Assembly: GCA_026122225.1 (NCBI GenBank)
Contig: JANEZZ010000976.1
Coordinates: forward strand, 186,001-250,000
Length of the DNA: 64,000 nucleotides
Origin: Heloderma charlesbogerti
Taxonomy: Eukaryota; Chordata; Lepidosauria; Squamata; Helodermatidae
Direction: 5' to 3'
Under the pieces are notes generated by a model. That model did no database searches and was not told the DNA's origin. It saw nothing but the letters and a program-made list of their open reading frames with translations. This document shows, piece after piece, positions 1 to 64,000 of the stretch. Each line of letters opens with the position of its first letter. Within the stretch, counting starts at the first letter, position 1. A program made the position numbers and the translations under genes.

Positions 1-861
1 GCTAATACTTTGGAAGACAGAAACAAAATTCAAAGTGATCTGGATAGACTGGAGCACTTGGCAGAAAACAACAGAATGACATTAAATACGGATAAATGCC
101 AAGTTCTGCACCTAGGAAAAAGAAACAAAATGCACAGTTACAAGATGAGGGATACGTGGCTCAACAACACTACAAGCGAGAAAGATCTTGGAATTGTTGT
201 CGATCACAAGCTGAATATGAGCCAACAATGTGATGTGGCTGCAAAAAAGGAAAATGCTATTTTGAGCTGCATTAATAGAAGCATAGCTTCCAAATCCCGG
301 GAAGTACTAGTTCCCCTCTACTCGGTACTCCAGATGGTTAGGCCTCATCTGGAGTATTGTGTCCAGTTCTGGGCACCACACTTTAAGAAGGATGCAGACA
401 AGCTGGAGAGGGTTCAGAGGGGGGCAACAAAGATGATCAGAGGACTGGAATCAAAGCCCTATGAGGAGAGACTGAAAGAACTGGGCATGTTTAGCCTTGA
501 GAAGAGGAGACTGAGGGGAGATATGATAGCACTCTTCAAGTACTTGAAAGGTTGTCACAGAGAAGAAGGATCTCTTCTTGATCATCCCAGAGTGCAGGAC
601 ACGGAATAATGGGCTCAAGTTACAGGAAGACAGATTCTGGCTGAACATCAGGAAAAACTTCCTGACTGTAAGAGCAATACGGCAATGGAACCAATTACCT
701 AGGGAGGTGGTGGGCTCTCCCACACTGGAGGCATTCAAGATGAGGCTGGACAGCCACCTGTCAGGGATGCTCTGACTTGGATTCCTGCATTGAGCAGGGG
801 GTTGGAGTCGATGGCCTTGTAGGCCCCTTCCAACCCTACTATTCTATGATTCTATGATTCT
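1..861 (+). mobile_element. CR1 LINE, 3' part (5' side runs off the window)
   Basis: This is the end of the reverse-transcriptase ORF and the 3' UTR of a chicken-repeat-1 (CR1) LINE. Translation of 10-609 gives the CR1 C-terminal region, with the family signatures RPHLEYCVQFWAP, LERVQRGATKMIRGLE and SLEKRRLRGDMIALFKYLKG. The frame then shifts at about 575-605, and the last part (LKLQEDRFWLNIRKNFLT onward) continues in the frame of 578-775. The element ends with the tandem ATTCTATG motif at 841-861 that terminates CR1 elements. The copy begins before base 1. The frameshift makes it a fossil. It is the same subfamily as the minus-strand copy at 54304-55745. Confidence 0.95.
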
Positions 862-2330
862 TTCAAACCATAGTACAGTATTTGACATTAAGAAGCTTTG
901 CTTTGCCTTTCATAGCCTGAGTTTCTAACATTCTTAACATTTATATCTAAAATGGCATCTGGTCATCCTCTGAGCTGTTCTCTTTTCTCCGCCACTGGAT
1001 TAGGTGAGATACCAAAAGATTTGCAGACTTTGGGAGCAGATAAACTTCCTTCTCCTTTTTTGAATGGTGTCGCTGCAAATTGTTATTGTAAAACCTGAAC
1101 CCGTGCTAGGAAGCCCAGTAAAAAAAGAGCCTTTGCTCTAATAAATTACTTTAGTGCTTATCATATAACGGTAACGGCTTTAACGTTAAGTCTAAAAGCA
1201 CACATTACGAATTGACTATCGTGGACTGCGGATTCCATTATTTCCAGTCAAATAAGGTTACGATCCATTTAAAGCCCTGCTGCCTTTCGTAGGGAACAAT
1301 CTGAAAAGGTAAGTTGCCTGCAGAAAGTTAGACCAGGCTACATGTTACACACAAATGAACGTCCTAATGGCTGTGTGTTTGTGCGCTACGTGCAGTTTAG
1401 TCTAATTATACGCAAGCAGCTGACATGATCAGACTGTTCACATGTCCCGATGGCCCTTTTTTTACATGAAAAGCTGTTTGTAATGGAGAAACGGGGAGCT
1501 GGGGAGCAGTGCTTACACCTTTTCCCAACCCACCTTTTTGTTGCTCCAGATCATCCTCATTGGCCTTTCCCTCTAAATGTGTGGTTCTCACACACACACA
1601 CACACACTTGAAAGACTGGGGGAGGTGAGGATAGAAAAGCCACTTTGGGGATGATTTAGAGCAGAGAAATTGCAGGTAGGGAAAGGGTGATGTGCCCCCT
1701 CTCCACACCACTTCTCCTCTCCCAAAATCACACCTCCCGAAGGGGCTTTTCTTTTAAAAAGGGGTTGTCGGGCCACTGCTTAGTGATGGGCAAGCTCTCC
1801 TTGCCTCCAAATGGAATAGGGTGTGGCAAACTGAGTGCTGCAGAGAAGTGACACAAATGCCTTCAGAGGGACCTTGCTGACACTGCCCTGCTACCACCGC
1901 CAAGTCGGTATGGGAAGAATGCAGGGGAGCAAGGAGGACGACTGCCAGTGGGGACAAGGCAAATCCCAATATGAGCAGAGCACCATGGCAGAAGGCTCTG
2001 GGCTTGGCTCACATGGGGTGAGTCTTTTCAAACTACGACAGTTCGTATTCCAAAGTCCCCGTTTGTTTGCATGGAACAAATGTAGTTTGGCCCACTACTT
2101 GTTTTTTTAATGTGCTAGTGGCTCCATGAAAATCCCAGGCAAGGACCGCACGTTGTTGTCACAGAGCCATCAATATACAGAGTGCTTTAGTAAATAAACC
2201 AAGCACACAAATACACACTAGACTCTTGTTTCAGGAAGCTTACAGTCTAAATTCTGGCAGAGGAGAAGACAGAGGGGAGGAAGAAGGAAGAAAAGAGAGA
2301 ATTAAGGGCAAGAGGATTATTTAACCAGAG
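862..2330. other. Gene-free stretch, mostly unique sequence
   Basis: I see no gene or recognisable transposon apart from a short CA microsatellite. The part around 1080-1420 is complex, low in repeats and CpG-containing, and could be unique conserved sequence. The open frames here are short and overlap on both strands without any protein motif. Confidence 0.5.
1589..1607. repeat. (CA)n microsatellite
   Basis: About nine and a half CA dinucleotides in a row. Confidence 0.95.
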
Positions 2331-2704
2331 TCACTAACATCTAGGCTAGATTACTGTAATGTGTTATATGTGGGGCTGCCCTGGAAGACTGTTTGGGAAC
2401 TTCAGCTGGTTCAGAATATGGCGACTAGGCTCTTGATGGGTGCTTGCAGGTTTGACTATATCTTGCTAATTTTAAAAGACCTGTGCTGGCTACCAGTTTG
2501 ATTTGGGACATAGTTCAAAGTGCTGGTGCTAGACTTCAAAGCCCTAAATGGCTTGGGATCTAGGTATTTGGAGAACAGCTTTGTTCCATATGAGTCTGCC
2601 CAGTCATTAAGATCTGCAGCAGAGATCCTTTTCCCGGTGTTCCCATCTTCAGGGGTGAAGTGGGTGCTGACTGGACAGCTGGTGGTCATTTTTAGACTGC
2701 AAAT
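2331..2704 (+). mobile_element. L2-type LINE fragment, C-terminal RT region
   Basis: Translated in pieces, the segment shows the C-terminal region of an L2-clade LINE: a degenerate [16 protein letters not shown] block near 2345-2395, then KVLVLDFKALNGLGSRYLE near 2518-2572, then a divergent tail. The same blocks appear in order in the better copy at 28490-30535. Several in-frame stops show that it is an old, 5'-truncated fossil. Confidence 0.85.
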
Positions 2705-3867
2705 AAGTTTTTAGGATTTTGCCATTTTGAATATTTTATTCATTCTAGTTTTGGAAATCACATTGCATGCTGTTAAACGCTCAAGTCCCATTTAAATTTT
2801 AAATATACACATTTAAACAAACAAATAATGGGGGATCAATATCCCCCCAAAGTAGTTGTATGTTTAGTTTCAGTAGGGAATTAAGATAAAGGGGATTAAG
2901 CCAAAGGTTTTATAGAAGGTGTGTTTTGAGAATGGATTTGAAGGAAGAGAGAGGTGGCAAGATGTGTAGTTCTGGGAAGGGTTTCCATGCATGGGTGGCA
3001 GTGTGGGAAAATGGGTAGAGTCATTTATCAGAGTGGAAGAACTTTGGGCAGCTGAGCGTGGTAATGATGGAGAAGCAATATCAGGATATGAGGGACAGAG
3101 ATGAGCTTGCCCGCATTCTCCTTGAATGGACTTGAAAACATTTAGAGTTATTCCCCCCTCCCAAATAGAAATAACTTGGTTCATTTCCCAAGCCAACTGG
3201 AAGTTGGGAAGATAACCTCCCCTCCCAGCCCATCCTTCCTGATCCCCAAAATATTCTCTCTACCACTCCCACTCCCCAAAACACCCTCACCCTTCCCCTT
3301 AAAGCCTTACCTTAGGGCCAAAGCAGACATAACTTTAAGACATAGCTAGCAGCTATGATGTTTCTTCGTTTTTAGGCCAGAGTCAGAGCAGGGATTGGGA
3401 CCCCAGCATGGCGGGGGGATAGAGGGCTTTTGTCCATGCTATGTGCTCAATTTGTATCACCCCTCCTCCTGTGCCTGCCATTTCAGTTGCAAAATTGTGA
3501 TCCCTATGGATCGCTATTTTGCAATAGAAATTGCAGGCATGGGGACCCAATCTGGATCAGGTCCACAGCTTGGGGGGGAAGGGTTAAATCCACCCTACCC
3601 TCCATGCTAGGATCTTAATCTGGATTAGGCTCCCTGCATCTAATCTAGAGTAAAAATGGAAAAAAAGTGATGTCTGTCTTGGCTCATAGGTCGTTTTCTC
3701 CCATATAAGATCAGAGAAGGAATACTCCTTCCAAGATGATGCCTGCCAGCTGTGGTTTTTGTAAATAACTTTTTTTTTTTTTTTGAAATGCTGGTGCCTG
3801 ATTAATGGGGGTATTTTTCAATGGATCAAAATGTCTTTAACCGATTGGAACAGGAACCAGTTGGCAG
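2705..3867. other. Gene-free stretch with diffuse repeat relics
   Basis: There is no gene. The part at 2900-3010 resembles old interspersed repeat sequence. The part at 3330-3660 shares a block around a 'gacatagctagcagct' motif with 38520-38540, so it is probably one degenerate copy of an uncharacterised repeat. A T-run lies at about 3768-3784. Confidence 0.4.
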
Positions 3868-3957
3868 AGCAATCTTATACATGTCTATTCAGAAGGAAGT
3901 CCCATTGAGTTCAGTGGGATTTACTCCCAGGTAAGTGGGAATAGAGCTGCAGCCTAA
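3868..3957. mobile_element. Short palindromic MITE-like repeat (family P1)
   Basis: This is an imperfect palindrome of about 90 bp centred on a 'gtcccattgagttcagtgggat' type core, with outer ends resembling 'gcaatcctatac' and its complement. The same family recurs at 25612, 40013, 41145, 45132, 46839, 46952, 60364 and 60703. It has no coding capacity and looks like a non-autonomous DNA element. Confidence 0.75.
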
Positions 3958-5515
3958 GCACTGTAGCCCTAATATTTTGTGAGCATGCTTAAAAGATAGA
4001 ATCATATGACAATGTGTACCCATTGTTTACACTTCTTCCCTTAAAAGATTTGTGCGGAAGGATTCCCTGGTCAGGCCACCACCCTGCACTGGATTATAAA
4101 GTTTCTCTGAGCTTATCCAAGTTTCCCAGAACCCCGCTGCCCTCTGTAAGACGGAAATAACTTGTTTCTTTCTCTTGATTATAAGATGTTACTTTGGATG
4201 AATGCGTCTAATATGACATAATGCACGCTGTGGTTAGACTTGTTTGCATTTGAAAGCTGTGAGCCCTTTTGCATGGAGGGGGGTGGAGGAATGATCCATC
4301 AGCCTGATGACAGAACTGTTTACTGTGGTATAAAAGGTTTGCTGTGCTCCATTACAATAGCTTAAAATAGTGGAGACCTCGTGGTGGCTCTGCTGAGCAA
4401 CACAAAGCCTAATCACATCATTTCCGTGTGCCTGTGCAATTTCGGCAGTCGTCTGGATTTCGGCATCATTGAAGAATCATTTATTATCCATTGGAGGGCC
4501 AAGGTCTCAGGCAAAAGGGTATTGTCTTGCTCTTGTCGAGGAGACATTTAAAGGAGTGATAATGCATTATATGGTGGGGAACCGCAATCTGGGGGATGAT
4601 TAACATCTCCTGACAACATTTGTTATTCTTAATGAAGAGCTGTCTCAGTAGCGACCGTGCTTTGCTATGGCCAGTGTTAAGACTCCCAAGATGATTTCTG
4701 AAATTTAGGACAGAAAATCACAGATGTTATTTCACCTTTCATTCCGAAAGGCTACATTTCATAGAGAACTACCTTTGCAGCCATAGGCAAGACCAGTTTG
4801 GAACGTCAAAATGTTTGCAGTCAGTCATTAACGCAAGCCATTGGTTAGCACCCAGATGGGAGGAAATAAAGGAAGGTTGCAATGCTGAATCAATTAATCA
4901 AACCAACTAATTGCTTAAAGACTTTCCAAACATTTTTAAGTGTCTCCAATGAATTGGGCACCATTTTAGAAGAGGTATCTCCCCCTCTCCACTTCTAAAT
5001 AGATGCCAGCTATTCCACCACCACCCCTCCCCTCCATGCTTGGATGACGGGGAGAAGGAGATGGACACAGGATCAGAGCTCTCTCATGTGCCAGCACTAT
5101 TGCTGGGCCTTGCCACAACTCTTGGAAGAATTAGTTTGGCAAGGAAAGACAAGCAAGCGAAGATATTGCACAGGAGGACAGCTCCAAAGCAGGTTGTTGG
5201 GCTCCACTTCTTCAAATTTCCTTGGGAGGAAGCAGCCTTGAAACCAGTGAGACTTCCTTCTCGGCAACCTGATCTAGAAAACATGTTTTTTTCTTCAGAT
5301 CTATTGATTGTATGCATATGCAGATATATACATATTTATACCCATTGAATAAGCCAATCAATCAACTAAAACTCATACAATGAATAAAAGATTTCAAAGA
5401 TTTCTTCAGCTGAGTGACAGATGTATCACATAATTAGTTGTCTCCCATGTCTCCTAACCAAGGAAATACCAGGTGAAGCATTCCTTGACGAATGAACACA
5501 CATGTTTCGTAGTAT
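3958..5515. other. Repeat-poor stretch, candidate conserved noncoding DNA
   Basis: No transposon or gene is recognisable. The part 4160-4830 is particularly complex, with AT-rich homeodomain-like words such as 'gataatgcatta' (4557-4568) and 'gattaac'. Its position in the 5' flank of OLFM3 makes regulatory DNA plausible, but this is inference only. The 102-aa frame at 5040-5348 has no recognisable motif and is treated as chance. Confidence 0.35.
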
Positions 5516-5521
5516 CTGGAA

Positions 5522-5605
5522 CACAGAACATAAGAATAGCTCTGTGGACTCATACCAAAGATCCACCTAGACCAGCATTCTGCCTCCAACAGTGGGAAGC
5601 TTATA
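5522..5605 (-). mobile_element. Degenerate CR1-like 3' tail
   Basis: The order of words 'gaacataagaat', 'ccaaagatccacctag' and 'ccagcattctg' matches, with many changes, the antisense 3' tail of the second CR1 family in this window (compare 6395-6560 and 30770-31275). Confidence 0.6.
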
Positions 5606-5943
5606 AGCTGTGCATGGAGGCAGCAGCTCTTAGTGGTGCTATCAAATTTAGGGGTAGATGTCCAGGGCCCCACTCAGCTGAATGAGCAGAAGGGTCCCCA
5701 AACACAGCATGATTGGCTGACCTGCCGCATCCTGAAGTAAATGATGCTCATTGCCATCTGAAGAGCATCCCCTACCCGACCCCACCCCAGTTAGGTCCAG
5801 AGTCTAAAATTCCCCAGCTGCACCACTGTCAGTCCTCACCCTGTTATTTGTCCCCAGCATCTGCTATTTAAAAATATACATCCTCTAAAAATGGAGGTAC
5901 CATTTAGCCAACATAGATATTAGCAATTTATAGATCATTTCAT

Positions 5944-6236
5944 TATTTTATTTAAAACATTTCTATCCCACCCTATATCATTAAGATCTCAGGGCGGCAT
6001 ACAGATAAAAACAATGTAAAACAATAAAACAATACATAATTTAAACACCTAAAAACATATTAAACTATTAAACAAGCTAAAACCAGTTAAAATCTAAAAC
6101 AATAAAACAGTTAAAAAAATGTGCCAGGGAATGCATTTAGCCCTCAAAGACTTTGGTAAAAAACCACGTTTTTACATGGCACCGAAACAAGACCAATGTC
6201 TGCACCAATCGGGCCTCTAAAGGGAGGGCATTCCAC
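5944..6236 (-). mobile_element. L2-type LINE 3' UTR, antisense
   Basis: Read on the minus strand this gives a typical L2-like 3' UTR: T-rich filler, then a 'ccgccctgagatc' block, then a tail ending in TTTAAATAAAATAA. The same tail occurs on the plus strand at 49370-49490 and, in a related form, at 30340-30535. No coding sequence remains. Confidence 0.7.
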
Positions 6237-6326
6237 AATCCTTTATATATCTATCTAACCCACTATTTGTTGTTTATTCGGTCAGTCGCTTCCGACTCAA
6301 TCCTTTATATATCTGTCTAACCCACT
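6236..6326 (-). mobile_element. 33-bp BovB-tail insertion with 29-bp target duplication
   Basis: Bases 6265-6297 read on the minus strand as a BovB-like 3' terminus (AGTCGG..CGACTGACCG, then AATAAACAACAA). They are flanked by two copies of a 29-bp sequence, 6236-6264 and 6298-6326, that differ at one base. This is the signature of target-primed reverse transcription that stopped after about 33 nt, an extreme 5' truncation of BovB or a BovB-dependent SINE. Confidence 0.8.
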
Positions 6327-6394
6327 TTTAAAGCTATCCAGGCTAATAACTGTCACCAAAACATGTGGCCTGTCTGGCTACTCCTATGAAATAT

Positions 6395-6560
6395 TGTCAT
6401 AAGAAGAGCCCTGCTGGATCAGACCAAGGGTCCATCTAGTCCAGCATTCTGTTCACACAGTGGCCAACCAGCTGCCGACAGGAAACCTACAAGCAGGACA
6501 TGAATGCAACAGCACCCTCCCACCCATGTTCCCCAGATACTAGTCTACATAGGCTCACTG
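6395..6560 (-). mobile_element. CR1 LINE 3' tail (second family)
   Basis: On the minus strand this is the tail that ends '...ctggactagatggacccttggtctgatccagcagggctcttctta' in this family. Matching tails are at 27307, 30770, 53940 and 59200. Only 3' UTR is present. Its inner part also belongs to the inverted duplication 6482-6902. Confidence 0.85.
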
Positions 6561-6902
6561 CCACTTAATAAAGGGGTATCATATGACAAGAATAGCATAT
6601 GATTTTAATGACAAATGTTCTTTGGGCCATAAGCCCACAATAAGGTAAGTGTGAAATCATTTCGTTCCTAAAGCAGGCAAAGCTTAGAAGGCAGTTTGTT
6701 TCATGGAAGCACCATAGGCAGCGTAGTGGCAGAACTCTGGCTTTGATTGTAGGCCTGAGAGCCTATCTCCCTAAATTCACAGAAAGCATGGTCTCTCCTT
6801 GGGACCTCAGGGAGTCCCTCACTCTCCAACTGTCCCATATTAGCCAGGACTGCCCCATTTTTCAGAGTCATGACCCTCCAATTGCCACCATTTCTAGGAG
6901 GC
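6482..6902 (-). repeat. Inverted duplication, arm A
   Basis: This 421-bp segment is the reverse complement of 10500-10926, with only scattered differences and small indels. Both arms end at the same 'ctaggaggc' boundary. Both carry the same junction between non-CR1 sequence and a CR1 tail, including the shared variant 'tagactagta', so they derive from one locus or one composite repeat. Confidence 0.9.
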
Positions 6903-7097
6903 AATGTTTTGTAAAATGGTTGCTCCCCTCCCCTGCCAAAGCAGTGGGATCTGTTAAACTATTGCAATATTTTAGAAATTATGTCCTTGCAATATTACAA
7001 TTTTATTAACCCCTTTCTAGCTAGAATCCATTTAAACAACAGAAGAGCCTGGAACACCAGGTTCTAAGGCATCCAAATACAAATTAAAAAATAGCAT
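6903..7097. other. Short unannotated spacer
   Basis: AT-rich sequence with no recognisable feature. Confidence 0.4.
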
Positions 7098-7600
7098 CAC
7101 ACAGGTCAAGAGTGTAGTGTTGTACTATATAAAACATGCAAAGAATCCATGTTCTCATGGCTGCTCCAGGTAAATAAAAAAACAGCAGCTCAAAATGCCC
7201 TCTTCCAAGTTATCCCAACAAATCAAATTCACACGTTACATTCAACTTCATGGGAATGATTTAGAGAGTCACCAAACTTCTGGTGCCCTTTCTGGGTAGT
7301 AAACAGTTCATAGAAAAACATGCCCAGAATGCTTGGATCTGAGAACTCCAAAGCAATCAAACTCACATGTCATATATGACTAGGTGGGGGTGATGCAATG
7401 AGCTACAAAACCTCCAAACAATCCATGTTCCAGAGCCTGTTAATGGTCTTCTGGAAAAACAGTAAGGAACACCCAGTCCTGAGATAGCCCAGTGAACAGA
7501 ATTCACATGCCACATTGGACTGGAACGATTCAGTGCATCAGGAAACCTCCACAAAATCCACAGTCCGTTGCCCATTCCAAGTAGTATATCAGGTACACAG
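7098..7600. repeat. Degenerate ~137-bp tandem repeat (about 3.5 units)
   Basis: Units share an ordered set of words: 'aatccatgtt(c)', about 70 bp later 'aa(a)ttcacatg(c/t)cacatt', then 'gaa(t/c)gattcagtg', then 'cctccaaa'. The 'attcacatg' word recurs near 7226, 7360 and 7500, giving periods of about 134-140 bp. A closely similar displaced unit is at 8944-9030. Confidence 0.75.
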
Positions 7601-8395
7601 CCTGGGAGGCCTACTTCTGAGCCAACCTCATTGGCAAAGCCGACAAGTTTGCATTGCCTTACCTGAATTTGTATACAATCTTTTTTAAAAGGCTAAGAAA
7701 ATACATCCAGATTTTTATAGGCACACACATCTTGCTTCAGTGAAATGATATTCTTCCTCTGGCTTGGGCAGCTGTAAAGTTGGGCTGACGGTAAATCTTG
7801 TCAAGGAAATAAAAGATCCTTGGAATAGGAAGGCTAAGTCTACTAAATTTTTTTTTTTTCCAATTAGGGGGATTAGTAAGCCATTTTGTGCACCAATTTA
7901 ACAGATCTGCTAGAATAGGAAATAAAGTTGGGGAGTTTATTGAGGCTCTGATGTTGCACATAATGAGAAAGGGAAGCTGCAGGACCTAATTGAAAACAAA
8001 AGCTTTTCACTTTGGACAGCCATGGCTCCAGTTCCCATTTGAATTATGCTTCCATTAGCGGTAAGCAATCTCTGAAGTGGTGAAGCCCTCAGCTCCTTTT
8101 CTCTTAACGTGTTGCCGATTCATTCAAGAACCGGTCCATTGCAGACCTAACTGTCGAGAAGAGAACACCGTGTAAGCTTTGCTGCTGCAAACCTTGTGAA
8201 AGGATGCCACAGGAGACTGAAGAATGGCACCACAGCAAACATATGCTGTGGTTCCATTCTTACTGCAGCAGCTGACCTCAAAATGGCTGCTTCCTGAGGT
8301 TTCAGTTCTCAGCTGGATCAGTTCTCAGAACTGCTTCTTTCCAAATACCTATTCAGGGAACATTTTGGTTCCTGCAGTCATTACATTCCATCTCC
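7601..8395. other. Gene-free stretch
   Basis: No gene, LINE or SINE was recognised. It contains a T-run near 7848-7860. The frames at 7737-7961 (-) and 8224-8460 (+) lack any motif and overlap each other's antisense. Confidence 0.4.
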
Positions 8396-8736
8396 TGGGG
8401 TGGCCATGTGTCCTCTTTTATAGAGGAGAGGCCTCTATTTTGAAGGTATCCTCTATTTGAAGGGCTAGGCAGTGCAAGTCTGGTATAAAGAGCCATCAGA
8501 AGGAGGAGTTGGGCCTTGAAGATGTCCATCCACAGCATCTGGAAAGCAGACTGAGAAGACACATGGGTCACTTGGTCACAGTCTTCCACACTGTGGTAAG
8601 GTGTACCATATTTCTATTTAAATTATAATCAATTTCTAAATTTGCATCTACATATATAAATCAGCACATGCAGATTTTATACAAATTGGTGTCCTCTTCT
8701 GTCCTCTTTTTTTGGTGATTCACAAGTGGCTACCCT
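8396..8736. mobile_element. Candidate non-autonomous DNA element
   Basis: The left end reads 'tggggtggccatgtg' and the right end, reverse-complemented, reads 'atagggtagccacttg', giving imperfect terminal inverted repeats. 'tcctctttt' words lie just inside each end. I could not see a clear target-site duplication, so the family (possibly hAT) is uncertain. Confidence 0.4.
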
Positions 8737-8936
8737 ATCTTCCAAGGGTGATCTCATGTGTTTTTCACTGTTTTATGACTGTTATAATATGTTCTCTTTG
8801 CCTGTGGATTCTATGGAATACTTACTCCATGTCCAACAGCTTCTCCCAGTAGGTTCTTAATGCCCCAATAGGTTCCATACCCCAATACGTTCTCCTCTTA
8901 GGTTAGCACTCAGCAAAGAGAGAGGATAAGCAACTA

Positions 8937-9030
8937 GGGTGGCCACTCACATGCCACATTGGACTGGAATGACGCAGTGCATCAGGAAACCTCCATAAAA
9001 TCCACAGTCCAGTTCCCATTCCACTTACAC
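8937..9030. repeat. Displaced unit of the 7098-7600 tandem repeat
   Basis: After a 'tagggtggcc' start, 'cacatgccacattggactggaa' through 'aaatccacagtcc' matches the unit at 7505-7570 almost base for base. It lies 1.4 kb from the array. Confidence 0.85.
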
Positions 9031-9355
9031 ATCACCAAAAATAAGGAAATGCATCAGACCCAATCCTGATATAATGGAAGCACCACCAGTGGGAAAACAA
9101 ACAGCATAGTCACGGTATGGCAAGAGTATTAATTACAATACTTTTTGCTATAAGCGCACCTTACTATATATTACACAGTGATACAACATATATGAAAACC
9201 AACTTGTTCCAGTGTAATTATAACACTGTCTTCAGCAAATTATGGTTTCTGAGAACCCAGAAGTACTTCCACACTGAAGTGCCAAAGACGTTGGGGCATG
9301 CAAGAGGAGGAGGAGGGACCCTGCAAGTCCATTGCTCATACATGTAATCTGAGCT
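9031..9355. other. Gene-free stretch
   Basis: AT-rich sequence with no recognisable element. A 76-aa frame at 9117-9347 has no motif. Confidence 0.4.
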
Positions 9356-9568
9356 ACACCTAAGCTACAAATCAGGAAGTCTTCCCCAGTTTGAATCTCA
9401 TCTCAGCAATAAAATCACTGGGCAAGTTTAGGAAAGCCACTGTTTTTTCGAATCAGCCCACACTACAATATGGGGATAATGATAATTCCCAGCCCTGCAG
9501 TCAAAGGTTATAACCAGCCAGATGGGCGATTAATAAATTTAATAATAAATAAAATAAATAAATAAAAT
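9356..9568 (+). mobile_element. Old SINE-like element with LINE-type tail
   Basis: The body contains a degraded tRNA-like 'cagtttgaatctcatctcagc' block and a 'cactgggcaag' block typical of tRNA-derived, MIR-like SINEs. It ends in 'ccagatgggcgattaataaat' followed by an AATAAA-rich tail. The same tail occurs in reverse at 22140-22232 inside the giant hAT. Confidence 0.6.
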
Positions 9569-9842
9569 TATAACAAGATGGTGTATGTGAAACACTATTA
9601 AATGCTAATTGTTCTTGGCGGAGGAAGATCTTGGTGCTTATACCTGGGGGTGTGGAGTGCTCCTGTTTCGTGTTCTGGTCATCGTGAAGGCATAGTGCTC
9701 CAGTCTGCCTTCAGATACTGCACTCCTTCTCCCACCTAGTTTTCCTTCCCCCCCACCCCCCAACAGTCAGCCAGCACTCCATGGCTACTGCTCAGTCCTC
9801 ACTAAGCTGTTTTGGGCATTCTCCCCCTGGGCGAGTTCACCA
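9569..9842. other. Gene-free stretch
   Basis: No feature was recognised; it includes a short C-rich run near 9750-9762. Confidence 0.4.
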
Positions 9843-9965
9843 GATTTTTAAGGGTGCAATCCTATGCATGTTTAAACAGAAAGAAGTCCTACAACTCCTG
9901 GCTGGGGCATGCTGGGAGTTGTAGGGCTTTTTTCTGTCTAAACATGTATAGGACTGCACTATAAG
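9843..9965. mobile_element. Palindromic MITE (family P2)
   Basis: This is a near-perfect foldback. 'gtgcaatcctatgcatgttta' at the left is mirrored by 'taaacatgtataggactgcac' at the right, and 'ctacaactcc' is mirrored by 'gggagttgtag' nearer the centre. It is the intact counterpart of the element split by the giant hAT (14133-14298 plus 23516-23557) and of 45496-45612. Confidence 0.85.
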
Positions 9966-10362
9966 TAATACTTCTGAAAACCTTAAGGCTCTACAAAGCC
10001 TGCAGATACTTCCCACATGTGTGTGTGTTGTGCTGTTTTGGCTACGTAAGCATCAACACTCACTCCCAAATGTCAGAAACAGAGGTGGCGATTAATGCCT
10101 TTCTTTGCTTTGACTTGGTCTTTCTAGAACTTTTTACATATGGTTTTGGGTTATAATTTGCCCTGCACCTTTCAGTTGTAAAGATTTTATAAGAAAATAA
10201 CTGACACAGGTGGCAGCGTGCAAGCCACTGACTTTGGTTACAGATGAACACTGTCAGTTTGTTGGTAGGCATGCCACTTTTTTGTTATCAATTTTAGTGA
10301 GGTTTCTGTCAGGCAAGATGTGAGAGAACAGTCTGTATATTGAGTCTTGATGTCTCCCAGTG

Positions 10363-10425
10363 CAGGGGCGTTGCTAGGTCTTAAAAGATCCGGGGCACAG
10401 GCCCACAACACAAATTGGCATACAC
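10363..10425 (+). mobile_element. End fragment of a hAT-type MITE
   Basis: It begins 'caggggcgttgctagg', the same terminal sequence as the complete element at 37848-38148, and shares the following 'cttaaaagat..ggggc' block. It is cut off by the adjacent simple repeat. Confidence 0.7.
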
Positions 10426-10500
10426 ACGCACGCACGCACACACGTCTAAGTGCATGTCTAATGTGTGTGTGTGTGTGTGTAGTGCGTGCATACATGCATG
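10422..10500. repeat. Alternating purine-pyrimidine tract
   Basis: A CACG/CA run (10422-10444), a TG run (10463-10480) and 'gtgcgtgcatacatgcatg' (10482-10500) together make a long alternating purine-pyrimidine tract capable of Z-DNA. It abuts the start of inverted-duplication arm B. Confidence 0.9.
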
Positions 10501-10926
10501 CCTCCTAGAAATGGTGGCAATTGGAGGGTCATGACTCTGAAAAAGGGGCAGTCCTGGCTAATATGGGACAGTTGGAGAGTGAGGGACTCTCTGGGGTCCC
10601 AAGGAGAGACCATGTTTTCTGTTAATTTCGGGGGATGGGCTCTCAGACCTACAATCAAAGCCAGAGTTCTGCCACTACACTGAGTTATGCCTACGGTGCT
10701 TCCATGAAACAAACTATCTTCTAAGCTTTGCCTGCTTTAGGAAAGAAATGATTTCACACTTACCTTATTGTGGGCTTATGGCCCAAAGAACATTTGTCAT
10801 TAAAATCATATGCTGCTCTTGTCATATGATACCCCTTGATTAAGTGGCAGTGAGCCTATGTAGACTAGTAGCTGGGGAACATGTGCAGGAGGGTGCTGTT
10901 GCGCTCATGTCCTGCTTGTGGGTTTC
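10500..10926 (+). repeat. Inverted duplication, arm B
   Basis: This is the reverse complement of 6482-6902. Unlike arm A it stops at 'gtgggtttc' and lacks the last ~80 bp of the CR1 tail, so it is truncated at that side. Confidence 0.9.
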
Positions 10927-11394
10927 TCTACACAAGGCTGTTAATCTGCTGTATCTACTTTTGTTTTGTGTCTGGGAGTGTGTGGGCGGGTGTGCACGCA
11001 CAGAATTGAGATCTGAGCATTACACAAGAGCATTTCCTTTCCTGCTTTTCTGCTACATAACCTCTAGGTGGCACTGTGGTATAGCAGAGTAGAGAAAATA
11101 CACAATTGGAAAAAGCATTTTCTTTCACTTTCAGAGATAATACCATCTTTTCCCTACTCTAAAAAAACTCACTGAAACTGCTCTTTAAAAAGAGAAGTGA
11201 AACTGGAGGATCACAACACTGTCTAAAGAACCCATAAACAACCATAAGTAGGGAATGATGAGTGCACAATAAATACCTTGTGTAGAAAAGCTTTATTTTA
11301 CAAGGGATAGTAAAATAGGAATAGATGTCAGATTGCTTCAAATCATTTCACCAAGTCCCTTCTTTTATGCATCACTTACTTGTGGGGAGCTGAA
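10927..11394. other. Gene-free stretch
   Basis: No recognisable element. Two short opposing frames here have no protein motif. Confidence 0.4.
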
Positions 11395-13010
11395 GGTTTT
11401 TTTAATCAATTTGTATTGTGAGTTTTAACAAAACAAACAAGCAAAACAACATAACGAAACCAAAAAAAATTAAAATATAACATATTCTAAAATCCTCAGT
11501 TTCAAATATTGCAGTATTCTGGGGGGGCGGGGAAGAGAGAAAGAATAGATTTAGCGTAAACTTCAGTAAAAGTAGGCCAGATATCCATATCTAAATCCAT
11601 TTGCAAGTTTCACCTATATACCACTCTTTCAAATGTTGCTAGAGTTGTTAAGTCTTCAATCCATTGCATTATAGGCGGTGAGCTTTTATCCTTCCAGTAT
11701 TGTAGTATCAGTCTTTTAGCAACCAAAATGGCACGAAAGATCCATTTACGCTGACCATGTGTTACATTCCAAAAAGCAGGTAATTTAAGAGAACATTTAC
11801 ACCAGTAAATATTAAAGAGCTTTCCAGTAAAAAATTTATCCGTACAATAACTTCCTCCCAAAAGGAGGCAACTATTGGGAATTTCCAAAACATATGAATA
11901 AGAGAAGCATTAACTGCATTACACCTCCAACAATTAGCCAAGTTTGACAAGCCTTTATTAAAGAGACATTGTGGCATCCAATAGACCAGAAACAAAAGTT
12001 TTTGCTAAATAAGGTGTAACTGAAGATCCATAGAGATATCTGATACAGACGCCAAAACAGCGGTCCATTGATTAGACAAAATAAGACATTCCAGTTCCCT
12101 GTTCCATTCCTGCTGTAGTCCACATGTATCATATTTATTCATTGATTCATGTATTTGTAAACATGAATCATGGGTCAATATATCTGGACAGCTTCAATAA
12201 GCGTTTCCAGTAGCAAAAGAGACTCCGAGGCAGTAAAAGCAGCAGAACTTAATCTAGATACTAAAAAATGTTTCTGCAAATACTGCCATTCCACTGTAGC
12301 AGGCAAATCAAATTTATCTTGCAAAGTTGAAAATAGCAAAAACTCATAATCAACACCCAATAACTGATGCAGGGTAAAGATCATTTCATCTGTCCAGGTC
12401 CGCCACAAAAACATTTTCTTTCCAATTCTTAAATCTGTATTTCCCCATAAAGTCAATTAAGCATGAGAAAATGGGTCAAACTGTAATTGGCGTGGCATTA
12501 TATGCCACACATCTCTAACTGCCAAGATTGTAGGAGCAGCTCTACCTGCCTTAATATGCCAAGAACGTAATGCCATCCATTTAGAGAGAGGCTCCAGACA
12601 AGAAGATTCCAACACTGACCAAGGTGGAAAATCAAATCTGAGTGGGAAAGACCAAAATTTAGTACAGGTCAGCAACGGTGTGTAGCAAGATCCAGAAAAC
12701 CGAACCCACCTTAATTAATTGGAAGTTGCATCCTTTTCAAATATATTCTTGGTGGAAAGGAACCCGCTCCTCCCCCCAAAAAAATTACAAAACAAAGCAT
12801 TGCATTTTTGGAAATATTTGCCAGGTATAAGTATGGGGATCCCACGCATAATATAAATAATTCAAGGTATAGTATTCATTTTAAGTGTATTAACCTTACC
12901 CCATAAACACAACTTTAAAGATGCCCATTTACCTATATCTCGTGAAATATCATTAATCAAGTTATTTAAATTTAACCTAATCATTTGAGATATATCTCTA
13001 GAGATAATTA
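11395..13010 (-). mobile_element. L1-clade LINE remnant, C-terminal ORF2
   Basis: On the minus strand the pieces line up with the C-terminal half of L1 ORF2 in order. Near 12780-12960 is an 'ISRDIGKWASLKLCLWGKVNTLKMN' type block (thumb region). At 12175-12456 is LWGNTDLRIGKKMFLWRTW. At 11872-11960 is a CWRC...HMFWKFP...FW block, the cysteine motif near the L1 C-terminus. At 11610-11750 is a VAKRLILQYWK...PPIMQWIEDL block. At least four frames are needed to cover it, so it is heavily decayed. The AT-rich tail near 11395-11520 is the 3' end. The element is 5'-truncated at about 13010. Confidence 0.8.
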
Positions 13011-13971
13011 TTCTGAAGCTTATGGGTGTATTTACATATGGTTATGGGTGTACTTACTGTGCAAAAGGGTTCAGCTTTTTTATTATTATTTTTCTGTCAT
13101 TCACAAGTGCAAACAAAACCCCAACCCGTTTGTGTACTTTTGAAGAACCAAGGGGGGAAAAGGTTGCAAATTGAAAAATTGCACAGGAAAGGGGTAGCAA
13201 TTGGAGTGGAGCAGGTAGCTGGAAGAGGAACAAGGATACAAGAGGCGTTGTGACACAAAGGACACTGGGATATATGCAGGGAGTAGGCTGGAAGACTAAG
13301 GGGAAAACAGGCCAGCCTACAGCTCCAGCAAGCCGCCGAGTGCCCTATCATCTGTCAGGACAGAGTAGTGTGGGCTAGCAAGTGAACAACGAAGCCACCA
13401 TGGCTTATTTCCAGGATGGGTAATCGTGACATGCGAACTGACCCAGTGAAAGATGCTATTTTGAAGTGTGCATTTCTTTTTTCTCCAAAAGAATATCGTT
13501 TCCCAGAGTAGGGGGAGGGAGTGCTTTTTGCTCTGATAGAAAAAGTTTTCCCCATCTCTAAGCAGAGCATTTGTCAAGAAAAGCACTTGCCAAGAGTGGG
13601 AAGGATCTCTCTAGGGATCATACTGTGGATCACCTTTAAAATGGCACTTGCCACTTCAGAAGAGGCAACGCACAGCATGATGTGCAGTGCAATACATGGT
13701 CTTCTTTCCCCTCTCTTGGCAAAGAATTTGCCAAGAAAGGGGGTGAAATCTTGCTGCAGATGGCCTCCTTGAACATTGCATCACTTGACAAGAGGCAAAA
13801 ATAATTTCTGGTTGTGTTTACATGTCTCCCAGAAAATCCCTGAAATGGAGGAGGAGCCCTTTTTTTGTGAAAGCAAAACATTTTCAAGAAATGGCTAGCC
13901 TTGCATTGGCTACTCCTGCACATGGTTCACTATCCCTTGATGACTGTGACATCAAATGATGGCTTGCAGGT
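13011..13971. other. Gene-free stretch
   Basis: Several 70-95-aa frames exist on both strands, but none shows a motif. The segment 13580-13750 repeats the word 'ttgccaagaa' twice ('acttgccaagagtggg', 'tttgccaagaaagggg'), suggesting an old local duplication. Confidence 0.35.
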
Positions 13972-14120
13972 GTACATTTATGTATTTATTTATTGTTAAC
14001 ATTTATATATCACCTTAGCTGCTAGAAAGCCATCAAGCCAGGGTACAACCATTTTAAACCATAAACCCTTAAAACAATAAAAGCAAGAACATTAAAAACA
14101 GTAAAAACAGTAAAAACATT
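13972..14120 (-). mobile_element. LINE 3' UTR tail, antisense
   Basis: An AT-rich 'tatttatttattgttaacatttatatatcacc' type start followed by A-rich 'aaaacaataaaa' and 'cagtaaaaac' repeats is the antisense of an L2-like 3' end. No coding part is present. Confidence 0.55.
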
Positions 14121-14132
14121 AAAGTGACATAT

Positions 14133-14298
14133 TTTAGAGCACAGTCCTATGCATGTTTGGACAGAAAAAAGTCCGACAACTCCCAGCATCCCCCAGCCAT
14201 CATGGATTGCTCCCATACAGGTTGTAAATTTAGGGTTCAATCTTATGTATGTTTAGCATGGCTGGCTGGGGCATGCTGGGAGTTGTATGACTTTTTTC
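14133..14298. mobile_element. Palindromic MITE (P2) copies, the second split by the hAT insertion
   Basis: Two pieces lie in tandem. 14133-14199 is a left half ('cacagtcctatgcatgttt' to 'cccagcatc'). 14215-14298 starts again at 'agggttcaatcttatgtatg' and runs through 'tggggcatgctgggagttgta' to the 'cttttttc' target site. The missing right arm of the second copy ('tgtctaaacatgcatagg') is at 23524-23541, on the other side of the giant hAT. Confidence 0.85.
14291..14298. repeat. Left target-site duplication of the giant hAT
   Basis: CTTTTTTC, identical to 23516-23523. Eight base pairs is the diagnostic length for hAT elements. Confidence 0.93.
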
Positions 14299-14311
14299 TA
14301 GGGCTGTGCAC
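14299..14311 (+). repeat. Left terminal inverted repeat of the hAT
   Basis: TAGGGCTGTGCAC, exact complement of 23503-23515. Beyond these 13 bases the two ends diverge. Confidence 0.92.
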
Positions 14312-14445
14312 AGACTCCCCGATCCGCTTCGGACCAATTTGGACCCCCTCCAATCCAACTTGGATTCGAATCCAAAGCAAGATTCGAATATCCAGATCGC
14401 CCGTTTTTTGCATTTTCCCATTGACTTGCATGGGAAAACACAAAT

Positions 14446-14935
14446 GGTCATAACTTTATCAGTTTTTATGATACATGCATGGAATATAGGGACCTCTCCA
14501 TTGCCCTGGAGAGGAGGCCACCTGCAAAATTTCTGACAATTTGGACAAGTGGTTTTTGTGCTAGGTGGAGTTAAAATTGGATGTTTTCCACAGAAACTCT
14601 CAAAGCAAAGAGCTGTAACTTTTCCCTGTTTCCACATATGCATGTGACACCTTGGCCCCTCCCAGCTCCCCTTGAGGGCAACCCACTTGCCAAATTCCAG
14701 GCACTTTGGTCCACTGGCTTGTGTGCAAGGCGCATATGAAATTTAAGTTTTTCCAGGAAAACTCCCAAAGCCAAGAGCTGTAACTTCTCCCTGTTTCCTT
14801 GCACGCGTGTGACACCTTGCCCCGCCAGCCCCACTCCAGGGCATCGCTCCCCCCAAAGCCCAGGCAGTTAGGCCCACTGGCTTGTGTGCTAGGTGCAGGT
14901 CAAATTTCAGTTTTACATGAAACTCAAAGCAAACC
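14446..14935. repeat. Subterminal ~165-bp tandem repeat, three degenerate units
   Basis: Each unit opens with a 'taact' block preceded by 'gtcat' or 'gctg' (near 14446, 14611 and 14776, giving a 165-bp period). It continues with 'tgc/gca..gtgacacctt' and 'ccactggcttgtgtgc(a/t)agg' words. Units 2 and 3 are clearly alike; unit 1 is more diverged. Subterminal repeats near hAT ends commonly serve as transposase-binding sites, which would be the inferred role here. Confidence 0.75.
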
Positions 14936-15804
14936 CAGAAGGAATTGTGTGTTGAAGTGTGGGTCACTATGCCTACTATCTGCTGCAGGTTTCTCTGAAG
15001 TGCAGAACAAGTTTATTCTGAAGAATTACCAGCTCAGCCTCTATGGCTGCACATACACTTTACCTGGCTGGCAGGCTGGAAGACATGTCTATCTGCTGCT
15101 GTTTATTCTAGCACACACAGAATGAGAATTGATATTTTTATGTTTGGGGTTTTCTTTTCTTGGCCAGACCACTTCTGCCCAAACTCAAACAGGTTTTAAT
15201 GTAAAACCTGATTCTCGGGACCAGAAGGAACAGAGAGTCCTGCAAGAGCATATTAATTGTTACCCAGTTTGTGCAGTTGGTCCTCTCTGCTGAACTCAGG
15301 CTCTCGGTGGTCTTGTGACAGAGGCAGGAAGACACAGCAGCACTGCCAGTCGGGACCTGTGGTGGTTCTACCGCTCCGACATGCCAGCAAGCGCTTCTGT
15401 TGGGAAGCTCTGCCAGGGCAGTGGACATGGATTGTGGGAATAGTTACACTGGTTTTCGAAAGGAAGGATGTTCAAAAGAACAAATGAAAGAAACAAAGAA
15501 AGGGGGATGAATGGACCAAAGTGCGATGCCTTGCCCACTAGGTCATATTGTGTAGGGAAGAGCGGCTTGGGGTTGCAAGCCAGAGAACAGCAGGGCATCC
15601 CCTTAGGGAAGAGCGGCCTGTGGCCAGAAAGCAGGGACCTGGAGGAGGCTGGCAGAGGCCGACAAAGGCAGGCAGGCTGGCGGAGCCTGGAGGAGGCAGC
15701 CAGGCTGGCGGAGGGTATACATGTGACGGGATGGGGGGGGGGGAAGGACAACAGTGCCTTGAAACCTGACAGTGCCTTGCACACTGGGGCATCTGACTCT
15801 GGAA
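14936..15804. other. Unrecognised interior of the hAT, left of the minisatellite
   Basis: No protein motif was recognised in any frame. A G-run lies at 15732-15742. The bases from about 15751 contain two degenerate 'acagtgccttg' words, which look like decayed edge units of the following array. Confidence 0.5.
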
Positions 15805-18639
15805 GGGCCATTCGATTCTGTAAAGGGGACAGTGCCCAGCCCAGAGGGGCAATTCGATTCTGTAAAGCGGACAGTGCCCAGCCCAGAGGGGCAATTCGAT
15901 TCTGTAAAGCGGACAGTGCCTAGCCCAGAGGAGCAATAAGATTCTGTAACGTGGACAGTGCCCAGCCCAGAGGGGCAATTCGATTCTGTAAAGCGGACAG
16001 TGCCCAGCCCAGAGGGGCAATTCGATTCTGTAAAGCGGACAGTGCCTAACCCAGAGGGGCAATTCGATTCTGTAAAGCGGACAGTGCCCAGCCCAGAGGG
16101 GCAATTCAATTCTGTAAAGCGGACAGTGCCTAACCCAGAGGGGCAATTCGATTCTATAAAGCAGACAGTGCCTAACCCAGAGGGGCAATTTGATTCTGTA
16201 AAGCGGACAGTGCCCAGCCCAGAGGGGCAATTCAATTCTGTAAAGCGGACAGTGCCTAACCCAGAGGGGCAATTCGATTCTGTAAAGCAGACAGTGCCTA
16301 ACCCAGAGGGGCAATTCGATTCTGTAAAGGGGACAGTGCCCAGACCAGAGGGGCAATTCGATTCTGTAAAGGGGACAGTGCCCAGCCCAGAGGGGCCATT
16401 CAATTCTGTAAAGCGGACAGTGCCCAGCCCAGAGGGGCCATTCGATTCTGTAACGAGGACAGTGCCCAGCCCAGAGGGGCAATTTGTTTCTGTAAAGCGG
16501 ACAGCGCCCAGACCAGAGGGGCCATTCGATTCTGTAAAGCGGACAGCGCCCAGACCAGAGGGGCCATTCGATTCTGTAAAGGGGACAGTGCCCAGCCCAG
16601 AGGGGCCATTCGATTCTGTAAAGGGGACAGTGCCCAGCCCAGAGGGGCCATTCGATTCTGTAAAGCGGACAGTGCCCAGCCCAGAGGGGCAATTCGATTC
16701 TGTAACGTGGACAGTGCCCAGCCCAGAGGGGAAATTCGATTCTGTAAAGGGGACAGTGCCTAGCCCAGAGGGGAAATTCGATTCTGTAAAGGGGACAGTG
16801 CCTAGCCCAGAGGGGCCATTCGATTCTGTAAAGGGGACATTCAATTCTGTAAAGGGGACAGTGCCCAGCCCAGAGGGGCCATTCGATTCTGTAAAGCGGA
16901 CAGTGCCCAGCCCAGAGGGGCAATTCGATTCTGTAAAGCGGACAGTGCCCAGCCCAGAGGGGCAATTCGATTCTGTAACGTGGACAGTGCCCAGCCCAGA
17001 GGGGAAATTCGATTCTGTAAAGGGGACAGTGCCTAGCCCAGAGGGGAAATTCGATTCTGTAAAGGGGACAGTGCCTAGCCCAGAGGGGCCATTCGATTCT
17101 GTAAAGGGGACATTCGATTCTGTAAAGGGGACAGTGCCCAGCCCAGAGGGGCCATTCGATTCTGTAAAGCGGACAGTGCCCAGCCCAGAGGGGCCATTCG
17201 ATTCTGTAAAGCGGACAGTGCCCAGCCCAGAGGGGCCATTCAATTCTGTAAAGCGGACAGTGCCCAGCCCAGAGGGGCAATTCGATTCTGTAAAGCGGAC
17301 AGTGCCCAGCCCAGAGGGGCAATTCGATTCTGTAAAGCGGACAGTGCCCAGCCCAGAGGGGCCATTTGATTCTGTAAAGCGGACAGTGCCTAGCCCAGAG
17401 GGGCAATTCGATTCTGTAACGCGGACAGTTCCTAGCCCAGAGGGGCCACTCGATTCTGTAAAGTGGACAGTGCCTAGCCCAGAGGGGCCATTTGATTCTG
17501 TAAAGCGGACAGTGCCCAGCCCAGAGGGGCCATTTGATTCTGTAAAGCAGACAGTGTCCAGCCCAGAGGGGCAATTCGATTCTGTAAAGCGGACAGTGTC
17601 TAGCCCAGAGGGGCAATTCGATTCTGTAAAGGGGAGAGTGCCTAGCCCAGAGGGGCCATTTGATTCTGTAAAGCGGACAGTGCCTAGCCCAGAGGGGCCA
17701 TTTGATTCTGTAACACGGACAGTGCCTGGTCCAGAGGGGCAATTTGATTCTGTAACGCAGACAGTGCCTGGTCCAGAGGGGCAATTCGATTCTGTAACGC
17801 AGACAGTGCCTGGTCCAGAGGGGAAATTCGATTTTGTAAAGCGGACAGTGCCTAACCCAGAGGGGCAATTCGATTCTGTAAAGCGGACAGTGCCTAGCCC
17901 AGAGGGGCAATTCGATTCTGTAAAGCGGACAGTGCCTAGCCCAGAGGGGCCATTTGATTCTGTAAAGCGGACAGTGCCCAGCCCAGAGGGGCCATTTGAT
18001 TTTGTAAAGGGGACTGTGCCCAGCTCAGAGGGGCCATTTGATTCTGTAACGCGGACAGTGCCTGGTCCAGAGGGGCAATTTGATTCTGTAACGCGGACAG
18101 TGCCTGGTCCAGAGGGGCAATTCGATTCTGTAACGCAGACAGTGCCTGGTCCAGAGGGGAAAATCGATTTTGTAAAGCGGACAGTGCCTAACCCAGAGGG
18201 GCAATTCGATTCTGTAAAGCGGACAGTGCCTAGCCCAGAGGGGCAATTCGATTCTGTAAAGCGGACAGTGCCCAGCCCAGAGGGGCCATTTGATTCTGTA
18301 AAGGGGACTGTGCCCAGCCCAGAGGGGCCATTTGATTCTGTAAAGGGGACTGTGCCCAGCCCAGAGGGGCAATTCGATTCTGTAAAGCGGACAGTGTCTA
18401 GCTCAGAGGGGCAATTCGATTCTGTAAAGCGGACAGTGCCTAGTCCAGAGGGGAAATTTGATTCTGTAAAGGGGACAGTGCCTAGCCCAGAGGTGCAATT
18501 CAATTCTGTAAAGCGGACAGTGCCTAGCCCAGAGGGGAAATTCGATTCTGTAAAGGGGGGCAATTCGATTCTGTAAAGGGGACAGTGCCCAGCCCAGAAG
18601 GGCAATTAGATTCTGTAAAGCGGACAGTGCCTAGCCCAG
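15805..18639. repeat. 42-bp minisatellite array, about 67 units
   Basis: The unit is 42 bp and reads, in two parts, 'gacagtgcccagcccagagg' + 'ggcaattcgattctgtaaag' + 'cg'. It repeats for 2,835 bp. Variants are limited: gccca/gccta, agc/aac/ggt before 'ccagag', caa/cca/aaa before 'ttcgat', and cgg/ggg/cag at the unit end. Higher-order repeats are visible: a 273-bp block with a half unit (half units start near 16833 and 17106) and a 336-bp block of eight units (17815 versus 18151). These show amplification by unequal exchange in blocks. Many unit differences sit at CpG positions (ttcgat to tttgat or ttcaat; aagcgg to aagcag or aagtgg). The array lies wholly inside the giant hAT. Confidence 0.97.
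15958..18576 (+). other. 872-codon open frame through the minisatellite, probably not a gene
   Basis: The frame translates as about 62 copies of a 14-residue unit TVPSPEGQFDSVKR with variants at N/S, Q/P/K, K/T and R/G/W/Q. There is no signal peptide, no non-repetitive domain and no evident initiation context. The minus strand is equally open (15603-18605, 1000 codons; 15538-17910, 790 codons). Openness on both strands is expected once a 42-bp (14-codon) unit lacks stops. Unit differences are often non-synonymous and CpG-driven. I therefore regard the frame as a by-product of the repeat, while noting that transcription is untested. Confidence 0.85.
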
Positions 18640-19185
18640 TCAAAGGTATTCTTGAGATGGGACAACGAGTAGCCCAACAAGGCATATTTTCCATGGAAGA
18701 CCTGCCTGGGGCAAGGTGGTTGGACACGGAAACAAACCAAAGCCAAGACTTTCCAGATGGCACTTATATAGGGGAACACCCTGAGGGGTGACTGCAGTTC
18801 CACCACTCTGGGCCCAACACCAAGAGCAAATGAAGGAGCAATGCAGAAAGAGAACACCCTACATGCTGAAGGGAAGAGGGAGGGGAGTCATGCTGCATTA
18901 TTCACCAGGACCTGAAACTGGAGAATGAACCAATCTCTTCCAGCCCAAGTAATACAGGAATCTACTGTTTTGAAACAAAAAGCCCACCAACTCAAGGCAG
19001 GGACATTGACATTAAAAATAATAAAATACCAAAATTGGTTCTCCGGAGACTCTTTCCCTGAGGGCGGAAGAGAACACAGCCTGTCTGCCAGGAGGGCCAA
19101 TCCACACAGCAGAACCATGCCATCTCAGTGGAACTGGAGGGAGACAGATGCTACAGCATCTCCTCACATTCAGAGCTAGGTTCCA
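18640..19185. other. hAT interior between minisatellite and transposase
   Basis: No recognisable protein or repeat. On the strand of the transposase this is downstream sequence, so it may hold the 3' UTR. Confidence 0.45.
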
Positions 19186-22003
19186 TCACTGAGTGCAGAG
19201 ACTGACATAATGAAGTATGGCGGAGGACGAGGATGACAACAACAACGACAACAACATATATGCCCTGAGTGGAGGACCCTTACAGATACAGACATGGTAG
19301 TATATCACCCCCTTGGGTAAAACCATAGTTGGGTTGGTGTACTGAAGCTCAGCAAAGTAATAATAGGAAGAATAGTACAAATAAGTCCTACTTATCACAA
19401 TTGAATAACTGGAATGCCACACCTGGAAAGACAAAGGAAAGCAGCCCAAAGAAGGAGAAACAGCGCAGTTAGTGTGATTGTGTGTGCAGCTCAAATCACC
19501 CGAGGGATTGAGGGTGGGGTAGCTCAGCAGGGGCATGTTGACTTTGAGGAAGACCAGATGCTCCACTAAGTCCAAGCAGGAGCGGTGGAGTGTCACCATG
19601 TCACCGGCCATGGAGAATACCCTCTCATCGGGGACGCTAGTGGGTGGGCAGCTGAGTCTTTCCCTGGCCACACGAGCCAGGTTTGGCCAAGTAGGCTGTG
19701 GGATGACCAGTAGGCCATGGGGTCCATGGTCCAGTCTTCCAGAGGCTGTGCCAGGTAATGCTGCACAGATATTGCGGCGGCATCCTGGTGGATGGGTTGG
19801 GTGCGTCTCCCCCCAACCGCTGACTGCACTGCCCTGGTCCATAACCCCTGGCCTGTGGTCCTGCTGGGACTGATACCACTGGAAAGGATGGGGAACGATC
19901 TCCTCGCCTCCTCCTCCTCTGGCACCTGCCCCAGCCTTTTCATCTGTTCCTCCCTCACTTGCCCCACCAGTTTTTCCAGCCACAGCATCCAGGAGTTGTC
20001 CCCACAAAGTCCATCTTTCAGGTGCGGATCATATATGGTGGCCAACGTGTATGTCCTCTCCCAGTACAGGGGCTCTACCCGCTGAACTAGGCCATCCCTC
20101 AGCCTTGTCACCACTACCCGCATGTCTGGCAGGAAGCACCTGCCTGTGACGAGGTCCCCGGTCTCCAGAAACTCGCCCATCTGCTTCTGGAGATGCCGGG
20201 CCACAGGGATCACCTGGCTGAGGAGGGTGGTGCCAGTGCTCAGGGTCTCAGTGGCCTCAACGAACAGCTTGAAGACCACCATGAGCTGGGACATGGCATC
20301 CCACTGCTACCTGCCCAGGGGTGCCTGGATACCAATGAACCTGACCCTACACACCTCGTGGACAGCACGCTGTTGCTGCAACATACGCTCGAGCATGAGG
20401 TAGGAGGAGTTCCAGCGTGTTGCCACATCTCGCACCAGCCTGTGCTGCAGGAGCCCCGACTCCACCTGCTGCTTCTGTAGCAGCCCACTGCGCTTGGTGC
20501 TGTCGTGGAAGTGCCCAGCCACCTTCCTGCAGCTCTCCAGCGGGTTACAGACGCCGGACACAGGGGTGGGATACGCCTTGCTGCTGCCCATTCCGAGGGC
20601 ATCCCTCTTGGTCATGTTGAAGATATGAGAGATGCAGTGGATGCCCTCGAATCCGCCGTCGTGCACAGCCTTCACCACGTTGAGCCCATGTATCCGCAGG
20701 TAAGCTGGTGACCAGCCAACCACCCCTCCACCATGCAGTTCATGGCCTCCATTGTCTTTGCTGCCATGTGGGACTGGTCCAGGACTTGCGTGTGAAGGAG
20801 GGCCCACCAGTACCCATCCTTCTCGCCAGTCCCAGAAGTGCTGGCCACTACCATCCCTGGGGCTGCCCGCCAGTGAGCTGTCAGAGACAAGTAAGTGTGT
20901 GCTCCGCCCTCACTGGACCTGGATCAAATGTCCAAGGTGAAGTGCACCATCTGCGACTCTGCCTGGCGCAGACGGTCCACCACTTTCTTCTGGCATGCCC
21001 ATTACAGGGAGGACACCACCCGCCTGCTAAGGGTGGTGCGACATGGCAGCTTGTAGTAGGGCACCAACGGGGCCATCAACCTCTTGAACACCGCATTTTT
21101 GATGAGGCAGAATGGCTGGTTGTCCACGCCACCATCTCACCGATTTAGTTGGTGATCTGGTCGGGCGCTGGAAACCTCCACCTGGTGAACACATACTTCC
21201 CCCACCCCATCTCCTCCATGGTGGCCTGCCTAAGCCTCTTGGGGGTGAGAGACAGAGAGCTTGCAGGAGTTCCGGCAGCACTACCAGCCTTCTGCTTGCC
21301 CCTGCTGCCAGCCTGCTGGGATGTAGGGCTTCTTCCTCAAACAAGACCAATTGGTGTTGCCTCCTTACCTGCTGGTGCTGTATTGTCCTGGCTGTTTCCC
21401 CCTGCTGAGAGATGCCTTGCAGTGGTGGCACACATCAGCGCTGGGATCCGCTCCCAACTCAAAGTGGTCCCACACAATGCTGCCCTGACGTTTCGGGGGA
21501 GGAGGAGATGCAGACTGCCTGCCTTGAGTCTGGGGGGGCACCCCACGAGCGGGGGGAACAATGGAAGAGGGGCCAAATGCTGGAGCCTCTGCCTGCTGCT
21601 CCTCCTCCAGCACACCCTGAAGGATCTCCTCCTCTTCACCCTCCACCACGCTGAGGATGGCAGACATCTCTGACCTAATGTCCATCAACGGGCTCTCCTC
21701 TTCCACTACAGGAGATGCTGCTCTGCCTTGGGCAAGAGTGTGACTACTGCACCTGCCGACGTGAGCCTCCTCGAACAGTGACCTCCAAGCACTGCAACTG
21801 GCCTGCTGCCCTACTGCACCAGGACGCAGTATCTGGACTAGGGGACAGACAGCTTGCCTAACGGTGCTGCTAGAGACAGCCGCACCTCTCCCACCTCTGC
21901 CCCTACCAACACCTCGAAGATGCCTCATACTGCGCTGGATTGCTTTGCCACACAGTGGAGTGTTATTGAAATAAGAAGATAATATAAATACTATATGTCT
22001 CAT
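19186..22003 (-). pseudogene. hAT transposase with BED zinc finger, decayed
   Basis: The transposase would cut and join the ends of its own element in the nucleus. Reading the minus strand from 22003, an N-terminal glycine/arginine-rich segment is followed by a BED-finger start near 21370-21480 (VWDHFELG...CHHC). A degraded stretch follows with the conserved order of hAT blocks: FCLIKNA and KRLMAPLVPYYKLP (21030-21110), LTAHWRAAPGM (20860-20885), then HCISHIF and DVATRWNSSYLMLERML (20370-20640). After these come VIPVARHLQKQM (20130-20240), LATIYDPHLKDG (20000-20050), and the C-terminal dimerisation block SCPPTSVPDERVFSMAGDMVT with LVFLKVNMPLL (19530-19665). The blocks fall in different frames and there are in-frame stops, for example TAA in the THR/ASN region near 21150, so this copy is dead. 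The coding part is much richer in GC than its surroundings. It is not a domesticated ZBED gene, because intact element ends flank it and the frame is broken. Confidence 0.9.
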
Positions 22004-22139
22004 GCTTTTTCAACACTGCCTTGAAATTTGAATGTATAGTGTTGGTGGAAAAACAACCTAGCACGCACACACACGGACACAGACACATAAGAGCTAAAGA
22101 AAAGCAGAACTACCTAAGCAAATGATGGGTGTCTTTATT

Positions 22140-22260
22140 GTTTTATATTTCATGTTATTATTATTATTATTATTATTAAATTATTATTATTAAATGTATT
22201 AATCGCCCATCTGGCTGGTCACCCAGCCACTTCCATGTTCTTTTATGGAAGGCAGGGTAA
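22140..22260 (-). mobile_element. Nested SINE-like tail inside the hAT
   Basis: An ATT-rich run (22151-22195) followed by 'aatcgcccatctggctgg' is the reverse complement of the tail at 9515-9568, so an element of that family inserted into the hAT or its ancestor. Confidence 0.65.
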
Positions 22261-22455
22261 CTTCAAGAAATACAGGATGACAGCGCAGGCAATAAGATAA
22301 GAGCCAAATCAAACAATAATTTTAAAAAACTTTATTTAATTTCTGTTTTGGGAGGATGAACATAGAGAGAAGACACAGACAGTTCACTTCAGCGGGAGGA
22401 GGGGGGACCAAACACTGCACACATAGGCTGCTATAATATACCTTTCTTTAAGAAT

Positions 22456-22457
22456 TT

Positions 22458-22508
<51 letters not shown>
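22456..22508. repeat. (GAAA)n microsatellite
   Basis: About twelve GAAA tetranucleotides. Confidence 0.95.
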
Positions 22509-23502
22509 GCGAGCTTGCATATGACTTAAAAGGGGGGGAACATACCCAGAAGTCAATGTTTGCTTTTAAAAATCGAAATAAGACGGAGTTTTAAAAATCT
22601 AAAAGAGACAGAGTTGACAGACAAAACTGACAAGGAAATAGAATGGAGAAAGCAGAAGTGAGGGTTGAGCTTAAACAACAATTCCGGAGTCCAAGCAACA
22701 TAAACAAACAAACAAACACAGGAATGAGTGAGGGCGTTGCAGCAACTTGCGAGGAAAAGCTATGTTAGCTTGAAAAAATATGGAAAGGAGAGATTAATCT
22801 AAACAAATACAAATAACAAAGAGTTGGAGGTAGAAAGAAATAGGAGAATGTGACTGGAAGAGGTGCTGCAGAAGACACCGTCCCAAAGGGGACAGATGAT
22901 CAAGGAGCAAGGGAACGCTCTCAGTACAACCAAGCTGTTTCCTTTTAATTTAAATTTTGAGGAATGCCTCATGGCTATCAAATCAAATAAATTGAAGGCA
23001 CAACTCCTAGGAATGCACGTGCACATGATCATCTACCCACATCAGCCCTCTCCCAAAGACACAGCTTTGCCAATAACCAAACGCAGCCTTTTGCCCAAGT
23101 ATATATACCCCCTTCCTCCACCACTCTCTCTGACTGGAGACTGCTGGTGTCGGTTCTGGCTGAGATTTCCTATTTGCCAAAGCACACTCCCTCCTCCTGC
23201 TGCTCTTGCCTTCCCGCCTCCCCCCGCCATCCCACGTCTGCTCACCTTCCCCCTCCCTTCCTCCCTCTCTCCTCCTCATGCCCCTCCAAATGAGCGTTCA
23301 GCAGTTGATACATTTTGGGGACAGCCTGTCTTGACTGCTCAGGCATTAATTAGAGGTCTGAATATACGAGGCGGAGGAGGTGCTTTGGGGGGGGTGCTTC
23401 ACCCTGCGGTGCCTCGGTAGTCCTCTGACCCTCTCCGTATCACGAGAATTCTGCTCCAAATAAGCCCGCTTTGCCTCATTATTCAGGCTTCATAATGAGG
23501 TG
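22509..23502. other. Right (5') region of the hAT
   Basis: On the transposase strand this is upstream, likely promoter and 5' leader. A 185-aa plus-strand frame (22863-23420) has no motif. A pyrimidine-rich tract lies at 23185-23285. Confidence 0.45.
23099..23108 (-). promoter_or_regulatory. Candidate TATA box of the hAT transposase
   Basis: A self-complementary 'gtatatatac' lies about 1.1 kb upstream of the first transposase codons and 0.4 kb inside the right end. The motif is symmetrical, so direction comes only from gene context. Confidence 0.35.
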
Positions 23503-23515
23503 GTGCACAGCCCTA
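23503..23515 (-). repeat. Right terminal inverted repeat of the hAT
   Basis: GTGCACAGCCCTA, exact complement of 14299-14311. Confidence 0.92.
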
Positions 23516-23557
23516 CTTTTTTCTGTCTAAACATGCATAGGATTGCACTCTTAAAAA
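23516..23557. mobile_element. Right target duplication and remaining arm of the split P2 MITE
   Basis: CTTTTTTC (23516-23523) duplicates 14291-14298. Then 'tgtctaaacatgcatagg' and 'attgcac' complete the palindrome interrupted at 14298. Confidence 0.9.
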
Positions 23558-24130
23558 GGCTAAATTGAAGAGATGCGTCTTCACACCCTTTCTAAAGGCC
23601 AAGAGAGTGGAAGCCAATCATAGTTCTTGGAGCTAATTCCATAGTTTGCGGGCAACCCAGGAGAAAGCCATTTCATGTGTTCCCAACAAATGGGCCTCTG
23701 TGGGTAATGGTGCCCTTGAAGATATAATGCCAGAGGCAGAACTTTTATACCATCTCAGATGTTATGTTTGTCAATGGAATCTATCCATGTGATCAGTTGT
23801 GAGGCAGCTGTCGAGGGCTCGGTGAGGTCAAACATGCATTTCCATTGCTTGATCATGCAAATCCAGTGATACCTTGCATGTGCATAGCCTTTTTCTGGTG
23901 TTCAGTCTGGGAATAGGGACCATGCAGGCCCACAAAGGTATATCAGTACAACATTCAAACATACAATAAAAGACAAGTTTAAAGCAACAATACCACAATG
24001 ACTATTTCAAATTAAAAAACCTAACTAACACCCAAGCACATCCTTCCTCATATCCAAAAGCAAAAGTAAAAGGCTGGGAATCCAGGAAAAATAGCTGAAA
24101 GGCAGCATAGAAAGAAACGATAACATAACA
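23558..24130. other. Gene-free stretch with a LINE 3' UTR-like relic
   Basis: The part 23565-23760 ('agatgcgtcttcacaccctttctaaaggcc', then 'ttccatagtttgcgggcaaccc' and 'catgtgttcccaacaaatgggcctctg') looks like a dispersed repeat, probably an old LINE-type 3' UTR. The rest is unannotated. Confidence 0.45.
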
Positions 24131-24302
24131 CTGGGGTCTCCAAAATGGTGCCCCTGGGCACCAGCTTTTTCCAGTTTGCCTTATGGGAAATTAATGTTTT
24201 GCAACTGGCCCTTCCCACAATAGCAACCATTTTATGAATGGGCAACCCCCCCTTGGCAGCCATTTTGTGAGAGTGCCCACCCAAAAACGCTGGGGATCCC
24301 TG
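24131..24302. mobile_element. hAT-type MITE with 8-bp target duplication
   Basis: The ends are 'ctggggtctccaaa' and, reverse-complemented, 'cagggatccccagc', giving imperfect inverted repeats. They are flanked by ACATAACA (24123-24130) and ACATAGCA (24303-24310), matching at 7 of 8 positions. The element is 172 bp and non-coding. Confidence 0.8.
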
Positions 24303-24804
24303 ACATAGCATAACATATTCAGTCTTTCAAACATCTTGAGAGATCTGCGTGTACACCTCTGTGGGCTCTCCACAGGCATTCTAATTAATGCACCTAGGAA
24401 ACAGTGGAACAGGCCCCCCATGCATGTTTACCCACAAACTCAATGCCTGGAAAGGACTTGTGAATGGGCCATCACAGATATAACACCACAGACAGAGCTG
24501 ACGTTTCCCCTCTCACCTCTGTAATGGGATCCTTCTCAATGGAGGCTGTTCACAGATGCAGTTGCATTGGTCAAGTATGCAGCCATCCAGCGATGTGCAC
24601 GTGTGAACCAGCCTTCGGTTCCAACTGGATCCGTCTGCCTGTCTTTACGGATCCAGCTGGACAAGGTTACAGCAGGGTATTTCTAAAACCTCAGAGTTTC
24701 CGAAATGAAAATACACCTGTACAATAGAGAAAAGGCAATATTATATTTCTTCTTCCCGACATCTAATTTTTCTATGTGCACGGAAATATGAACAACAACA
24801 GTAA
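24303..24804. other. Gene-free stretch
   Basis: No element or gene recognised; the short frames lack motifs. Confidence 0.4.
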
Positions 24805-25090
24805 CAATTTGTTTATTTATTTATTTTCATTTCTGTCCCGCCCAATAGCCAAAACTCTCTGGGCGGTTCACAACAATTAAAACCAAAAAGCACACAGTCA
24901 AACTATATAAAATACAAAAGCATTAAAACCACAATATAACAATACAACCAGAATAAAACCTAGCAGCAATGCAGAGATTTAAAATACAGATTTAAAACAG
25001 CAAAACGAAAAGACTAGAAAGCTAAAATGCTAAAATGCCTGGCAAAATAATTAGGTCTTCACCTGGCGCCGGGAGGAATACAATGTACAT
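24805..25090 (-). mobile_element. LINE 3' UTR, antisense
   Basis: It begins with the antisense tail 'tttatttatttattttcatttctgtcccgccc', continues with 'tctgggcggttcacaacaattaaaa', a long A-rich filler, and 'aggtcttcacctggcgccgggag'. This is the antisense layout of L2-like 3' UTRs. Confidence 0.65.
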
Positions 25091-25611
25091 GCCAGGCAAC
25101 AACAACAGAAGAGCATGGAGTGAAAGCATGAAATTCCCACCTGCAGTCTGATATGATACAACCCAAGAACAGTGTTATCAGTGACTGTGGGAGAATGAAT
25201 AACTCAGAGCTACAGAAGGTAGAACTTAAAATGGACTAGCGCACTAGCATTTGAGCAGTGATCAATCACGTCAGGTGATTGATCCATGACTGTATCTGCC
25301 CTTTCCCAACGGTGCTTTGAGATATCAAAGATAAAGAATGGCCCATTTTGAGAATTCAGAGCTCCTTTAGCTGAAGCCTGGAAATTGCATCTTTGCCCTG
25401 CTGTTTCAACCCCATAAAAAGCCTTAAATAATTGACCCAATCTTTTAAAAAAGACTGGAAAGATGGATGGAGGTAGATTGTGAAGGGGATAAATTTGCTA
25501 AGGTAGGACATTCATTTTTTATAACACTGATATGCCAGCACATTGAAAGATTTATCCAAGTCCAGGATGATTTGAAGCCGGATATCATCGATTCCTAACC
25601 ATAGATTTAGG
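25091..25611. other. Gene-free stretch
   Basis: Nothing recognised. Confidence 0.4.
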
Positions 25612-25703
25612 CTTCAATTCTATATACACACTTACTTGGGAGTAACCTCCATTAAATTGTATGACACTTACTTCTGAGTAGCCCTGCATAGGGTTGGGCT
25701 GTT
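25612..25703. mobile_element. P1 palindromic MITE-like repeat
   Basis: The arms are 'acacttacttgggagtaa' and 'acttacttctgagtag' in opposed sense, with 'ttcaattctata' and 'gcatagggttg' at the ends; same family as 3868-3957. Confidence 0.75.
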
Positions 25704-26267
25704 AGTTTTCTTAAAAAACAAACAAACCCCTACATAGCAAGATAAACAATTCATAGGGCTGTCAACTGAATAAATAATGTTTGGTTCATTGATCACCTGC
25801 TTTGTAACTGATTCATTGCATTTAAAGAAATATGTATAGTGCCAAAAGTTCAGTATACATGCCTTTTTGAGACAGGGAAGGAAGTAATGCTATCATAGAT
25901 TGTTGGAAAGAGAGGTAATCTAATATTTTCTTTTCTGTTCCCTATTATACTTATGCAAGAGAACCAAAGTAGCCTCCAAAAATTCACAAGAATGCCATTA
26001 ACTTTCCACCTCATCAATTCAAATTGGCTCTTACCTATTAATCAACTAAAGTTTTAGTTTTAGTTGATTAATCTAGTTGATTAACTTAGTTGATTGAATT
26101 GGTTAAAGCTTGCAGCCTTAGGAATTTGGAATGGATGACAGTAAAATTGCTAATTGAAAAGCATGTTCAATGGCCAGGTGATTTAGACCCAGGACATCTG
26201 ATTTGACTCAGTTGCATTTAAAAAGAAGCAGACCTTTTTGATGAACATGAATAGTTTCAAAACTAAG
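25704..26267. other. Gene-free AT-rich stretch
   Basis: It contains only the hairpin at 26037-26072, listed separately. Confidence 0.4.
26037..26072. repeat. Perfect 14-bp hairpin followed by short direct repeats
   Basis: Arm ATTAATCAACTAAA (26037-26050) is the exact complement of 26059-26072, with an 8-nt loop. The word 'tagttgatta' then recurs twice more by 26095. Confidence 0.85.
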
Positions 26268-27150
26268 GGTGCAATCCTATCCATTGCGCCCTTGGTCTTC
26301 GGAAGTCTCCAAACTTGGAGGCTTCCAAGAATCTAAAGCCCTTCCCGGCTGATGCCAGCAGGGCAGACGGAGCAGCAGAGGCAAGCTTTGCCTTCCCATC
26401 CTCTGATTCAGACTGTCCCATTCTAGTGGGGGAGGGACTGAGGCTATCTCATATCCTGGCCTCTCTGATCTCCTCCCCTCCCTGCCCACCAGAATGCCCC
26501 CCCCCCCAGTTGCTTTCCAGCCTCAGATAGTAGCCAGCACAGTTCTTTCTACTCTGGCTGTGAGGGGGCAGGGGAGGGAGGTCGGATCTCTGACTCCTCC
26601 TTCCAAGGCTGTAGCAGTGTCTACGGCCTTGGAAAGGGAAATCTGACCTGTCCTATGCTCCCTGGGACACTCTCCCAGGGACCATAGGATTGCTCTCTAA
26701 GCCACTTGGGAGCCCCTGAACTCAGAGGCTTCAGAATTCCACCAGCAGGGTGGAAGGAGTGGCAGCAGCGATCCTCACCTCCCCTTCCTCTGATCTCCTC
26801 TGTTTTCACTAGACAAGCTTTTCAGTCCATCTAGTCAGGGTGCTTCGAAGGGAGAGGGAAGGAGGCTGGAGGAGGCTCAGGATAAATTGTATCCTGGCCT
26901 CTCCAGTTTCCTCCCCTCCCCACCCACTGGAACACCCCCTTTCCTGCAGCTCCAAGGTCACTTTCCCAACCCCAGAGAAACAGCTGGAACAGTTCTTTCC
27001 ATGCCTGCTGCAAGGGGGAGGGGTCTGGGTGGGTTCTCCAACTCCCCCTTCAGAGGTCCGAGCACTGTTTCTGACCTTGGAGGGGTTTTCCGAACCATCC
27101 TATGGTCCCTGGGACACTCCCCCAGGAACCATAGCTTTGCTCCCTCATAT
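26268..27150. repeat. Tandem duplication of a ~440-bp repeat unit
   Basis: Copy 1 (about 26268-26700) and copy 2 (about 26700-27150) share an order of blocks: a 'gaggctt' start, 'atcctggcctctc', 'cctcccctcc', 'aacagttctttc', 'gaccttgga', and 'cctatggtccctgggacactc' then 'cccaggaaccatag'. A third, dispersed copy is at 41230-41605. C-run at 26498-26510. The frames inside (for example 26840-27202) are repeat shadows. Confidence 0.75.
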
Positions 27151-27306
27151 ATTTAGGTTTGATACAGTAATGTTGCATCATCTACATGTAGCAGAAACTT
27201 AACTACTTGATGTTGAACCTAATACATTGATTATCTATATCAGGGTTGCAGCCATTGTGCTGCTGTGCCAAATATCCTCCAGTTTTGATTTTGGGAACTA
27301 GCAATT
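27151..27306. other. Short unannotated spacer
   Basis: No recognisable feature. Confidence 0.4.
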
Positions 27307-27361
27307 AAGAACATAAGGATATAAGAAGAGCCATGCTGCATCAGACCAAGGGTCCATCTAG
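27307..27361 (-). mobile_element. CR1 (second family) tail, 55 bp only
   Basis: 'aagaacataag', 'aagaagagccatgctg' and 'ggtccatctagt' are the extreme 3' end in antisense; sequence after 27361 is unrelated, so this is a very short insertion. Confidence 0.85.
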
Positions 27362-27759
27362 TGAATTCTTTGCAGAAATAATTTAAACCATGCAAATATT
27401 CACGCTTGTCTCTCCTGCATGGTTGTATTTTCCCCCTGATCGGTGCACCTTAAGGAGCCAATCAGATTTAGCCACATCCTGACCTCACTGAGGTCAAGAG
27501 AGGACATCTGAAAGTAAGAGAAAATAAAGGCAACATATATGAATAAAAGAATAGTTTTGTACAGAGTGCCAAAAAACCCACCCCAAAGGGGTTGAATATT
27601 TGGAAGTGTCAAAAACATTTGCAAAAAGTGTGAGTTGCTGCTAACATATTTTCTGGGTGAGGAGAGAGAGAAGGGGAAATTTAAGTGTACATTGTTAGAT
27701 AATCTCCATGCATTATGCTCCTATTTAGGCCTTTCTTCCAAATAAATTCAACAAAATAG
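27362..27759. other. Gene-free stretch
   Basis: Nothing recognised. Confidence 0.4.
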
Positions 27760-28080
27760 TTCTCTGCTGTGTAGGACTCTGATAGATTTGGTTTCTGCCT
27801 GTGTGAAATGTAGTCATTTATGCAAATGACCTATAGAGTAGTTGATAAATTGTGCTTCAAGCCAAGCTAAATCATTTTGCTATGCAAATAAAATCAATTT
27901 TGCAGCACTTACCCAAATCACAGCAATGAATTTTGGTCTTGCTGGTGTAATTCTGAAAGCTGGCAAAGGGTTAGGATTCTCCTAATTTGTTGATTTACCA
28001 TTTACATGCAAATAGGCAGGTTAAGGAGCCACAGCTTAAATTTCTGCCTGTTGTTTTTATTCTCTTTTAAATCAAATGTC
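27760..28080. promoter_or_regulatory. Candidate enhancer segment with three POU octamers
   Basis: The perfect octamer ATGCAAAT occurs on the plus strand at 27820-27827, 27882-27889 and 28006-28013 (spacings 62 and 124 bp). The segment is free of recognisable repeats and AT-rich in a complex way. The octamer is the classical site of POU factors (Oct/Brn), many of them neural. With OLFM3, a neuronal gene, as the nearest gene seen, a neural enhancer is a reasonable but untested inference. Confidence 0.45.
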
Positions 28081-28092
28081 ATCATTAATCCT

Positions 28093-28094
28093 CT

Positions 28095-28154
<60 letters not shown>
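28093..28154. repeat. Compound microsatellite (CT)n(GT)n(GA)n
   Basis: About 12 CT, 8 GT and 10 GA dinucleotides run together; CT and GA parts are complementary and can fold back. Confidence 0.95.
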
Positions 28155-28489
28155 CGCTTTGCCTTACCTGTACAAGAAGTCCTCCAGAAACGTTCTTTCT
28201 TTACACCCCTGAGACCCTATATACAAATGGCAAACTTATTCTCTGAGTGCCAATCCTTATGTAGCCAAAACAACACCATCTGCACACAAGAGGGATATGA
28301 ACAGGTTGGGGAAAACCCAAGCATTTGCAGATATACAAAAAAAACTTTAGGAAAAAATCCTAAAGGCAGTGGCGGGGGGTGGGGAGGTACACAGGAAGGC
28401 AATTCAGTGAGGGCTGAACTACTCAGTGATTGTGGAATGCTGGCTAACTGGGGAAGTACGATCAAACACAGGTAAGAATCCACTTGTGA
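28155..28489. other. Gene-free stretch
   Basis: A 117-aa plus-strand frame here starts in the microsatellite and has no motif. Confidence 0.4.
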
Positions 28490-30535
28490 TCTTATTCTGT
28501 GGCGGTGATGGCGGCGAAGAAATCCTACTTCTCTGCCATCATTGCATCTGCTCAGTGTCGTCCAGCAGAGCTGTTTCGTGTGGTTAAAGGCCTCTTAATG
28601 TGTAGGCCTTGGAGCACAAGAGCTCGAACCCTCAAAGGCCCGCTGTGAACAATTTGCCAGACACTTTGCAGGTAAAATTGCTCGTATGCGTGCTGACTTG
28701 GATGACGTTGTTTTGACAGAGTCTGATATGTACGGGGCTGGTGCACCATCTAGTCATGTTATGGATACCTTTCGGCCTATGCAACCTGAGGATGTGGACA
28801 AACTGCTTGGAGGACTGAGGCCTACTACTTGCCCTTTAGATCCTTGCCCATCCTGGCTTGTGAAATCTGCCAGAGCTGTATATCTGGACCTCTGAGGTGG
28901 TAAACGCCTCTGTGAGAGATGGCAAGGTCCCCACAGCTTTGAAAGAAGCTGTGCTGAGACCCTTGCTGAAGAAACCAAAGTTAGATCCCATGGTTCCAGG
29001 TAGTTACCACCCTGTGTCAAATTTGCCATTCTTGGGCAAGGTGCTGGAGTGTGTGGTGGCCTCACAACTCCAAGCAGTTTTGGATGAAACTGATTATTTA
29101 GATCCATTCCAATCAGGTTTCAGGCCTGGTTATGGGACGGAAACAGCCTTGGTCACCCTGGTTGATGACTTACGCCAGGGAATGGATGGGGGGAGTGCTA
29201 CCCTGTTGGTTCTTCTGGACCTCTCGGCAGCTTTCGATACCATCAACCATGGTATCCTTCTGGACCGTTTATCTGGATTGGGCTCAGGAGGCACAGTTTT
29301 AAAGTGGTTCTGGTCCTTTCTGGAAGAACGGTCTCAGAACGTGGTGCTGGAGGACTTTGGTTCCACCCCATCGCCTGTGGCGGTGCCACAAGGTTCTGTC
29401 TTGTCCCCCATGCTTTTTAACATCTACATGAAACTGCTGGGGGAAATCATCAGGAGGTTTGAGCTGAAATGTCATCAGTAGGCGGATGATACTCAGCTCT
29501 GCCTCTCATTTCCATCTGCACATCCCAGGGAGGCTGTGGAACTCTTGAACCAGTGTCTGGAGGCTATTTTGGGATGGATGAGGGTGAAGAAGCTGAAACA
29601 TAATCACAAGACAGAGATACTGTGGGTTGGGAAACCAACTACTTCGGATGGAGGTTTATAACTGGCCTTAGATGGGGTTGCACTCCCCCTGAAAGACCAA
29701 GTGCTCAGTCTGGGAGTCCTCCTGGACTCTGAGCTAACTGGGGAAGCCCAGGTGACTGTGGCATCCAGGAGTGCTTTTTACGAGCTTAGGCTGTTAAACC
29801 AACTGCAGCCCTATCTGGAGAGGACAGACCTTGCCTCAGTTATCCACGTACTAGTCACATCCAGGCTGGACTACTGTAATATGCTATATGTGGGGCTGCC
29901 TTTGAAGACAGTTCAGAAACTCCAGTTTGTGCAGAATGTGGCTGCCCAAGTATTGGTGGGGCGGGGCAATTCAATCATATAACAACTATACTGCGCCAGC
30001 TGCACTGGTTACCTGTGCGTTTCCGAGCCCAATTCAAAGTGCTGGTTTTGACCTTTAAAGACTTAAACAGTTTGGGACCAAGTTACTGGAAGAACTGCCG
30101 ATGCTCGTATCAGCCTGCCCACACTTTAAGATCTGAAAGAGAGGCCCTTCTCATTTGCCCACCCGTGAGAGCAGTCAGGTGGGTGAGCACATGTGAGAGG
30201 GCCTTCTCTGCAGTAGCCCCATGCCTTTGGAACAAGCTGCCATTGGAGGTCCACCATGCTCTGTCATTGCAGACTTTTAAGAAGGCCTTGAAAACATATT
30301 ATTTTACCTTGGCCTTCTATTGATATGACTGCTACTGTTGCTGCTGTCAACATCATTGTTGGTTTTATTGTTGGTTTTAATTGTTGTTTTTATTGATGGC
30401 TTTTATTGTTTTTATGTTTTTAAAATTTTTAATATTTTAACTGCTTTTATGTATTTTATTGTTGTAAGCCGCCTTGGGAAGGCTTCTGCCCTGAAAGGCG
30501 GCCAAGAAATATTTTAAATAAATAAATAAGTAGGG
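28490..30535 (+). mobile_element. L2-type LINE, long but 5'-truncated and dead
   Basis: The encoded enzyme would nick DNA and copy its own RNA into it. Blocks in order are: KKSYFSAIIASAQ near 28517; RPLLKKPKLDP and SNLPFLGKVLE (28950-29050); FQSGFRPGYGTETAL (29110-29150); LVLLDLSAAFDTINHGILLD (29205-29265), RT motif A; VPQGSVLSPMLFNIYM (29380-29430), motif B. Motif C, expected as YADD, reads stop-A-D-D because the tyrosine codon is TAG (29479-29481). Then come SLGVLLDSELT (29710), [15 protein letters not shown] (29860-29900) and LHWLPVRFRAQFKVLVL. The 3' UTR is T-rich and ends 'gccgccttgggaaggc' then AAATAAATAAATAA. At least five frames or stops break the ORF. It lacks the endonuclease. Confidence 0.9.
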
Positions 30536-30769
30536 GAGGGAGCAAATAGAAAATTGAGCAGGGGCTGGAGTATCCTAAAAGGGGCATCACCGGCTGACTG
30601 GAGCCCTAATTCTAATTCTATTTAAATTATTTGCCAGGTTGGTCCTGCAAAAAATGTTGCAGTGTGGAATGTTCCTAGTCAGTGTTCCAGTCAATAAGCC
30701 ATACCCTCTTCCAGGATACTTCATTCCATTCCCCTTCTCACCTGGCTTTCCATTTCCGCCCTCAATAGT
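30536..30769. other. Short unannotated spacer
   Basis: No recognisable feature. Confidence 0.4.
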
Positions 30770-31275
30770 CATAAGAGCATAAGAAGATAAGAAGAGCCAT
30801 GCTGGATCAGACCAAGGGTCCATCTAGTCCAGCATTCTGTTTACACAGTGGCCAACCAGGAACCCACGAGCAGGGCATGAGCACAACAGCACCCTCCCAC
30901 CCATGTTCCCCAGCAACTGGTGTACATAGGCTCACTGCCTCTGGTACTGGAGGTAGCACATAGCCATCAGGACTAGTAGCCACTGATAGCCTTTTCCTCC
31001 AGGAATTTGTCCAACCCGCTTTTCAAGCCATCCAAATTGGTGGCCATCACCACATCCTGTGGTAGCGAGTTCCATAGTTTAACTCTGCGCTGTGCGAAGA
31101 AGTCCCTCCTTTTATCTGTCCTGAATCCCCCACCAATCAGCTTCAAAGGATGACCCCTTTAGATTCTAGTATTTTGAGATACTAGAGGGGGAGAAAAATA
31201 TCTCCCTAGCCACTTTATCCACACCATGCATAATTTCGTAGGCCTCTATCATGTCTCCCCTTACCCTCCTTTCTT
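30770..31275 (-). mobile_element. CR1 LINE (second family) 3' end
   Basis: The longest copy of this family here. On the minus strand it runs from a coding remnant (SLEER-like and GDMIEAY-like words near 31240-31270, from 'ggcctctatcatgtctcccc') through a long 3' UTR. It ends with the 'ctggactagatggacccttgg' to 'tgctcttatg' tail. No frame is intact. Confidence 0.85.
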
Positions 31276-32570
31276 CCAAGCTAAAGTCAGCATGCTGTGG
31301 CCATTAAGCAGGTACAGTCCTCACTGGGCTCAGGGCTGGTGCGAGAGTCCAGTGAGCGTTCAGCATAGTGCTGCTGCTGGGGCCCCCAGTTATACACCAG
31401 ACCGACTCCACCACACCTCACCACTGCTGCCCTGCTCCTCTATGCCAGTCCTCTTCCTCCTGGCCCGGCCAGCCCCACTGGCAAAAGGAAGGACCCAGTC
31501 AGTCCAGCCTGCAGGCCCTTTGGCACCCCATTTTAAAAGAACTCCCCCCTCCCCCGCTTATATTTTGAGTAGCAGCAGTCAGAACTAATCAGATGCAGCC
31601 TTTGGAGGGACATGGCCAATGAGGGCGCAGGAGTGGCAAAGGGGCAGTCTTTTCATCAGGGAGGCAGCTTCCTCTGTCTCCTGTGTGCCGCAACAGGTAG
31701 TATTCAAAAACTCAAGGAAACCTGTTTGATTTCTTTGAGCATATTTGACTATTTAATAGATACTTCCACAAGCAAATTTGATGTGCATATCACTGATCAA
31801 GAAAATAAATACCGATCCTCACAAGGTCGTGTTTATAGTTGAGCTTTTGAATTCAATAAAGTTTAATCAGAACCTGAAGAGGGCTATTAGGGATGGGAAA
31901 CATTTATTGTTCCTGATGCTGGTAAAGAAAGGGGGGGAAATATATACATGTTTCCGATTAACTTAGAGCGTCGCATTCTTTGGTCAATGAAGGTCAGCAG
32001 CTTTGAAGCAAACTTAAAGGCAAACCATATATTTGTAGAGAAATGTCACATTCATCACCGTTTGCTGATTCAAATGTCAAACAGTGTTCTTTTGCCAGAA
32101 AAGGGGGGGGGCAGAAGCAACAGAAAATTTAAAATGCTGATGATGCCCCAGTTAGGGTTCTGGAGTTGCATTGATTCTTGACACACAGAGGGGGAAGGTA
32201 GGCTTGGACTCCTTGCCACCTTTCTTGCCAATTGCTCACCTGCCCACCTGTGCAGGTGAGCATGTAGCAATGGGCCCCGGGTCGTTGTCACCACACTGCT
32301 CGCTCACTCACTCGCTCACCAGCACAGATGAGCAACAAAGGGGTTATGGCAGCGGTAGGCAAGGCCGTCTGCCACTGGGCAGCAGGCAAAAAGGAGTCCC
32401 CACCGCCACAAGGAACAGCACACTGCTTGTAGGGGGAGTGGAGAGGGCTCACTTCTCCCAGGGGACCCAGTCCTTATTGTCTCCCAGAAAGAGTTATAGA
32501 TGCTATATAACTCCTATGTGCAATCTTTCATCAGACAGTGAGCTTCTCCTTAGGCTACTTTACTCCAGTT
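31276..32570. other. Gene-free stretch
   Basis: No LINE, SINE or gene recognised. Frames of 108-173 codons (for example 32171-32692 and 31226-31588) have no motif and overlap the next hAT element or low-complexity sequence. G-run at 32104-32112. Confidence 0.4.
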
Positions 32571-32908
32571 CAGGGGTGCAGAACCATAGATCCTGGGGCC
32601 AAATTGGGCCCTTTGGGATTCCAAATCAGGCCCTCCGGGGTTTCCCAGATAGCCATGGCCCCACTCCATTCCCCCAACCACCAATCGTTTGACGGTTTCC
32701 CAGCTTTTGTGCAGTTCCCCCCCCCCATTCTACAAGGTCGAAATGCCTCTCCCGAGGCTTAGTTACTGGCAATAAGGGCTTGGACTCAAAACATTCTGGT
32801 CTATTTGGCTCCACCCCTTTTGCCTTTGGTCCCGCCCAGCACTGGAATGCAGCCCCCAAGAGGTTCTCTGAAATCAGCCTTCGGGCTGAAAGAGGTTCTG
32901 CACCCCTG
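32571..32908. mobile_element. hAT-type non-autonomous element with 15-bp inverted repeats
   Basis: CAGGGGTGCAGAACC at 32571-32585 is the exact complement of 32894-32908. Just inside, 'ctggggc' and 'gccttcgggc' lie near the two ends. Flanking octamers CTCCAGTT and TTCTACTT match at 5 of 8 positions, compatible with an old 8-bp duplication. Length 338 bp, non-coding. Confidence 0.8.
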
Positions 32909-34172
32909 TTCTACTTGTCCCACAAGTATATCCATGATATACCGATGATTATAATCAGTGAGTTTATCTCTATAGCCATCTTGCTGCTGTGTAACGTGTA
33001 TCCTTTTTTGTTGCTGGTATTTTTAACATTATTTTGAAATAAAATAAAATTCCATTTTTAAAAAGAAGAGAGAGAGAGAAGGCAGGTGGTGGAGGCAGCA
33101 TCAGTAGCAGTATCTGCTGCTCATCCTCAACAGTGGGGAGTCAGAGTTTGGTGGAGGACCATTACTGGAGACTCATCCAGAAATGTTGACTCCTGGCTCC
33201 AGCTCTTCTCATGACATGGCTCTGGTTTGCCTTCAGGTCATAGGAGCCAGCTTCACCCTTGGTTTGTTTGATACCCTATTTAGATTTTCTTAATCACCTC
33301 ATTGGGTGATGTGTACATGGCCGTTATAGTTTGAACACACCATTGATAGCAAGGCAGTGAATATTTATGTGGTTAGACCACTTACATCATGCTTAAAACA
33401 TTGCATCTCCCTTTGTCCTAAGAATGTATGCAGCGCCCCCTCTGGTTAGAACATGACGGGCACACAGTATATTAGACCTCGTGATTGAGGCAGCTGTAGA
33501 CTGTCATGTACCAGCGGTCTAATCTAGTATTCCTCCCTGACTTCGAATCCAATCAAAGCCTTTAGGAAGTATCACTGTCGTCAGTTATGCAGCAGTTAAG
33601 AAATTAGTCTTATTAGAATGCACAATTTTCATTCCCTTCAAGTAAACGTGTTCATCTGGACATATTTTCAGGCAGATGGATGGAAACACTTTGGAACTGT
33701 ATATTCTAATAGAGGACGGCAGGAAACAAAGTAAGATTTAAGTGCCCTCTTTGAATGTTAAGTAGCCCAAGAACATCATCTGAGATCTCGATTAGTAATA
33801 TGGTTGCCAGCTTTCCAATGGGCCCCTGTAGTTGTGTGATGTGCAGCAGTGTGATGTGCAGACATTAGTATTTAGTAATATTTATCTGCAGGCTGTGAAG
33901 AATTCAGTTTCTGACTTATGTACATCAAACTGCCATTCGAGGTTCAAGATCAGGCCAGGCTGGGGAGCGGGAGAGTTGGTCAGTTGGCAACTCTAGTAGC
34001 CTTGGTTCACAAAAAAAAGCGACCAAGAGGCCTTTTGTTTGGTGAATATCTTCCCTATTTGGGGGTCAACCTTGTTTCTTGCCAGCATCTTACATAGCGG
34101 TTTCACCCCTTCTGGATCTAAAATCCTGTCATTTCTGTGTACATTTGGGTTCAGGGAGAGATGGGATGGTTT
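32909..34172. other. Gene-free stretch, partly repeat-poor
   Basis: The part 33280-33960 is complex and low in repeats. It contains a sequence, 'agcgccccctctggtt' at 33432-33447, whose complement resembles the core of a CTCF site. No gene recognised. Confidence 0.35.
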
Positions 34173-34597
34173 GGTTTTCAGGTGGCTTTCTACCAGTGCC
34201 AGCTCCTGGTCTTTGATGGCCCTTGGGCAAGACACCCTGAATGGCCCCCTCCTTCAGTGCCTCTGAAGGCACCATTATCAGGTTTTCAGGTGGCTTTCTA
34301 CCAGTGCCAGCTCCTGGTCTTTGATGGCCCTTGGGCAAGACACCCTGAATGGCCCCCTCCTTCAGTGCCTCTGAAGGCACCATTATCAGGTTTTCAGGTG
34401 GCTTTCTACCAGTGCCAGCTCCTGGTCTTTGATGGCCTTTGGGCAAGACACCCTGAATGGCCCCCTCCTTCAGTGCCTCTGAAGGCACCATTATCAGGTT
34501 TTCAGGTTGGCTTTCTACCAGTGCCAGCTCCTGGTCTTTGATGGCCCTTGGGCAAGACACCCTGAATGGCCCCCTCCTTCAGTGCCTCTGCCTTCTT
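34173..34597. repeat. 108-bp tandem repeat, 3.9 copies
   Basis: Units start at 34173, 34281, 34389 and 34497 with 'ggttttcagg'. They are nearly identical: one T/C change ('gatggcctttggg') in unit 3 and one inserted base at the start of unit 4. 108 is a multiple of three, so frames of 134-143 codons stay open on both strands; they are not genes. High identity implies recent amplification. Confidence 0.97.
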
Positions 34598-34966
34598 ACC
34601 ACCATTATCACCAGTTGCTCTTGCTCCTCATCCTCTTTCTTATAATTGCTGCCATGTGCTTGCTTGCCAGGCAGAGACAGCCAGTGAGCAAGTAAGCAGT
34701 GGCATCTACTGCTCCTCCTTCTCACCACCACCATTATCTGGGCCAGTGTGAGAGGCGTATGAACAAGCAGCTTCCAGTGGTGAAGAGGGGGAGCAACTCC
34801 AGGGGGCTCTTGTTAGTGGGCCCCTGCTGGGGTGTGGACCCTCAGCACATGCCCGACCATACGTTGATGCTGGCTCTGCTCTCCACCAGGGGTGATGCAG
34901 GGCAGGTGAATCCAAACTGCAATTTCGAATACAATAATGTACTTGTGCACAGGACCATCAGCATAG
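34598..34966. other. Gene-free stretch
   Basis: Nothing recognised. Confidence 0.4.
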
Positions 34967-34971
34967 ACTAG

Positions 34972-35548
34972 TGTCAGGGATGAGTCTAAGCCCGTTTGAC
35001 AGCTCTGATTCTGAATCAGAGTTGGAATGGCTAGATCAGAGCCCAGTGGAGGGACCTTCCCTGGAGAGCTAAGATGCTGGGAGAAGTTCCTCCAAAGGCC
35101 TTGACAAACAGATGGCCCAGGCTGAGTCCATGCTGCCCCCTACTGTGCGAACCCAAGTTTCGGAGGAGGAGGAGGAAGAGGGGCATAACTTGAGAGACGC
35201 TAGGGCACATCGCAAAGCAGGAAAAGTTAGGAATAGGGCTCAGACGCTCCACCAAGATAGCCACTTTTGGAAGTCAATGTAGGAAGGAGCCACCCTAAAA
35301 GAGAGGCATCACTGGAAGCAAGTTTGGACATGTGGTTCACGCCCAAACTGTTGGCAATGTCACTACCCTCCCGTTCGTCTCCTCTGATTAGAGATCACAG
35401 ATTAGTTGTTTAAGGCCTGAGGCAGTCTGAGAGTTTCCTTGAATCTGCTTTTGTAGGCTAGTCTCTAGCAAAATAAAGTCGTATTAGCCTGAAGCTTTGT
35501 CTCCTTGTGGTGTTGATTGTGAGCGGGAAGGACGATCCTTTTCTAACA
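34972..35548 (+). mobile_element. Solo LTR with 5-bp target duplication
   Basis: It starts TGTCAGGG and ends CTAACA, the TG...CA ends of an LTR. It is bounded by ACTAG at 34967-34971 and again at 35549-35553. A polyadenylation signal AATAAA is at 35472-35477, 71 bp before the end, which fixes the plus-strand orientation. Length 577 bp. No internal retroelement sequence follows, so it is a solo LTR left by recombination between two LTRs. A 5-bp duplication fits Ty3/gypsy-type elements and some endogenous retroviruses; I cannot decide between them. Confidence 0.85.
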
Positions 35549-35553
35549 ACTAG

Positions 35554-36500
35554 GGACACATAAGGATTCCATTCAGACCACATCTTTAAGTGCACTGTCC
35601 TGATTGCCTTTCCCAAGTTAATATGCAGATTGGAAGACAGTTATCCTTCAGTTTTTGCAGTTTGGTGAATTTTGCAATACAGTTCTCAGCTCAATAAATG
35701 TACCAAAATTCATATAAAAATTGAGTATTGGGGGTTGAAATGAATTCCAAAAATAACTGAGATTAATATGCATACAAAAATGCATATTTTATGATAGAAA
35801 TGCATGCAAAAATGTATATTTTGAGGGGAAAAAAACCCTGCCCTAAGTAAGGCTGCTTGTTGCTATGGACTGCTGTCAGCCACCGGTTTACAGGGCTGGG
35901 AAGGAATTTTACCTGGGGACCAACTGGCTCGTTTCACAGCGTTTTCACCTTCCTCATAGCAATATAAGTTAGTTTAAAGGTCAATTCTTAAGTATAATTC
36001 TCACAACTTCAGTGCGGATGGCATTGGGCTGGTTCCAAGTCAAGAGGGAAGGGAGTACACACCCCAGTCCCCGGTGGAAAGAGGGGGTCCCTGGGGGCAG
36101 GCCACAGGGCTCCAGCCCAACTTGGGGGCTGGCATGTCGGTGCCACTCCCAGGGGAGCGGGGGCGGGGGACATGTGAATGGCCCACGCTGTGGCATGGTC
36201 AACCCCATGCTCTGGCCAAAGCCTCCCCTTTAGGGCCACCCAGCACACGATGATGGGCCGATGATCGGATCCAGCCCCATACCATATCCAACTCTATTGT
36301 GTAGCCAATAAAGTTGTGGCCAGTTTATAACCCAGCACTGCCTCTGTGTGGTTATTGGTAGACCTTTCTGGGGCAGCTGCCCAAGAAGCATTCCGGATGC
36401 AAATATGTTCAAAAATAATGCAAATGTTTGTGCATTGTTAAAAACAAATTTTCAGATTGATGCAGAAATGGAAAGGAACCAGCTTGTGAATGAACACATG
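35554..36500. repeat. AT-rich dispersed repeat interrupted by a GC-rich segment
   Basis: 35640-35850 and 36385-36480 carry 'atgcatacaaaaatgcata' and 'aaaaacaaattttcagattgatg' words that occur together without interruption at 40510-40690. Between them is a GC-rich block (about 36010-36250) with an AATAAA at 36306-36311, so the AT-rich repeat appears split by an insertion of unknown type. Confidence 0.45.
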
Positions 36501-37847
36501 CTAAAGTGACAGGGGGCAGTAACAGACTGGTCCCTAGGGCAAACACACTGACATTGCGAGCCTTTTCCAACAGTTTTCCAGGAAAACTCTTAAATACTGA
36601 GCCAATTCAGAATGGAATGAAGAGGGGATGGTCCGTTTCAAGCATTACTTGAAAAGAAGTTGGAGCCTTGGCAACTGATCAGTGAAGGAAAACTGGGTTT
36701 TGTTTTGTTTTTGTTTTTCTTTTCTTTTTTTTGAAAAGTCAATTCCATTTGAAATTATATTCATGGCAGCAAAACACACAAAGCAATAGCTTTTAAGGTG
36801 GGTTTCATGCTTCAGAAAAGCATCTGGTAACCACAGTCAGTGGTTATTGCGAGTATATTCCAATGTAATGGGAGATGGGAAGAAGGAAGAAATATCATTT
36901 TTATCATCTCCTGAGACTTGTCAAATTGCATTGCTGCCCCCTTCTCTGAATTACTGGGCACATTACTTTGGGTCCTTCTGGTTCAATAAAATAATTTTTT
37001 TGTAGACAGGTTTAAAATACCCATTGCCTTAGTATCTTCACACCCACGGGGGGGGGGGGGCTCTGTTCTACTTTTATTTTTACAGAGGAATAAAATTCAT
37101 CTTTTTCTACCCTCACAAACATCGTCCTGTCACCATAGGAGCCAGCCCGAGGAAGCCTTAATGTCTTGTTAAAATGCTTTACAGCTTCTCTCTTGCACTT
37201 AATGTCATGCCTAGGTTCACTAATTGACACAGACTTGGCATCATGTCAGCAAGAGCGGTAACGAAACAGAGTCACATTTCAGAGATAGCTGAACCTCTTC
37301 TCAATTTGCAGTCCAGCAACAGTATTCTGTATAATGTCAGCAGTCCTGTTCTAATATATTGTGTGCAGTGTTATTTTCCACAGACAATTCCATGTGCAAC
37401 ACACACAGCGCCAAAAAAAATTGTATTTCATAGAATATCTGATCTTTCATTTCGTTGTGGATAATTCTGCATTCATCGTGTGTCTGCACATCTCCAGAGT
37501 GTAAGGGGAATCCCCTTGGGCATGGAGCTTTTGTGTCCAGCATGGCTCCCCCATCAACCTCAACATGTACCTTAGGACAAGAAAGTCAGCCTAGCTCTGT
37601 ATCATAAACTGAATTGAATTACTGGGAATTATGCTTAATGAGCTGACAAGGGGGGGGGCTGTAACCGTATAGGGAGGCAGCCATTTGAAACCTCTGACAA
37701 ACTATTTGAGCCGAACCATACTGCTCTTCAGTGGCTGTGTGCAAATCCAAGGAAACTGGGGGGGGGGGGGTGAGAATGTAATGCTGGAGTCAATCCCATG
37801 GTGAGCCACAGATGATCCTCTTTCCATGAAGTCCGTGCACTACACAG
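36501..37847. other. Gene-free stretch
   Basis: No gene or clear transposon. G-runs of about 12 bases at 37049-37060 and 37757-37768. The part 36790-37480 is repeat-poor. Confidence 0.4.
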
Positions 37848-38148
37848 CAAGGGCATTGCTAGGCGCTTAAAAGATTTGGGGCCCAGGTCCATGGGCAACA
37901 AATCTGCATGAAATTTGCATATGCTAGAAAGGATTACTACGATTTGTTTAAATTTCACAGAAGGTAAAGCCAGCCAATTTATTTCACATCCCAAGCACCT
38001 CAAATAAAATAAATTATTTAATTAATTGCATCCCAGCCCAGATAATCCCAAATCAGTAGTTCCTCTTCAATTACAATTACATTGCAATCTCTCACTGTCC
38101 TATCCTCACTTCTCACTGCCCCATAGGCTCTGGCCTAGCAACACCCTG
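37848..38148. mobile_element. hAT-type non-autonomous element
   Basis: The left end CAAGGGCATTGCTAGGC and the reverse-complemented right end CAGGGTGTTGCTAGGCC are imperfect inverted repeats of about 17 bp. The flanks 'ctacacag' and 'ctaccaca' share only their first four bases, so the target duplication is decayed. The left end of another copy is at 10363-10425. Confidence 0.7.
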
Positions 38149-38229
38149 CTACCACATCAAGTTTCAAGTAGCTTACCAAGTTAGCAACTCCTGCTTCTCC
38201 AAACCTACCTATGGTTCCTTAATATGGGG
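38149..38229. other. Short spacer
   Basis: No feature recognised. Confidence 0.4.
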
Positions 38230-38357
38230 GAGGGCGACTTGTGTCCCTCCTGAAGTTTTGGCCTATAACTCCCATCAGCCCTAGCTAACATAGCCAGTGG
38301 TGAGGGATGAGGGGTATTGTAGACCAAAACATCTGGAGGGCCACCAGTTGCCCACTT
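38230..38357. mobile_element. Palindromic hAT-like MITE (family P3)
   Basis: 'ctataactcccatcagcc' is mirrored by 'tattgtagaccaaaacatctgg', as in the better copies at 40268-40400 and 48122-48262. Confidence 0.7.
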
Positions 38358-38619
38358 TTGCCATAATAGAAGGGTCACTAAGCCAACTCTCCAGATCTTT
38401 TTGATAGAATACACACACACTAGAAAGATAAGGCACAGTCCATCATTGCAGTGATGCACTGCCCATAGATGGAAGGTCTAAATAGAGCCCTGTTTTTCAG
38501 CCAACTGCACGTTACTTCAAAGACGTAGCTAGCAGCTACCTCTTTTTTTCTCTTCATTCTAAAGTAAATGCAGGGTGTCCAATCCAGACTGGGACCCCAG
38601 CAGGTTCAGCATTGTCACT
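38358..38619. other. Spacer with a dispersed-repeat relic
   Basis: The block around 'gacgtagctagcagct' (38520-38540) matches one at 3337-3355. Confidence 0.4.
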
Positions 38620-39210
38620 AAGTAATTTGTACTTAGTGGAAGCACATGAAGAAGTGTGGTAATAATGGGTGACTTCAACTACCCCCAGATTGAGTGGATC
38701 AGTGCATGTTCCAGTCACGAGAAAGAGGTTAAATTTCTCAGTGCCCTCAATGACTGTGCCCTAGAACAGTTGGTCATGGAACCAACCAGAGGGAGGTGAC
38801 CCTGGATTTAATCCTAGGTGGTGCTGCCCAGTTCCTAGTATGAGGTGTAAGTGTTGTTGAACCAATTGGAAACAGTGACCGCAGTTCTATCAGATTTAAT
38901 ACAGATTTAAGGGAGAAATTGCCAAGGAAGTCCAACACAGTCACATTTTACTTTAAAAGAGAAAACATCTCCAGAATGAGGGAACTGGTGAAAAGGAGGT
39001 TGAAAGGGGGAGTCAAGAGGATTAAATCCCTTCAAAATGCTTGGAGGTTACTCAAAACCACAATAATAGAAGCTCAGCTAAAATGTATACCACAGGTTAA
39101 GAAAAGTAGTACCAAGTCCAAGATTGATTGAGAAATAGCTAGTTGGCTTCAGAACCATTCTACTTGGCATCTTGAAATTATTCCTGGATCTATCAGTGAT
39201 AATTCAGTAC
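38620..39210 (+). mobile_element. CR1-clade LINE fragment, end of the endonuclease domain
   Basis: Near 38650-38770 the translation gives VVIMGDFNYPQIEW, the GDFN motif of the CR1 AP-endonuclease, then LNDCALEQLVMEPTRG. An S-D-H-like region follows with frameshifts, and 38919-39131 encodes a lysine-rich linker (SLQNAWRLLKTTIIEAQ). Both ends are truncated. This region is missing from the other CR1 copies here. Confidence 0.8.
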
Positions 39211-40012
39211 CAAACTCCCATTAGTCAAATGCAATTCCCATAGTGGTAGAGATGCACAGTAACATTTTGTGTGATTCCTTCAGTAAAGTGGCAAAAAAAG
39301 CCCACAAATGCACCAGTTCTCTTACTTTTCTGAACATCCTTACAATAGCAATATGTTTTCCATCCAATATTTAATGAGAGAGTTTGGGAGTTATGAGAAA
39401 AGTCTACAAGGAGTTTTGGTTTTTTTTACATATAGGTCCATAATTGAAGCCAGATTCCTATTTCCATACATACTATTTCTGTTGAAGTGTTCTCTAGTGG
39501 TGGGATTTTAATGTACCTACATAATGAATGTATGCATTGAATTAAGTTCATTATGTAAGTGCAGCCTAGTCTGCGTAAGGATAGTTCAAAAGGAGATTTA
39601 ATTTTGCAAGGGAAGGTACAAATTATCATTTGCCCATTGAATTATTTAAAAGATAATATATGTCTGAAGTGAATATAACCCGGACAACTTGCAAGAAGAA
39701 TTGCAGTGAAGAGCAAATTGAATTTAGTGTTTGCAAAATGAATTATGTACTTCATTGAAATGCCTGAAAGAATAATTCCTTGCTAGTGACACTGACACGC
39801 TATATTCATATGCTCTGTGCTTGCTGCACAGTGACATATCCCCCCCACCCACCCAAAAGATACATATATTCAGCAAGGTCAAAAAGGTAATTCCCAAGAT
39901 GGCATAGTAACCCCTACAGTACAAAGCCAAACTGTTGTCTAAATTGCTTGCAGGTTTCTGCTTAGCTATCAAGCTGAGGTTCTCAAAACCAGTAGAACTG
40001 GGAGGGTAGCCA
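39211..40012. other. Gene-free stretch
   Basis: AT-rich and unannotated; a C-rich run lies at 39840-39854. Confidence 0.4.
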
Positions 40013-40102
40013 TGCAATCCCATACATATCTACTCAGGAGTAAACCTGACTGAGATCCGTAGGACTTTCTCCGATGTAGGGGAGTATAGGATTGCAGCTT
40101 AA
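40013..40102. mobile_element. P1 palindromic MITE-like repeat
   Basis: Ends 'gcaatcccatac' and 'gtataggattgcag'; centre 'ctgactgagatccgtaggac'. Confidence 0.75.
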
Positions 40103-40267
40103 AAGAAGGGTTCACTTCCAAATGCCATTTAAAAGGTAATTTCTAAGCACAGCCAGTTGATGTCATGCTAGAAGAAGAAAGAGGGGAGGTTTCTCTTCAT
40201 ATTGCTCTTATTCATGATGAATCAATCCCATCAATAGTAAAGTAATAGTAATAATTACAGCTTTCTA

Positions 40268-40400
40268 GTGCAGGGGTGGGGAAAATGTGGTCCTCCAGAT
40301 ATAGGACTACAACTTCCATTATCCATGACCACTGGCTACCCTGGCTGATGGGAGTTGTAGTCCAACAAAATCTAGAGGTTCACAGGTTCCCTTCCCCTGT
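40268..40400. mobile_element. P3 palindromic hAT-like MITE, well-preserved ends
   Basis: Starts 'caggggtggggaaaatgtgg' and ends 'ccttcccctg'. The inner arms 'ggactacaacttcc' and 'gggagttgtagtcc' pair. CAGGGG/CCCCTG ends suggest a hAT origin for this family. Confidence 0.8.
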
Positions 40401-41144
40401 GCTCAGATCACTTCGCACACTTCTCTTGATAACTTCTCCAACGTCCGTGTATTATTTCCCCTGTATTACAAATGGATTGTACCCCTCTCTGGATTGCACC
40501 CCTCTCTGAATTTTGGCTCAAAAATTGCATACAAAAATACCTATGTCATAGGGGATCTTACATGCAAAAATGTGTATATTAGAGAAAGTTGGATACGAAA
40601 ATGCAGATTTCCATACACATTTTTATTTTTAAAAATCACAGGCTGATGTCGAAATAGATTGTGTGAAACTGATATGGGCCAAAAATAGACTGATTTCTCC
40701 ATAACCAGAGTCTATACCCACTCCTTTCATTACATGGATATGGCATTTAGTACTGGAATGAGTATAAGAGCTGGCCTGCATATTTTGTGGAATGAGACCC
40801 AGTTTAAATGTGAAGCTGGTCAGATAAACAAAGTTTACAAGCATGGGGGAATCATCACATCTAAACCTGGCTGCCAACCTGATTTAGACATGATGGTGTC
40901 CATATGGATCATTGTGCGGGTAAAGATTTATTTTTAAATGCCAAGCAACACATTTAAACTGGACCTAAGGTGCATTTGAAGCCGACAGAGCTCTATGCAA
41001 AAACAAAGAAAAAAAAGGATTGCAACCAAAACTGCCTGAAAGGAAGATGGGGGGAATAAATCAACACATTCAACTCCAGTAAGTCACCTGGATTGAACTG
41101 ATACTGCATCAACTACTGTATTGCCTGAGGTACTGTTAAATATA
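40401..41144. other. Gene-free stretch with an AT-rich dispersed repeat
   Basis: 40510-40690 is the uninterrupted copy of the AT-rich repeat described at 35554-36500. The rest is unannotated. Confidence 0.4.
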
Positions 41145-41189
41145 TGGTGGGACTTACTCCCAAGCAGACTTGCATAGGATTGCACTGTT
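41145..41189. mobile_element. P1 MITE-like repeat, one arm only
   Basis: 'gggacttactcccaagcag' to 'gcataggattgcactg' matches the right arm of the family. Confidence 0.65.
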
Positions 41190-41229
41190 ACACTGCAATC
41201 ATATGGGTGAGGAGCCCAAACGACAGAGT

Positions 41230-41605
41230 GCTCCAATCTTGCCAACAGGGGGCAGGAGGAATGGTGGAGGCATTTTCTTTACCTCTCAGTCCTCCAGAAA
41301 GGGAACATCGGGCCTCAAAGACTAACTGCCCCCTGTGCCAGGGGCATAACTGGGGGCTTAGGATCCCCCAGATCTTTCATCACTTCCTCCCTGCCCCCCA
41401 AACACCCATTTTCTCCCTCTGAAAGTTCAGTGTTCTGAATTCATAGAGGAAGCCACCATAGAAACATACATGGTGGCTGGGTAGTGGAGCTCCAACATCA
41501 GATAAAACCCTCTAAGGATGGAGCTCTGTCTAAGACCTCAGAGGGGGGTTTCTAGACAATCCTATTCTCCCTGGGATGGTGTCTAGGGACCATAGGATTG
41601 CCCTG
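41230..41605. repeat. Dispersed third copy of the 26268-27150 unit
   Basis: It shares the closing block 'cctattctccctgggatggtg' then 'cagggaccataggattgc'-like sequence and the preceding 'gacctcagagg' block. It also contains CCAACAGGGGGCAG (41242-41255), a close match to the CTCF core on the plus strand. Confidence 0.55.
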
Positions 41606-42037
41606 TTAATCTCTTCAAATAAATAAATACTTAAAATAAGCAAGCAAGCAAGCAAATCAATAACTACTCCATATAATCCCAGCACAGAGGTGATCACACC
41701 TGTGATGCTATATGTATGAACCGCCCCTTTCTCTGTTTTCCCTTCTTTGAGGACATTTATGGCTAAGAATTCTTCTCATTTAATTTCAATCTTCAACAAA
41801 TTTATCTGGTAGTAAATCCCATTGATTTCAGACTCAGAAATACAAAGCTCATCTCCAAATCTTATAGGTTTATTGATGGAATTCCCATAAAGCATCCCAT
41901 TCTTTTGTTTTATGTTTGTAATGCTGGTAACTTCGTGGGTTATATCTAGCATTACGCTAGCAGAAAAATGGCAAGCGTTGGCATTGTTCCGCTAGCAGTA
42001 GCACAAACAATTCGCACATCTAGCGCAAGTAACACTT
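41606..42037. other. Gene-free stretch
   Basis: Nothing recognised beyond a short 'caagcaagcaag' run near 41640. Confidence 0.4.
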
Positions 42038-42520
42038 TGTACAACAGCTTCTACAACACCTTGCAGAATGATTTGTAGAATGCCTTTTGCAACTGCTTGT
42101 GGAACACCTTGTGCAATGCCTTGCAGAACGCATTCGAAATAGAATCAAAACAGAATCAAAGTTGAACCTGTTCTGCAACATTCCCTCCTTCTCCTTTCCA
42201 CATCTTCTGCCTCCTCTTTCCCTTCCTTGGCTCTTTCCTCACATGGATTTTGATTGGATTAGCAGACAGGAAATCCATGAAGGTTCTTCTTCCCTGTGCA
42301 CCAGCAGAGCTACCCAGCTGGGAATAGCCGGGGGTGGGTCGAAGGAACCTGATATGGCAGCTTGACTTTCCCACCTTCTTCTCCCCCTGCCCATACACAT
42401 CTTTCCTCTCATTTCTTCTCTCGTGGATTTTGATGATATTTGCGAGCAGGTAATCCATGATCATTTGTTGTTGGCTCCTTGTCAATGTGCACCTACTGAG
42501 ATGCACAGCTGTGAATAACT
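42038..42520. repeat. Local short repeats and a ~182-bp duplication
   Basis: 42038-42135 has about six imperfect copies of a 15-17-bp word of the form 'ttgcagaatgcctt'. 42242-42345 and 42424-42520 share 'tggattttgat', 'gcaggaaatccatga' or 'gcaggtaatccatga', and 'tgtgcacc..agagc' in the same order, about 182 bp apart. Confidence 0.6.
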
Positions 42521-43539
42521 ACAGAGGGTTGTTTTTGTTGTTTTTACATTCAGCCCTTTGCAGCTGCAAAGGTGCACATGCAGTTACTGGACTTAAAACA
42601 AAAAACAAAAAAAACCTGCCTGGAAGGGCAGCATGACCTGCCACTTCTCCTGTGGTTGCTGTGGCTTGTGGCATGTGCACATGCTATAAACTGCGCATCG
42701 GAGTTACAATTACATTTTTAAAAAATACTGGCACAGTGGTTCTTCACAAATGATAAGGGCTCCAGTTTAGACCCTACCCTTTGGTAAACCAGGCCCTGAT
42801 GGTGAATAAAGATGCCTAGAACCAGTGGAAACATTCCTCCCGATGCAAATAGCAGGGAGGGGGCTCAACAGGGGCTCAGTCCAGTTTGGGACTGTGGCAG
42901 AGGCAAAAGCTTAAATTCTCCTCTGCCCCAGCCTGGTTTTAATCCCCTCCAGGGCAGTTCCTGTTTACTTCTTCTACTACATCTTCTTTTAATCATTCGT
43001 GCAATTACTAGCTGCATGAATAATGTCATGTCTGTTTTGGCCTCAATCAAGAATCCTCTGATTTTTTTGTGTTTCAAGCAGATTTTATTATTATAGCACT
43101 CTGCATGCTAGCCTTCCACTTGCACACTATCTTCACAACTCTGGACTGAGACAGATGGTGAAATTACTGCATTGTGGCTTTCCATCTTATTCTGCACTAC
43201 TAAAGATTGGATGCTACCCTGTGCAGAAGGGGAAAGGAAACATCCATTTCCTTAATGGGGAGCGGAAATGAAGGAGCATTCCACAGATATTGCTTCATTG
43301 CAACAACTGAAATGGGAGGTTTATCTCGGTGAGCATTCCCTGTGCAGGTTAACACTCTTGTGCTGCTTTCACACTGAATTAGCTCTCCTCTTTCCCAGCA
43401 GAATGCCTTCATATGTCTTCTTCACTATCTTTTATTTCCTCAAAAAAAAAGTCATTGGCAAGGATCCAAAGTACAGCTTAGATTCACAAAAGTGGCTTCT
43501 GTTAGCCCAGTGGAATTTGTGACTCCCCCACTATCTTGA
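42521..43539. other. Gene-free stretch
   Basis: No transposon or gene recognised. Confidence 0.4.
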
Positions 43540-44275
43540 ACAGTTCAGGGCCAGCTCCATTTCTGGGGGAGAGGCCCTTGGCAAGATACCCTCTATTCTG
43601 GTGCCAACACTTACCTGTCCTCCTCCTTGCCAGTGGTTGAATAGTTCAGGGACAGCTCTGGGGTGGGGGTGAAGGGGGGACTGGGTAAGTTGCCCTCTGT
43701 TGCTCATGCTGAACCCTCTCATGACCCCTGCACCTTGACTTTCTGGTGTGCAGCAGGGGATTCTTATGAGGACAAGGCACAGTACTACCTTATTCAGACC
43801 CCCCTGGCCAGAGGACACAGCTCTGCCATCAAACTGTAGCTCAGTCCCTGGCAGAACCTCCATCTCCCCAGGCTTGCAGAACTATCAGGCTACAAAATCA
43901 TGAGAAGGCTCTTTAACAGCCCAGGCAGATCCTCCAGAAGGGGCAGACCTGATCATACTACAAGTCTTATCAGCCTACATAAAGCTTCAGTTGGCCTTAG
44001 ATCCTTGCTGAGATAACATTCTCCTGTGACCGTGGTAGGAGTTTCAGGTAGCAGGACCCACTTGGAGCTATCCAAGGTCCTGTTTTCTTCTTGCCTTGTT
44101 CTACTACCTTCCCTTGCAAGCCTCAAGGGCTTGCTGAATGGGACATCTTTCATTTCCTTGCCAATGAGTGAACAGTTCAGGGCCAGCTCCAGGTTTGAGA
44201 TGCATGGGCAGATGCCCTCTAGTGCCCACCCTCACCCCTCATCCTCCTTGCCAGTGAATGGCAATGGTGATAAGG
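43540..44275. repeat. Three dispersed copies of a 'cagttcagggccagctc' unit
   Basis: The word starts near 43542, 43645 and 44172. It is followed in two copies by a 'gccctctattctggtgcc' or 'gccctctagtgcccacc' block. Related words ('gccagctcctggtctttga', 'gggcaagacaccctgaatggcc') form the 108-bp array at 34173-34597, so both may come from one repeat family. Confidence 0.5.
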
Positions 44276-44382
44276 AGAAGCAGCACAAGGACGCCTCAGT
44301 TAGCAGCAGTGTGACCATCTGGGGCCTCATGCAAACTCCTAATGCTGACTGTGGAACAACTGATGCCTATATGCCATATAAC

Positions 44383-44463
44383 AGCCTTCTTCTGGCCATG
44401 CTGGCTGGGGATGATGGGAGTTGCAGTCCAACACACCTGGAGGGCATCAGGTTGGAGGAAAGC
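44383..44463. mobile_element. P3 MITE, right arm
   Basis: 'ggctggggatgatgggagttg' to 'cacctggagggcatcaggttgg' is the right half of the palindrome. Confidence 0.7.
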
Positions 44464-44959
44464 TGCCATATAAAAAACTGTTTCTGAAATGCCTATATTT
44501 TTTTTTAAAGTTAGCCATATAGCATATAGGGCTGGCGTTCAAGAAAAAGTCTAAAACTGCCTTGTGCTCATGGAGCTATATTCATGGTTCTTTTGATCCT
44601 GCCCATTATTTTTCCTTAAGGACCTTTGTAGTTTTAGGCACAGTCATTACTGCCAGCCCATTCTTTACAACTACTTGCACCTAGTTTGTGTGGATCTGTT
44701 TTACAATAATGAATCCAAGGCTTTCTAACATCTTATCATGCATCTTTGTTACATCGCCTGGTTCATCAATATGTACAAATGGTGAATAATGACTATAACA
44801 TCTTTGCAAAACCCACTTACATCTTAAGGAACCATCCCATCGGATTATTGTTTGTTTATAGTCTGCAGATCCACAAATATAAGTCTCCTCTAAATTGCCT
44901 ATTTCTCCAAACCATCACAATATATAAAGCACTGAGCAGTCTTTACTTTTTGTTCCTAC
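44464..44959. other. Gene-free stretch
   Basis: Nothing recognised. Confidence 0.4.
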
Positions 44960-45101
44960 AACCCCTGTGTAATATGTTGGAATCTGTCATCCATAACAGA
45001 ATGTTGTTGAACTACAGTTGTTATTGGACTTCAGCCCCACGGTTGATGTGGGTTAGAGTCCAAAAAACATCTGGAGGCCCCACGGTTCGCCACCCCTGAT
45101 T
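44960..45101. mobile_element. P3 MITE, diverged
   Basis: 'ttgaactacagttgttattgg' and 'gagtccaaaaaacatctggagg' are the two arm cores; ends 'cgccacccctg'. Confidence 0.65.
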
Positions 45102-45131
45102 TGCAGAGCTCAACCAGCTAATATGCAAGAA

Positions 45132-45222
45132 GGCTGAAATGCCATACACACTTACCTGGGAGTAAGCCTTATTCAACTCAGTGGGGCTGATTTCCGAGTT
45201 GTTCTGCATAGGATTGCACTGT
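45132..45222. mobile_element. P1 palindromic MITE-like repeat
   Basis: Core 'attcaactcagtggggctga', right end 'gcataggattgcactgta'. Confidence 0.8.
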
Positions 45223-45495
45223 AATGCCGTCTCCTTTTGCTGGCGTGTAAGACATCAGGAATGTATTTTATAGAACAACCTTTTAAAGTGTTATCCTTTT
45301 TCTGCACACATTTTGCAACTGCTCTCTTGGATAATTAACAATGTTATCTTGCATAATACTTGGTGGAATTCTGTGTAGGCCATGTAACTCATCCTCATAG
45401 GAGAAAGTGCCTAATACCAATTGAAGCGTCAAAGTCTTCAGCTCTGCCATAGGAAATTTTAGATGTGGTCTGTCTAGTACCTCTAGTAAGTGATT
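45223..45495. other. Short unannotated spacer
   Basis: No recognisable feature. Confidence 0.4.
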
Positions 45496-45612
45496 AAGGA
45501 TGCAATCCTATGTATGTTTAGAGAGAGAAAAGGCCTACAACTCCCAGCATTCCCCAGCCAGCAAAGTGAGTTGTAGGCCTTTTCTCTGTCTAAACATGCA
45601 TAGGATTGCGCC
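45496..45612. mobile_element. P2 palindromic MITE, intact
   Basis: 'gcaatcctatgtatgtttag' mirrors 'ctaaacatgcataggattgc'. The inner 'ggcctacaactcccagcat' mirrors 'gagttgtaggcc'. Confidence 0.88.
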
Positions 45613-45702
45613 CTAAACTGGGAAGAAGCATCTTCTGTTGTTTTAGAAAGCAGCTTTCTGTTGATTATTTTTTCTAAGATGTTTGTTTGATTAAATGCAT
45701 GA

Positions 45703-45963
45703 TACTGAAGCTGAAGCTCAAATATTTTGGCCACCTAATACGAAGAGAAAACTCACTGGGAAAGACCCTGATGCTGGGAAAGATGGAAGGAAAAAGGAGA
45801 AGGGGACGGCAGAAGATGAGATGGCTGGATAGCATCAGCGATGTAATGAACATGAACTGGAGCGCACTCCGGGAGAGAGTGCAGGACAGGAAGGCCTGGC
45901 GTGCCATGATCCACGGGGTCACGAATAGTCGGACCCGACTTAACGACGTAATAACAACAACAA
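45703..45963 (+). mobile_element. BovB LINE, 3' end
   Basis: Encodes the last ~80 residues of BovB in one frame (from LKLKYFGHLIRRENSLGKTLMLG through RRRGRQKMRWLDSISDVMNM to AWRAMIHGVTNSRT). It is followed by the BovB 3' terminus and an 'aacaacaacaa' tail. The frame is open over what remains. Confidence 0.93.
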
Positions 45964-46838
45964 GTGGACACATCAGTGTGGCTAATAGGCAACCCATACA
46001 AACGAAAAGGCTTCTGCACATAATACTTGATGCCCAGGCTTGCATGTAGTGTGAAATCAGGAGTGGACTTTGGGCTGGCTTGTTCCTTCCTTGCTGTAGG
46101 TAAAAGCTAATGCAAGATTCATCTGCTGCAAAGTGTAAAGCAAGTTCAAGCAAAACACCAGAGGAAGCCAAAAGAGTGTTGATGAGACTAATGAAATTTC
46201 TCAAGGATGTTGGGGGAGATGGCTGAACTTGTCTTTGATTGTCAGAAGTTTTGGGGGAAAACAAAATTCAAAGCAAGGCGAAAGATCTGAGGAATTTTGA
46301 GGGAAATCAAGAAAATGTTGATAAGACTAGAGGAATTTCTACAGGAGGTTTTGCCGATCTTAAAACTGTACAGGGAGCGATGAGCAAACAGCCCTACATG
46401 CCTAAAATGTAATGGAATGCATGAGCGGCTTTTCCAAAATGGCTGCTCTGAATGGATTTGTTCTGACTTGCCTACAAAAGTGAAGGGCTTTGGAGGCTCT
46501 CTCTGGGGAGGACATTCTTCAGTGGGAATGTCCCACCAGCCCACTGGACAGAGATGAAGAGAGAGAGAGAGATTGTCTGAAAGAGAGAGAGAGAGAGAGA
46601 GAGAGAAGGAGTTGGCAGAAAGAGATAAGGTGGCCACTTATGCACCACCGAAAAAGAGAGATATGCACCACCGAAAAAGGGGACAAAATATGTATCAAAT
46701 TTGAATATGCTAATTTAGATAGATAGATGCTAAGTTAGAAGTAATTACCAAAATTTAAATTTTACAGAACCTGGACCTGCAGCAAACTGTTGCAATGGAT
46801 GACCTGCTAAAGCTCTTGGGATGGCTACCTAGATGAGG
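45964..46838. other. Gene-free stretch
   Basis: Apart from the GA microsatellite nothing is recognised; the 196-aa minus frame (45674-46264) is largely antisense of BovB. Confidence 0.4.
46555..46610. repeat. (GA)n microsatellite, interrupted
   Basis: Two GA runs separated by 'ttgtctgaaa'. Confidence 0.93.
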
Positions 46839-46929
46839 CTGCAGTTTTATACCTACTTACCTGGGAGTAAGCCCCCTTGAACTCAAAGAGACTTACTTCT
46901 AAGTAGGCAGGGATAGGATTGCACTGTAA
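46839..46929. mobile_element. P1 palindromic MITE-like repeat
   Basis: 'acttacctgggagtaagccc' pairs with 'gagacttacttctaagtag'; right end 'ataggattgcactgta'. Confidence 0.8.
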
Positions 46930-46951
46930 AGTAAAGTACATGGAAATGAAG

Positions 46952-47041
46952 GCTGCAGTGCTGTGCACGCTTACCTCCAAATAAGTTCCACTGAATTCAG
47001 TGGGGCTTACCTCTGAGTAAACATACTAAGGATTGCACTGC
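46952..47041. mobile_element. P1 palindromic MITE-like repeat, second adjacent copy
   Basis: Same family as 46839-46929 and only 22 bp away, in the same orientation. Confidence 0.8.
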
Positions 47042-48079
47042 ACCAGTCATTCCCAATTATGGCCAGACAAATATCATCCTGCCCCAGCCCCCTACCCTGT
47101 CAGCCAAAGAGAAAGTGTACTACCTGCTGAATCCGAGGGCTGTTCCAGAGAGAATCAAAAGGAGCAGCTAATTGGGCTAAAAGAGCAACTGCGAGGTCCC
47201 CGTCTCCCCCCACCCCCATTGCTCCTTGGCTTTCTGCTCAAAGGAGTTTGCTTGTTTGCTCCTCCTCTTCCATTCCTCCCCCTGCAACCTCAGTGGCACA
47301 CAGCTACCCCTGCGGTCACCAATAAGACAGTGGTTTGACTGGCTGAGTGCTTCACTTCTCGGGGGGTGGGGGCACAAATCCCAGATTTAATCGGACAAAG
47401 AAAGAAAGTATTTTCTGACCATCAAACTGGACAGAAGTTAACTCTGTGTCTGGGTTAAAACAGGACACCCAAGAGATGATTGGGTTATGTAGTAATGATG
47501 CTCCCTGTTAGAAAGGCAATTAGCAGAGAAAAAACAGAAAGGCAAAACAGAATGAGCATTTCCCCGTCCCACATGCCACAGGGCTACCTTAGAATCAAAA
47601 GAAAAGGAGACCACACCTTTCTTCAGTGAGAGAAAGAAAACAGCGTTACTCACAAATGTTCTTGCATATACAAGGCAGGTACAGCGTAGAGTTTCAAAAG
47701 GACTGTGTTCAGGCCATTTTGTGTTCCATTACACCACCAGGAGCAAGTGCTCCCAGCAATGGTGGAAGTCAGAGAGAGGTTGGCAAGGGGAGGGAAGGAG
47801 CAAAAGGAAACCACACTGTAGGCTATAGAGATCCTGAGGCCAGGTGTGCTCAAAGTTCCCATGAACTCACTGCAACACTGCCCCCTGCCAGTAACGTGCA
47901 GATGAGGTTGGCACCCTGGTCTTACAGGGTGATGGTAGTAGAAGCAGTGCGCGCTTTCCTGCAAGGTTTCATAATTCAGGCAGCTTTGCATTGGGGATAG
48001 ATGCTCCCTAAAGTAAGTTGGGCATAAGCTGAAAAGGGATTTACAGAGCACTTCTGTGTGTTCTGCTCAAAAGAAAGCC
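47042..48079. other. Gene-free stretch
   Basis: No transposon recognised. Frames of 124-133 codons on opposite strands at 47626-48051 have no motif. The minus strand at 47878-47891 reads CTGGCAGGGGGCAG, close to a CTCF core. Confidence 0.4.
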
Positions 48080-48290
48080 CCGTGTAGTTGAATGGAACTT
48101 AACTCTCAGGTTAGTGTGTATCACAGGCTTCCCCAACCTGGTGCCCCCCAGATGGGTTATACAAACAACTCCCATCATCCCTGACCGTTGCCCATGGTGG
48201 CTGGGGCTGATGGGAGTTGTAGTCCAAAACATCTGGAGGACACCAGGTTGGGGAAGCTGGTGTCTAGGATTGCAGTCTTAGTTTATAGGT
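48080..48290. mobile_element. P3 MITE nested in a P1-type repeat
   Basis: Outer arms 'gaatggaacttaactctcagg' (48092-48113) and 'ctaggattgcagt' (48265-48277) belong together in P1 copies, but here a P3 palindrome (about 48122-48262) separates them. Its ends read 'caggcttccccaacctggtg' and 'caccaggttggggaagctgg'. Confidence 0.75.
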
Positions 48291-48917
48291 GAGCATCGCC
48301 ACCACCTTGCATCATCAGGATCAGATGGGCTCTGCTGCCAGTCTGAGAAGCACCCTGGCCGCAATGCTGTGCCACCCACCCCTATGTCCGGCCAGGTGGG
48401 CGCCCCAAGAATGGCCTCATTCAGGAGCATCCCAGGGCTGTAGGGTGTGCTTCAGCCAGGAATAGGGGATGAGGGGCCAAGAGAGTGCGATGAGGAGTGA
48501 GCGAAGGAGGAGCAACTCTTGGACCCTGTCATGATTGTGGAGGGAGGGGTACAAAGTGGAAGTGGAACTTGGGTGGGCGAGGAGAGCATGTGTGAGTCCA
48601 GCTGCTCCTCTGTGCTCTGAGATCAGAGAAGCTTCTCAGGCAGCGGCTCCCCAAAGCAATCTAGGGTCCAACTCCAGAAGGATCCTTTACTAAGGATGAC
48701 TACCTGGAGGAGCTCTCTCTTTAGAGCAACAAAACCTCCTTTCCCCTTCCTTCTTCCCAGCGACCCTAGGGTAGAGATGTAAAACTTCCAGAAATGTTGA
48801 GCGTTTTTTCCAGGGTTGGGGCGGGGCAGAAATTTGGGGGAAAATGGAAAAATAAGCAATACTTATTTTTTGTGGCACTCTTTACAGATCTAAAGTCACT
48901 TTGTTGCTTTAAGACAA
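48291..48917. other. Gene-free stretch
   Basis: Nothing recognised. Confidence 0.4.
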
Positions 48918-49052
48918 CCTTCCCCAACCTGGGGCCCTCCAGACGTTGTAGACTTCAGCTCCCATCAGCCGCAGGCAGCATGGCCAATGGTCAGGAATGC
49001 TGGGTACTGTAGTCCAAACCGTCTGGAGGGCACCAAGTTGGGGAGGGCTACT
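48918..49052. mobile_element. P3 palindromic MITE
   Basis: 'aaccttccccaacctggggcc' pairs with 'gggcaccaagttggggaggg'; centre contains 'cagcatggccaatgg'. Confidence 0.82.
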
Positions 49053-49369
49053 TTAGGAACATAAAGCAGCCTTCCTGTTCCTAAATTTATTTTATGCTTA
49101 ACTCAGTTTGCTCATAAAATTATAATTATATTTTAAAACTTTTAAAAGTAAACCGAGTTAGTAAATTTGTAATTATTGTACGAATAGATTAGAACTACAT
49201 TAAATGACTGCTAGAGCATCAGAAACACAGGACTCTCTAGAACAAAACCCAAGCTGTCGAGAATGCACATTTGTTGTCAAGAATGCACAATGGTGACTCT
49301 CCTCATGTGTTGGGAAATGGAGCAGAAATATCTATCAGTAAAATATACTTTAGATCAGATTAGAATATT
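49053..49369. other. AT-rich gene-free spacer
   Basis: No feature recognised. Confidence 0.4.
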
Positions 49370-49490
49370 TTCACTATTTAAATTATTGATTGTTTTACAC
49401 TTTTTAAATTGATTTTATCTGTATGCCACCCTGAGATCCTAATGATATAGGGCAAGTTACAAATGTTTGAAATAAAGAAATAACTAAAAT
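49370..49490 (+). mobile_element. L2-type LINE tail
   Basis: T-rich filler, 'gccaccctgagatcctaatg', then an AAATAAAGAAATAA end; same tail as 5944-6236 on the other strand. Confidence 0.7.
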
Positions 49491-50251
49491 AAGGAATGAA
49501 AAAGTAACTATGCTGGGAATCTTACAGAGAGGATTAAAAAAATATGTTTCCCCATGGCTTCATTATTTCCAGACATTTTACATCTCTAGACTTTCTATAA
49601 AAGTGTTCTTATTACATAGTTTTTAGAAATCATTTTGGAGGGAGTAGAGGCTGGGTAACAATATATAAATACTTTGTCTTAAATTCTAAAAGAAAATATC
49701 TCATAATCCAAAGCTGTTCAATTTTTCAGAAAAAAAACAAAAACAGCCCTTGGGCGGGGGGCGGAGGAGTGTTTGTATTTAATTTTTTAATTTTTGTTCT
49801 GGGCCTTCACATCTCTACCCTAGGAGCAGGTCCAATCTTATAAGCATTACTTGACCTAGAGAGGCTAGTTTGAATGTCTGCAGACCCCTCTTCTCCCACC
49901 ATTTTGAGACTCTGAACATGCAGACACTGTGACTTCACCATCAAGTCAGAGTCTTTTGCTCCACCACCACCCCGCCCGCCCAACACTGGTTTTTGTAACG
50001 TCTTGTCTGACAAAGAGATCTGGAGATCTCAAAAGCTTGCAAATTGTTTGTGATCTTTTCGTTGGCCTGATAGGGATTTTAGATTTTTTTGTTTTCCTTA
50101 CGGTCGACACAACTACCTTGGTTTGGGTTTGGTTTGAAGAACTGGAAAGTTGACTGGGGGAGAGGAGGCTGGAAGGTTGTTGGAACAGGATATTTCGCCT
50201 GGACTGGTGATTCAAATAGGGCTGTACAGTAGCTAATGAGCTGCTCAAAGT
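49491..50251. other. Gene-free stretch
   Basis: Nothing recognised. Confidence 0.4.
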
Positions 50252-50265
50252 TGGAGTTCTACTTA

Positions 50266-50593
50266 AAGGTAAAGGTGTCCCCAGCCAGTCGTGTCCGACT
50301 CTAGGGTGCAGTGCTCATCCCCGTTTCTAAGCCGAAGAGCCAGCGCTGTCCGAAGACGCTTCCGTGGTCATGTGGCCGGCATGACTGAACACCGAGGTGC
50401 ACAGAACGCTGTTACCTTTCCCGCCGAGGCGGTGCCTATTTATCTACTTGCAATTTCTTGCTTTCGAACTGCTAGGTTGGCAGGAGCTGGGACTGAAGAC
50501 GGGAGCTCACTCCGTCACGCAGCACTCGGGTCTCGAACTGCTGACCTTCCAGTCTGCAGTTCAGCGTCTTAACCACTAAGCCACCGCGGCCCC
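50266..50593 (-). mobile_element. Full-length tRNA-derived SINE with BovB-like tail
   Basis: On the minus strand it starts GGGGCCGCGGTGGCTTAGTG (tRNA-like head, A box GGCTTAGTGGTTA). Next come a B box (AGTTCGAGACC), a central body and a 3' end containing GAGTCGGACACGACT, the BovB terminus, then short TTTACCTTT-type repeats. It is bounded by a perfect 14-bp target duplication, TGGAGTTCTACTTA, at 50252-50265 and 50594-50607. The layout matches the squamate Sauria/Squam type of SINE, which uses BovB enzyme. Intact boxes and a perfect duplication indicate a fairly recent insertion. Confidence 0.92.
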
Positions 50594-50607
50594 TGGAGTT
50601 CTACTTA

Positions 50608-51238
50608 TCTGTGCATATCTCATGAAAATGAAGATGGATCCACCCACCTACGCCAAACAAACACATTCACACACACTTCCTGCCACAGTGGCTTATGCAC
50701 AGGTCACTGACTGGAGCAGATGCTGCTACACTCAATGTGTTTGTCTTGCATCTGAACAAAGAGAGAAGTGATCTTTTGCTGTGGCTTGTGTGGATGCAAT
50801 GGATTTTTGATGCATGGTTCGCCAGTGTGTCCTTTGAATATCGTCCCTGAAGGTTTAAAAGAGTCGGCCGCTTTATCGTGGAAGCAAAATCCAGCCTCTT
50901 CTAATTCAAAGTCTGCAGGAGAATCCACCAGACTTCAGCTAGGCTTTCTTTATTCTGCCGCACAAGAGATTCTGCCCATGTGGAAATTTTCACCTGGATC
51001 ACTGAGCAGAGACACCAACAGGTTTTTAAAAAATGGTGGATGCATATCAACAATACTAGCACGTTATTAAAGCTCACTTCATGTATTGCAGCAACAGCTC
51101 GCAGTTATTTATTTTGGCTCAGCTACGAGAGAGACAGACAGACAGACAGACAGACATGTAATATGGTTTAACATGTCAAGACATTTTTCCTCATTGTACT
51201 GCTGTCAGGTTTCCATCTCCCCTCGGAGAGAGACTCGT
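50608..51238. other. Gene-free stretch
   Basis: A 100-aa frame at 50768-51070 (+) is opposed by another on the minus strand; no motif is seen. Confidence 0.4.
51132..51156. repeat. (GACA)n microsatellite
   Basis: Six GACA units. Confidence 0.93.
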
Positions 51239-53765
51239 CGTTGTTGTTCAGTCATTCAGTCGTGTCCAACTCTTCATCACCCCGTGGACCATAGCACGCC
51301 AGGCCTTCCTGTCCTGCGCTATCTCCCGGAGTGTGCTCAAGTCCATATTCACTGCATTGCTGATGCTATCTAGCCATCTCATCCTCTGCTGTCCCCTTCT
51401 CCTTTTGCCTTCAATCTTTCCCGGCATCAGGGTCTTTTCCAGTGACTTTTCTCTTCGCATTAGGTGGCCAAAATATTGGAGCTTCAGCTTCAGTATCTGT
51501 CCTTCCAATGAGCACTCAGGCTTGATTTCCTTTAGGATTGACTGATTTGACCTCCTTGCAGTCCAGGGGACTCATAAGAGTCTTCTCCAGCACCACAGTT
51601 CGAAAGCATCAATTCTTCGGTGCTCAGCCTTCCTTATAGTCCAGCTCTCACAGCCATACGTTGCTACTGGGAAAACCATAGCTTTGATTATGCGGACCTT
51701 TGTCGGCAAGGTGATGTCTCTGCTTCTTACTATGCTGTCTAGGTTTGCCGTAGCTTTCTTCCCAAGGAGCAAGCGTCTTTTAATTTCATGGCTACAGTCA
51801 CCATCTGTGGTGATCTTGGAGCCCAAGAAAATAAAATCTGTCACTGCTTCCATTTCTTCCCCTTCTATATGCCAGGAAGTGATGGGGCCAGATGCCATGA
51901 TCTTAGTTTTTTTAATGTTGAGTTTCAAACCAGCTTTTGCACTCTCCTCTTTCACCCTCAACAAGAGGCTGTTTAGATCCTCTTCGCTGTCTGCCATTAG
52001 GGTGGTATCGTCTGCGTATCTGAGGTTGTTGAAAATTCTCCCAGCAATCTTAATTCCAACCTGTGATTCACCCAACCCGGCGTTTCTCATGATGTACTCT
52101 GCATATAAATTAAATAAGCAGGGTGACAATATACAGCCTTGTCGTACTCCTTTCCCAATTTTGAACCAATCGGTTGTTCCATGTCTGGTTCTTACTGTTG
52201 CTTCTTGGCCATCTTACAGGTTTCTCAGGAGACAGGTAAGGTGGTCTGGTACTCCCATCTCTTTCAGAATTTGCCACAGTTTGTTGTGATCCACACAATC
52301 CAAGGCTTTAGTGTAGTCAATTAAGCAGAAATAGACGTTTTTCTGGAATTCTCTTGCTTTTTCCATGATCTAGCCAATGTTGGCGATTTGATCTTTAATT
52401 CCTCTGCCTCTTCGAAACCCAGCTTGTATTTCCGGTAGTTCTCGGTTCACATGCTGCTGAAGCCTAGCTTGTAGGATTTTGAGCATCACCTTGCTGGCAT
52501 GTGAAATGAGCGCAATTGTACGGTAGTTTGAACACTCTTCGGCGTTGCTCTTCTTTGGAATTGGAATGTAAACTGACCTTTTCCAGTCTTGTGGCCACTG
52601 TTGAGTGTTCCAAATTTGTTGGCATATTGAGTGCAGCACTTTTAACAGCATCATCTTTTAGGATTTTAAATAGCTCAGCTAGAATACTGTCACCTCCGCT
52701 AGCTTTGTTGTTAGCAATGCTTCCTAAGGCCCACTTGACTTCATTCTTTAGGATGTCCGGCTCCAGTTCATTGACTGCAGTGTCATGGCTATCAGGGACA
52801 TTCAGATCTTTCCTGTATAGTTCTTCTGTGTATTCTTTCCACCTCTTCTTAATCTCATCTGCTTCTGTGAGGTCCCTGCCTTCTTTGTCCTTTATCATGC
52901 CCATCTTTGTACAAAACGTTCCCTTGAGATCTCCAATTTTATTAAAGAGATCTCTAGTCTTTCCCATTCTGTTGTTTTCCTCGATTTCTTTGCATTGTTC
53001 ATGTAAGAATGCCTTCTTGTCTCTCCTTGCTATTCTCTGGAACTCTGCATTCAGTTGGCTATATCTTCCCCTTTCTCCCTTGCTTTTTGCTTCCATTCTT
53101 TCCTCAGCTACTTGTAGAGCCTCATCAGACAGCCACTTGGCTTTCTTGCATTTCTTTTTCTTTGGGATGGATTGAGTTGCTGCCTCCTGAACAATGTTAC
53201 GGACCTCCGTCCATAGTTCCTCAGGCACTCTGTCTATCAGGTCTAATCCCTGAAATCTATTCCTCACCTCCACTGTATATTCATAAGGGATATGATTGAG
53301 GTCATACCTGAATGGTTTAGTGGTTTTCCCTACGTTATTCAATTTAAGCAGAAATTTTGCAAGAAGCAGCTCATGATCTGAGCCACAGTCAGCTCCAGGT
53401 CTTGTTTTTACTGACTGTATAGAGCTTCTCCATCTTTGGCTGCAAAGGACATAATCCATCTGATTTCAATATTGACCATCTGGTGATGTCCACGTGTAGA
53501 GTCGCCTCTGGTGCTGTTGGAAAAGCGTGTTTGCTATGATCAGCGTGTTCTCGTGGCAAAACTCTATTAGCCTTTGTCCTGCTTCATTTTGTACACCAAG
53601 GCCATGCTTGCCTGTTATCCCGGTGATTTCTTGACTTCCTACTTCAGCATTCCAATCCCCTATGATGAAGAGGACATCTTTTTTTGGTGTTAGTTCTAGA
53701 AGGTGTTGGAGGTCTTCATAGAACCGATCAACCTCAGCTTCTTCAGCATCATCACCATGCAAGGT
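51239..53765 (-). mobile_element. BovB LINE, about four fifths of full length
   Basis: On the minus strand the order is as follows. The endonuclease C-terminal half (53762-53330) has IIGDWNAEVGS and the GSDHELL motif. A long linker region follows (52464-53459, 331 codons open). Then comes the RT, with palm blocks around 52300-52650, a break, and 51572-52129 with LFNLYAEYIMRNAG and an intact YADD. The ORF is stopped at 51572-51574 by TGA where the 60.8-kb copy has CGA, a CpG-to-TpG change. The last segment 51248-51508 is open again. Several frameshifts lie between 52130 and 52470. 5'-truncated inside the endonuclease. Confidence 0.93.
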
Positions 53766-53939
53766 GATATTTTTTATTTAGACAGGTTTGGATGGCTTGG
53801 AAATGAGTTGTCTGAAGGACTGCCCACGCCCATCAGAACCGGCCTAGTCCTTGATCATCTTCTCCCAGTCATCCTGCCATCAAAAGTTAGGTGACACCAT
53901 CAGGTGGCTGGTGGTGGGATAGGGCCTTTTGGGTTGCAG
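53766..53939. other. Short unannotated spacer
   Basis: No recognisable feature. Confidence 0.4.
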
Positions 53940-54205
53940 TGCCCTGCTTGTGGTATACAACTCATGGCGGAGAAGGCTATCAAGGGCTACTAGTCCTGAC
54001 AGCTCTATGCTACCTCGGGTATCCAAGGCAGTATGCCTATGTGCACCAGTTGCTGGGGAACATGAGTGTGACGGTGCTGCTGAACTCGTGTCCTACTTCT
54101 GGGTTTCCCATGGGCAGCTGCTTGGCCACTGTGTGGACCAAATGCTGGACTAGGTGGGTCTTTGGTCTGATTCAGCTGGGCTCTTCTTATGTTCTTATAC
54201 CCCCT
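53940..54205 (+). mobile_element. CR1 LINE (second family) 3' tail
   Basis: Words 'ggctactagtcctgacagc', 'caccagttgctggggaacatg', 'ttggccactgtgtgg' and 'ctggactagg' are followed by 'gctcttcttatgttctta', the sense-strand tail of the family at 30770-31275. Confidence 0.85.
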
Positions 54206-54303
54206 CCAGAAAGATGTGTGTTGTCTTTCCAGTGCCCAATGAAAATAGTTTCATTTAGTGAGGTCACCAAAACCTGCACTCCCAGGATCAGAAAAGGGAG
54301 CTT
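54206..54303. other. Short spacer
   Basis: No feature recognised. Confidence 0.4.
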
Positions 54304-55745
54304 GAATCATAGAATCATAGAATAGTAGGGTTGGAAGGGGCCTATAAGACCATCGAGTCCAACCCCCTGCTCAGTGCAGGAATCCAAGTCAGAGCATCCC
54401 TGACAGGTGGATGTCCAGTCTCATCTTGAATGCCTCCAGCATGGGAGAGCCCACTGCCTCCCTAGGTAATTGGTTCCATTGTCGTATTGCTCTAACAGTC
54501 AGGAAGTTTTTCCTGATGTTCAGCCAGAATCTGGCTTCCTGTAACTTGAGCCCTGTCCTGCACTCTGGGATGATTGAGAAGAGATCCTGGCCCTCCTCTC
54601 TGTGACAGCCTTTCAAGTACTTGAAGAGCGCTATCATATCTCCCCTCAAGTCTTCTCTTCCCAAGGCTAAACATGCCCAGTTCTTTCAGTCTCTCCTCAT
54701 AGGGCTTTGCTTCCAGTCCCCTGCTCATCTCTGTTGCCCTCCTCTGAACCCTCTCCAGCTTTTCTGCATCCTTCTTAAAGTGCAGTGCCCAGAACTGGAC
54801 ACAGTACTCCAGATGAGGCCTAATCAGAGCTGAATAGAGGGGAAGTAGTACTTCCCAGGATTTGAAAGCTATGCTTCTATTAATGCAGCCCAAAAAAGCA
54901 TTGGCCTTTTTTGCAGCCACATCACATTGTTGGCTCATATTCAGCTTGTGATCTACAACAATTCCAAGATCCTTCTCGCTTGTAGTGTTGTTGAGCCACG
55001 TATCCCCCGTCTTGTAACTATGCCTTTGGTTTCTTTTTCCTAGGTGCAGAACTTGGCATTAATCCCTATTAAATGTCATTCTGTTGTTTTCTGTCCAGCA
55101 CTCCAGTCTATCAAGATTACTTTGAATTTTGTTTCTGTCTTCCAAAGTATTAGCTATCCCTCCCAATTTTGTGTCATTTGCAAATTTGATCAGCATTCCC
55201 TGCACCTCCTCCTCCAAGTCATTAATAAAAATGTTGAAGAGCACTGGGCCCAGGACTGAGCCCTGCAGTACCCTGCTCATTACCTCTCCCCAGTTTGAGA
55301 AGATCCCATTGAGAAGCACTCTTTCAGTCCGATTCTGTAGCCAACTGTGGATCCTCCTGATCGTTGTTTCATCTAGCCCACTTTGAGCTAGTTTGCTCAT
55401 CAGGATATCATGGGGCACTTTATCGAAAGCTTTGCTGAAGTTGAGGTATATTATGTCCACAGCATTCCTACAGTCCACAAGGGAGGTTACTTGATCAAAA
55501 AATGAGATCAGATTCATCTCGCAGGATTAGTTCTTGACAAATAATCCTTGTTGGCTTCGAGTAATCACTGCATTGTTTTCAAGGTGCTTACAGATGGATT
55601 GCTTTATAACCTGCTCCTGAATTTTCCCAGGGATTGATGTCACACTGACTGGTCTGTAGTTCCCAGGTTCCTCCTTTTTGCCCTTTTTGAAGATAAGGAC
55701 AACATTAGCCCTCCTCTAGTCATATGGCACTTCACCCGTCCTCCA
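54304..55745 (-). mobile_element. CR1 LINE, RT domain to 3' end, catalytically dead
   Basis: On the minus strand a degraded thumb-side start ('FKKGKK..' and 'SVTSIPGKIQEQVIKQSI', 55745-55560) leads into RT motif A (YLNFSKAFDKVPHDIL, near 55440). Motif B follows, QGSVLGPVLFNIFINDL near 55240, with leucine where CR1 normally has proline before QGS. Motif C reads FANDTKLGG (55150-55184) instead of FADD: the first catalytic aspartate codon is AAT (55176-55178 on the plus strand as ATT). The C-terminal part (54492-54938) matches 1-861. The 3' end has the ATTCTATG motif at 54304-54325. A stop lies just upstream of 55517. Confidence 0.94.
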
Positions 55746-56907
55746 TGTAGGGTAAGCAGAGAAGAATTCCCCTCTCATCCCCTTCCCAAGCCTACCTCAA
55801 TGTCCCTACCATGAACCCAGCCTCCACTATTCCATCAACCCCCCCTTCCTCTTCTCTCTCACCTCACTTGACCGGCAGCTGTCCAGCTCCAGTGGTGGTG
55901 ACAAGCTAGAGGGAGAAGAAGGAAAGGAGGGAGGTCTCTCCCCACACTTGGACTCCCAGTGCTTTGCTTGGACTAGGCCAGGCTTAAGTAGCTGCCTGGG
56001 AAACATAGTTTTTCCAAGGGCTAAACTATATTTCCCATGGGTTACTTTGGCCTGGCTTGGTCCTTACTCATTCTCTGTGACTTCTTGTGTGTTTGGGGCT
56101 ACTGTTGGAGTGCCTGTGCCACTCCAGCGCAATAAGTGGGATAGGAAGGAAGGAGGTAGGGGGTTTCTTGGATTGGTAGAGGGGAAGAGATTGGGAGGAT
56201 GTGGATTTAGGGACTCAAGAGAACGTTCAGGTTGGCTCAGAAAGAAGCCAAGGTTCTTTCCAAATGTCAAGAAAGCAGCTTGGCATGTCTCCAAACCAAT
56301 CTGACACCAGCCAGGGGTGTCTAACCCATCCGTGGTTTTATATTTGAAGCATTTCATTGCTGATATATTTTCACTGCTGTCTGTTTTTATTGCAATAAAT
56401 ACAATAAATATTGTGTTTATTGGGGGGTTAGTTTGTTTTCTAGGTGGATTTTAGGATTTTATGTTTAATTGCTCGTGCTGCCTCAACTGAAGGCACATTG
56501 AGCAGTAAAGCGGGATATAAGTATTTTTAAAGAAATGAATACTAGTAATCTAAAAAGAAAGTATGCTAGCACTGTGTGGTTTGTGTTGTATCCTTTCTGC
56601 CTTTGGCTAGAAAGACACAAGAGTCAGGAGGGAGGTTTTCCTGCTACTTGCTTTACTGAAAATTCTAGAAGGACTGAGAAGCACAAAATGGGCTTGCCTG
56701 GAACTGTTTGCAGGCACCCCTAAATAATCAAAAAGAGAACACAGGGACATTCAATTGACTATAGTCACAACAACACTGACCCAATACTGGATCACAAAGG
56801 AGAAGTAGTTCTACCTCTACCTTTAAGTGCCCTATGATTTCCCCTGTCCATTTGTGTGGCCTTAGTTTACTGAAGGCACTAGAAACACAGCAAGGAAAGA
56901 CTTCAGC
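55746..56907. other. Gene-free stretch
   Basis: No transposon or gene was recognised. Frames of 97-118 codons at 55948-56357 oppose each other. Confidence 0.4.
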
Positions 56908-57042
56908 GGCCAGTGTGGTGTAGTGGTTACAATGTTGGGCTGGGGCTTGGGAGATCTGGGTTCTAGTCCCATCCTGAGTGGGGGTGATGAGAGTTGTAGT
57001 TCAACCCATCTGGAGGGTGCAGGGTTGGGGAAGACTACCCTG
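56908..57042 (+). mobile_element. SINE head joined to a P3 MITE arm
   Basis: 56908-56970 is the tRNA-derived head of a squamate SINE ('ggccagtgtggtgtagtggtt', B box 'ggttctagtccc'). The sequence changes abruptly after 56970 to a P3 right arm ('gagagttgtagttcaacccatctgg' split by two changes, 'gcagggttggggaagac'). The SINE body is missing. Confidence 0.75.
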
Positions 57043-57419
57043 GAATAATGCTACATTGAGGGCAAGGTGGAAAATTAGAAAGACCACGAGATCCAGCCAC
57101 CTGGTGCTGCTCTGGGCCAGGAAACAAAGCTGAAGGGGGAGCCAAGGCAGGTGTCAAGTACTGGGAGAGCTGTCCAAGGATGCCAGGAGCTGATGCCAGG
57201 TCTGGTTGGGTACCATCATAAGGTGTATCTGAACAACCATTTTCATCATACATCTGTACTGGATGTGATCACATTCCCCTTACCCACTTGGCAAAATGTT
57301 ACTGATCGCTTTTGGATGAGTTGCTTGCCTGCCCCAGTTACTTAAACCTTCAGCAATGTATGAAATCAGAAGACAGATATGGAAAACCATCTTCCTACAC
57401 ATTTTTTCCAGACATCTGT
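57043..57419. other. Gene-free stretch
   Basis: Nothing recognised. Confidence 0.4.
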
Positions 57420-57720
57420 AGCTGATATGCAGCAAAAATCTGTGGAACTCCCTGCTGAGCAAGGCTAGCTTGGCTCCCTCTCAGCTGTCCTGCCTGCAAA
57501 TACATTTTTATTTAAGCAGGACTTTGGCATATAAGCTCGTCTTTTGGGTTGGGTGTTGTTTTTATTGTGTGGTTGTGTTTTAACTGTGTTTTAATGTATT
57601 TGTTTTATTATTGTTTTAATCAAGTTTTTATTTTATTTTTTCATTCCTATGATTGTAAGCCACCTTGAATTCCATTTTCTTGGTTGAAAGGTGGGATACA
57701 AATGAAATAAATAAATACAT
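57420..57720 (+). mobile_element. L2-type LINE 3' end
   Basis: A short coding remnant (LWNSLLSKASLAPSQLSC-like, with 'tctgtggaactccctgctg') is followed by the T-rich 3' UTR, 'gtaagccaccttgaattcc' and an AAATAAATAAATA tail. Confidence 0.75.
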
Positions 57721-57983
57721 TTCTCCTCACTCGTAGTAAGATACTGAAGGAGCCTAGTTTACGCAAAGCAGAGATGAAATGCTTAAACTGTTCCTGGGCT
57801 GTACCATTTCAGACTGCAGCTCAGGGCAAGAGTTGTCATATCAATGGATGTTCCTCTCTAGGTAAACAATAGATAGATGAACTAAAAATCCCTGTACATA
57901 CAAAACTATCCCATCCATGAGAAGGCTCAGCTAGTACTTTTCTCCCTGATATCTAGATTTGTACATTTAGGAAGATTTTTTTT
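57721..57983. other. Short unannotated spacer
   Basis: No recognisable feature. Confidence 0.4.
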
Positions 57984-58205
57984 AAGTGTGTATTTTTATT
58001 TATTATTACATTTATATCCCACCGTTTTTCTTTCAAGGAACCCAAGGTGGCTTATATGATCCTCTTACTCTTCATTTTATCCTCATAACAACCCTGTGAG
58101 ATAGGTTAGGCTGAGAGACAGTCACTGGCCCAAAGTTGCCAAGTGGGAACTAGAACCCAGATCCCCCGAGGCCTCGGCCAGCACTATAACCACACTGGTT
58201 TTCTA
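57984..58205 (-). mobile_element. tRNA-derived SINE with L2-like tail
   Basis: On the minus strand: head 'aaccagtgtggttatagtgc', B-box 'gggttctagttccc', central 'cagcctaacctatctcacag' and 'ggttgttatgaggataaaatg', then 'gccaccttgggttccttgaa' and 'ggtgggatataaatgtaat' tail. This MIR-like layout implies mobilisation by L2, unlike the BovB-dependent SINE at 50266-50593. Confidence 0.85.
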
Positions 58206-58918
58206 TACAGGGAAATATTTAGTTATGTGATTTCCCCCACGTGCAATCTAAAGTGCAAGTCCAGGAACAGTTTTGCTATCTTATCTGCTGTCCATTGTGA
58301 ATTAGACCAGACTGATAGCTTAGAAAGCAGTTATGCGTGCACTGTGATAAGTTACTATTTAGTAAATGGAAGTCTCCATCTATAATCAACTGGTGATCAC
58401 CATTTCTGTCTATTGACTTGAAGAACAAATCTCATCTCTCTGAAAACTTCTAAGTGCCATTACGATAGTTCAGAATTTTATTCTACTTCACATATTTAAA
58501 CTGTCTCTGCTAGTTGCTTATATTCCATGGAGCTGAGCTACACATTTCAAATAGAATTTTGGCTTTCTTCATTTGCCAGTGGACTAAAACGTAGCCAGTT
58601 TTCAAGGATACACATCAGGGAATTGTTTATTTTTCAGCAAAATAATATCCTACCACACTAGGTATTTCCAAGAAAGAATTCAATATTTCAAAGCAAGGGA
58701 TCTCTTTTGTGTATGTGCATCCAGGGCCCAAAGTCCCTCATAAAATTATACAGCAGGTTACAATCTGTTCTGAAATAGGCACTGATTGATTCCCACCCAC
58801 CCCCATGTTGGTTAAATCAGAGGGGTTGATTGAAATAATTCGACATGCATTGGGAGGAAAAGGAGCTTGGCTAGCATTTGGAGTGCAGACACAGGTTCTG
58901 AATAGTAGGACTGTGCCA

Positions 58919-58959
<41 letters not shown>

Positions 58960-59199
58960 TCTCTTTGAAAATAGCACATTTAACACACACGCACGCAGTG
59001 CATTCCTGCTTTTTCGTCGTTGAGCGGCATCCAGTCTCCAACCTCAAAGAGCAACCTCTGACCCCACTGCTCTTGAGAACAAATGTCGTACTCCAACAGG
59101 AGAGATCTGCATGCATAAACAGCCATGTGCAGGTGTAAACAACCTTCCAGGCATGCTGCTGATGCTATTTCAGTATGCATCACATGCACTATCTAAGGG
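58206..59199. other. Gene-free stretch
   Basis: Apart from the CT microsatellite nothing is recognised. Confidence 0.4.
58923..58953. repeat. (CT)n microsatellite
   Basis: About fifteen CT dinucleotides. Confidence 0.95.
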
Positions 59200-59306
59200 G
59201 CTCGTGGGCTTCCCAAGAGGTATCTGGTTGGCCACTGTGGGAACAGAATGCTGGACTAGATAGACCTTTGGACTGATCCAGCAGGACATTTCTTATGTTC
59301 AAGGGC
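59200..59306 (+). mobile_element. CR1 LINE (second family) tail
   Basis: 'gtgggcttcccaagaggtatctgg' is followed by 'ttggccactgtgggaacagaatgctgg' (split by variants), 'actagatagacc' and 'tctgatccagcagg'-like words, ending 'cttatgttcaa'. Confidence 0.85.
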
Positions 59307-59617
59307 CACCAATTCTCCTGTGTGACTAGTTGCCTGTGACCACTATTGCATATGTGAGAACAGCAACACTTTAAAAAAAAAACCCTCAATTATTTATTAT
59401 TTCAACTCACTGGGAAAACTCAGGGCAGAAAAATGTGGATTGGACGGGAGGAAATAAGTGCAACTTAACTGAAAATTGTCCCTCATTGCTGGTCCATTTA
59501 AGCCCGGGATTGTTCTGCTCCTTGAGGAGGATATGCAGGCCCAAGCACACATTCAGGCATCTGCTGCCAAAGTGAAACTGTTTCTTCCAGTTCACTCACA
59601 TGGCCTTCTCATGCTAG
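59307..59617. other. Short unannotated spacer
   Basis: No recognisable feature; an A-run lies at 59373-59382. Confidence 0.4.
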
Positions 59618-59755
59618 ATCAGCCTTCCCTGACCCAGTGCCCACAAGATAGTGTTGGACTACAACTCCTATTATCCCCAACCGGGAAGGCCATTCTGGTT
59701 GGGGTGATGGGTTTTGTATTCCAACACATCTGAAGAGCCCCAGGTTAGGGAAAGG
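59618..59755. mobile_element. P3 palindromic MITE
   Basis: 'cagccttccctgacccagtg' pairs with 'gagccccaggttagggaaagg'; the centre carries 'ggactacaactcctattatc'. Confidence 0.8.
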
Positions 59756-60363
59756 CTTGCCCCTCAAACAGACAGAACATGACAATCGCTCCTGCTAACT
59801 GGAGCAAAAGGAATATGGCAAACATACTTGAATTATAATCTATGATTAAAATGGAAAAAATGGTGAGCATTCATTTCAAGGCAGGATAGGGCTGAGGAAC
59901 TGTGGTCACTGACAGGAACGACTTTCTCATGGACAATTACCAGTCCTATAGCACCTTAGCAAATCTGTCACATGCGTCTGCTGAACTTCTAGTTCAATTA
60001 TTAGTTTTCTCTCGAGATAAATTGCTATGTCATGAGCCATAGTGTATAATTGTGGAAAACTGATGATGATGATAATATGTTTATTACCAGTATAGCACCT
60101 TTGATGTCCATGATAATTTCCAGATTTAGGCTGATATTTTCCAGCATAAGGAAAAAGTCAAATCTCTACCCCAAGGAGATTGCAATCTAATACCAACAGA
60201 AGGATTACAGTGTAAATTTCAATGGAGAGGGACAAGTAACAGGGAAAGGATATGTGGGAAAGCAGGTCCATGTACTGAGCGAGCCTTCATTTCTCCAGAG
60301 GGTAAGGAATGAAGATAAACTGTTTTCCTGGACATCAGCCATGCATTTAGAAACTAAGGCCGA
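59756..60363. other. Gene-free stretch with a repeat-like relic
   Basis: The part 60075-60200 ('tttattaccagtatagcacc', 'ccccaaggagattgcaatctaa') resembles part of an old amniote repeat, also hinted at near 2230-2260. No gene recognised. Confidence 0.4.
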
Positions 60364-60445
60364 AAATCCTAAACTCACTTATCTGGGAGTAAATCCCAAT
60401 GAACACAGTGGGACTTACTTCTGAATAAACATGAGGAGAATAGAC
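60364..60445. mobile_element. P1 MITE-like repeat
   Basis: 'cacttatctgggagtaaatc' pairs with 'gtgggacttacttctg'. Confidence 0.75.
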
Positions 60446-60702
60446 CCGTAAGTCTGTCACAGCACGTACAGCAGAAGCCTTAGCAGCTGAGCTTGCCTGT
60501 ATTTGCAACTAGCACATATATTTTCCATCCTGTATTTAAATGCAGCACAGATGGGAGCCCAACTTGCTGGTTTTCAACTGGTGTACAACAAATATGCCAC
60601 TGAAAAGGATCCACCACATCCATTCGCTCTCCTCCATTATGGTCTGCACATGAATGAAACCTGAAATTATGACAGAGCCAATGGGCAAACCTGACCCTTC
60701 TC

Positions 60703-60777
60703 CATGTTCACTTGGAAGTAAGTCCCACAGAATTCAGTGGGGCTTACTCCCAAGTGTGCACAGTTTTGCACCCTTAA
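60703..60777. mobile_element. P1 MITE-like repeat
   Basis: 'cacttggaagtaagtcccac' pairs with 'gtggggcttactcccaagtg', a near-perfect stem. Confidence 0.8.
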
Positions 60778-60817
60778 CTGATTATGCTGTATCATTCAAG
60801 GCATCTTTTGATAACGA

Positions 60818-61835
60818 GTACCAGACCACCTTACCTGTCTCCTGAGAAACCTGTACGAGGGTCAAGAAGCAACAGTAAGAACCAGACATGGAACAACCGA
60901 TTGGTTCAAAATTGGGAAAGGAGTACGACAAGGCTGCATATTGTCACCCTGCTTATTTAACTTATATGCAGAGTACATCATGAGAAATGCCGGGTTGGAT
61001 GAATCAGAGGTCGGAATTAAGATTGCCGGGAGAATTATCAACAACCTCCGATATGCAGATGATACCACCCTAATGGCAGAAAGCGAAGAGGATCTAAAGA
61101 GCCTCTTGTTGAGGGTGAAAGAGGAGAGTGCAAAAGCTGGTTTGAAACTCAACATTAAAAAAACTAAAATCATGGCATCTGGCCCCATCACTTCCTGGCA
61201 TATAGAAGGGGACGAAATGAAAGCAGTGACAGATTTTACTTTCTTGGGCTCCAAGATCACCGCAGACGGTGACTGTAGCCATGAAATTAAAAGACGCTTG
61301 CTCCTTGGGAGGAAAGCTATGGCACACCTAGACAGCATAGTAAGAAGCAGAGACATCACCTTGCCGACAAAGGTCCGTCTAATCAAAGCTATGGTTTTCC
61401 CAGTAGTAATGTATGGCTGTGAGAGCTGGACTATAAGGAAGGCTGAGCGCCGAAGAATTGATGCTTTCGAACTGTGGTGCTGGAGAAGACTCTTACGAGT
61501 CCCCTGGACTGCAAGGAGGTCAAATCAGTCCATCCTAAAGGAAATCAACCCTGAGTGCTCATTGGAAGGACAGATAATGAAGCTGAAGCTCCAATATTTT
61601 GGCCACCTAATGCGAAGAGAAAACTCCCTGGAAAAGACCCTGATGCTGGGAAAGACTGAAGGCAAAAGGAGAAGGGGACGGCAGAGGATGAGATGGCTAG
61701 ATAGCATCACGGATGCAATGAATATGAAGTTGAGCACGCTCCGGGAGAGAGCGCAGGACAGGAAGGCCTGGCGTGCTATGGTCCATGGGGTCACGAAGAG
61801 TCGGACACGACTGAACGACTGAACAACAACAAGTT
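60818..61835 (+). mobile_element. BovB LINE, 5'-truncated, uninterrupted RT frame
   Basis: One frame is open from about 60821 to the stop at 61820-61822 (about 334 codons). It starts at a HLTCLLRNLY block with GTTDWFKIGKGVRQGC, then LFNLYAEYIMRNAG, then YADD (61052-61063, intact catalytic aspartates), LKLNIKKTKIMASGPITSW and FLGSKITADGDCSHEIKRRL. YGCESWTIRKAE, FELWCWRRLLRVPWTARR and the C-terminal RRRGRQRMRWLDSITD block follow. The 3' end is GAGTCGGACACGACTGAAC and an ACAACAACAA tail. The endonuclease and first half of the RT are missing, so it cannot move by itself. Absence of any stop or frameshift suggests recent insertion. Confidence 0.95.
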
Positions 61836-61846
61836 CTACCTGTGTG

Positions 61847-62470
61847 TATGTTACCTTGTGACGTCTTTAACCCCACGGTCAGAACAAGGCCCAATTAAAT
61901 GGGCTGAATGTTGTCAGCAGCATTGCTGTGAGAACCCTCACCTCCCTTTAGGGGCCTGGAGAAAACTATTCTAGCCAGCCTGTGATTGGCTAACAGGGAT
62001 CACCTCAGAGTTGCCAGGGGCTTGCGCATATAACCAGAGAGATTACAGCTGCCCACTGTCTTTGCATTGCCTTTGCTTTGGACTCAAAGTATCTCCATTT
62101 CGGCCTTCTCCTATTGGAAGACCCATGCTTAGGTATGTATAGGCAGGTTTAGGGAGCTTTGTTATTTTTGCCTTGAAGTATTGCTTCCAAACGTTACTCT
62201 GGTTCTTGTGTGTCTTTTTTTCCTCCTTCCTCTTCCCCAATAAACTCACTACCTCTTATAGCTGGTTGTCTGTGTGCTTCATTCTAAATTGCCTCAGTAC
62301 TAAATCCAGAGTCTTTCTCTTGGGTAATGCTACTGTTTAAGATTTCAGGTTTTAGCCTGAGAAACAGAGGTTGCTAGTTTACGCCCCTATTTCATAAGCC
62401 TTAGAGGTGTCCTGTGAGGTCTGAAAGTCCCCTGGCTCAGGCTGAGTTGGACATAAGGGGTGGTGGCAGC
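61847..62470 (+). mobile_element. Candidate LTR-like segment
   Basis: The order is ATTGG (reverse CCAAT, 61985-61989), CATATAA (62027-62033, TATA-like), AATAAA (62239-62244), and 'ggtggtggcagc' (62459-62470), which resembles a primer-binding site just after an LTR. I could not define TG...CA ends or a target duplication, so a retroelement LTR is only a suggestion. Confidence 0.35.
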
Positions 62471-62575
62471 CTACCATGCTGGGTTGGTGTTCAGCCCAAG
62501 CAGCCTTTTGCCCCTGCCTATACTGCTGGGAGTTTGGGCTGCCTTCACGCTCCCTTCACGCTGCCTCCTATAGTT

Positions 62576-62616
62576 TATATGTCCACCCAAACATTGCGTG
62601 TTTGGGTGGACATATA
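62576..62616. repeat. Perfect 18-bp hairpin
   Basis: TATATGTCCACCCAAACA (62576-62593) is the exact complement of 62599-62616, with a 5-nt loop. A second partial repeat of the arm follows at 62621-62647 ('ttgggtggacatata', then 'cacccaaaca'). Confidence 0.92.
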
Positions 62617-62665
62617 AGCATTGGGTGGACATATAAACACCCAAACATCAGAAGAAGCTCTGTTT

Positions 62666-62790
62666 CAGCCTTCCCCAACCTGGCACCCGCCACAGGCTTT
62701 GAACTACAACTCCCATCAGCCCCAGCCATCAATGGTCAGGGTTGCTGGGAATTGTAGTCCAAAACATCCAGAGGTTGGAGAAGGCTGCTC
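62666..62790. mobile_element. P3 palindromic MITE
   Basis: 'cagccttccccaacctggca' pairs with 'gaggttggagaaggctg'; the inner arms 'gaactacaactcccatcagc' and 'gctgggaattgtagtcc' pair. It ends only ~480 bp upstream of the OLFM3 start codon. Confidence 0.82.
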
Positions 62791-62937
62791 TGTTGCATGG
62801 CTGTCAGCTAAGTATAGCAGGTTAGCTTTGCTATGCCAGTCCCTGGCAGGTGATGCTTCATTAGCCATCGGATCATCTCCCACTGGTTGAGCTAACTAGA
62901 TTCTTACAGATTCCTTAGAACCTTCCGTTCTCAGTCC

Positions 62938-62991
62938 CGCCACCCCCGTCTCCTCCCCTCCCTCTCTCCCTCCCTCTCCTTCCCTCCACAG
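62938..62991 (+). promoter_or_regulatory. Pyrimidine tract ending in CAG: candidate splice acceptor or promoter element
   Basis: A ~50-base C/T tract is followed directly by 'ccacag' (AG at 62990-62991). This has the form of a 3' splice site, which would make 62992-63398 an internal exon with an upstream noncoding exon. A pyrimidine-rich promoter element is the alternative. No TATA box is evident nearby. Confidence 0.4.
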
Positions 62992-63137
62992 GAATAAAGC
63001 TGTAATAATCACAGGCACGTAAATGGACTGTATATCTGTGGGCAGCGTGCTTCAGCTTGTGGTGGTAGGAGAGAAGACTGAGAAGCTCTGCGGGGGGTGT
63101 TGGGGGGGTATGGAGGCTGCCTGGATGTGTGTTTTAG

Positions 63138-64000
<863 letters not shown>

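Follow-up and report, generated by a model that had tools for sequence, protein, structure and literature searches.

An inactive hAT transposon copy with an unusually expanded family minisatellite in Heloderma charlesbogerti

Results

Element Structure and Insertion Site

The window (the whole 64-kb stretch of DNA that was analyzed) carries a DNA transposon whose boundaries were placed by script at positions 14299-23515 (9217 bp, about 9.2 kb). The left terminal inverted repeat, TAGGGCTGTGCAC, lies at 14299..14311 on the plus strand, and its exact reverse complement forms the right terminal inverted repeat at 23503..23515 on the minus strand; the two agree at 13 of 13 bp. Outside them is a perfect 8-bp target-site duplication, CTTTTTTC, at 14291..14298 on the left and 23516..23523 on the right. 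No further exact copies of the 13-mer were found on either strand of the 64-kb window, and two places in a 64-kb stretch would agree in this way over 13+8 bp with a probability of about 5e-4 (2e9 pairs x 4^-21). The exact boundaries claimed in the preliminary description are therefore confirmed by the inverted repeats and the duplication.

The flanks of the element are two parts of one palindromic host repeat. Its outer arms (14132-14172 and 23515-23555) match in inverted orientation at 88%, and its inner arms (14163-14199 and 14263-14299) at 92%. Uninterrupted relatives of the palindrome occur in the window at 9845-9964 and 45494-45617, and these are probably copies of a small dispersed palindromic host repeat. 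Both align through the junction with a single target copy each (CTTTTTTC; CTTTTCTC). The left flank of the element carries additional bases at the center of the palindrome, and these are absent from the two paralogs. Since the uninterrupted paralogs have one target copy, they provide independent (paralogous) evidence that a single piece with these ends was inserted, and the splitting of a host palindrome by the insertion is borne out by its arms and by the two uninterrupted copies.

A 42-bp minisatellite of about 66 units occupies 15805..18639 on the plus strand (tandem-repeat analysis and unit count). Its regular part at 15805-18555 has 65.5 copies at 88%, followed by a ragged end to about 18639. 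Sixty-nine unit anchors include 66 full 42-base units, two of 21 bases, and one of 23 bases, and the 66 full units comprise 44 distinct sequences. Divergence of the units from their consensus averages 2.76 of 42 bases (6.6%), and pairwise identity is 0.909 (25 units sampled). Identity within the array drops with distance up to about 8 units and is back up to 0.81 at 36-38 units. An exact run of 193 bp recurs 273 bp on, and inspection of the listed units shows a block that recurs after about 336 bp. Element sequence borders the minisatellite on both sides (15723-15805 and 18640 onward), and the same borders also enclose two units in relative L019 and the array of relative L036/L044, which are described below. 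The 9.2 kb had been taken as the element's own length; about 2.8 kb of it is added by this minisatellite, which belongs to the family and is expanded in the window copy.

Other repeats are present inside the element. A subterminal array with a period of about 165 bp and about 2.5 copies lies at 14492..14933 on the plus strand (repeat analysis); its spacings are 165 and 163 bp, and its copies are 66-76% identical. This array and the minisatellite both fall within 14299-23515, as was claimed. A 28-bp GC-rich tandem repeat (2.5 copies, plus strand) is located at 15646..15714, with similar ones in L018 and L019, and an (AGAA)n microsatellite found by tandem-repeat analysis is located at 22458..22508 on the plus strand. 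Alignment to relatives showed that (TTA)n with a short tail at 22165..22230 (no strand assigned) is absent from them. The flanking matches overlap by about 16 bp in 11 of 20 relatives, as expected if a short piece had been inserted later and had duplicated its own target, and a related stretch occurs in the window at 9513-9578.

Transposase

Domain profiles and protein relatives place a broken, ZBED4-like hAT transposase gene on the minus strand, from about 22009 to about 19480 (19480..22009). It consists of a BED-finger remnant, an RNase-H-like core, and a C-terminal hAT dimerization region, the last of which matches Pfam PF05699 (Dimer_Tnp_hAT) with an E value of 2.2e-7 and 31 bits versus a cut-off of 21.4. 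BED zinc fingers are common in the hAT superfamily, though not universal. The one in the window copy scores 17.1 bits, under the Pfam cut-off of 20.6; both Cys are kept, the first His reads Gln, and the last His is readable in another frame only. The gene lies in pieces in changing frames: the reading frame shifts several times, and at least four in-frame stops interrupt it. When the window copy is laid beside Hermes via the profile, the first Asp and the Glu of the catalytic D-D-E are readable, and the VTD motif with the second Asp, present in relatives such as protein P0002, is unreadable at a frame break. By analogy with Hermes, we take the Asp, Asp, and Glu at these positions to be the catalytic residues. 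The transposase of L019 is also broken, with two stops and frame changes relative to protein P0001.

The protein search used the transposase read-through with X at stops and joins, and 28 relatives were found at E <= 0.001 among 7998 scored. The best match is P0001, which is ZBED4-like and comes from the lizard Hemicordylus capensis (44%). The ten best relatives have 34-44% identity over 93-99% of the searched part, and all are annotated with zf-BED and hAT dimerization domains; nine are named ZBED4-like or BED-type (from lizards, caecilians, and a frog), and the second-best, P0002, has no name. A profile built from these ten and the window copy matches Hermes transposase structures (E 1.8e-28) over the RNase-H-like core (profile 319-607) and the C-terminal SER-FS region. 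Judged by the PF05699 match and the Hermes match of the family profile, the element belongs to the hAT superfamily, and this part of the preliminary description stands; its 8-bp target duplication and short inverted repeats are also those of a hAT. The implied autonomy does not. As read from its frames, the window transposase gene is dead and the copy is inactive; an autonomous active element is excluded by the frame breaks, the stops, and the unreadable second catalytic Asp.

The Transposon Family

The host assembly (2.30 Gb, 3246 contigs) was searched with the left 501 bases of the element, which gave 3405 first-look candidates, 40 of which were scored. All 40 matched, 39 of them being places besides the window at 84-87%. 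Twenty relatives out of the 21 best of these 39 were fetched with 10 kb each and are a non-random sample. The right end of the window element follows in the same orientation in 18 of the 20; it was not found in the 10 kb fetched for L012 or for L015. The insertion had been proposed to be a single element, and ends from two different families had been named beforehand as the result that speaks against this. Instead, the right end in 18 of 20 left-end relatives indicates that both ends belong to one family. TRF also reported a 163-170-bp period (2.1-4.5 copies) in 15 of the 20 fetched relatives, a presence that is partly built in because the left-end query held the subterminal array.

The ends of the both-ended relatives are well kept. 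The left inverted repeat retains 10-13 of 13 bases in 17 of the 18 (the exception is L009), and the right one 11-13 of 13 in all 18. Six have an 8/8 target duplication (L011, 2684 bp; L013, 2102 bp; L019, 9112 bp; L022, 2095 bp; L023, 2854 bp; L027, 3798 bp), three have 7/8, and five have 6/8; little or no duplication is seen in the remaining four (5/8 in L020, 3/8 in L014, and 2/8 in L009 and L018). Just inside the left repeat, 28-77 extra bases are present in 16 of the 17 relatives with a recognizable repeat (41-42 bases in 11 relatives). The window copy lacks these bases (at 14312-14317), and L011 likewise has none.

A search for copies that share the ends, the transposase, and the minisatellite had been suggested, and L019 (9112 bp) was found. 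Its transposase region is 82% identical to that of the window, and its left end, array flanks, transposase, and right end are arranged as in the window, but with about two diverged 42-bp units only. Shorter forms are frequent, and to judge from their sequences, most both-ended relatives are internal-deletion derivatives like those of maize Ac/Ds. One deletion junction, joining 14791 to 21890, recurs in L013, L014, and L023, and this sharing suggests that deleted forms moved as such.

Minisatellites have tandem units of about 10-100 bp that differ in number between copies, and both features were found for the 42-bp repeat. Apart from the two units of L019, the fetched left-end relatives have traces of about two units in L024 and L025, and no unit was found in 17 of the 20 (E <= 0.001). 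Of 61 candidates from a genome search with 545 array bases, 40 were scored. Besides the window, 39 places match over 64-519 bases, and C2764 has a second row; no match outside the window exceeds 519 bases among the 40 scored of 61 candidates. The eight best places were fetched with 1.5-kb flanks, and all eight have 40-42-bp arrays of 3.7-13.4 copies. Overall, arrays at ten other places examined have about 2-13 units versus about 66 in the window.

The surroundings of these arrays are those of the element. In L036, L038, L041, and L042 the array passes directly into sequence corresponding to 18640 onward; in L037 and L043 that sequence is found about 0.3 and 0.75 kb farther on, respectively. 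In L040 the array is followed by sequence from 21894 on, without the 18640 sequence, and in the 1.5-kb flanks of L039 the 18640 sequence was not found after the array. The array and the right end occur together in L040, L044 (a wider stretch around L036), and L045; the left end of L044 was not found in the 9 kb fetched. Outside the window, more than about two units between both ends were not seen, with L045 covered without its left part. In L044 (window orientation), the right end at 6857 is followed by right-end-like pieces at 7169-8272 and another right repeat at 8272, which suggests an adjacent or nested second copy.

The transposase gives a similar picture from its own side. A genome search with 1001 bases of its 3' half gave 204 candidates, 40 of which were scored and all of which matched (39 besides the window, at 78-87%). 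A same-strand array match lies upstream within 10 kb in 18 of the 39 other copies, with 40 of 61 array candidates scored, one pair (C2222) 7.1 kb apart, and C2499 and C784 looking like one place twice. The distance between array and transposase is 756-821 bp in nine of the 18, and 840 bases in the window. Unit lengths in relatives are 40-46 bp and are mixed in most arrays. Nine other arrays with at least two units have higher identity within the array than between arrays; the margin is narrow in L036 (0.743 vs. 0.708) and L041 (0.757 vs. 0.724), and the L036 units are as close to the window units as to each other (0.743). Identity within the array reaches 0.921 in L039 and 0.905 in L045, and window units match those of other elements at 0.733. 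We take the 42-bp array to be a long-standing component of the family's long form, located at a fixed site.

Tandem duplication has also affected the middle of the element. Positions 1153-4963 of L019 are an old tandem duplication of this region, about 67-73% identical between copies and including the site of the 42-bp array. L045 carries in part such an old duplication of the middle region (225-3434), again including the array site. By this comparison, a length of about 9 kb is reached in two ways, by array growth in the window and by old duplication in L019.

Discussion

The locus is an inactive hAT copy with clear boundaries, and its family minisatellite is unusually expanded. We consider it highly probable that this copy is old and was inactivated, that it belongs to a hAT family with many copies in the host, and that its array grew in place and is a passenger. 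The long form of this family would have a ZBED4-like transposase, a left subterminal array of about 165-bp period, and a short 40-42-bp repeat between that array and the transposase 3' end. Transposase would have excised the element elsewhere and pasted it into the host palindrome, which would account for the CTTTTTTC duplication; the ends and the duplication are observed, and the act itself is assumed from known hAT behavior. The transposase gene, observed to be broken, would then have decayed, presumably in this order. The 42-bp array, present as about 2-13 units elsewhere, would have grown to about 66 mostly after insertion, as its homogeneity and block duplications suggest. Array-free deletion derivatives appear to have moved and multiplied, to judge from shared deletion junctions and target duplications.

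Compared with the consensus of relatives, the window element differs by 9.8% at its left end (17 relatives) and by 12.8% at its right end (13 relatives). The units are closer to their own consensus (6.6%), which suggests growth in place; slippage or unequal exchange would have produced most of it once the element was inserted. The age of the array and the age of the insertion are confounded by conversion between units, which could mimic late growth. Alternatively, the jumping copy may already have carried the long array, in which case all 9.2 kb would have moved together. Since arrays characterize the family, that copy probably did carry an array of some length, and the homogeneous arrays of L039 and L045 mean that homogeneity is not unique to the window. 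Arrival with the full array is nevertheless unlikely, given that array matches at other places (among the 40 scored of 61 candidates) reach 519 bases at most and that the units diverge less from consensus than the ends do.

The 40-42-bp repeat might have a function in the long form, such as an array for binding or regulation next to the transposase 3' end, and might be retained at one site for that purpose; jumping might then sow minisatellite seeds throughout the genome, some of which, the window array among them, grow to kilobase arrays. We give this only a small chance. Five of the six relatives with 8/8 target duplications have no array unit. Unit-free relatives with perfect duplications, together with shared deletion junctions, indicate that the array is dispensable in cis for transposition. 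A passenger repeat is the best reading of these sequences.

Tandem arrays are often mis-sized in assemblies, and the host assembly is split into 3246 contigs, so the unit number in the window could be an assembly artefact. We regard this as improbable: 44 of the 66 full units are distinct, and any spurious part would chiefly be the duplicated blocks with steps of 273 and about 336 bp.

Coding by the array, as a protein of the element with a 14-residue repeat, is very improbable. Long open frames do run over the array (plus strand, 15940-18576; minus strand, 15603-18605), and 182 substitutions give no new stop in the plus frame and one minus frame. However, the unit length of 42 is divisible by 3, and one open unit is then enough to keep the frames open; relatives have units of 40-46 bp with lengths mixed in most arrays. 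The synonymous share is slightly over the uniform expectation on both strands (0.35 vs. 0.25 and 0.41 vs. 0.28, uncorrected for shared ancestry), and one piece of the plus frame had no match among 8000 candidates scored in a protein search. A coding array is rejected on the grounds of the 42-base period and this result. Pfam matches in the frames of the array, to the bacterial rhamnosidase C-terminal domain, XPB_C, and other families, look like artefacts of repeat composition, with no single stretch above threshold by itself.

A composite, in which two elements supply the ends or an unrelated minisatellite entered the element, is hardly credible: the left and right subterminal regions are unlike each other past 13 bp (100 bases compared), but both ends occur together in 18 of 20 relatives, L019 repeats the whole order with an 8/8 duplication of its own, which together rule out two families, and the array flanks are found again in relatives.

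The preferred reading, a decayed hAT copy with an array grown in place, can be set beside known systems. Hermes (6dww, 8edg, 4d1q, 2bw3) is alike in its core and SER-FS match, short inverted repeats, and 8-bp target duplications. In contrast to Hermes, the window element is ZBED4-like, 9.2 kb long with internal arrays, and broken. The ZBED4-like or BED-type relatives from Hemicordylus (P0001), Anolis (P0008-P0010), caecilians (P0003, P0004, P0006, and P0007), and a frog (P0005) are known here from their proteins alone, without their elements. Maize Ac/Ds is described as one autonomous form with numerous non-autonomous derivatives that have ends and subterminal repeats in common; internal deletions account for some of the derivatives (PMC3260210). 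Unlike the window element, Ac is 4.6 kb, and the word "tandem" is absent from the main text (PMC3260210).

Internal tandem repeats have been described in other DNA transposons. The TPE tandem repeat of the hAT element hobo differs in number between copies, but according to the available text it lies within the reading frame in 3, 5, or 7 copies (PMC4807377), whereas the window repeat is 42 bp, apparently non-coding, and present in about 66 units. Internal tandem repeats of the Tetris foldback element vary in number and can become long arrays (PMC4079207). The MITEs Xstir and miDNA4 bear satellites, with internal tandem repeats that likewise vary and can lengthen (PMC9659126). They differ in other respects: Tetris, Xstir, and miDNA4 are classed as non-autonomous, with miDNA4 a Tc1-mariner element (PMC9659126), and Tetris repeats sit in the inverted repeats, with the term "hAT" absent from the paper (PMC4079207). 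The open-access literature searched, as far as its text was available, contains no hAT with an internal minisatellite in this layout. The suggestion that no hAT of this architecture has been described therefore holds within that literature, and has to be narrowed in that arrays in other DNA transposons and hobo TPE are in print.

The family offers the same short repeat at the same site in many copies, whose individual decay allows each to be dated and whose unit numbers range from about 2 to about 66 among those examined. The timing and manner in which a minisatellite starts and grows are thus measurable, as is whether transposition spreads or resets the repeat. The family also illustrates that the long forms of a vertebrate hAT family reach about 9 kb by an internal array or by an old internal duplication.

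Other Repeats in the Window

Rfam gave no match in the 64-kb window at gathering scores. Outside the element, 34173-34590 holds 3.9 copies of a 108-bp unit with 99% matches, far more uniform than the 42-bp array. A 1015-bp inverted pair (51240-52254 and 60816-61830) is 95% identical and has a related piece at 45701-45965, and positions 1-860 match 54304-55154 at 91% in inverted orientation.
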